This document shows positions 1 through 29,499 of a DNA stretch of 29,499 nt, piece after piece; position 1 is the stretch's first letter; every line of letters starts with the position of its first letter. A program made the translations under genes and the position numbers. Source of the stretch: a virus; the IMG/VR virus record IMGVR_UViG_3300020391_000014, positions 1-29,499 of that record; one strand, 5' to 3'. The notes beneath the pieces are model-generated. The model was not told the origin of the DNA and did not search any database. It saw only the letters and a program-made list of their open reading frames with translations.

Positions 1-386
1 GTGGTGGTTCAGTTCAAACTTCAACATCTTATAATTATTTGTTAACTAAAAATTATTCAAATGATAGTAATCATGGCACAACTTATGACCATGATTTAAA
101 CGGAAATGAAATGATTTTTGGTACTGGTCATTGTGGTGATGGAAGTGATGACTCAGAAATGACTTCAGCAGAAATAGATATTCATCATAGTGCAACAGCA
201 GGAAGATACACAAGAGGATTTTTGAATCGTACTATGGAAAAAAGACATGATGACACTTATCATTATGGAAATGATGGTTCGTTTATGTTTGCATCAAGCA
301 ATGTTTTAGATGGAATACAAATTAGACTGACCACAGGCAATACGTTTACATCATATGGTCATGCACTTTATAAGGTGATGGTGTAA
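1..386 (+). CDS. C-terminal part of a fibre-type virion protein (5' end outside the window)
   Basis: The reading frame is open from the left edge of the window (first full codon at position 3) to TAA at 384-386, so this is the 3' part of a longer gene. A TTG at 39 could be read as a start but has no ribosome binding site, and the frame continues upstream of it. The visible 128 residues are rich in Asn, His, Asp, Gly and Thr. They end in DGIQIRLTTGN...YGHALYK, which resembles the ends of the LYGIK-type proteins at 1606-2262 and 9069-9809 (VNGIRFFFTGGN...VKLFGIK). It is therefore probably another member of that beta-sandwich family and a tail-fibre or appendage component. The role is inferred from paralogy and position. 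The stop overlaps the next ATG by 1 nt (TAATG), so translation is probably coupled to the assembly chaperone. Confidence 0.75.
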   Translation, partial: GGSVQTSTSYNYLLTKNYSNDSNHGTTYDHDLNGNEMIFGTGHCGDGSDDSEMTSAEIDIHHSATAGRYTRGFLNRTMEKRHDDTYHYGNDGSFMFASSNVLDGIQIRLTTGNTFTSYGHALYKVMV

Positions 387-685
387 TGACAACAAGAATT
401 AAATCAGTAGACGGAAAAATAGTTCCTTTATCAACCGAAGAAGAAAATCAATTTAAGATTGATAAAGAGAATTACGAAAAAGATTTTAGAAGAATTAGAG
501 ATGAAAGAAATCGTCTATTACAAGAAACAGATTGGATTGTAATTAGAGAAAGAGAACAAAATGGTTCTGTCCATAACTTTGAAGCATTTATGAAATACAG
601 ACAAGAATTAAGAGATATTCCGACTAAATATAATAAAGTAAGTTTAGTTCAATGGCCGACAAAACCAGAAATTGATTTAGGATAA
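386..685 (+). CDS. Tail fibre assembly chaperone (Phage_tail_APC-like)
   Basis: This 99-residue protein has a charged, helical N-terminal half followed by RDERNRLLQETDW (about residues 39-51) and AFMKYRQELRDIP (about 67-79). This pair matches the R-x-LL-x-x-TDW ... YRQ-x-LRDIP signature of the phage tail assembly chaperone family (PF16778 and relatives). Such proteins help fold or assemble distal tail-fibre parts and are usually encoded just after the fibre they serve. Here the gene overlaps the stop of the fibre-type gene upstream by 1 nt and precedes a run of small fibre-like genes, which fits. Whether it acts on the upstream protein only or on products of all three fibre cassettes is unknown. 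No second copy is seen in cassettes 2 or 3. Confidence 0.8.
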   Translation: MTTRIKSVDGKIVPLSTEEENQFKIDKENYEKDFRRIRDERNRLLQETDWIVIREREQNGSVHNFEAFMKYRQELRDIPTKYNKVSLVQWPTKPEIDLG

Positions 686-689
686 ACAT

Positions 690-1064
690 ATGCCACTATC
701 AAAGATAACAACAAAATCAATTACAGATGGAACTATTGCAGCTGCAGATTTAGCTAGTGATGCAGTTACTTCTGCAAAGATTGCTGATGGTGTTATCGTA
801 ACAGCAGACCTTGCAGATAATTCTATTACCCAAGCAAAAATTAACTCATCTGTTCAATTAGGTGCTGGATATTATATAGATAAAACTGGTTCAGTAGTTG
901 GTAATACAAGTGGTAGAGATAATTTATTTCGTGTAAATACAAATGCAACAACTGGAAATGTTAACATAGCTGCAAACAACAATGCATCTGTCGCTGGGCC
1001 ACTTACAATTGCAAACGGAACAACTTTAACAATTTCAAATACTGGAAGGTTAGTTATATTATGA
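690..1064 (+). CDS. Short fibre-cassette protein, AGPLT family (opens cassette 1)
   Basis: This 124-residue protein has two parts. Residues 1-50 carry imperfect repeats of the form ITDGTIAAADLASDAVTSAKIADG, a motif common in phage tail-fibre proteins. The C-terminal half has NLFRVNTN (about 78-86) and then SVAGPLTIANGTTLTI, ending in a hydrophobic beta strand. The same C-terminal half occurs in the proteins at 5666-5974 and 8072-8398, and each of the three opens a cassette of fibre-like genes. A virion structural role is inferred and no enzymatic motif is seen. AGGA at 680-683 serves as ribosome binding site. The stop overlaps the next start (ATGA). It could be a short anchor or connector to which longer fibres attach, but that is speculation. 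Confidence 0.7.
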   Translation: MPLSKITTKSITDGTIAAADLASDAVTSAKIADGVIVTADLADNSITQAKINSSVQLGAGYYIDKTGSVVGNTSGRDNLFRVNTNATTGNVNIAANNNASVAGPLTIANGTTLTISNTGRLVIL

Positions 1065-1609
1065 GTACTTTATCTGTAAATACAATAACACCACAAACTG
1101 GTACTACCACTACAATAAATGCAAATACAGTTGTTTCATCTGGTAAAACCTTTACTGCGCCTGGCTCTGTGATTCAAATTGTAGGTAATACTAATTCAAC
1201 ATATAATGGTGGTGCGAGTGCTGGTCTAGCAAATGATGATACAATACCACAACAATCAGAAGTACATATGTGTGTAGAAGTAAATATAACACCTAGATTT
1301 GCAAACAGTAAATTGTATATACAAGCGAGTATTCCTGGCGGTCATCAAAACAACACAAAATCAGCTTGTTGTTTATTTAAAGATAGTGGTGGAGCAATAC
1401 AAGTTCTACCTCAATATTTTGAAACTAATAATGTGAGTGCTTCTTGGAATTTAACACATTTTATGGATGCTGGTTCAACTGCTACTGCTACTTTCAAAGT
1501 GGGATTAGGTGGTAATAGTGGTAACCATTATCAAAATGGTGATGCATCAAGTAGAAAATATGGTGGTGCTTCTGCTTCTACGATAGTGATTATGGAGATT
1601 GCACAATGA
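1061..1609 (+). CDS. Fibre-like virion protein, LMEI-type C-terminal domain
   Basis: A 182-residue protein. Residues 1-36 form the N-terminal module MSTLSVNTITPQTG... that recurs, with variation, at the start of most proteins in the three cassettes. The C-terminal domain contains VNITPRFANSKLYIQASI (about 74-91) and ends in STIVIMEIAQ. The same landmarks (ITP-x-SSSK-x-L and a terminal S-x-I-x-LMEI) define the proteins at 2272-2892, 7163-7672 and 10477-10989, so these are four paralogues. This is probably a trimeric beta-sandwich appendage or receptor-contact protein, inferred from composition, context and paralogy. Both ends overlap neighbours by 4 nt (ATGA), indicating translational coupling through cassette 1. 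Confidence 0.7.
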   Translation: MSTLSVNTITPQTGTTTTINANTVVSSGKTFTAPGSVIQIVGNTNSTYNGGASAGLANDDTIPQQSEVHMCVEVNITPRFANSKLYIQASIPGGHQNNTKSACCLFKDSGGAIQVLPQYFETNNVSASWNLTHFMDAGSTATATFKVGLGGNSGNHYQNGDASSRKYGGASASTIVIMEIAQ

Positions 1610-2262
1610 GTACATTAAACGTAGGAACAATCGCATCAAAAACTGGAAATTCTTCAATAACAATTGCTGATAATGGTAATACTACTATTGCAAACGGAGT
1701 AACTTTAAACTCTAGTGTTGAACAAAGTGGTTCTACTTTACCACAATTAGGTATGTTCAAACTTTTAGACACTACAATATCAAGTGCTGTTTCTGAATTT
1801 GATATATCATCCACAAATATAAATTCTACATTTGATGATTATTTTTGTATATTTAATTTAAGAGCCGCAGGGGATAACGAAGATTTAGCATTTAGAGTTT
1901 TTGTTGGAGGAGTTATTCAAACTGGAAATATTTATGGTTATGAAATTGCAGCTTTATCTAGTTCCACTTACGAAGGTAGTAATGCAAATAATCTTGGAAA
2001 GTTTAATGTGACTAATATTGGTAATGCTACTGGAGAGAATATAAGTGGTCATTTTTATATGCACAATGTTAATAGCACGACTCATCCTTTTAATATGATG
2101 GGTCAATCAACACAATATAATACCTCTGGTTTACCAAATTCAAATCATTTTTCTAATCATTTAATACCTGCTAACGTAGCTAATGTTGTTAATGGAATTA
2201 GATTCTTTTTTACTGGTGGTAATATAGCTGCTGGTAGAGTAAAATTATTTGGAATTAAATAA
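1606..2262 (+). CDS. Fibre-like virion protein, LYGIK-type C-terminal domain
   Basis: A 218-residue protein with the recurring N-terminal module (residues 1-48, MSTLNVGTIASKTGNSSITI) joined to a C-terminal domain starting at MFKLLDTTISS (about residue 50) and ending in GGNIAAGRVKLFGIK. The domain is clearly paralogous to the protein at 9069-9809: KLLD-x-TISS, INST-x-DDY, GNATGEN, DVVNG or NVVNG followed by a GGNIA segment and a terminal VKL-x-GIK all align. The N-terminal linkers of the two differ, so linker and head domain evolve separately. It is probably an adhesin-like tail or fibre component. The sequence around its 3' end (2243-2267) recurs exactly at 7133-7157, downstream of a different gene. 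Confidence 0.7.
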   Translation: MSTLNVGTIASKTGNSSITIADNGNTTIANGVTLNSSVEQSGSTLPQLGMFKLLDTTISSAVSEFDISSTNINSTFDDYFCIFNLRAAGDNEDLAFRVFVGGVIQTGNIYGYEIAALSSSTYEGSNANNLGKFNVTNIGNATGENISGHFYMHNVNSTTHPFNMMGQSTQYNTSGLPNSNHFSNHLIPANVANVVNGIRFFFTGGNIAAGRVKLFGIK

Positions 2263-2267
2263 GGAAA
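2243..2267 (+). repeat. Direct repeat copy 1 (3' end of LYGIK-type gene plus downstream spacer)
   Basis: These 25 nt, covering the codons for the last residues (LFGIK), the TAA stop and the following AAGGAAA, are identical to 7133-7157. A shorter 17-nt part (from GGAATT) also occurs at 9798-9814 after another LYGIK-type gene. The repeat spans a gene end and the ribosome binding site of the next gene, so homologous exchange here would swap whole downstream or upstream genes without breaking frames. Confidence 0.8.
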
Positions 2268-2271
2268 TAAA

Positions 2272-2892
2272 ATGAGCACATTAAAAGTTGGAACAATTGC
2301 AGACCACGCTAATGGTAATAGTGCAATAACTATAGATAGTTCTGGTAATACCAGTATTCCATCTGGTAGAGTTTTAAATGCTCCTGGCCATATTCTTCAA
2401 GTTGCACAAGGTAAATTTCTTGGTAATGAAGTTTCAAACGCATCTGATTTTGTTGATATTACAAATTTAACTGCAACACTTACTCCAGCAGCAGCTACAA
2501 GTAAATTTTTGATTACATTTCATGTCAACGCAAGTGCAAATGATAATCAAAGAGGTGGTATTAGAGTAGTAAGAAGTATTGGTGGTGGTTCTTTCAGTAC
2601 TTTTGATTTACCAGATTTTAGTGCTGGCTCTTTAGGTGGTGCGACTACTTCTCAAGGTAGTAGACTACGAGCCCATAGTATCTTTACTGGCAGAGGTTCA
2701 AATTTACCAAATGACTCAACCACAATGACTTTATTTGACCATCCAAATACAACATCTGCTGTAACTTATAAGGTTCAAGGTATGGTAGAGGGGTCAAATT
2801 ACATTTATATCAATACTTTTCAAACATTCACTGATGCAAATACGATATTTGCACCTATATCTACATTAACTCTTATGGAAGTTGCTGGTTAA
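2272..2892 (+). CDS. Fibre-like virion protein, LMEI type (closes cassette 1)
   Basis: A 206-residue protein with N-terminal module MSTLKVGTIADHANGNSAITI and linker IDSSGNTSIPSGRVLNAPG (residues 1-39). Its LMEI-type C-terminal domain contains TATLTPAAATSKFLITFHV (about 67-85) and ends in STLTLMEVAG. It belongs with 1061-1609, 7163-7672 and 10477-10989. AAGGAA at 2261-2266 provides the ribosome binding site. It is the last gene before a perfect late-promoter box (2911-2918), and each of the three cassettes ends with this family. The virion role is inferred and the ligand is unknown. Confidence 0.7.
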   Translation: MSTLKVGTIADHANGNSAITIDSSGNTSIPSGRVLNAPGHILQVAQGKFLGNEVSNASDFVDITNLTATLTPAAATSKFLITFHVNASANDNQRGGIRVVRSIGGGSFSTFDLPDFSAGSLGGATTSQGSRLRAHSIFTGRGSNLPNDSTTMTLFDHPNTTSAVTYKVQGMVEGSNYIYINTFQTFTDANTIFAPISTLTLMEVAG

Positions 2893-2910
2893 TCTCAAAC
2901 ACATTTTCCT

Positions 2911-2918
2911 TATAAATA
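2911..2918 (+). promoter_or_regulatory. T4-type late promoter, perfect TATAAATA box
   Basis: TATAAATA followed by CT matches the T4 gp55-dependent late promoter consensus. In T4 transcription starts about 6 nt past the box, which here would be near 2924, giving a leader of only about 13 nt that still holds AAAAAGGA (2922-2929) before the ATG at 2937. It would drive the small beta protein and genes 13-14-15. Confidence 0.75.
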
Positions 2919-2936
2919 CTTAAAAAGGATTGTGTA

Positions 2937-3269
2937 ATGGCACTCATTGAAAATATATTTATTGACCAAGACGCTGATTTTTCAAAAACAATCACAGCAA
3001 AAGATTCTACTGGAACAGTTATTAATTTATCTGGATTTTCAGTTGCAGCTATGTTGAGAAAAAATCATCTCTCATCTACTTCAGTAAGTTTTACTACAAG
3101 TATAACAAGTGCATCTGATGGAACAATTACAATAACACTTACCGACACACAAACAGCTGCATTAGAAGCTGGTCGTTTTGTTTATGATGTTGTCATAACA
3201 TCTAGTGGTGGATTAAAGACAAGAGTTGTTGAGGGTCAAGCAACAATCAATCCTAGTGTAACGAGGTAG
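2937..3269 (+). CDS. Small beta-rich virion protein upstream of gene 13
   Basis: A 110-residue protein beginning MALIENIFIDQDADFSKTI, followed by a DSTGTVINLSGFSVAAMLRK segment (about residues 23-42) and a GRFVYDVVITSSGG-x-KTRVVEG segment near the end. The pattern (a modification of a physical input, then tolerance of values, then a YDV strand) resembles the small immunoglobulin-like or BppU-N-like proteins found beside neck and baseplate genes in many phages. It is a probable structural protein of the tail or neck region, and its exact position in the particle is unknown. It is the first gene behind a perfect late promoter and lies 6 nt before gene 13, with which it must be cotranscribed. 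Confidence 0.65.
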   Translation: MALIENIFIDQDADFSKTITAKDSTGTVINLSGFSVAAMLRKNHLSSTSVSFTTSITSASDGTITITLTDTQTAALEAGRFVYDVVITSSGGLKTRVVEGQATINPSVTR

Positions 3270-3275
3270 AACAAT

Positions 3276-4091
3276 ATGGCAATTCCTTCAACAAAAGCAA
3301 CTTTCAAAGAATATTGTTTGAGAAGTTTAGGTAAACCAGTTATTGATATAAATGTTGATGATGACCAAGTAGATGATAGAATAGATGAAGCACTTCAATA
3401 TTTTGCACAATATCATTATGATGGTGTAGAAAGAGTTTATCTAAAACACGCAATCACACAAGCAGAAATAGATAGAGCTGCAACTAATTCTTCTGAAAGT
3501 GTAACTGATAAATTAGATAATTCTATAAGTGCAACATGGTTAGAGGGAAAAGGTTTTATACCAGTTCCAGATACAATTGTTTCAGTTATTAAAATCTTTG
3601 ATTTCACAGATAAAAATACAACCAATATGTTTGATATTCGTTATCAACTTCGTCTGAATGATTTATATGATTTCAGTAGTGAATCAATCATCCATTATCA
3701 CATGACCAGACAACATTTAGATTTTCTTGACCATATTCTCGTTGGTGAAAAACCAATAAGATTCAATCAACATCAAAATCGTTTGTATATAGATATGGAT
3801 TGGAAAAATGATTTAGCAGCTGGTGAGTTTTTTATTATCGAAGCATATAGAAAATTAAATCCAAACACCTTGACAGATATATATGATGATATATTTCTAA
3901 AAAGATATGCGACTGCATTAATTAAAAGACAATGGGGTGCAAACTTATCTAAGTTTGAAGGAGTTCAAATGTTAGGTGGAGTTACTCTAAATGGTGCGAA
4001 GATTTTTGAAGAAGCACAAGCAGACCTAGAAAAATTAGAAGAACAAATTCAACTTGCATATGAGTTACCACCAGATTACATGATGGGATAA
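3276..4091 (+). CDS. gp13: Neck protein gp13 (head completion)
   Basis: A 271-residue protein. The N-terminus TKATFKEYCLRSLGKPVIDINVDDDQVDDRIDEALQYF...YHYDGVERVYLKH (residues about 7-58) matches the highly conserved start of T4-type gp13 of marine myoviruses. gp13 and gp14 form the neck that seals the DNA-filled head and receives the tail. The order 13-14-15 that follows supports the call. It is somewhat shorter than T4 gp13 (309 residues), which is usual for marine relatives. Residues 240-271 end in a Glu- and Gln-rich helix (EEAQADLEKLEEQIQLAYEL) typical of the family. It is cotranscribed with the preceding small gene and is followed 3 nt later by gene 14. Confidence 0.9.
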   Translation: MAIPSTKATFKEYCLRSLGKPVIDINVDDDQVDDRIDEALQYFAQYHYDGVERVYLKHAITQAEIDRAATNSSESVTDKLDNSISATWLEGKGFIPVPDTIVSVIKIFDFTDKNTTNMFDIRYQLRLNDLYDFSSESIIHYHMTRQHLDFLDHILVGEKPIRFNQHQNRLYIDMDWKNDLAAGEFFIIEAYRKLNPNTLTDIYDDIFLKRYATALIKRQWGANLSKFEGVQMLGGVTLNGAKIFEEAQADLEKLEEQIQLAYELPPDYMMG

Positions 4092-4094
4092 GTT

Positions 4095-4832
4095 ATGGGA
4101 ACAAACGTATATTTTAATACTGGTACTCAATCTGAAAAAAATCTATATGAAGATTTAATGATTGAACAACTCAGAATTTATGGACAAGATGTTTTTTATA
4201 TTCCAAGAACATTAGTTAAGGAAGATGAACTTCTTGGAGAAGATGTATTGTCTAAATTTGGTGATGCATATCAGATAGAAATGTACTTTGAAAATGTAGA
4301 AGGATATGAGGGTGAAAAAGAAATCATGTCCAAGTTTGGTTTACAAATGAACGAAGATGTTACATTTGTTGTATCAAGAAGAAGATTTGAACAGCTTGTA
4401 TCAACGGATAGTAATTTAATTATCAAGACAAGACCCAATGAGGGTGACTTAATTTATTTTGACAAAGTAAAAAAGATGTTTGAAATATCTTTTGTAGACC
4501 ATGATGACCCTTTCTATCAAGTACACAATATACCAGCTTTTAAACTTAAATGTAAAACCTTTCAGTATTCTGGTGAGGATTTGGATACTGGTATCGAAGA
4601 GATTGATGCAATTGAATCTGCAAACTCTCTGGATATGTTACAACATCAATTAACACTAGAAGATGGTACTGGACAAATACAACTTGAAACTGGTGACTAT
4701 ATAATACAAGAGAGTTTTGTTGTTGACACAATTGATGAAAACGCAATGAATGATTTCTTTGATAAACAAGATGACACGATATTAGATTTTACAGAATCTA
4801 ATCCATTCGGTGATATAGGGAAAGTAGGATAA
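4095..4832 (+). CDS. gp14: Neck protein gp14
   Basis: A 245-residue protein starting MGTNVYFNTGTQSEKNLYEDL, followed by IYGQDVFYIPRTL and LLGEDVLSKF-x-DA and by EMYFENVEGYEGE and SKFGLQM-x-EDVTF segments. This chain of motifs is characteristic of T4 gp14, a neck protein that joins gp13 at the head-tail interface. T4 gp14 is 256 residues, so the length agrees. It starts 3 nt after gene 13 and ends 1 nt before gene 15, so the three are tightly packed and probably translated together. Confidence 0.92.
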   Translation: MGTNVYFNTGTQSEKNLYEDLMIEQLRIYGQDVFYIPRTLVKEDELLGEDVLSKFGDAYQIEMYFENVEGYEGEKEIMSKFGLQMNEDVTFVVSRRRFEQLVSTDSNLIIKTRPNEGDLIYFDKVKKMFEISFVDHDDPFYQVHNIPAFKLKCKTFQYSGEDLDTGIEEIDAIESANSLDMLQHQLTLEDGTGQIQLETGDYIIQESFVVDTIDENAMNDFFDKQDDTILDFTESNPFGDIGKVG

Positions 4833-4833
4833 T

Positions 4834-5646
4834 ATGTTAGGACAACAATTTTACCATGAAACAATGCGAAAGGTTGTGGTAGCCTTTGGAACAATCTTTA
4901 ATAATATTAATATTGTAAGAACAAATAGTTCTGGTGAAGTAACACAAAGTATGAAAGTTCCACTTGCATATGGCCCAAAACAAAAGTTTTTGACAAGATT
5001 AAGAGAAGATGCAACTCTAACAAAAAAAGTTGCACTTACTTTACCAAGAATAGGTTTTGAAATATCTGGCATAGCTTATGATGCATCCAGAAAACTTAAT
5101 TCTATACAAAAATTAAAAAAAGTAAATTCATCAACTGATGGTAAAACTATGAGTTCACAATTTATGCCTGTTCCATATAATATGGATTTTTCATTAGCAG
5201 TCATGGCAAAGAACTCTGATGATGCGTTACAGATTGTAGAACAGATATTACCATTCTTTCAACCAGATTATACAATTACATTAAATGATAATACTGCAAT
5301 GGGAACAACAAGAGATGTTCCAATTATTTTAAATGGTGTATCATACGAAGATTCTTATGAGGGTGATTTTTCAGAGAGAAGAGTATTAGTATATACATTA
5401 ACTTTTACATCTAAGTTTTATCTCTATGGCCCAGTAACAGACCAGAAGGTTATTAAGTCTGTACAAGTTGACCAGTATACAGATGTTCAAGTTAATGCAC
5501 CTAAGAGAGAACAAAGATATACAGTCGCACCGTCACCATCTAGTGCAGATGCAGATGACAATTTTGGATTTAACGAAACTACATCATTCTTTCAAGATGC
5601 TCAAAATTTTAATGAGGTAACTGGTGAGGATGATGATGACTCCTAA
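4834..5646 (+). CDS. gp15: Tail completion and sheath stabiliser gp15
   Basis: A 270-residue protein, nearly the same length as T4 gp15 (272). Family landmarks are FYHETMRKVVVAFGTIFNNI near the N-terminus, PLAYGPKQKFLTRL (about 44-57) and LPRIGFEISGIAYDA-x-RKLN. gp15 forms the terminator ring on the upper end of the contractile tail, stabilises the sheath and binds the neck. The C-terminal region is acidic (GEDDDDS) and its last codons overlap a late-promoter-like box (5642-5649) that serves the next block. In T4, gene 16 follows directly, but here a four-gene fibre cassette lies between 15 and 16. Confidence 0.93.
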   Translation: MLGQQFYHETMRKVVVAFGTIFNNINIVRTNSSGEVTQSMKVPLAYGPKQKFLTRLREDATLTKKVALTLPRIGFEISGIAYDASRKLNSIQKLKKVNSSTDGKTMSSQFMPVPYNMDFSLAVMAKNSDDALQIVEQILPFFQPDYTITLNDNTAMGTTRDVPIILNGVSYEDSYEGDFSERRVLVYTLTFTSKFYLYGPVTDQKVIKSVQVDQYTDVQVNAPKREQRYTVAPSPSSADADDNFGFNETTSFFQDAQNFNEVTGEDDDDS

Positions 5647-5649
5647 ATA
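5642..5649 (+). promoter_or_regulatory. T4-type late promoter variant (CCTAAATA)
   Basis: CCTAAATA followed by CT, then AAAAAGGAA and ATG at 5666, mirrors the arrangement at 2911-2937 (TATAAATACT, then AAAAAGGA, then ATG). The box overlaps the end of gene 15. Predicted initiation near 5655 leaves a leader of about 11 nt. It would transcribe cassette 2, gene 16, cassette 3 and gene 17, as no other late box is seen before 12642. Confidence 0.6.
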
Positions 5650-5665
5650 CTAAAAAGGAATAAAC

Positions 5666-5974
5666 ATGGCAATCAGAAAAATAAATAGTCGTTCAATTGA
5701 AGATGGTTCAATCGCAACAGCAGATATAGCAAACAATGCAGTAACAGATGCAAAGTTTTCTGGTTCTTCTGGTGCTGGATTTTTTATTGGTGAAAACGGT
5801 TCAACTGGTGATGCATCAAATGGTAAAGGTGATATCTTTCGTGTGAATGAATCAACTTTAAATACTAGTGTGACAATTGCATCTGGTGATAACGCATCAG
5901 CAGCTGGGCCATTAACGGTATCAAGTTCTGGTACAGTAAATTTAGTAGTATTAGGTAATCTAACAATAGTTTAG
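5666..5974 (+). CDS. Short fibre-cassette protein, AGPLT family (opens cassette 2)
   Basis: A 102-residue paralogue of the protein at 690-1064. It starts with the same repeat type (INSRSIEDGSIATADIANNAVTDAKF, residues 6-31), then GDIFRVNESTLNTSV (about 54-68), then SAAGPLTVSSSG, and ends in a hydrophobic strand LTIV. A 14-nt DNA segment encoding the AAGP motif (5900-5913) is identical at 8330-8343 in the third family member. It has its own late promoter and SD (AAAAAGGA). It is probably a small tail or fibre component, with no biochemical function assignable. Confidence 0.7.
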   Translation: MAIRKINSRSIEDGSIATADIANNAVTDAKFSGSSGAGFFIGENGSTGDASNGKGDIFRVNESTLNTSVTIASGDNASAAGPLTVSSSGTVNLVVLGNLTIV

Positions 5975-5983
5975 GAAAATAAA

Positions 5984-6490
5984 ATGGCTGGAACACTAAC
6001 AGTAGATAATGCAAATGTAGATACAATTTTAAATAAAGCAGGTAGTGGTGGTACTAATGTTAAAATAAACAATACCTCTACTTATGTGGGTGAAGGTGGT
6101 GCTGGAACACAGAACGCTGTACAAGGTATAGCTAAAGTTTGGATTGCTTATGATAATCAAGTAGGACAAGGCGGTAATACTAATACTGAATACATATGGG
6201 ATAGTTTTAATGTTGGTGGTTTTACAGACCATGCAAGTGGCCTTTCAACTGTAACTTATACTAATGCTATGAATGGTACTAAGTATGCAGTAGCAGCAAT
6301 GTCAAATACACAGTCTGATTCAAGAAAATTGAATGTATTATGTTTTGAGTTAGACCAAACTAATGCTGGTACTGCACCCACTACAACCAGTATAAAAGTT
6401 GAAAATATTGCTGGTTCAAATGGTTCTGGTGGTGGTGTAGGACAAGACCCTAAACTTGCTTCTTTTACAATACACGGAGACTTAGCATAA
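5984..6490 (+). CDS. Fibre-like virion protein, GIAKVW/NGTKYAV domain
   Basis: A 168-residue protein. After a short N-terminal segment (MAGTLTVDNANVDTILNKAG), residues about 46-110 contain GIAKVWIAYDN, then DSFNVGGFTDHASGLSTVTYTNAMNGTKYAVAAM. This is the recurring phage tail domain in which a KVW-x-x-F/Y strand is followed by S-x-NV...D-x-G-x-Y and then M-x-x-x-x-YAV. It occurs at the ends of many marine phage fibre proteins. Only this one copy exists in the window, in contrast to the LMEI, LYGIK and AGPLT families. The stop overlaps the next ATG (TAATG). Confidence 0.65.
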   Translation: MAGTLTVDNANVDTILNKAGSGGTNVKINNTSTYVGEGGAGTQNAVQGIAKVWIAYDNQVGQGGNTNTEYIWDSFNVGGFTDHASGLSTVTYTNAMNGTKYAVAAMSNTQSDSRKLNVLCFELDQTNAGTAPTTTSIKVENIAGSNGSGGGVGQDPKLASFTIHGDLA

Positions 6491-7125
6491 TGGCATCAAC
6501 ACTTAAAGTACAAAATATTGCACATACTGGTGGAACAACTGCTGCTACTGTAAGTAGTGGTGGAGTAGTTACATTTCCTAATAAACCAATAGGTGCATCA
6601 CCAATAGATATTATAGCAAATAGTACAACTGCTGTTAGTGGTGCTGCAAATATAGAAATAGATTTATCAACAGATACAAATTATATCATGCAACAAATAA
6701 TATTATTTGATGTTTTAGCTTCTACTAATCAAGATATGTATCTGTATTTAAGAACAACTGGAGGTTCATTCAGAGAAAGCAGTAATGAATATGAATGGGT
6801 AGTGATGGAAAGAAAAAATGGAGTTGATACTAATGGAACTGGGTCAAATGGAGATAGCAAAATAAGACTTAATTGGTATAGCGTAGGAACAACCTCAGAT
6901 GAGAAATGTATATTTACATTAAACTTTTTCCATGCAGGTTCAACTAATCGCACAACAGTAGGTTGGAATGGAATTGGTACTGCAAGTGATGGACACCCAG
7001 TAGTTAGAGAAGGTAGTGGAAAAGTTTTAGTAGATGAAAGTAATGATAAAATAAGATTAACTATTAATAGTGGAAATATATCTGCTGGTGGGTATGTACA
7101 TTACGGATATAGGAGAACGCTATGA
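6490..7125 (+). CDS. Fibre-like virion protein, divergent LYGIK-type
   Basis: A 211-residue protein with N-terminal module MASTLKVQNIAHTGGTTAATV (residues 1-21) and a head domain that runs from about residue 38 to KIRLTINSGNISAGGYVHYGYRRTL. The last strands align with GIRFFFTGGNIAAGRVKLFGIK of the LYGIK family, but the terminal motif differs. The gene ends with TGA at 7123-7125. Immediately downstream and in the same frame lies a fossil VKLFGIK-stop sequence (see 7126-7152), so this gene appears to have replaced an earlier LYGIK-type gene at this site. It is probably an appendage protein, with ligand unknown. Confidence 0.65.
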   Translation: MASTLKVQNIAHTGGTTAATVSSGGVVTFPNKPIGASPIDIIANSTTAVSGAANIEIDLSTDTNYIMQQIILFDVLASTNQDMYLYLRTTGGSFRESSNEYEWVVMERKNGVDTNGTGSNGDSKIRLNWYSVGTTSDEKCIFTLNFFHAGSTNRTTVGWNGIGTASDGHPVVREGSGKVLVDESNDKIRLTINSGNISAGGYVHYGYRRTL

Positions 7126-7152
7126 CAAGTATAATTATTTGGAATTAAATAA
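7126..7152 (+). pseudogene. Fossil 3' end of a lost LYGIK-type fibre gene
   Basis: Directly after the TGA at 7123-7125 the same frame reads Gln-Val-stop-Leu-Phe-Gly-Ile-Lys-stop. This matches the end of the protein at 1606-2262 (Val-Lys-Leu-Phe-Gly-Ile-Lys-stop) apart from one A-to-T change that turns the AAA lysine codon into TAA. The DNA at 7133-7157 is identical to 2243-2267. Because the gene just upstream already has its own end, this is a leftover from an earlier gene, and it is not a readthrough extension. Confidence 0.7.
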
Positions 7153-7157
7153 GGAAA
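7133..7157 (+). repeat. Direct repeat copy 2 (fossil LYGIK gene end)
   Basis: These 25 nt are identical to 2243-2267. The downstream AAGGAAAATTAAATGAGT also matches the spacer after the gene at 9069-9809 with a 1-nt length difference. Copy 2 provides the ribosome binding site of the LMEI-type gene at 7163, as copy 1 does for the LMEI-type gene at 2272. Confidence 0.8.
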
Positions 7158-7162
7158 ATTAA

Positions 7163-7672
7163 ATGAGTACATTATTTGTAAATAATTTAAAAAATGCAGC
7201 TGGTAACGGTATACCTTATACAACTGGTGCAGTATTACAAGTTAAAAATGCTATATTAACTACTCACTTTGAATTTACAAATACAAGCTTTGTTGATATT
7301 ACTGGTTTAACAGTAAATATAACTCCTAATTCTAGCAATAGTAAAATGTTAGTAACAGCTCATCTTGGTGCAGTTTCTGGAGGAGGAGCACATGCACAAA
7401 TGTTTGGATTCGTTAGAGATAGTACAGTAATAGGACAATCTACATCATCTGCAACTACGCTTGCATCATTTGGTCAATATTATGGTAATAACACTCAATA
7501 TTTTGCACCTATGTCTGGTCAAGTATTAGATGAACCAAATACAACAAGTCAAATAACTTATAAATTGCAAGGTAAAACTTCTGGAAGCACTACTTATATA
7601 AATAGGTGGGCATCAAATAACAGTCAATTTGGATTTAGTTCAAGCATTACAGTTATGGAAATAGGTGGATAA
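7163..7672 (+). CDS. Fibre-like virion protein, LMEI type (closes cassette 2)
   Basis: A 169-residue protein with a reduced N-terminal module (MSTLFVNNLKNAAGNG) followed by the LMEI-type domain: FVDITGLTVNITPNSSNSKMLVTAHL (about 43-68), LDEPNTTSQITYKLQGKT, and a terminal SSITVMEIGG. The segment NTTS-x-x-TYK-x-Q is shared with the protein at 2272-2892 (NTTSAVTYKVQGM), which supports close paralogy. AAGGAAAA at 7151-7158 is the SD. The stop overlaps the start of gene 16 (TAATG), so fibre and terminase translation are coupled here, which is unusual for T4-like phages. Confidence 0.7.
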   Translation: MSTLFVNNLKNAAGNGIPYTTGAVLQVKNAILTTHFEFTNTSFVDITGLTVNITPNSSNSKMLVTAHLGAVSGGGAHAQMFGFVRDSTVIGQSTSSATTLASFGQYYGNNTQYFAPMSGQVLDEPNTTSQITYKLQGKTSGSTTYINRWASNNSQFGFSSSITVMEIGG

Positions 7673-8070
7673 TGGTTAAAAGTTCTGTAGATGTTTTAGA
7701 TAATGTTCTAGGTATCACAGATGTTGTGGAAACAAGCACATCTACAGTAACATTACCAAATGTAAAAGTACCAGAAGAAGTTGACAATGATTATAAGTAT
7801 CAGAGAGAAAACTTCTATCGTTTAGTAGAAAGAGGACAAGATGCAATAGATGGAATATTAGAACTTGCAAAAGAAAGTGAACACCCTCGTTCATATGAAG
7901 TTGCTGGTAATCTAATTAAACAAGTTGCAGACGTTACAGAAAAGTTAGGTGATTTACAAGTCAAGATGCAGAAATTAAAAGAAGTTCCAAATAACGCACC
8001 GAAGAATGTAACTAACGCATTATTTGTTGGTTCAACTTCAGAACTTCAAAAAATGTTAAAAGGAAAGTAA
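7672..8070 (+). CDS. gp16: Terminase small subunit gp16
   Basis: A 132-residue protein with a disordered N-terminus, then NDYKYQRENFYRLVERGQDAIDGILELAKESEHPRSYEVAGNLIKQVADVTEKL (residues about 38-91), which is the central helical hairpin diagnostic of T4-like gp16. A basic tail (NAPKNVTNALFVGSTSELQKMLKGK) follows. gp16 forms a ring that regulates the packaging motor gp17 and recognises DNA for packaging. T4 gp16 is 164 residues. In T4 it overlaps gene 17, but here it is separated from gene 17 by five fibre-like genes (cassette 3) and from gene 15 by cassette 2. Confidence 0.88.
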   Translation: MVKSSVDVLDNVLGITDVVETSTSTVTLPNVKVPEEVDNDYKYQRENFYRLVERGQDAIDGILELAKESEHPRSYEVAGNLIKQVADVTEKLGDLQVKMQKLKEVPNNAPKNVTNALFVGSTSELQKMLKGK

Positions 8071-8071
8071 T

Positions 8072-8398
8072 ATGTCTACATTAACACAAGTTGGAAATAC
8101 TTCAATTGAAGGTAACACAACGACACTTGCAGCTGGAGATATAGACCCCTCTAATGATACACTTATAGTTTTTGATACATCTACTTCATCATTAAAAAGA
8201 GTTAGTTCTAGTGCTTTAGGTGGTGGGTCTTTCAAAGGTGATGCTGGGGGTGGATTAAAAGATATATTCAGAGTCCATGAAGCACAACTAGATACTAATT
8301 TAACTTTTGATGCTAATACTAACTCACTTGCAGCTGGGCCATTGACAATTGCAAGTGGTGTAACATTAACAATTAACGGAAGTGTAACAATCGTATGA
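8072..8398 (+). CDS. Short fibre-cassette protein, AGPLT family (opens cassette 3)
   Basis: A 108-residue protein whose C-terminal half (KDIFRVHEAQLDTNLTFDANTN, then LAAGPLTIASGVTLTI and a terminal SVTIV) matches 690-1064 and 5666-5974. Its N-terminal half is different: it lacks the DGTIAAADLA-type repeats and instead begins MSTLTQVGNTSIEGNTTTLAAGDIDPSNDTLIVFD. It thus shows domain exchange within this short family. SD AAAGGAAA lies at the end of gene 16. The stop overlaps the next ATG by 4 nt. Confidence 0.7.
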   Translation: MSTLTQVGNTSIEGNTTTLAAGDIDPSNDTLIVFDTSTSSLKRVSSSALGGGSFKGDAGGGLKDIFRVHEAQLDTNLTFDANTNSLAAGPLTIASGVTLTINGSVTIV

Positions 8399-9069
8399 GT
8401 ACAATCAAAGTAGATACAATTACAGCAAGAGCTGGTTCTGGAACAGTTTCATTAACGTCTGGTAATAATCTTTCAGTTGCTGGTACTTCAACATTTACTG
8501 GAGCTGCAACTTTTGGTGAGATAAGACCTAATAACATTGCAAGTACAAGTGGTACAAACGCAATATCTATTTCTAGTGGTGGTGTAGTTACTCTTTCACA
8601 ATCTTCACAAAGAGCTCAATCATTTAGGTTAAGTCAAAATGTAAGTGGTGGAAATAATTTACAAGAATTTACACCATTTGAAGAAACAGACACAGACTAT
8701 ACAAGAGTGGGAAGTGCTAATTGGACATTTAATGGAGGTTTTTTTACTGTCGCACAAACTGGCACATATTTATGTTATTATCATTGTTCAATACTTGCTG
8801 GTGGTGGTGGCGATGAATTTGATTTAGGTGTGCAGATAAGTACAAATGGTGGTGCCTCTTATAATACTAGAGCAAGAACTTTTGGATTTGAAAATGGTCA
8901 AAAAAATAGTGCAAGTAATCAATTTATTTTTACTGTTTCAGCTACAAGTGGATTCAGATTGAGAATGATTGCAGGCGAAGTAAATACTATTGCGACTGCA
9001 ACTACAATATTAGGTAATACGAGCATGACTGAAACTGGAATAATGTTTGTAAAGCTAGGAGTGATTTGA
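8395..9069 (+). CDS. Fibre-like virion protein with C1q/TNF-like C-terminal domain
   Basis: A 224-residue protein. Residues 1-70 contain the recurring N-terminal module (MSTIKVDTITARAGSGTVSL) plus beta-repeat segments (GNNLSVAGTSTFTGAA, SGTNAISISSGGVVTLS). Residues about 75-224 look like a C1q/TNF-type jelly roll: W-x-F-x-GGFFTVAQTGTYLCYYHCSI is the typical F-x-V-x-x-x-G-x-Y-x-x-x core, and the end is ETGIMFVKLGVI. C1q-like domains trimerise and bind surface ligands, which would suit a receptor-contact tip. That is an inference from pattern only. The DNA at 8461-8501 is almost identical to 9138-9178 in the next gene. Confidence 0.68.
   Translation: MSTIKVDTITARAGSGTVSLTSGNNLSVAGTSTFTGAATFGEIRPNNIASTSGTNAISISSGGVVTLSQSSQRAQSFRLSQNVSGGNNLQEFTPFEETDTDYTRVGSANWTFNGGFFTVAQTGTYLCYYHCSILAGGGGDEFDLGVQISTNGGASYNTRARTFGFENGQKNSASNQFIFTVSATSGFRLRMIAGEVNTIATATTILGNTSMTETGIMFVKLGVI
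8461..8501 (+). repeat. Direct repeat A, copy 1 (N-terminal fibre module)
   Basis: These 41 nt match 9138-9178 with two differences. They encode GNNLSVAGTS-x-FTG in the N-terminal modules of two adjacent fibre-like genes whose C-terminal domains are unrelated (C1q-like against LYGIK-type). Confidence 0.8.
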
Positions 9070-9809
9070 TGTCATCAAAAATTAAAGTAGACTCAATTGA
9101 AACTGTATCTGGAAGTGGTACAATATCCATACCAACTGGTAATAATCTTTCAGTTGCTGGAACTTCATCATTTACTGGTGCGTTAACTGCTGCAGATATT
9201 AGAGCTACTGCAATAAAAAGTTCAACTGGTAATACTGCAACTACAATCGCAAATGACGGCACAGTAACTTTTGCAAGTCCTCCAACTGGTGCTGGGTCTA
9301 TGATTAAATTATTAGATGCGACAATATCTAGTTCAGTAGCAAATTATGATATTACATCTACACATATAAATTCTACATATGATGATTATTTACTTATAAC
9401 CAATTTAGCTCCAGCAGCAGATAATAATAACCTTTTAATGAGAATATTTATTGGTGGTGGACTTAGAACTGATAGTATATATGCTTATGAAGTTGCAAGA
9501 ACCAGTAGTAGTTCTTACAATGAATCAAATGCAGAAAGTTATTTTAGACTACAACTTAGTGGTGTTGGAAATGCAACAGGCGAAAATATACTAGTCAAAA
9601 TTCATTTACATAATATAAACTCTTCAAATTTTGCTTTTAATTATACTGGTATGACAAATATATTTAATACAAATGGTACACATAATGGTCACTCCGTAAC
9701 TGGTTCTTTACTTGTTACAAAGGTAAGTGATGTTGTAAATGGATTAAGATTTTATTTTAATGGTGGTAATATAGCTAGTGGAACTGTTAAATTATATGGA
9801 ATTAAATAA
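9069..9809 (+). CDS. Fibre-like virion protein, LYGIK-type C-terminal domain
   Basis: The ATG at 9069 is preferred to the TTG at 9066, because it forms the usual 1-nt overlap (TGATG) with the gene before, giving 246 residues. Residues 1-75 hold the N-terminal module (MSSKIKVDSIETVSGSGTISI), a segment shared with the previous gene (GNNLSVAGTSSFTGA) and one shared with the following gene (DIRATAIKSSTGNTATTIANDG). From MIKLLDATISSS (about 78) to GGNIASGTVKLYGIK it is the closest paralogue of the protein at 1606-2262. It is probably an appendage or adhesin protein. The protein reads as a mosaic: one N-terminal block is shared with the left neighbour, another with the right neighbour, and the head with cassette 1. 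Confidence 0.7.
   Translation: MSSKIKVDSIETVSGSGTISIPTGNNLSVAGTSSFTGALTAADIRATAIKSSTGNTATTIANDGTVTFASPPTGAGSMIKLLDATISSSVANYDITSTHINSTYDDYLLITNLAPAADNNNLLMRIFIGGGLRTDSIYAYEVARTSSSSYNESNAESYFRLQLSGVGNATGENILVKIHLHNINSSNFAFNYTGMTNIFNTNGTHNGHSVTGSLLVTKVSDVVNGLRFYFNGGNIASGTVKLYGIK
9138..9178 (+). repeat. Direct repeat A, copy 2
   Basis: Partner of 8461-8501 (39 of 41 nt identical), in the N-terminal module of the LYGIK-type gene. Confidence 0.8.
9195..9254 (+). repeat. Direct repeat B, copy 1
   Basis: These 60 nt, coding for DIRATAIKSSTGNTATTIAN, match 9951-10010 at 52 of 60 positions, including an uninterrupted 25-nt identity centred on AAAAGTTCAACTGG. The two copies sit at the same place in the N-terminal regions of neighbouring genes with unrelated C-terminal domains. 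Confidence 0.78.
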
Positions 9810-9818
9810 GGAAATTAA

Positions 9819-10475
9819 ATGAGTCAAATAACAGTAACAAATATTCAAGGTCAAACTTCTGGTGGTAATGCAAACAAAGTTATTATAACATCTGGTCATA
9901 CATTAGAGGTAACAAGTAACTCTACGATAGGTGGTTCACTTACTGCACCAGATATTAGAGCTACAACTATTAAAAGTTCAACTGGTAATACTGCAATAAC
10001 AGTTGCAAATAATGGTAATATTACTACTAATAATATAGTTACACCAAAAACTACAAGTTTTGTATTTGTATATGCACAAGGTTCAAATGGTTATAACACA
10101 GTTGCTACTGATTCATATTTACCTTTAAATGCTATATATCAAAGCAAAGGTACTGGGTCATCTAATTATAATACTTCAACATATAAGTATACAGCACCAG
10201 TTAATGGAATTTATTTTATTTCTTTAGCTGGAATAACTAACTCAACAAGTACATCTGGTCATTTTGATTTGGATATTAATGGCACAAAACAATATGTTTT
10301 AACATGGACTGATGGTAGAGATTATCATAGTTCAGTACATCAATATTTAAATGCTGGAGAAGTTGTTGGATTTAAAAGTGCTAATACTTCTGGTTATTAT
10401 AGACATAGTGATAGTTTACCAAGTGCCTCACATTATACTTATGGTATTTTTAATTTAATTCAGGAGCTAGTATAA
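9819..10475 (+). CDS. Fibre-like virion protein with C1q-like C-terminal domain
   Basis: A 218-residue protein. Residues 1-75 hold the N-terminal module MSQITVTNIQGQTSGGNANKVII, then linker segments including DIRATTIKSSTGNTAITVANNG, shared with the gene before. Residues about 79-218 look like a second C1q/TNF-like domain: TYKYTAPVNGIYFISLAGIT is the F-x-AP-x-x-G-x-YF core, HFDLDINGTK is a central strand and YLNAGEVVGFKS is the L-x-x-GD-x-V strand of the fold. It is probably a trimeric appendage tip. AAGGAAA at 9808-9814 is the SD. Confidence 0.68.
   Translation: MSQITVTNIQGQTSGGNANKVIITSGHTLEVTSNSTIGGSLTAPDIRATTIKSSTGNTAITVANNGNITTNNIVTPKTTSFVFVYAQGSNGYNTVATDSYLPLNAIYQSKGTGSSNYNTSTYKYTAPVNGIYFISLAGITNSTSTSGHFDLDINGTKQYVLTWTDGRDYHSSVHQYLNAGEVVGFKSANTSGYYRHSDSLPSASHYTYGIFNLIQELV
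9951..10010 (+). repeat. Direct repeat B, copy 2
   Basis: Partner of 9195-9254 (52 of 60 nt identical), in the N-terminal region of the second C1q-like gene. Confidence 0.78.
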
Positions 10476-10476
10476 C

Positions 10477-10989
10477 ATGGCATTAACAAAATTAAATGCT
10501 GCAGCTTTACCAGCTGGTAGTGTAATACAAACAATATCAAGTGAATTTAATACTCCAAGTTCATTTAGTTCAACTACAACTTCAAATACTTCTACAGATG
10601 TTATGTCTGCTACAATTACACCAAAGTTTTCTTCAAGTAAAATTTTAGTTAAAGTAAAAGTTACTGCTGGTGCTGCTGGTGTTAACTATGAATTTTCTTG
10701 TGGAGTAAAAAGAGGCTCTACTAGAATTGGCGGCAATACTGACCCCACTGATTTATTTTTAGGTAATAATATTGGTGCTTCTGGTCATCCAGCTGGTGAA
10801 GGGCCAACAACTGTATACTTTGAAACTTTAGATTCTCCAGCGACAACTAGTGCAACAACCTATACTAGTTATATTTATGGTGGTGAATCTTCTACTTATT
10901 ATATTAATCGAGGAAATTCTACAAATAATACAAGACTTTGGGCTAACTCTGGTAATTCTACAATTACATTAATGGAGATTAAGGTTTAA
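10477..10989 (+). CDS. Fibre-like virion protein, LMEI type (closes cassette 3)
   Basis: A 170-residue protein. Its N-terminus (MALTKLNAAALPAGSVIQTI) lacks the usual MSTL module. The LMEI-type domain follows: SATITPKFSSSKILVKVKVTAG (about 44-65), a SPATTSATTYTSYI segment and a terminal STITLMEIKV. It is the fourth member of the family with 1061-1609, 2272-2892 and 7163-7672. AGGAGCT lies just before the previous stop and serves as SD. It ends 6 nt before gene 17. Confidence 0.7.
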   Translation: MALTKLNAAALPAGSVIQTISSEFNTPSSFSSTTTSNTSTDVMSATITPKFSSSKILVKVKVTAGAAGVNYEFSCGVKRGSTRIGGNTDPTDLFLGNNIGASGHPAGEGPTTVYFETLDSPATTSATTYTSYIYGGESSTYYINRGNSTNNTRLWANSGNSTITLMEIKV

Positions 10990-10995
10990 TCAGAA

Positions 10996-12642
10996 ATGTC
11001 AGATATAAACCACTATCTTGGAAATCCTCTACTTAAAAAAGCAAATGTTCAAGTAGAATGGACACAAGAACAAATTCTAGAATATAAAAAGTGTATGGAT
11101 GACCCTCTGTACTTTTGTAAGACATACATAAAGATTGTTAGTCTTGATGAGGGTCTTGTTCCTTTTGATGTATATCCATTTCAAAAAGAAATGTTAGGAA
11201 CAATTCATAATAATCGTTTTACTATTTGTAAACTCCCCAGACAATCTGGTAAGACAACTACAATTATATCTTATATACTTCACTATGTTCTATTCAACGA
11301 ACAGATGAGAGTAGCGATACTTGCAAACAAAGCTGCGACTGCAAGAGATATTCTTTCACGACTTCAACTTGCATATGAAAATCTACCAAAGTGGATGCAA
11401 CAAGGAGTTATGTCTTGGAATAAAGGTTCTCTGGATTTAGAGAATGGTTCTCGTATCGTTGCATCTTCTACATCTTCAAGTGCAGTTCGTGGTGGTTCAT
11501 ACAATATGATATTCTTGGATGAGTTTGCTTTCGTACCTCACAATGTTGCAGAGGATTTTTTTAGTTCTGTGTATCCTACAATTTCTTCTGGACAAAGTAC
11601 AAAAGTTGTGATAGTATCAACACCAAATGGTATGAATCTTTTTTACAAACTTTGGTCTGATGCAGAGAGTGGTAAAAATTCTTATCAACCTATTGAAGTA
11701 CATTGGAGTGAAGTGCCTGGCCGTGATGAAAAATGGAAAACAGAAACTATTGCAAACACTTCTCAAGAACAATTTAATCGTGAATTTGAATGTGAGTTTT
11801 TAGGTTCTATCAATACTCTTATACATCCAACTAAAATTAAATCTATGGTTTTTGAAGAACCTATACAACGAAATGCTGGTTTAGAATTGTATAAGAAACC
11901 AGAAAAAGGTAGAACATACTCATTGATTGCTGATGTCGCAAGAGGAACGGAACAAGACTACTCTGCATTTTTAGTTTTTGATGTATCTGAACTCCCATAT
12001 CGTATTGTTGCAAAATATCGCAACAACGAAATTAAACCTTTACTATTTCCAAATATCATTCATGACGTTGCAAAGGCATACAATAACGCATATGTAATGA
12101 TTGAGGTGAATGATATTGGAGAACAAGTTGCAACTGCAATGCAATATGATTTAGAATATGATAACTTAATAATGGCATCTATGCGTGGTAGAGCTGGTCA
12201 AATATTAGGAACTGGATTTTCTGGTGGTAAAGTACAATTAGGTGTAAGAACAACTAAAGCAGTAAAAATGTTAGGATGTTCAAATCTAAAACAATTGATT
12301 GAAACAGATAAACTAATTATAAATGATTATGATACTATAACAGAGTTTTCTACTTTTGTCAAACATGGACAATCATTTCAAGCAGAAGAAGGACACACAG
12401 ATGACCTTGCAATGTGTTGTGTATTGTTTGGGTGGATGACTAATCAAACTTACTTCAAAGAATTGACTAATGTAGATATACGAGAAAGAATGTTTTTAGA
12501 ACAACAACAACAATTAGAACAAGATATGGCTCCTTTTGGTTTTGTTGATGATGGTATTAATGACCCTATGGGAGAAACGGTAATTGATGAATACGGACAA
12601 AAATGGAGTCCAGTAGTAAGAAACTATGATAGCAGTTGGTAA
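10996..12642 (+). CDS. gp17: Terminase large subunit gp17 (packaging ATPase and nuclease)
   Basis: A 548-residue protein (T4 gp17 has 610). The ATPase domain shows Walker A PRQSGKTT (81-88), Walker B MIFLDE (171-176) and coupling motif VSTPNG (207-212). The C-terminal RNase H-like nuclease domain shows IADVARG with Asp313, VMIE with Glu370 and GHTDDLA with Asp469/470 as likely metal-binding acids. gp17 pumps DNA into the prohead through portal gp20 and cuts the concatemer. All catalytic landmarks are present, so it should be active. The C-terminus is Gln-rich (about 506-514). The gene follows fibre cassette 3 with no promoter of its own visible, and converges with the minus-strand gene, leaving only 4 nt between the two stops. 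Confidence 0.96.
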   Translation: MSDINHYLGNPLLKKANVQVEWTQEQILEYKKCMDDPLYFCKTYIKIVSLDEGLVPFDVYPFQKEMLGTIHNNRFTICKLPRQSGKTTTIISYILHYVLFNEQMRVAILANKAATARDILSRLQLAYENLPKWMQQGVMSWNKGSLDLENGSRIVASSTSSSAVRGGSYNMIFLDEFAFVPHNVAEDFFSSVYPTISSGQSTKVVIVSTPNGMNLFYKLWSDAESGKNSYQPIEVHWSEVPGRDEKWKTETIANTSQEQFNREFECEFLGSINTLIHPTKIKSMVFEEPIQRNAGLELYKKPEKGRTYSLIADVARGTEQDYSAFLVFDVSELPYRIVAKYRNNEIKPLLFPNIIHDVAKAYNNAYVMIEVNDIGEQVATAMQYDLEYDNLIMASMRGRAGQILGTGFSGGKVQLGVRTTKAVKMLGCSNLKQLIETDKLIINDYDTITEFSTFVKHGQSFQAEEGHTDDLAMCCVLFGWMTNQTYFKELTNVDIRERMFLEQQQQLEQDMAPFGFVDDGINDPMGETVIDEYGQKWSPVVRNYDSSW

Positions 12643-12646
12643 AATA

Positions 12647-12943
12647 CTACATAATATCAATTATATCATTTTCATATTTAATGAAACAATTTGAACAAAC
12701 AATTTTAGATTTATCTATTAAGTAAACTATTTCTTGTCTTGATTTTTTATTAAGACCTTTTCTTTTTGAGATACTTCTAATCTGTTTATCGTGAGGATAA
12801 AACTTTAAACACATAGTTTCACTTTCATTACATAAACAACAAGACTTGTTTGCAAGATATTCATGCACCCATCTCATTCTTTTTATGTAATGTCTTTTAG
12901 AAACTTCTTTGATTGTGTCTTTATATTTTGTATAAAAATCCAT
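12647..12943 (-). CDS. Small Cys-rich HNH-like protein, probably catalytically degenerate
   Basis: This 98-residue protein is the only well-supported minus-strand gene. It has a basic helical N-terminus (about 1-30), Cys35-x2-Cys38, a central LKFYPHDKQIRSISKRKG segment (46-63), a helix, and Cys83-x2-Cys86. Spacing and surroundings follow the compact HNH nuclease layout (CxxC, then LDFHH-x-DP-x-x-K, then a helix with KC-x-x-LCANCH-x-x-H). However, the paired histidines are replaced by Tyr-Pro, with a His one position later, and the CNCH histidine is Phe. The zinc scaffold is kept while the usual catalytic His residues are not, so a DNA-binding or regulatory role is as likely as cleavage. A perfect late box lies 5 nt upstream of the ATG and no SD is seen. 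Confidence 0.72.
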   Translation of the reverse strand: MDFYTKYKDTIKEVSKRHYIKRMRWVHEYLANKSCCLCNESETMCLKFYPHDKQIRSISKRKGLNKKSRQEIVYLIDKSKIVCSNCFIKYENDIIDIM

Positions 12944-12948
12944 GTATG

Positions 12949-12956
12949 TATTTATA
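12949..12956 (-). promoter_or_regulatory. T4-type late promoter, perfect TATAAATA on the minus strand
   Basis: The minus strand reads TATAAATA, then CATAC, then ATG (12943-12941). With the T4 rule of initiation about 6 nt past the box, +1 would coincide with the A of the ATG. It is divergent from the box at 12999-13006 that serves gene 18. Confidence 0.65.
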
Positions 12957-12998
12957 AACTCAAGTGCATATAAAAAACGATTTGTAAAACATTATTTT

Positions 12999-13006
12999 AC
13001 TAAATA
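12999..13006 (+). promoter_or_regulatory. T4-type late promoter variant (ACTAAATA) for gene 18
   Basis: ACTAAATA lies 42 nt before the gene 18 ATG. The predicted leader of about 37 nt contains a strong SD, AAGGAG (13036-13041), 7 nt before the start. Same box variant as at 15585 and 21476. Confidence 0.62.
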
Positions 13007-13048
13007 TAATCAAAGAATAGAATTTGACAAAGAACAAGGAGAAAACAT

Positions 13049-15043
13049 ATGCCTTTTCAAGTATCGCCTGGGGTTCTCGTCAAAGAGGTTGACTTAACTA
13101 ATGTAGTTCCTGCCGTATCAACATCTATTGGTGCAATTGCTGGTGCCTTTGAAAAAGGGCCAGTAAATGAAATAACTGCAATTAGTTCTGAAGAAGAATT
13201 AGTCAAAATCTTTGGTAAACCTAACGGAAATAATTTTGAGACTTTCTTTACTGCTTCTAACTTTCTTCAATACGGAAACGCATTAAGAGTTGTTAGAGCA
13301 CAAAGTGGAATCTTAAACGCCATGTCTGGTGGAAGTGGTTTATTAATAAAAAACAATGATGATTACTCAAATAATTACGCAGCTGGTCAAGCATCTTCTG
13401 GAGAGTTTGGTGCAAGAACTGCTGGAACACATGGTAACTCTTTAGGAGTTGCATTATGTGCTGGTGCAGCTGCATACGAAGAAACATTTTCTGGAAATAC
13501 TGGAACATTAGGAGTTGTAGAAGGTACTCCAGCTGCTGGTGCAACTTCAGTAGTTATTGACAATGGTGGTGGTTCTGCTGGTGCCGGTGGTGCAAAATTT
13601 AATGTTGGTGACATAGTACACTTTTTTGAAGCAGATGGTCAAGAGTATGAAGTAACTGCAATATCAACTGACACACTTACAATCAGACAAAAAGATGACC
13701 CAAATGGTAAAGGTTTAAAAACTGCACTTGCAGATGCAACAAACGTAAGACGAAGATTTAGATTTTACGATTTGTTTGATGGTGCGCCTGGCACTTCAAC
13801 TTTTGCAACTGGTAAAGGTGTAAGCACAGACGAATTGCATATTGTAGTATTTGACAGAACTGGAGATATTTCTGGTTTTCGTGCAGACACAGCTGGTGAA
13901 AGAACACTTTCAGTTTTAGAAACTTTTCCTTTAGTTTCTCAACATCCAAATGCAAAAACACCTCAAGGTAATGCAAACTTTTATCCAGAGGTAATTTTTA
14001 GACAATCAGAATTTATTTACTGGTTAGACCACCCAAGTGCATTATCAAACGCTGGAACAGCATTAACTGCTGGTAACAGTTATGCAACTGGTACTGGAAC
14101 AACTGGTGAAATTAATTTTAATCTAAGTGGTGGAACTGATGACTTTGCACTAACAGTTGGTGAGTTAGATTCTGCATATACGTTGTACGAAGATGCAGAA
14201 ACAGTAGATGTAAATCTAATTATGGCTGGTGCAAGTCCAGCTGGAACAGATGGTATTACTCATGCAACCAACTTGATTGATATCGCAGAAAAAAGAAAAG
14301 ATGTTGTGGTATTCATATCACCTCGAAGAGCAGATGTTGTTAATGTAACAAGTTCAACAACACAAACAAATAACATTAAAACTTTCTTTGATAGTTTATC
14401 AAGTTCATCATACTGTGTATTTGATAGTGGATACAAATTTCAGTTTGATAAGTTTAATGATGTATTTAGATTTATACCATTAAACGGAGATATCGCTGGT
14501 CTTTGTGCAAACACAGATAATGTTGCAGACCCATTTTTCTCTCCTGCTGGTTTTAACAGAGGACAAATCAGAGGTGCAGTAAAACTTGCATACAATCCTA
14601 CAAAAGCACAAAGAGATATTTTATATCCAGCAAGGGTAAATCCAGTAATAACAATTCCTGGCCAAGGAACTGTGTTATTCGGTGATAAGACTGCTCTTGC
14701 AAAACCAAGTGCATTTGATAGAATTAATGTTCGTAGATTGTTTATCTTACTTGAGAAAGCAATTGCAACTGCATCTAAGTTTCAACTCTTTGAATTCAAT
14801 GATGAATTTACAAGAGCACAATTTAGAAATCTTGTAGAACCATTCTTGAGAGATATTCAAGGTCGAAGAGGTATTACAGATTTTAGTGTGGTCGCAGACG
14901 GAACTAATAATACTGGTGAAGTAATTGATAGAAATGAGTTTGTTGCAGACATCTTTATCAAACCTGCTAGGTCTATCAACTTTATCCAACTTAACTTTAT
15001 CGCAGTTAGAACTGGGGTAGCATTTTCAGAGATAGGGGGTTAA
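13049..15043 (+). CDS. gp18: Contractile tail sheath protein gp18
   Basis: A 664-residue protein (T4 gp18 has 659). The N-terminus SPGVLVKEVDLTNVVPAVSTSIGAIAGAFEKGPVNE, the FGKPNGNNFETFFTASNFLQYG-x-ALRVVRA segment (about 51-80) and the C-terminal EPFLRDIQGRRGITDF...FIKPARSINFIQLNFIAVRTGVAFSEIGG are hallmarks of the T4 sheath family. The C-terminal part is the conserved sheath core that contacts the tube and changes conformation on contraction. The middle (roughly 130-400) is more variable, Gly/Ala/Thr-rich and probably surface exposed. A strong SD and own late promoter fit its high copy number. It is followed 2 nt later by the tube gene. Confidence 0.96.
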   Translation: MPFQVSPGVLVKEVDLTNVVPAVSTSIGAIAGAFEKGPVNEITAISSEEELVKIFGKPNGNNFETFFTASNFLQYGNALRVVRAQSGILNAMSGGSGLLIKNNDDYSNNYAAGQASSGEFGARTAGTHGNSLGVALCAGAAAYEETFSGNTGTLGVVEGTPAAGATSVVIDNGGGSAGAGGAKFNVGDIVHFFEADGQEYEVTAISTDTLTIRQKDDPNGKGLKTALADATNVRRRFRFYDLFDGAPGTSTFATGKGVSTDELHIVVFDRTGDISGFRADTAGERTLSVLETFPLVSQHPNAKTPQGNANFYPEVIFRQSEFIYWLDHPSALSNAGTALTAGNSYATGTGTTGEINFNLSGGTDDFALTVGELDSAYTLYEDAETVDVNLIMAGASPAGTDGITHATNLIDIAEKRKDVVVFISPRRADVVNVTSSTTQTNNIKTFFDSLSSSSYCVFDSGYKFQFDKFNDVFRFIPLNGDIAGLCANTDNVADPFFSPAGFNRGQIRGAVKLAYNPTKAQRDILYPARVNPVITIPGQGTVLFGDKTALAKPSAFDRINVRRLFILLEKAIATASKFQLFEFNDEFTRAQFRNLVEPFLRDIQGRRGITDFSVVADGTNNTGEVIDRNEFVADIFIKPARSINFIQLNFIAVRTGVAFSEIGG

Positions 15044-15045
15044 TC

Positions 15046-15576
15046 ATGGCAACAATAGATGAATTTAAAGCAAACCTTGTCGGTGGCGGTGCAAGAGCAA
15101 ATCAATTTCGTATTACTTTCAATACGCCTGGGGCTATAGCAGTTGCGTTGGATATAAGACGAAGTTCATTTTTAACAAGAACTGGACAACTGCCAGGCAA
15201 CACAGTCGGTGAAGTTGTAGTTCCATTTAGAGGTAGAGCGTTATATCTTGCTGGTGACAGAGAGTATGAAACATGGACAACTACTGTATTGAATGATACA
15301 GACTTTATGGTTAGAAATGCAATGGAAAGATGGAGTAACGGAATGAATGATTTCGTTACTGGTACTGGTCTTACAAATGTTTCAGATTATACTGCTGACT
15401 TAACAGTAGAACAACTTGATAGAGATGATACTGTTTTGAAAACATACTTTTTAAGAAACTGTTTTCCACAAGCAATAACTGCAATTGACCTAAGTTATGA
15501 TACGACAACTGAAATTGAAACTTTTGACATCACTTGGAGATATACACACTTTGAAACCTCTTCAGTAAACTTCTAA
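15046..15576 (+). CDS. gp19: Tail tube protein gp19
   Basis: A 176-residue protein (T4 gp19 has 163). Landmarks are ANQFRITFNTPG (about 18-29), RSSFLTRTGQLPGNTVGEVVVPFRGRALYLAGDREYETW (39-77), ERWSNGMNDF and a C-terminal AIDLSYDTTTEIETFDITWRYTHFE. These match the T4-type tube fold, which forms hexameric rings around the DNA channel inside the sheath. It starts 2 nt after gene 18 behind a GGGGG ribosome binding site, so the two are expressed together in matched amounts. Confidence 0.95.
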   Translation: MATIDEFKANLVGGGARANQFRITFNTPGAIAVALDIRRSSFLTRTGQLPGNTVGEVVVPFRGRALYLAGDREYETWTTTVLNDTDFMVRNAMERWSNGMNDFVTGTGLTNVSDYTADLTVEQLDRDDTVLKTYFLRNCFPQAITAIDLSYDTTTEIETFDITWRYTHFETSSVNF

Positions 15577-15584
15577 TAGTTCTT

Positions 15585-15592
15585 ACTAAATA
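15585..15592 (+). promoter_or_regulatory. T4-type late promoter variant (ACTAAATA) for gene 20
   Basis: ACTAAATA is followed by GAACAAAAGGAG and ATG at 15610. Predicted +1 is near 15598, so the SD (AAGGAG, 15599-15604) would sit at the extreme 5' end of the mRNA. Confidence 0.6.
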
Positions 15593-15609
15593 GAACAAAA
15601 GGAGTTATT

Positions 15610-17091
15610 ATGGCTGAGTTTTTTGGTTTTAGTATAACAAGAAAAAAAGATGATGCAGAGTCCTTTACTCTGCCATCATCTGATGATGGTGCAGAAGATA
15701 TAGCATCTGGTGGATTTTTTTCTTCAGTATATGATATTGAAGGAAGAGATAAAACTCAATATGATTTGATTAAAAGATATAGAAATATATCTCAACAACC
15801 AGAATGTGATAGTGCAATTGAAGATATAGTTAGTGAGGGTATCGCAGCTAACGAAAATGATTCCCCCATTTCACTTCAACTTGACGGTCTGAAACAATCC
15901 TCAAAAGTTAAAAGTAGAATTAAAGAAGAGTTCGATAGAGTTCTTCAACTATTAATGTTTCAAGAAAAAGGACATGACATCTTTCGTAGATGGTATGTTG
16001 ATGGTCGTTTATTTTATCATAAAGTGATTGATAAAAAAGAACCACGAAAAGGTATTACTGAGTTAAGATATATAGACCCTCAAAAAATTAAAAAAGTGAG
16101 GGAAAAAATTGTTGGTAAACCAAATCCAATTACTGGTGTAGAAGAAAAAGTAAAGACTGAAGAATTTTATATCTACAATGAAAATGGTATCGCAACTGGT
16201 GGTACTATGGATAGTGGATTAAAAATAACAAAAGATTCTATTGCATATTGCCCTTCTGGTATTATTGACCAGAATAGAGGTTCAGTATTATCTTATCTAC
16301 ACAAAGCAATCAAACCAGTAAATCAATTACGAATGATTGAAGATAGTCTTGTTATTTACAGAATATCAAGAGCTCCAGAAAGAAGAATATTCTACATTGA
16401 TGTTGGTAATCTACCAAAGATAAAAGCAGAACAATATCTAAAAGATGTTATGAATCGTTATCGTAACAAACTGGTGTATGATGCATCTACTGGTGAAATT
16501 CGTGACGATAGAAATCATATGTCAATGTTGGAAGATTTTTGGTTACCAAGAAGAGAAGGTGGAAGAGGTACAGAGATTACCACTTTGCCAGGCGGTTCTA
16601 ATCTTGGTGAGATTGATGATATAATTTATTTTCAAAGAAAACTTTATAGGTCATTGAATGTACCAATTTCAAGAATGGAAGCTGAAAGTAATTTTAGTCT
16701 TGGTAGGTCAACTGAAATAACAAGAGATGAATTAAAGTTTACTAAGTTTGTTCAAAGATTAAGAAAAAAATTCTCTGTAATATTTCATGATTTATTACGC
16801 ACACAACTTATTCTAACTGGTGTTATTGCTGAAGAAGAATGGAGTGCAATGAAAGAACACATTGCATATGACTTTTTACAAGACGGTCATTTTGCAGAGT
16901 TGCGTGATGCAGAAATTTTAAGAGAACGTCTTGAAATGTTAGGAACAGTTGAACCATATGTTGGAAACTTTTTTTCAAAGAGATGGGTTCAAAAGAATGT
17001 TCTTCGTCAAACAGATGAAGAAATAGAAACCATGACCAAAGAAATGGATAATGAAGGTGGTGGTGAAGAAGATGGAGATGAAATGATATGA
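15610..17091 (+). CDS. gp20: Portal vertex protein gp20
   Basis: A 493-residue protein (T4 gp20 has 524). Family landmarks are QYDLIKRYRNISQQPECDSAIEDIVSEGIA (about 51-80), GHDIFRRWYVDGRLFYHKVID, ELRYIDPQKI and FWLPRREGGRGTEITTLPGGSNLGEIDDI. The C-terminal FSKRWVQKNVLRQTDEEIETM is followed by an acidic tail. The dodecameric portal occupies one capsid vertex, starts prohead assembly, is the docking site for gp17 and later joins the neck. It has its own late box upstream. The stop overlaps the start of the next small core gene by 4 nt (ATGA), as expected for the T4 order 20-67-68-21-22-23. Confidence 0.96.
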   Translation: MAEFFGFSITRKKDDAESFTLPSSDDGAEDIASGGFFSSVYDIEGRDKTQYDLIKRYRNISQQPECDSAIEDIVSEGIAANENDSPISLQLDGLKQSSKVKSRIKEEFDRVLQLLMFQEKGHDIFRRWYVDGRLFYHKVIDKKEPRKGITELRYIDPQKIKKVREKIVGKPNPITGVEEKVKTEEFYIYNENGIATGGTMDSGLKITKDSIAYCPSGIIDQNRGSVLSYLHKAIKPVNQLRMIEDSLVIYRISRAPERRIFYIDVGNLPKIKAEQYLKDVMNRYRNKLVYDASTGEIRDDRNHMSMLEDFWLPRREGGRGTEITTLPGGSNLGEIDDIIYFQRKLYRSLNVPISRMEAESNFSLGRSTEITRDELKFTKFVQRLRKKFSVIFHDLLRTQLILTGVIAEEEWSAMKEHIAYDFLQDGHFAELRDAEILRERLEMLGTVEPYVGNFFSKRWVQKNVLRQTDEEIETMTKEMDNEGGGEEDGDEMI

Positions 17092-17273
17092 CAAAAGAAA
17101 TAATTGATGCGATTGCAGCTGGAGATAATCTAGGTGCAGAGACAGAATTTAAAAATGCGATACAAACTAAAGTTGGTGATGCACTTGAAATAAAAAGAAA
17201 AGAAGTTGCAAACACAATGGTATCGCAACATATACCAGAAGTAGAGGAAGATGAAGAAATTCAATCAGATTGA
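17088..17273 (+). CDS. gp67: Prohead core protein gp67-like
   Basis: A 61-residue protein. IIDAIAAGDNLGAETEFKNAIQTKVGDALEIKRKEVANTMV (about 5-45) is the short helical core motif conserved in marine T4-like phages at this position, directly after the portal. The tail is acidic (VEEDEEIQSD) and contains HIPE, which could be cut by the prohead protease (T4 consensus I/L-x-E). T4 gp67 is 80 residues and helps to shape the scaffold core. It overlaps both neighbours. Confidence 0.82.
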   Translation: MTKEIIDAIAAGDNLGAETEFKNAIQTKVGDALEIKRKEVANTMVSQHIPEVEEDEEIQSD

Positions 17274-17505
17274 GTTGCCTGAAAAGGATGAGCACAAGAG
17301 AACGAAAGAATATAAAAAACTGTCTCCTAAAATGAAAGAGGCTGTTGACGATATTTTTAAGAAAATGGATGCTAAACCTTCGGATTTCCTAAATACTTTT
17401 GAAAAAACTATAAAAGACGTATCTCGTAAGTATAAAGTTCGTGAAAAAGAGCTACATAAATACTTTGAAAAAGAGATGTTAGGAGAATACGGATATGGCG
17501 GTTAG
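17251..17505 (+). CDS. Probable prohead core protein (gp68 position)
   Basis: An 84-residue, very Lys/Glu-rich helical protein (KYKVREKELHKYFEKEM at about 61-77). It sits between the gp67-like gene and the protease region, where T4 carries gene 68 (141 residues), and a scaffold-core role is inferred from position and composition. Sequence alone does not prove homology to gp68. It overlaps the previous gene by 23 nt and the next one by 11 nt. The DNA at 17388-17395 reads CCTAAATA, like a late box, but within the coding frame. Confidence 0.6.
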   Translation: MKKFNQIELPEKDEHKRTKEYKKLSPKMKEAVDDIFKKMDAKPSDFLNTFEKTIKDVSRKYKVREKELHKYFEKEMLGEYGYGG

Positions 17506-17878
17506 TGCAGTAACACTCAAAGACACGGATTATGAAACAGTCGTTAAGGTAACAACAACTGGAACAAATAGTGCTGCTAGTATCATTGATGCATCAGCAC
17601 TTTCTGGTGCAGATACAAACCCAAGACTTGCAATAGTTGCTTGTCAATGGACAACTGGTAACCAAACAAATATTTTATTTGATGCAACTTCAAATGTTGT
17701 TGCATTATCATTGAACGGAAATGGTTCATATAATGTAGGTTCTCAACAAATGCCATCAATACCTAACAATGCTGGTAGTGGTGTAACTGGTGATATACTA
17801 TTAACAAATGGTAGTGCATCAGTAGGAACAATTTGGTTAAAGTTAAGAAAAGTATCTGGTTACGATAACCTCGCATAA
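17495..17878 (+). CDS. Unknown beta-rich protein between core genes and protease
   Basis: A 127-residue protein without Cys clusters, membrane segments or enzyme motifs. It is Ala, Ser, Thr, Gly and Asn rich and strongly beta-patterned (YETVVKVTTTG, LAIVACQWTTGNQTNILFDA, NVVALSLNGNGSYNV, GDILLTNGSASVGTIWLKLRKVSGY). T4 has no counterpart between 68 and 21. In composition it resembles small virion surface proteins, so a capsid decoration or minor head protein is a reasonable guess from its position within the head cluster. AGGAG at 17481-17485 is its SD. It is followed 11 nt later by gene 21. Confidence 0.62.
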   Translation: MAVSAVTLKDTDYETVVKVTTTGTNSAASIIDASALSGADTNPRLAIVACQWTTGNQTNILFDATSNVVALSLNGNGSYNVGSQQMPSIPNNAGSGVTGDILLTNGSASVGTIWLKLRKVSGYDNLA

Positions 17879-17889
17879 AGGATAGGACT

Positions 17890-18543
17890 ATGAAATTAAT
17901 ATCAGAACATTTTAGTGATGATGTAGAATACATCAAAGAAGAAGATGAGAAAACTGGTAAAAATAATTACAAACTAAAAGGAATATTTCTACAATCAGAG
18001 ATTAAAAATCGAAATGGTAGAGTATATCCTTTTGAAGTCTTAGACAAAGAGGTAAAGAGATATAATAAAGAGTTTGTAGAACAGAATCGTGCTTATGGTG
18101 AACTTGGTCACCCAGAAGGCCCGACTGTAAACTTAGATAAAGTATCTCATATGGTTACAAGTCTAAAACCAGATGGTAAAAATTTCATTGGTGAAGCTAA
18201 AGTTATGGGAACACCAATGGGAACAATAGTAAAAAATATTATGGATGATGGTGGTAAACTCGCAGTTTCTTCAAGAGGTATGGGTAGTTTGGAACAAAAA
18301 AATGGTGCAAACTACGTCAAAGACGATTTCTACCTTGCAACTGCTGCTGACATTGTTGCAGACCCCTCTGCACCTAATGCTTTCGTACAAGGAATTATGG
18401 AAGGTAAAGAGTGGATTTGGAATAATGGTTTGTTACAAGAACAAGAAGTGGCGGAAATCAAGAAAGAAATGGAACGTAATGTGCGTTCTAGAGAAGCGAA
18501 TTACCAAGCATTGGCTTTCGCAAAATTCCTTAAAAAGTTATAA
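17890..18543 (+). CDS. gp21: Prohead core protease gp21
   Basis: A 217-residue protein (T4 gp21 has 212). Landmarks are GIFLQSEIKNRNGRVYP (31-47), GELGHPEGPTVNLDKVSH with the likely catalytic His74 (70-87), and LAVSSRGMGSL with the likely catalytic serine at 127 or 128. DFYLATAADIVADPSAPNAFV (146-166) is the conserved strand and substrate-groove segment. It cleaves scaffold and capsid proteins after I/L-x-E motifs during head maturation and then digests itself. It lies directly upstream of its substrates gp22 and gp23. Confidence 0.94.
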   Translation: MKLISEHFSDDVEYIKEEDEKTGKNNYKLKGIFLQSEIKNRNGRVYPFEVLDKEVKRYNKEFVEQNRAYGELGHPEGPTVNLDKVSHMVTSLKPDGKNFIGEAKVMGTPMGTIVKNIMDDGGKLAVSSRGMGSLEQKNGANYVKDDFYLATAADIVADPSAPNAFVQGIMEGKEWIWNNGLLQEQEVAEIKKEMERNVRSREANYQALAFAKFLKKL

Positions 18544-18545
18544 TT

Positions 18546-18553
18546 TATAAATA
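18546..18553 (+). promoter_or_regulatory. T4-type late promoter, perfect TATAAATA box for gene 22
   Basis: TATAAATA is followed by TAATG. Predicted +1 is near 18559 and the leader of about 33 nt carries AAGGAGA (18579-18585) before the ATG at 18592. Confidence 0.75.
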
Positions 18554-18564
18554 TAATGAATAAG

Positions 18565-18578
18565 GATTAATATTAATC
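18565..18578. repeat. Perfect 14-nt palindrome in the gene 22 leader
   Basis: GATTAATATTAATC is its own reverse complement and lies between the late box and the SD of gene 22. As RNA it can fold only a weak AT hairpin (GATTA/TAATC around ATAT). It could be a protein-binding site, or chance in AT-rich DNA. Confidence 0.4.
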
Positions 18579-18591
18579 AAGGAGACTTCAA

Positions 18592-20037
18592 ATGTCAGAA
18601 ATAGATAAGACAATTGAGGAATTAGAACAAGAAGTTCTTGATGACTTGAATGAAGCAGAACACGGTATGAAGAAAGATACTTCCGCTCCAGCAAAAGCTG
18701 GTGGTAAACCTGACCCAATGAAAAAGGTTGACGGTGAAGTACAAGATACTGGGCCTGCTGTCGTTAAAGGTGATGCACCTAAAAAGGATTTAGCAAAGTC
18801 AGCAAAGAAAGACAGTTCTATTCCAGTTAAAACTAAAGGGGATGAAAAACCAATGAAAATGAAAGAAGATTCAACTGGTTATACAGACGAAGAAATTCGT
18901 GACTTATGTCATTCCAAAGACCACGACTGTGCTACAGTCGTAGAACACCCAGTATGGGGAAAAGGTAAACCAGTTCATGGTTCACACGCATTACCAACTG
19001 ATGACGGATATGTAGAATGGTATGACGTTCAATTCAAACATGGTATCGAAGAAAAAGTCATGGCAGAAGATATGAAAGTAACTGTATCAGAAGCACATCA
19101 CAAAGAAGGTATGCACCCAGAAAAAATGACTAAAGAAAAACTTCATGCAGCTATGCATGGTATGATGAAGAAAATGAACAAAGAAACTTTAGTCGCCACT
19201 TACAAAGCGATGGAGGGTGGTCATGAACCTACTGAAGAACAGTTGGAACTTGATGGTTTAAATAAAGCAAAAGCTGCTATTGAGAAAAGACTTTCATCAA
19301 TCAATGTTAAAGAGGATGTTGATGCATTAGTACAAGGTGAAGAACTTTCAGAAGAGTTTCAAAAGAAAGCCGCAACAATATTTGAAGCTGCAGTAAAATC
19401 AAAAGTACGTTCAGAAATTGAAAGAATTGAGGAAGAAAAAACTCAAGAGGTTTCAAGTGAAGTTGAAACTTTCAAAACTGAACTTGCAGAAAAAGTTGAC
19501 GGTTATCTTGACTATGTTGTTAAAGAGTGGATGACAGAGAATGAACTCGCAATCGAAAGAGGTCTAAAGGGAGAAATCGCAGAGGACTTTATCGGTGGGT
19601 TAAAGGCACTTTTTGAAGAACATTATATTGATGTTCCAGATGAGAAGTATGATATTCTTGAGTCACAAGCATCTAAGATTGATGAACTCGAAAACAAACT
19701 CAACGAAACCATTGGTAAGTTGACTGAAAAGAACAAATCTGAAAATGAACTTGTTCGTGAAGCAGTAATCAATGAAGTTTCATCTGACCTTGCAGAAACA
19801 CAAAGTGAAAAATTTGCAGAGTTAATCAAAGATGTAGACTTTACTGATAAAGAGTCATTTACTGATAAACTGAATACTTTAAAGGAAAATTATTTTCCAA
19901 AGAGTACTCCACAAAACCTAACTGAAGAGGGTGGTTCTGAGGAGAAAGAAATTGAAGCAAGCGGAGTGATGGCTGCATACACTTCTGCAATTAAGAGGCA
20001 AACATCTTATGCGCCTTTTAATAATGTTAAAAAATAG
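18592..20037 (+). CDS. gp22: Prohead scaffold core protein gp22 with an extra SH3-like segment
   Basis: A 481-residue, acidic, mostly helical protein in the gene 22 position. The C-terminal half (about 250-460) is coiled-coil-like (VKSKVRSEIERIEEEKTQEVSSEVETFKTELAEKVDGYLDYVVKEWMTENELAIERGLKGEIAEDF), which is characteristic of gp22 in marine T4-like phages. It is far longer than T4 gp22 (269). The added N-terminal half is Lys/Pro/Asp-rich and contains a compact segment TVVEHPVWGKGKPVHGSH...VEWYDVQFKHGIEEKV (115-156), with the look of an SH3/KOW-like barrel. The His/Met-rich stretch 165-210 is helical. Possible protease sites such as NLTE and EIEA lie near the C-terminus. The scaffold fills the prohead and is degraded by gp21. 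Confidence 0.88.
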   Translation: MSEIDKTIEELEQEVLDDLNEAEHGMKKDTSAPAKAGGKPDPMKKVDGEVQDTGPAVVKGDAPKKDLAKSAKKDSSIPVKTKGDEKPMKMKEDSTGYTDEEIRDLCHSKDHDCATVVEHPVWGKGKPVHGSHALPTDDGYVEWYDVQFKHGIEEKVMAEDMKVTVSEAHHKEGMHPEKMTKEKLHAAMHGMMKKMNKETLVATYKAMEGGHEPTEEQLELDGLNKAKAAIEKRLSSINVKEDVDALVQGEELSEEFQKKAATIFEAAVKSKVRSEIERIEEEKTQEVSSEVETFKTELAEKVDGYLDYVVKEWMTENELAIERGLKGEIAEDFIGGLKALFEEHYIDVPDEKYDILESQASKIDELENKLNETIGKLTEKNKSENELVREAVINEVSSDLAETQSEKFAELIKDVDFTDKESFTDKLNTLKENYFPKSTPQNLTEEGGSEEKEIEASGVMAAYTSAIKRQTSYAPFNNVKK

Positions 20038-20042
20038 ATTAT

Positions 20043-20050
20043 GATAAATA
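20043..20050 (+). promoter_or_regulatory. T4-type late promoter variant (GATAAATA) for gene 23
   Basis: GATAAATA lies 33 nt before the capsid gene ATG. The leader contains a strong SD, AAGGGGA (20071-20077). A dedicated late promoter for gene 23 is expected from T4. Confidence 0.65.
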
Positions 20051-20083
20051 AATGTATAGAAAAGAAAGTTAAGGGGATACTAA

Positions 20084-21421
20084 ATGTATAATTCAGAAAA
20101 ACTTCAAGAAAAGTGGCAGCCAGTCCTCGCTCATCCAGATTTGCCTGAGATTAAGGACAACTATAAAAAAGCCGTCACTTCTATAATATTAGAGAACCAA
20201 GAATCAGCGATGAAAGAAGATGCTGCGTTCTTGTCAGAAGCCGCACCAGCTAACTCTGGTTTCGGTGGAGGTAACATGGGTGGTTATGACCCAATTCTTA
20301 TTTCATTAGTAAGAAGGTCTATGCCAAACTTAATTGCATATGATGTTGCATCTGTGCAACCAATGACTGGCCCAACTGGTCTTATTTTTGCAATGAAATC
20401 AAAGTTTTCCACACAAGGTGGAACAGAAGCATTATTCAACGAGCCAAATGTTGGTTTCTCAAATGATGATGCAGCTGGTGACTTAAATTCAACTGCAATG
20501 ACTGGTACTAACCCAGCAGTCTTAAATGATGCCTCTCCAGGCACATATATTACTGGTGGTGCAGACTACGGTACAACTACTGGTGGTGGTATGACCACAG
20601 CAGAAGGTGAAGCATTAGGTGATGCATCTGCAAACTCTTTCGCAGAAATGGCGTTCTCAATTGAGAAGTCAACTGTGACTGCAAAGACCAGAGCATTAAA
20701 AGCAGAATACACTATGGAACTTGCTCAAGACCTTAAAGCAATCCACGGTTTAGATGCAGAGACAGAATTGTCAAACATCTTATCTTCTGAAATTCTTGCA
20801 GAAATCAATAGAGAAGTAATTAGAACAATCTATATATCTGCAAAGAAAGGTGCTTCAATCAACACAACTACTGCTGGTATCTTCGATTTAGATACAGACT
20901 CAAACGGTAGATGGTCAGTTGAAAAGTTCAAAGGACTTATGTTTCAAATCGAAAGAGATGCAAACGTAATTGCTCAAGAAACACGAAGAGGAAAAGGTAA
21001 CTTAATCATCACATCATCTGATGTTGCATCTGCACTTCAAATGGCTGGTGTATTAGATTACGCTCCTGCTTTAAATAATAACTTACAAGTTGACGATACT
21101 GGTAATACTTTTGCTGGTGTACTTAACGGTAGATACAGAGTGTATATTGACCCATATGCTGCAAACAATGCTGCAAAACAGTACTATGTTGTAGGATATA
21201 AGGGAACATCACCATATGATGCTGGTATCTTCTATTGCCCATATGTACCATTACAAATGGTAAGAGCAGTAGGTGAGAATACTTTCCAACCAAAAATTGG
21301 ATTTAAGACCAGATATGGTGTAGCTCAAAACCCATTTGCAACAAGTGATGCAACTGATATTGTTACTGGTGCAAATGATAACACTTACTACAGACGAGTT
21401 CAAGTCGCTAACTTAATGTAA
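20084..21421 (+). CDS. gp23: Major capsid protein gp23
   Basis: A 445-residue protein. Landmarks are KLQEKWQPVLAHPDLPEIKDNYKKAVTSIILENQE (6-40), GGYDPILISLVRRSMPNLIAYDVASVQPMTGPTGLIFAM (67-105), AEMAFSIEKSTVTAKTRALKAEYTMELAQDLKAIHGLDAETEL and GRYRVYIDPYA. LSE at 50-52 followed by AAPANSG matches the I/L-x-E cleavage site of the prohead protease, so the mature protein probably begins at Ala53. It is an HK97-fold shell protein, somewhat shorter than T4 gp23 (521). Strong SD and late promoter upstream and a strong terminator downstream are consistent with it being the most abundant product. No gene 24 (vertex protein) is seen in the window. Confidence 0.97.
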   Translation: MYNSEKLQEKWQPVLAHPDLPEIKDNYKKAVTSIILENQESAMKEDAAFLSEAAPANSGFGGGNMGGYDPILISLVRRSMPNLIAYDVASVQPMTGPTGLIFAMKSKFSTQGGTEALFNEPNVGFSNDDAAGDLNSTAMTGTNPAVLNDASPGTYITGGADYGTTTGGGMTTAEGEALGDASANSFAEMAFSIEKSTVTAKTRALKAEYTMELAQDLKAIHGLDAETELSNILSSEILAEINREVIRTIYISAKKGASINTTTAGIFDLDTDSNGRWSVEKFKGLMFQIERDANVIAQETRRGKGNLIITSSDVASALQMAGVLDYAPALNNNLQVDDTGNTFAGVLNGRYRVYIDPYAANNAAKQYYVVGYKGTSPYDAGIFYCPYVPLQMVRAVGENTFQPKIGFKTRYGVAQNPFATSDATDIVTGANDNTYYRRVQVANLM

Positions 21422-21439
21422 TAAGTACTGCAATAATCT

Positions 21440-21468
21440 AAAAGGGGAGTTTTTACTCCCCTTTTTTT
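21440..21468 (+). terminator. Strong intrinsic terminator after the capsid gene
   Basis: A perfect 11-bp stem (AAAAGGGGAGT at 21440-21450 with ACTCCCCTTTT at 21455-21465) closes a TTTT loop and runs into an uninterrupted T tract (21462-21468). It begins 18 nt after the gene 23 stop and is the clearest terminator in the window. It separates the head cluster from the DUF1289/gp3 block. Confidence 0.93.
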
Positions 21469-21475
21469 GTTTCCA

Positions 21476-21483
21476 ACTAAATA
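21476..21483 (+). promoter_or_regulatory. T4-type late promoter variant (ACTAAATA) for DUF1289 gene and gene 3
   Basis: ACTAAATA directly follows the capsid terminator, which makes a new promoter necessary here. It is separated from the ATG at 21489 by exactly 5 nt (ATAAT), so +1 by the T4 rule would be the A of the ATG. Gene 3, 142 nt further on, has its own SD and would be on the same transcript. Confidence 0.6.
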
Positions 21484-21488
21484 ATAAT

Positions 21489-21674
21489 ATGAAAACTATA
21501 GAAAGTCCTTGTATACAAGTATGTGAATTAGAAGATGATATTTGTATTGGGTGTGGTAGAAGTAAAGATGAAATAACATTTTGGTCATCTTATTCTGATA
21601 AACAAAGATATAGTATTATGGAGAAACTAAATGGTCAACACAAGTATGTTGTCAAGACAGCCAACTCAACTTGA
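21489..21674 (+). CDS. DUF1289 small Cys-cluster protein
   Basis: A 61-residue protein beginning MKTIESPCIQVCELEDDICIGCGRSKDEITFWSSYSD. Cys8-x3-Cys12-x6-Cys19-x2-Cys22, followed by GR and EI-x-x-W, is the signature of DUF1289 (PF06945), a small bacterial family of unknown function presumed to bind a metal or an iron-sulfur cluster. The start must be at or before 21489 to keep the first Cys, yet there is no SD and a late box ends only 5 nt upstream, suggesting a leaderless mRNA. Its 3' end overlaps gene 3 by 44 nt in another frame. It is encoded with late virion genes, so it may act on assembly or host metal metabolism, though neither is shown. Confidence 0.8.
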   Translation: MKTIESPCIQVCELEDDICIGCGRSKDEITFWSSYSDKQRYSIMEKLNGQHKYVVKTANST

Positions 21675-22218
21675 TTATGCAGATTCAACAAAGTTTGTAT
21701 TTAAAATAAATAAATTACCTCTTGTAGAATTTTTTACAACTCAAATCAACTTGCCTGGCATTAGTCTTGGAGATGTTGTAATACCAACTCCATTTAAAGA
21801 ATTACCAGTTCAAGGTCATACTCTCACATATGATAATCTTGAAATACAATTTATTATTGATGAGAGTTTTAAAAATTATATAGAACTTCATCAATGGTTA
21901 GTTGGTATAGGATTTCCAAAAGCAAGAACACAATTTGAGTCTTTTAGACAATCAAATTCAGATGCGTTTCCTACTGCAAATAGTACAAAAGGAGAAGCAA
22001 CAAACCCTGGCTCTCCAACAAGTGCATCTGCTACTTTTGGTGATGCAACTTTAATAATTACTTCATCAAAAAACAATCCACTTGTTGAAGTTAGATTTTC
22101 TGATTTATATCCAGTAAGTCTAGGTGCAATACAATTTAATCAACAAGAATCTGATGTTACATACTTGACAACTACTTGTACTTTCAGTTATAAATTATAT
22201 GAGATATTTACATTATAA
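21631..22218 (+). CDS. gp3: Tail tube terminator / tail completion protein gp3
   Basis: A 195-residue protein (T4 gp3 has 176). FVFKINKLPLVEFFTTQINLPGISLGDVVIPTPFKELPVQGHTLTYDNLEIQFIIDESFKNYIELHQWLVGIGFP (23-97) is the conserved core of the T4-type gp3, which caps the tail tube at its upper end. A variable Ser/Thr/Ala-rich loop (about 108-132) is followed by VEVRFSDLYPVSLGAIQFNQQESDVTYLTTTCTFSYKLYEI. GGAG at 21620-21623 is the SD, inside the DUF1289 gene. The arrangement 23-3-uvsY-uvsW is that of marine T4-like phages and differs from T4 itself. Confidence 0.9.
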   Translation: MVNTSMLSRQPTQLDYADSTKFVFKINKLPLVEFFTTQINLPGISLGDVVIPTPFKELPVQGHTLTYDNLEIQFIIDESFKNYIELHQWLVGIGFPKARTQFESFRQSNSDAFPTANSTKGEATNPGSPTSASATFGDATLIITSSKNNPLVEVRFSDLYPVSLGAIQFNQQESDVTYLTTTCTFSYKLYEIFTL

Positions 22219-22232
22219 AATAAGGTTATATT

Positions 22233-22661
22233 ATGGATTTGGAACAACTTCAAACTGAGGCTGAAAAAGACCTCAAAATAAATAATGAACAATTAGACAT
22301 TGAGTCACTTAAAACTCCAGAACTTTATGCGAAGTATTTAAAAATATATACTCGTTGGAATCTGTTATCAAAACAAGCAGAATCAGAATATAAAGTTCTT
22401 TTCAGAAAAAAATGGGAATACTATTCTGGTAAAGCACCCCCAAGTGTTTATAAAGAAAATCCATTTGATTTAAAAATACTTAAACAAGATTTACCCACTT
22501 ATCTTGATAGTGATGAAGAACTAATCAAAGCAAAACATAAAGTAGATTATCACAATGCAATGTGTGATTATGCAGAACGAGTTTGTAAATCTATTAACAA
22601 TCGTGGGTTTCAAATAAAAAATGCGATTGATTGGAAAAGATTTTTAGAGGGTTCATTTTGA
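22233..22661 (+). CDS. uvsY: Recombination mediator UvsY
   Basis: A 142-residue protein (T4 UvsY has 137). MDLEQLQTEAEKDLKINNEQLDIES at the N-terminus, EYYSGKAPPSVY (about 66-77) and the C-terminal NRGFQIKNAIDWKRFLEG align with T4 UvsY features (LDYYSGR, KSRGFAIK). UvsY loads the recombinase UvsX on gp32-coated single-stranded DNA and is needed for recombination-dependent replication. The adjoining uvsW supports the call. Neither uvsX nor gene 32 is in the window. Confidence 0.88.
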   Translation: MDLEQLQTEAEKDLKINNEQLDIESLKTPELYAKYLKIYTRWNLLSKQAESEYKVLFRKKWEYYSGKAPPSVYKENPFDLKILKQDLPTYLDSDEELIKAKHKVDYHNAMCDYAERVCKSINNRGFQIKNAIDWKRFLEGSF

Positions 22662-24109
22662 TAATATCAAAAAAGAATGAAGTGCATCTTCGTGTGAAAA
22701 CTGAACCAAATATTGCAAGAGAATTATCAGACTTTTTTACTTTTGAAGTGCCTGGGGCTAGATTCATGCCTTCGTATCGAAGGAAAATTTGGGATGGTAA
22801 AATAAGATTATATTCAGTTGCAACAAATGAAGTTTATGTTGGATTATTACCATATATAGAAGAATTTGCAAAAAGAAATGAAATTGATATAGAATATAAA
22901 GAGGGTGTAATAGATGAAAAAAAATATGGAAATAGTGGATTGGATAGCTTTATTAGAGGAGTGTCACCTAAGTCCAATGGAAAGATTTTACAGATTCGTG
23001 ATTACCAGAGGAACGCATTTTCTTATGCAGTCAGAAACAATCGGACACTTCTTCTTAGTCCTACTGCTAGTGGTAAGTCGTTAATAATATATCTACTATC
23101 AAGATGGTATGAGAAAGAAAATGTTCTTATACTTGTTCCAACAACATCTTTAGTAGAACAAATGTATTCTGATTTTATAGATTATGGATATGAAGATACA
23201 AAGATGCAAAAGATATATCAAGGTCATTCTAAAGATATTACAAAACCTATAACAATATCTACATGGCAATCTCTATATAAATTACCTAGAAAATTCTTTG
23301 AGAAATTTGGTTGTATACTAGGTGATGAGGTACATTTGTTTAAATCAAAATCTTTAACTGGTATTATGAATAAATCTATTTCTTGTAAATATCGTCATGG
23401 TTTTACTGGAACATTAGATGGTACACAAACTCATAGACTTATACTAGAGGGTTTATTTGGTTTTGTCAATAGGGTAACTACAACAAAAGAGCTAATGGAC
23501 AAAAAAACACTTGCAAAATTAAATATAAAGTGTATAGTATTACAGTATCCAGAAATAGACTGTAAGTTTATGAAAACTCAAAAGTTTCAAGATGAAGTGG
23601 ATTTAATAGTAAGAGATGAAAGAAGAAATAAATTTGTTGTAGATTTGACAAAACACTTAAAAGGTAATACACTAGTATTATTTCAATTTGTAGAAAAACA
23701 TGGTGCAGTTTTATATGATATGATGAAAGACTTGAATAGAAAAGTATTTTATGTTCATGGTGGAACAGATGCACAAACAAGGGAGAATATTCGTGAAATC
23801 ACAGAGAAGGAAAAGAGCGCAATCATTGTTGCATCATATGGCACTTTTTCTACTGGCATTAATATTCGTAATCTTCATAATGTGGTCTTTAGTAGTCCAA
23901 GCAAATCACGAATTAGAGTGTTACAATCAATCGGTAGAGGGTTGCGACAAGGAACAGAAAAAAGTACAGCCACTCTTTATGATATAGCAGATGACTTCAC
24001 TCACAAATCAAGACAAAATTTTACACTTCGTCATTTCATGGAACGAATAAATATCTATAATGAAGAAGAATTTGATTATGAAATCAAAAATCTTAGTATA
24101 GAGAATTAA
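22658..24109 (+). CDS. uvsW: Recombination helicase UvsW
   Basis: A superfamily 2 helicase that unwinds R-loops, branches Holliday junctions and rewinds DNA at stalled forks. In the numbering from the far-upstream TTG at 22631 the motifs are Q-like IRDYQ (122-126), Walker A SPTASGKS (143-150), DEVH (232-235), FTGTLDG and the motif VI segment QSIGRGLRQG. The T4 protein begins just before the strand corresponding to KNEVHLRVKTEPN, so I prefer the TTG at 22658, which overlaps the uvsY stop as TTGA and has AGAGGG (22646-22651) at correct spacing. This gives 483 residues (T4 UvsW about 500). All motifs are intact. Translation is probably coupled to uvsY. Confidence 0.93.
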   Translation: MIISKKNEVHLRVKTEPNIARELSDFFTFEVPGARFMPSYRRKIWDGKIRLYSVATNEVYVGLLPYIEEFAKRNEIDIEYKEGVIDEKKYGNSGLDSFIRGVSPKSNGKILQIRDYQRNAFSYAVRNNRTLLLSPTASGKSLIIYLLSRWYEKENVLILVPTTSLVEQMYSDFIDYGYEDTKMQKIYQGHSKDITKPITISTWQSLYKLPRKFFEKFGCILGDEVHLFKSKSLTGIMNKSISCKYRHGFTGTLDGTQTHRLILEGLFGFVNRVTTTKELMDKKTLAKLNIKCIVLQYPEIDCKFMKTQKFQDEVDLIVRDERRNKFVVDLTKHLKGNTLVLFQFVEKHGAVLYDMMKDLNRKVFYVHGGTDAQTRENIREITEKEKSAIIVASYGTFSTGINIRNLHNVVFSSPSKSRIRVLQSIGRGLRQGTEKSTATLYDIADDFTHKSRQNFTLRHFMERINIYNEEEFDYEIKNLSIEN

Positions 24110-24110
24110 A

Positions 24111-24539
24111 ATGGAAACAAAAATAATAAAACTTAATAACGGAGATGAATTAGTTGCAACTATTTCTTCTACTGATGGTGAATTTATTAAAGTTGAAAAT
24201 CCATTGAAAATAAATGTTTATCCAAAATATAGAAAGAATGGTCAGATTGAAGAAGCCATGGCATTTTCACAATGGATGAAATTAAGTGAAAATCAAATAT
24301 ATGATGTAGTAAAAAACAATGTTGTCGCAATAACAGAATCGTCTGTTGGATTAACAAAGTTTTATGAATACTGCGTAAAGAAAATGGAAAAACAAAAGTT
24401 ACCAGAACTACGACAGCCCAGTAAAGAAGAATTAGATAAAATTGAACAAGAGTTCGTAAAAAAGTTTCTACTTAGAGAACAGAATGAAGATTATGATGAT
24501 GATGATTTTGATGAACCAACTTCTAAAACAATACATTAA
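24111..24539 (+). CDS. Small protein with LSm/Hfq-like N-terminal barrel pattern
   Basis: A 142-residue protein. KIIKLNNGDELVATISSTDGEFIKVENPLKI (4-34) has the strand-turn-strand pattern of Sm-like barrels (hydrophobic strand, NGDE turn, then a bent strand before NPL), followed by AFSQWMKLSENQIYDVVKNNVVAITESS, a further strand pair. The C-terminal third is a charged helix with an acidic tail (NEDYDDDDFDEP). The Sm-like reading is from pattern only, with an RNA-binding or assembly role unproven. Proteins of this kind are seen in other marine T4-like phages beside uvsW. It starts 1 nt after the uvsW stop and is the last gene before a hairpin (24552-24573). Confidence 0.65.
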   Translation: METKIIKLNNGDELVATISSTDGEFIKVENPLKINVYPKYRKNGQIEEAMAFSQWMKLSENQIYDVVKNNVVAITESSVGLTKFYEYCVKKMEKQKLPELRQPSKEELDKIEQEFVKKFLLREQNEDYDDDDFDEPTSKTIH

Positions 24540-24551
24540 TCTGTGAATCAC

Positions 24552-24573
24552 AAAGTGAGTATACACTCATTTT
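24552..24573 (+). terminator. Candidate weak intrinsic terminator (hairpin with T run)
   Basis: AAAGTGAGT and ACTCATTTT pair over 9 bp (one G-U) around an ATAC loop. The A and T flanks form the lower stem, so there is no free T tract beyond it. It lies 12 nt after the stop at 24539, where a terminator for the gp3-uvsY-uvsW block is expected. Low stability makes this tentative. Confidence 0.45.
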
Positions 24574-24578
24574 ACTTC

Positions 24579-24608
24579 AGAGTCAAGTCAATACAACGAC
24601 TTGACTTT
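24579..24608. repeat. Inverted repeat overlapping the gp55 promoter -35 element
   Basis: AGAGTCAAGTC and GACTTGACTTT pair over 11 positions (one G-U) around AATACAAC. The right arm contains the TTGACT -35 hexamer of the promoter described at 24601-24629. As DNA it could be an operator, and as RNA it could extend termination of the upstream block. Confidence 0.6.
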
Positions 24609-24629
24609 AGAGTATATTAATGATATATT
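24601..24629 (+). promoter_or_regulatory. Sigma70-like promoter for gp55-47-46 block
   Basis: TTGACT (24601-24606), 17-nt spacer, TATATT (24624-24629). Both hexamers are close to the bacterial consensus and the spacing is optimal. Transcription would start about 24636, giving a leader of about 23 nt with AAGGG before the GTG at 24659. No late box is present, as expected for the gene that provides late sigma. Confidence 0.75.
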
Positions 24630-24658
24630 GTATTTAATATTTTATAAGGGATAGTATC

Positions 24659-25192
24659 GTGTCAAACAAACCCCATTATGTTAATAATAAAGAATTTTTG
24701 CAAGCCATGAAAGATTGGAAAGCAAAATGCGAACAAGCAAAAAAAGAAGGTAGAAATAGACCACCACCTATATCAAATTATATTGGTGAGTGTTTTTTGA
24801 AGATTGCAAATAGATTATCTTATAGACCTAATTTTATTAACTATACATATCGTGAAGAAATGATATGTGATGGAATAGAAAATTGTCTACAATATGTACA
24901 TAATTTTAATCCAGAAAAATCAGATAATCCTTTTGCATATTTTACACAAATAATATACTATGCATTTTTACGAAGAATACAAAAAGAAAAGAAACAGGCT
25001 CATGTAAAAAACAAATATATAGAAAACATGAACATTATGCCTGATGAAATAGGTGGAGAAGAATTTGATAATCCTTATATAGACTATTTACAAAAGAACT
25101 TTCTTCCAGAGGAAGATGTCTATAAACCAAAAAAGAAGAAAACAAAACCAAAAGGATTAGAATTATTTTATGAAGATAGCTCTGATAACTGA
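24659..25192 (+). CDS. gp55: Late transcription sigma factor gp55
   Basis: A 177-residue protein (T4 gp55 has 185) starting at GTG 24659, with AAGGG at 24646-24650. YVNNKEFLQAMKDWK near the N-terminus, ISNYIGECFLKIANRLSYRPNFINYTYREEMICDGIENCLQYVHNFNPEKSDNPFAYFTQIIYYAFLRRIQKEKKQ (39-114) is the shrunken sigma region 2 of the T4 late factor, including the NPFAYFTQI-x-x-xAFLRRI signature. The C-terminal end is basic then hydrophobic-acidic (KPKGLELFYEDSSDN), which could be the sliding-clamp contact known for T4 gp55. It directs host RNA polymerase to the TATAAATA-type boxes listed here. The 3' end overlaps gene 47 by 23 nt. Confidence 0.94.
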   Translation: MSNKPHYVNNKEFLQAMKDWKAKCEQAKKEGRNRPPPISNYIGECFLKIANRLSYRPNFINYTYREEMICDGIENCLQYVHNFNPEKSDNPFAYFTQIIYYAFLRRIQKEKKQAHVKNKYIENMNIMPDEIGGEEFDNPYIDYLQKNFLPEEDVYKPKKKKTKPKGLELFYEDSSDN

Positions 25193-26231
25193 TACTCACT
25201 TTGGTGCGAGAAACGATAGTTTACCATTCAACGAGTATTTCTATAAGTTCTGGGAAAATATATTTTTTCCATACATTGATAAAAATAATATAAAAACGAT
25301 TATTCATTTAGGTGATACTATGGATAGACGAAAGTTTGTTTCATATAAGATTGCAAATGATTTTCGTAGACGTTTTATTACACCTATAGTAGATAGAAAA
25401 CTTGATACCCATATTCTTATTGGTAATCATGATACTTACTATAAAAATACAAATGAAGTAAACTCTGTTCAAGAGTTGGTTGGTAATAAGTATGATAATA
25501 TTAAATACTATTCAGAATGTGATACTGTAGATTTTGATGGTACACCTATTCATTTTGTGCCTTGGATAAATGCAGAGAATTACGGTAGAACAATTCAAAG
25601 TATCAAAAAAACTTCTTCAACAATTTGTATGGGTCATCTAGAAATAAATGGCTTTGAAATGCATAAAGGACATTTTTCTGAAAATGGTTATCCAAAAGAA
25701 ATATTTAAATCTTTTCCAACTGTTTTTTCTGGACATTTTCATAAGAAGTCAGATGATGGTCAAATTTATTATCTAGGTTCAACATATCAAATGACATGGA
25801 GTGATGATAATTGTCCAAAAGGATTTCATATCTTTGATACTGAAACAAGAGAATTAGAAAGAATTATCAATCCTTACACAATCTTTGAAAAGATTTATTA
25901 TGATGATACACAAACTGATTATAATCAAGTTGCAACAAAACAATATAGAGATAAGTTTATAAAATTAATTGTTGTAAATAAAAAAGATTTATATCAATTT
26001 GATAGATTTACTGATAGGTTGTTACAAGAACAAACTCATGAGGTAAAAATTGTAGAGGACTTTTCTGACTTAGATGCAAGTAATGTATCTGATGATATTG
26101 CAGAAAACACACAAGACACAACTAGTTTATTAGAAAAATATGTGGATGAACTAGATACAGAGATAGATAAACCAAGATTGAAAAATACATTAAAATCACT
26201 TTACTTAGAAGCTTGTGATTTGGAGATATAA
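25170..26231 (+). CDS. gp47: Recombination nuclease subunit gp47 (Mre11-like)
   Basis: A 353-residue protein (T4 gp47 has 339). The metallophosphoesterase motifs are in order: ITDTHFG with Asp8 and His10, IHLGDTMDRR with Asp49, IGNHDT with Asn86 and His87, MGHLEI with His156, and SGHFHKK with His189 and His191. With gp46 it resects double-strand ends to feed UvsX-dependent recombination and replication. All metal ligands are present. It overlaps gene 55 at its start and shares one nucleotide with the start of gene 46 (TAATG). The C-terminal 100 residues are acidic and variable. Confidence 0.95.
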   Translation: MKIALITDTHFGARNDSLPFNEYFYKFWENIFFPYIDKNNIKTIIHLGDTMDRRKFVSYKIANDFRRRFITPIVDRKLDTHILIGNHDTYYKNTNEVNSVQELVGNKYDNIKYYSECDTVDFDGTPIHFVPWINAENYGRTIQSIKKTSSTICMGHLEINGFEMHKGHFSENGYPKEIFKSFPTVFSGHFHKKSDDGQIYYLGSTYQMTWSDDNCPKGFHIFDTETRELERIINPYTIFEKIYYDDTQTDYNQVATKQYRDKFIKLIVVNKKDLYQFDRFTDRLLQEQTHEVKIVEDFSDLDASNVSDDIAENTQDTTSLLEKYVDELDTEIDKPRLKNTLKSLYLEACDLEI

Positions 26232-27937
26232 TGATAATATTTAAAAAGGTTCGTTGGAAGAATTTCCTATCAACTGGAAATACTTTCACGGAGATATTAC
26301 TTGATAAAAATCCATCAACATTAGTCGTTGGTGAAAATGGTGCTGGTAAATCTACTATTCTTGATGCACTATGTTTTGTTTTATTTAATAAACCATTTCG
26401 TCAAATTAGTAAATCACAATTACTTAATTCAATTAATTTAAGAGATGCAGTAGTTGAGATTGAGTTTGAAACACAGAACAAATATATAAAGATTGTTCGT
26501 GGTATGAAACCTAATTTATTTGAAATATATGTTGATAATATTATGATTAATCAAAATGCAAATGCAAAAGATTATCAGAAACATTTAGAAACTCAAATTC
26601 TTAAATTTAATTATCGTTCTTTTACACAAGTTGTAATACTTGGTAGTTCTACTTTTGTACCTTTCATGCAATTAAATACTAAGAATCGTAGAGAGGTTGT
26701 TGAAGATATTTTAGATATAAAAATATTCTCATTGATGAATCTTGTTCTGAAAACAAAATATAGAGAAGTTAGTACAAATGCACAAGATACAAAGTATAGT
26801 CAAGACCTTACTAAGAACAAAATACAAATGCAACAAAAATATATTACTGATGCAAGAAACAATCGTGAAAATTTACTTACAGAAAAGAAAAACTTACTTG
26901 CAACAAATGAAGAAGATATTATTTCTAAAACAACTGAAGAGCTCAAGATAAAAGAAAAAAATGATGAATTATTAAATGTAATGATTTCAGAAAAACAAGT
27001 AGTAGATAAAAGAGATAAACTAAAAGATATTCAACATACTTTAAAAGGTAAACATCACCGTAATGAAAGTATGATTAGTTTTTTAGAAAAGAATGATGAG
27101 TGTCCAACTTGTGAACAGCAAATTGATAAAGAATTTAAAACTAGAAGCACTCAAGTCAGAGAAAGAGATAATGTAGAATTATCTGAGGGTTTAAATAAAC
27201 TATCAGATGAAATGAATAAAGTCAATACTAAATTATCTGAATATAAAAAGATTGCAAAACAAATTCAATCAAATGAGATTGAGATAGGAAAAAGTCGTAG
27301 TGCAATATTAGAGATATCAAGGTTCAATGCAAAACTAGAAGCTGAGATTGAAAATATTGAAGAAAATCAAATTGACAAAAAAGATTTAGAAGAACTTGAA
27401 AAACTCAAAGATAAATTGCATGGTTTAGAAACAACTTCAAAAAAATTAAAAGAACAATTATTTTATTATGATGTTGCAAGAAATCTTTTACAAGATACTG
27501 GTATCAAAACTAAAATTGTTAAACAATATTTACCAATCATGAACAAACTTGTCAATACTTATTTGTCAAGTATGGATTTCTTTTGTAACTTTAATCTTGA
27601 CGAAAACTTTAACGAAACTATCAAGTCAAGATTTAGAGATGACTTTTCTTATGCAAACTTTTCAGAGGGTGAAAAGATGAGAATAGACCTTGCACTTCTT
27701 TTTACTTGGAGGGCTATTGCAAAGATGAAAAACTCTACAAATACAAATCTTTTAATACTTGATGAAATATTTGATAGTTCACTAGACTCATCTGGAACAG
27801 ATGATTTTCTAAAAATACTGAATACATTTACTAATGAAAATGTTTTTGTTATTTCTCATAAACAAGATATGTTATTTGATAAGTTCAGAAATACAATCAA
27901 GTTTGAGAAGAATAGAAATTTCAGTAAGGTTGTATAA
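26231..27937 (+). CDS. gp46: Recombination nuclease subunit gp46 (Rad50/SbcC-like)
   Basis: A 568-residue SMC-type ATPase (T4 gp46 has 560). Walker A GENGAGKS (34-41), a long coiled coil (about 180-420) interrupted by the zinc hook CPTC at 291-294, ABC signature FSEGEK (477-482), Walker B LLILDE (507-512), D-loop SLDSSG (517-522) and His543 of the H-loop are all intact. It works with gp47 as the phage Mre11-Rad50 pair. The stop overlaps the start of the methyltransferase gene (TAATG). Confidence 0.96.
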   Translation: MIIFKKVRWKNFLSTGNTFTEILLDKNPSTLVVGENGAGKSTILDALCFVLFNKPFRQISKSQLLNSINLRDAVVEIEFETQNKYIKIVRGMKPNLFEIYVDNIMINQNANAKDYQKHLETQILKFNYRSFTQVVILGSSTFVPFMQLNTKNRREVVEDILDIKIFSLMNLVLKTKYREVSTNAQDTKYSQDLTKNKIQMQQKYITDARNNRENLLTEKKNLLATNEEDIISKTTEELKIKEKNDELLNVMISEKQVVDKRDKLKDIQHTLKGKHHRNESMISFLEKNDECPTCEQQIDKEFKTRSTQVRERDNVELSEGLNKLSDEMNKVNTKLSEYKKIAKQIQSNEIEIGKSRSAILEISRFNAKLEAEIENIEENQIDKKDLEELEKLKDKLHGLETTSKKLKEQLFYYDVARNLLQDTGIKTKIVKQYLPIMNKLVNTYLSSMDFFCNFNLDENFNETIKSRFRDDFSYANFSEGEKMRIDLALLFTWRAIAKMKNSTNTNLLILDEIFDSSLDSSGTDDFLKILNTFTNENVFVISHKQDMLFDKFRNTIKFEKNRNFSKVV

Positions 27938-28458
27938 TGGGTAAACGTAGTGAATTTGAAAGAATACCCAGAGATTATTATCCAACACCATATAGTGCAG
28001 TACAACCTTTATTACCACATTTACCAGAACGATTTGAATTTGCAGAGCCATGTGCTGGAGATATGAGATTAATAGAACATTTAGAAAAGAATGGTGGTTA
28101 TTGTAGATATGCTTTTGATATAGAACCTATGCATAAGAAGGTCGTAAAACAAGATGCACTAGAACACGGATATTCTCATTGTGATTACATAATTACAAAT
28201 CCCCCTTGGAATCGTAAAATATTACACCCTATGATAGAACATTTTGCAGACCAAAAACCTACATGGTTATTATTTGATTCTGATTGGATGCATACTAAAC
28301 AATCTATACCATTTTTAAAGATGTTAAAAAAGGTTGTGAGTGTAGGTAGAGTGAAGTGGATTGAAGGTAGTGCTGGTGTAGGTAAAGATAATTGTTGTTG
28401 GTATTTGTTTGAGAACACTTTTCAATTTAATCCAATAGAATTTTGTGGAAGGACTTGA
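27937..28458 (+). CDS. Orphan DNA adenine methyltransferase-like protein (NPPW)
   Basis: A 173-residue protein with DYYPTPYSAVQPLLPHLP (13-30), SAM-binding motif FAEPCAGD (35-42), DIEP (61-64) with the acidic ligand for SAM ribose, an Asp at 73, and catalytic ITNPPW (86-91). These fit N6-adenine DNA methyltransferases. It is short and has no obvious target recognition domain, and no partner restriction enzyme is seen. It could modify phage DNA against host nucleases or tune recombination, and it is coupled by a 1-nt overlap to gp46. The usual glycine-rich motif I is slightly altered (GDM in place of GDG). Base specificity cannot be read from sequence. Confidence 0.82.
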   Translation: MGKRSEFERIPRDYYPTPYSAVQPLLPHLPERFEFAEPCAGDMRLIEHLEKNGGYCRYAFDIEPMHKKVVKQDALEHGYSHCDYIITNPPWNRKILHPMIEHFADQKPTWLLFDSDWMHTKQSIPFLKMLKKVVSVGRVKWIEGSAGVGKDNCCWYLFENTFQFNPIEFCGRT

Positions 28459-28483
28459 CATTGTTATGATAACATGGTATAGT
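28455..28483 (+). promoter_or_regulatory. Strong sigma70-like extended -10 promoter for the DUF932 gene
   Basis: TTGACA (28455-28460, the perfect -35 consensus, overlapping the methyltransferase stop), 17-nt spacer, TATAGT (28478-28483), preceded by TGG, an extended -10. Start would be about 28490 and leader about 35 nt with AAAGAGG before the ATG at 28525. It is the best sigma70 match in the window, as expected for an early gene. Confidence 0.85.
28462..28474. repeat. Operator-like palindrome within the promoter spacer
   Basis: TGTTAT-G-ATAACA is a perfect 13-nt palindrome centred at 28468, between the -35 and -10 hexamers of the promoter at 28455-28483. A bound repressor would block polymerase. 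Chance occurrence in AT-rich DNA cannot be excluded. Confidence 0.55.
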
Positions 28484-28524
28484 GTATACATAATAAAGAA
28501 TCAGTCATAGAAAGAGGTATTTAA

Positions 28525-29466
28525 ATGGCACATATGGTAGAAACAATGGCTTACGCTGGGGAGTTACCTTGGCATGGTCTAGGTGTAAAAGTCGTTGATG
28601 ATTTAACACCACAACAAATGATGAAGAAAGCAGGAGTTGATTGGTCTGTAGAAAAACAGAACTTGATAACTGCTGGTGGTTCAACTGTTACAAATAAACA
28701 AGCATTAGTGAGGTCATCTGACGGTGCAGTTTTAGACGTTGTTGGTAAAGGTTGGAATCCAGTTCAGAACGCTGATGCTTTCAACTTTTTTGAAGAGTAC
28801 GTTAAAGCAGGTGACATGGAAATGCACACAGCAGGTTCTCTTAATAATGGTAAAATGGTTTGGGCTCTTGCAAAAACTAAAGATAGTTTTGAATTGTTCA
28901 ACGGTGATGTTACAGAAAATTACTTTCTGTTTTCAAATCCACATGAGTTCGGTAAAGCGATTGATATTCGTATGACACCTATTCGTGTTGTATGTAACAA
29001 TACTTTAACATTATCTCTTAGTGCTAAATCAGATGCAATGTTAAAAGTTAATCACAGAAAAGAGTTTGACTCTTCTGAGGTTAAAGAACAAATGGGTATC
29101 GCAAGAGAGAAACTTGACCAATATAAGACTATGGCAGAGTTTCTTGGTTCAAAGAGATATACAGAAGATAATGTTATTCAATACTTCAATACTGTATTTG
29201 GTTCACCAGCAAAGGAAAAAGTTGATGGTGCATTTCCAACAACTTCACTAAATGCAAAACTTGGTTTAGATAATCTAAATACACAGCCAGGTGCAAAATT
29301 TGGTGAGGGTACATATTGGCAGTTATTCAATACGGTTACTTTCTTGAATGACCATGTTCAAGGTAGAACTACTGATGGTAGATTGACTTCTTCATGGTAT
29401 GGAAGAAATCGAAGAACTAAACTTAAAGCACTTAATACTGCACTAGAAATGGCAGAAGTCGCTTAA
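28525..29466 (+). CDS. DUF932 phage/plasmid-like protein
   Basis: A 313-residue protein starting MAHMVETMAYAGELPWHGLGVKVVDDLTPQQMMKKAGVDWSVEKQNL, followed by VVGKGWNPVQNADAFNFFEEYV (about 72-93), KMVWALAKTKDSFEL and IRMTPIRVVCNNTLTLSL (about 151-168). This chain (WHGLG, AG-x-DWSVE, VG-x-x-(Y/W)-x-PVQN, TPIRVVC-NTL) is the signature of the DUF932/TIGR03299 family found in phages and plasmids, whose biochemical role is unknown. The protein is soluble, with no membrane segment. It is separated from the replication block by its own strong promoter and probable operator. Nothing recognisable lies in the 33 nt after its stop. Confidence 0.85.
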   Translation: MAHMVETMAYAGELPWHGLGVKVVDDLTPQQMMKKAGVDWSVEKQNLITAGGSTVTNKQALVRSSDGAVLDVVGKGWNPVQNADAFNFFEEYVKAGDMEMHTAGSLNNGKMVWALAKTKDSFELFNGDVTENYFLFSNPHEFGKAIDIRMTPIRVVCNNTLTLSLSAKSDAMLKVNHRKEFDSSEVKEQMGIAREKLDQYKTMAEFLGSKRYTEDNVIQYFNTVFGSPAKEKVDGAFPTTSLNAKLGLDNLNTQPGAKFGEGTYWQLFNTVTFLNDHVQGRTTDGRLTSSWYGRNRRTKLKALNTALEMAEVA

Positions 29467-29499
29467 AAAAATTATGTGTGGGGGTTGATTTTCCTTTCA

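Follow-up and report, generated by a model that had tools for sequence, protein, structure and literature searches.

Putative adhesin cassettes with a shared opener and apparently exchangeable heads in the gp13-gp17 region of a T4-like marine virus

Introduction

Fibre genes in the hypervariable g15-g18 region are already known. This hyperplastic region of cyanomyoviruses takes 4-14 inserted genes (Millard 2009, as cited in the accessible text of PMC2984593), and an insertion hot spot has been described between gp16 and gp17 (PMC3037559). Pelagimyophages carry a host recognition cluster, a hypervariable fibre region upstream of gp14 (PMC7029224, accessible sections), and marine phages and metaviromic islands encode receptor-binding proteins with C1q domains, in which a conserved N-terminus precedes a variable C-terminus (PMC3909814, accessible sections). 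Pam3 gp24/gp25 represents a small trimeric fibre with a TNF-like head and a dedicated chaperone (PMC9608196). In the T7-like cyanophage P-SSP7, by the present comparison, the fibre shaft ends in an AGPLT module; behind it come exactly three small tip genes with LMEI heads (LMEI HMM E 1e-23 to 1e-33), then one small ORF. Little is nevertheless understood of how marine phages of abundant heterotrophs and picocyanobacteria recognise changing hosts, and many of these phages' fibre genes still bear the label hypothetical.

The locus described here shares features with all of these systems. It lies in a window of 29,499 nucleotides, the whole stretch of DNA analysed, which is the IMG/VR record IMGVR_UViG_3300020391_000014, a fragment of a T4-like (Kyanoviridae) marine bacterial virus. 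Genome position and high variability are those of the g15-g18 region and the gp16-gp17 hot spot, cassette 1 occupies the place of the pelagimyophage cluster, the tips join conserved N-termini to variable C-termini with heads resembling the C1q type, and the order of shaft end and tips recalls P-SSP7. As judged from sequence comparisons, each of the three cassettes is probably (probability roughly 0.7) a compact adhesin (tail-fibre) operon, in which an AGPLT shaft end is combined with anchored tips bearing exchangeable heads.

Layout of the cassettes

The 13 cassette genes form three sets (690-2892, 5666-7672 and 8072-10989; Table 1) among the late structural genes around gp13-gp17, and all are intact ORFs on one strand, with the coordinates given in an earlier sequence-only reading. 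Neighbouring genes mostly overlap or sit short gaps apart, and such intact, co-directional and often overlapping frames suggest joint translation. They also argue, together with a failure to find strong inverted repeats around the heads, against the idea that the cassettes are alternative modules among which inversion of DNA or some other switch selects one at a time. A plan present three times with differing heads would suit this idea, and the earlier reading had spoken of alternative modules, but such switching is extremely improbable. The ATAAATA motif, considered as a late promoter for each cassette, was rejected because it shows no excess over chance (15 found, 17.7 expected).

Table 1. 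Genes and other features of the cassette region of the window
Feature	Coordinates	Strand	Character	Matches
Phage tail assembly chaperone (PF16778)	386..685	+		Pfam E 5e-14; PHROG tail fibre assembly E 4e-17
Cassette 1 opener	690..1064	+	fibre-shaft repeats (SITDGTIAAADLA..) and AGPLT shaft-end module	PHROG tail fibre matches
Cassette 1 tip 1	1061..1609	+	anchor MSTLSVNTI.., LMEI-type head	
Cassette 1 tip 2	1606..2262	+	anchor MSTLNVGTIASKTG, LYGIK-type head	phrog_14820
Cassette 1 tip 3	2272..2892	+	anchor MSTLKVGTIxDHxN, LMEI-type head	phrog_6942 tail fibre C-terminus E 5e-12
BppU/LtfC-like beta-sandwich protein	2937..3269	+		phrog_3304 E 3e-25
Cassette 2 opener	5666..5974	+	AGPLT shaft-end module	L086 copy 97% identical
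Cassette 2 tip	5984..6490	+	slot D-like anchor, NGTKYAV-type head ending GDLA	phrog_11355 tail fibre E 1e-9
Cassette 2 tip	6490..7125	+	slot F anchor (MASTLKVQNIAHTGGT), head distantly LYGIK-like	~100% identical in L086
Relic of the 3' end of a LYGIK-type head gene	7128..7157	+	within 37-nt gap	
Cassette 2 tip	7163..7672	+	slot E anchor (MSTLFVNNL), LMEI head, predicted TNF/C1q-like jelly roll	
gp16 terminase small subunit, between cassettes 2 and 3	7672..8070	+		phrog_445 E 3e-44
Cassette 3 opener	8072..8398	+	AGPLT shaft-end module	L086 copy 89% identical
Cassette 3 tip	8395..9069	+	anchor MSTIKVDTI (slot C type by eye), weakly C1q-like head	
Cassette 3 tip	9066..9809	+	slot B anchor (MSSKIKVDSIE), LYGIK-type head	
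Cassette 3 tip	9819..10475	+	slot A anchor (MSQITVTNIQGQTSGG), weakly C1q-like head	phrog_15750 E 4e-8
Cassette 3 extra LMEI gene	10477..10989	+	without typical anchor	phrog_6942 E 7e-15

Matches to PHROG name gp13, gp14, gp15 and gp16, and alignment to annotated phages names gp17 and gp18. On these identities cassettes 2 and 3 interrupt gp15/gp16/gp17, as had been claimed, and extra genes between gp15 and gp18 of the T4-like structural module occur in the window and in its relatives. Cassette 1, which had been counted in the same split, lies upstream of gp13, behind the BppU-like gene, and therefore splits nothing; in relatives as well, the BppU/LtfC-like gene follows it. Megablast of positions 600-11000 and tblastn of the LYGIK tip, both against phages, gave no match.

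A dedicated opener

All three cassettes are opened by an AGPLT protein of 102-124 aa, and the three are mutually related (phmmer E 1e-9 to 1e-23). Among relatives that hold AGPLT, which are not independent samples, it heads 25/25 gp16-gp17 intervals and takes one of the first two places in 33/33 gp15-gp16 intervals. In a tree of 95 AGPLT sequences, lineages keep their own positions, the three positions needing 2 changes, the minimum; the opener of cassette 1 forms its own clade with 3 relatives from the same position. T7-like and Zobellviridae phages also have an AGPLT-type opener with tips, elsewhere in their genomes. Tree, interval order and recurrence in other phage families bear out the proposed threefold plan headed by a dedicated opener.

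In 80/80 wider IMG/VR loci the AGPLT module closes its own gene at the C-terminus, and none of 135 pattern matches was internal in a gene. The module is best read as the C-terminal end of a fibre shaft. Its predicted structure (pLDDT 57) was too poor for use, and a search for PDB sequence relatives of AGPLT returned none that were convincing.

Three slot-anchored tips

The number of tips per cassette is exactly three in 33/33 gp15-gp16, 20/25 gp16-gp17 and 4/4 pre-gp13 cassettes, counted among relatives that are not independent samples. P-SSP7, SS120-1, S-SBP1, S-T4, S-RIM44, Sf-FR1, Mel-JY33, MEP402 and ICBM1 have three as well; several wider phages have 0, 1, 2 or >3, so three is not universal. 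In the window, cassettes 1 and 2 each hold three slot-anchored tips, and cassette 3 holds three anchored tips and one unanchored LMEI gene (10477..10989), which was found only in the window and in a relative, L086. The N-terminal similarity of tips is 0.63 within a slot versus 0.23 between slots, and a conserved N-terminal attachment part is joined to a variable C-terminal head. Openers and several tips match PHROG tail-fibre families, which relates the cassettes to annotated tail fibres. The 13 genes had been taken as one paralogous set; they are not, as they have anchor types in common but fall into five or more types by head.

With a presumably trimeric shaft end, the exactly three tips of a cassette could also assemble into a single heterotrimeric head, comparable to the A, B and C chains of C1q, and the three heads of P-SSP7, Sf-FR1, S-RIM44 and Mel-JY33 are indeed of one type and similar length. 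This arrangement was rejected as highly improbable, because head length and type are uncorrelated within cassettes (in the window clade, spread p 0.21 and 0.68 for length) and heads of the same cassette are no more alike than heads from different phages. Moreover, S74 heads, which self-trimerise in known fibres, occur among the tips.

Head types and their exchange

The four LMEI proteins of the window are mutually related (phmmer E 8e-3 to 1e-14). An AlphaFold2 model of 7163..7672 (pLDDT 81.7) has a jelly-roll fold, with Z 16.3 to a Photorhabdus TNF-like lectin (9ib7). The prediction for the LMEI head is thus a jelly roll of the TNF/C1q-like kind, with trimeric lectins as near matches. Likeness to the TNF-like bacterial lectins PLTL and BC2L-C N-terminal domain (Z 15-16, rmsd 1.7-2.4, ~122 residues) is one of predicted fold, sequence identity being only 18-21%. 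An LMEI domain also stands at the C-terminus of PDB 9efk 'orf22' (E 7e-21). The LYGIK-type head is common to 1606..2262 and 9066-9809 (phmmer E 4e-52), and the NGTKYAV-type head of 5984..6490 recurs in Mel-JY33 tips. The C1q-like character assigned earlier to window genes is weak: 9819-10475 has a Pfam C1q match at E 0.06, below cut-off, and 8395-9069 is unmatched. Among 71 related tip proteins, 17 match C1q and 6 the S74 chaperone.

In 677 slot pairs from phages whose gp16 is >=90% (about 95%) identical, the median identity is 80% for anchors and 23% for heads. Between the window and L086, the core is 96-100% identical, anchors mostly 75-100% and heads mostly 10-40%, and the slot A anchor of 9819..10475 bears an LMEI head instead in L086. 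Near-identical heads are found on unrelated anchors in other phages (L178 slot A and L198 slot B, L173 slot E and L106 slot B, L185 slot D and L201 slot E), so that heads move between positions. The exchange is not free, since slots D and E carry almost exclusively LMEI heads. A relic in cassette 2 (7128-7157), with 29/30 identity to 2238-2267 and 27/30 to 9785-9814 (blastn E 1e-7), is by these matches a scar left by head replacement; among 112 gaps scanned for recurrent 3'-end scars, it was the only one. On this comparative sequence evidence, recombination evidently exchanges heads within and between cassettes, openers, anchors, tip number and position staying fixed.

It could be argued that g15-g18 is a mere hypervariable landing zone, where inheritance and local duplication produce the plan and no ordered assemblies exist. 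Uptake of 4-14 genes of many kinds is known for this hot spot (PMC2984593, PMC3037559), and the intervals of many relatives are empty or hold unrelated genes. However, opener, tip number and slot-specific anchors are constant despite near-complete turnover of heads, and T7-like and Zobellviridae phages have the same format elsewhere in the genome, which makes this account improbable.

Last genes and chaperones

An LMEI protein had been proposed as a dedicated closer of each cassette, and this does not hold in relatives. LMEI is last in only 2/33 and 2/25 intervals, and these belong without exception to the window and its nearest, 97%-identical relative. Cassette 1 has LMEI genes at both position 2 and position 4, which marks LMEI as one of the head types and not as a closer. 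The last gene before gp16 is instead a PF16778-type chaperone in 31/33 AGPLT-containing intervals of relatives; ahead of gp17, a small ORF usually stands last. The earlier observation as a whole is thus confirmed for its opener and not for its closer.

Fibre chaperones of the PF16778 type alternate with tips in relatives' cassettes; cassettes 2 and 3 of the window contain none, unlike nearly all relatives. Near cassette 1, the chaperone at 386..685 probably serves the fibre gene directly upstream and may possibly serve the cassettes as well.

These chaperones bear on the suggestion that the cassettes build not tail fibres but neck, collar or head-surface (whisker-like) appendages, whose heads and anchors would function as in the tail-fibre model but serve weak preliminary attachment to cells. 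Cassette genes adjoin the neck genes gp13-gp15, and in T4 wac/fibritin lies directly before gene 13. In cyanophage A-1(L), a neck pentadecamer is reported to anchor fibres (PMC10966104). Against this, tail-fibre chaperones follow the tips, AGPLT ends the T7-like gp17 of P-SSP7, an annotated tail fibre, and gene position in a phage need not match position in the virion. Neck or whisker appendages are accordingly unlikely.

A model of the cassettes

In the tail-fibre operon preferred here, the opener would encode a shaft of very small length, and its ~50 C-terminal residues, the AGPLT module, would form the end of this trimeric shaft. Small tip proteins would come from the genes that follow, three per cassette but four in cassette 3. 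In each tip, a constant N-terminal anchor, typical of that place in the cassette, would carry a C-terminal receptor-binding head, a TNF/C1q-like jelly roll or another type. If the anchors dock on the AGPLT end, several different heads per cassette would be displayed simultaneously, and three cassettes may give about ten heads per virion. Predicted head folds, fibre chaperones and head hypervariability argue well for receptor-binding modules, and the earlier interpretation as a whole is supported in part. The effect of head exchange is probably host-range adaptation with the attachment parts unchanged, and swappable heads are plausibly a way to follow changing hosts.

A broader and tentative proposal, rather doubtful at present, is a plug-and-socket system across several marine phage families, in which every such fibre shaft would end in the conserved AGPLT module and seat a fixed set of three non-equivalent tips, each held by an anchor type of its own; in the window virus this unit would have been multiplied to three cassettes with ten heads. 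If true, a single fibre would show three distinct heads together, and trading of heads would run from slot to slot, from cassette to cassette and from phage to phage. The rule of anchor, head and AGPLT offers a simple means to find and name tips across many genomes, predicts which part docks and which binds, makes head exchange directly measurable in metagenomes, and gives testable complexes in the cultured phages P-SSP7 and Melnitz.

Comparison with known systems

The earlier reading held that no T4-type system of this kind had been described. Insertions between g15 and g18 were known (PMC2984593, PMC3037559), and this part of the claim falls; in the literature searched, no description turned up of one opener combined with three anchored tips, of the slot rule or of how widely the rule extends over phage families. 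The known g15-g18 cases, as far as the accessible text goes, were discussed mainly as carriers of host metabolic genes, unlike the ordered adhesin cassettes of the window. The accessible sections on the pelagimyophage cluster describe one large island with glycosyltransferases, unlike the window cassettes, and contain neither the opener-plus-three-tips rule nor gp15/gp16/gp17 cassettes (PMC7029224). The C1q-domain fibres come from other marine phage contigs and are treated, in the sections available, one gene at a time, and a multi-slot cassette or slot-to-slot head transfer was not found there (PMC3909814). Pam3 has a single fibre protein with its own helical shaft, without an AGPLT end or a set of three tips (PMC9608196). 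For P-SSP7, virion data on the small fibre proteins were not found in its literature; its shaft has 715 aa and its cassette is single, whereas the window has openers of far shorter length and three cassettes in a T4-like genome.

Gene content and position of the cassettes

The window is an IMG/VR virus fragment of 29,499 bases, and its nearest cultured relatives are the Kyanoviridae phages Melnitz, on Methylophilales, followed by Mosig and HTVC008M, on Pelagibacter. All 13 genes that the sequence-only reading had assigned to three cassettes are intact open reading frames on one strand, with frequent overlaps of one or four bases. The three AGPLT proteins, the cassette openers that carry a shaft-end module, are mutually related (E 1e-9 to 1e-23); the four LMEI proteins are related to one another, as are the two LYGIK proteins, both being head types of the small tip genes that follow the opener. 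With gp13-gp16 identified by PHROG matches, the proposed splitting of the core run holds for cassette 2 (between gp15 and gp16) and cassette 3 (between gp16 and gp17), but not for cassette 1, which lies upstream of gp13, ahead of a BppU/LtfC-like gene, and interrupts no core pair. Between gp17 and gp18, a small gene with CxxC motifs possibly encodes a homing or recombination endonuclease, and most relatives also have a minus-strand ORF of ~100 aa there.

Features of the window and of related IMG/VR loci
Locus	Positions	Strand	Feature
Window	690-2892		Cassette 1
Window	5666-7672		Cassette 2
Window	8072-10989		Cassette 3
Window	6490-7125		Sole tip unchanged between window and L086
Window	7128-7157		Match to 3' ends of LYGIK head genes
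Window	7163-7669		LMEI protein with predicted structure
Window	9176-9259/9932-10015		Repeated linker DNA, 81%
Window	2160-2326/9707-9873		Repeated linker DNA, 73%
Window	12647-12943	-	Small gene between gp17 and gp18
L094	2364-5762		Slot F and D/G-like anchors in gp16-gp17 cassette
L109	8923-9711		Single-chain fibre
L181	10413-11936		Single-chain fibre
L193	10421-13744		Single-chain fibre
L235	6354-9566		Single-chain fibre
L087	9732-9983		84-98 aa family
L087	7948-8211		84-98 aa family
L103	8060-8353		84-98 aa family

Cassette order in relatives

About 300 IMG/VR loci around gp13, gp15, gp16 and gp17 were mapped with profiles built from the window genes, and order was counted over distinct complete intervals holding AGPLT (gp15-gp16, n=33; gp16-gp17, n=25). 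AGPLT comes first in all 25 gp16-gp17 intervals and in 20 of the 33 gp15-gp16 intervals, and second in the other 13, behind one tip gene whose position-tied anchor type, or slot, was F in the cases inspected. Exactly three tip genes occur in 33/33 and 20/25 intervals, respectively. The last gene of gp15-gp16 is a PF16778-type chaperone in 31 intervals and LMEI in two, and LMEI is last in 2/25 gp16-gp17 intervals; only the window and L086, a relative 97% identical to it, end in LMEI (L006 and L240 being the same contig as L086). Because of these counts, the suggested plan of a dedicated opener and closer survives in its first half: the AGPLT opener is general in this clade, but the LMEI closer is not. 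The four pre-gp13 cassettes (window, L181, L241, L249) consist of AGPLT, three tips and then the BppU-like gene.

In more distant relatives the same sites are empty, hold unrelated genes or encode single-chain fibres (Melnitz, 677 aa; L193, 1,108 aa; L109, 263 aa plus a PF16778-type chaperone), and fibres of 263-1108 aa replace the gp16-gp17 cassette in the loci tabulated. In the metagenomic relative L170, three NGTK-type tips stand in succession ahead of gp16. In relatives, tips alternate with proteins of 84-98 aa that belong to three families and may be chaperones dedicated to single tips; one of the families (phrog_6228) also lies between tips in S-SBP1 and S-T4.

Fixed anchors and variable heads

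By their first ~30 residues, 290 tip genes sort into nine position-tied anchor types: A, B and C in gp16-gp17, D, E and F in gp15-gp16, and G, H and I ahead of the BppU-like gene. Normalised anchor similarity is 0.63 within and 0.23 between types, an assignment partly built in through consensus sequences hand-written from the first loci; clustering without them gave the same picture, A-F separating but the B and C types partly mixed. Among the heads, 185 distinct ones remain after those at normalised similarity of at least 0.3 are dropped. In 677 same-slot pairs, drawn from loci that share gp16 at 90% identity or more, gp16 has a median identity of 95%, whereas the median is 80% for the anchors and falls to 23% for the heads; AGPLT is at 74-85%. 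Between the window and L086, core genes are 96-100% identical, AGPLT 89-97%, the first 20 residues of tips 75-100% and heads mostly 10-40%; the slot A head is C1q-like in the window and LMEI in L086.

One LMEI protein of cassette 2 is predicted to form an eleven-strand jelly roll (pLDDT 81.7). It most resembles two TNF-like lectins, PLTL (Z 16.3, with an rmsd of 1.7 across 122 residues) and the BC2L-C N-terminal domain, and next Pgp3, BclA and C1q/TNF heads. Having a fold in common with lectins is no proof of sugar binding. Domain matches of related tips include C1q (17/71), Peptidase_S74 (6/71), BclA_C and others. An LMEI-type domain also stands at the C-terminus of a solved 658-aa protein, 'orf22' (PDB 9efk chain AE, 18 chains), which could offer an experimental view of such a head.

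Movement of heads

Alignment revealed near-identical heads on unrelated anchors in L178 slot A and L198 slot B, in L173 slot E (gp15-gp16) and L106 slot B (gp16-gp17), and in L185 slot D and L201 slot E. In the window, 30 bases in the gap behind a different head gene match the 3' ends of LYGIK head genes (29/30 and 27/30; blastn E 1e-7) and are best read as the scar of a replaced LYGIK-type head; they are conserved in L086, and the replacement is therefore older than the split of the two. No further 3'-end scar was found among 112 gaps scanned. Repeated linker DNA could provide homology for head exchange. In L094 and L204, slot F and D/G-like anchors, usual elsewhere, lie inside the gp16-gp17 cassette and gp15-gp16 holds only the chaperone, so that tips have apparently passed from one cassette to another. 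The AGPLT genes stay put, their three positions needing only two changes in a tree of 95 sequences (few columns, details weak).

A conserved opener with AGPLT only at gene ends, slot-specific anchors, hypervariable heads that move between slots and, in close relatives, a constant tip number are established at the level of sequence. The products would be carried on virion fibres, where anchors may dock on the AGPLT end so that several heads are displayed at once, with a probable part in host choice. The three tips could make up a single branched tip, be spread over shafts at random or be arranged in series. Alternatively, the three tips of a cassette could form one heterotrimer; this is disfavoured because head lengths and head types are independent within one cassette.

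Relation to known systems

The AGPLT end module, slot-specific anchors, three-tip rule and inter-slot head transfer were not found in the open-access literature searched, which does not prove novelty, most subscription papers lying outside the search. Already published are g15-g18 hypervariability (PMC2984593) and the hot spot between gp16 and gp17 (PMC3037559), as are a host recognition cluster that lies upstream of gp14 (PMC7029224), variable C1q heads of marine phages (PMC3909814) and a fibre that has a TNF-like head and its own chaperone (PMC9608196).

With the P-SSP7 gp17 end as query, tblastn located the AGPLT module in 101 phage records, among which tail fibre is a frequent annotation. 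It forms the extreme end of its gene in 80/80 further IMG/VR loci, and none of 135 pattern matches is internal. In P-SSP7, the 715-aa gp17 fibre ends in AGPLT; after it come three small tail-fibre genes, each of LMEI type, and an ORF of 96 aa. An AGPLT shaft end with three tips also occurs in SS120-1, S-SBP1, S-T4, S-RIM44, Sf-FR1, Mel-JY33, MEP402 and ICBM1, whereas in other phages the number of tips is zero, one, two or higher; tips were counted by eye from lengths and N-termini, many heads having no profile match. Since this format recurs in several marine phage families, the window cassettes are short versions of it. The podovirus-like contigs L327 and L328 carry a long gp17-like shaft with tips and then a second AGPLT opener (106 aa) with more tips; this opener is short and of the kind that the window cassettes have.
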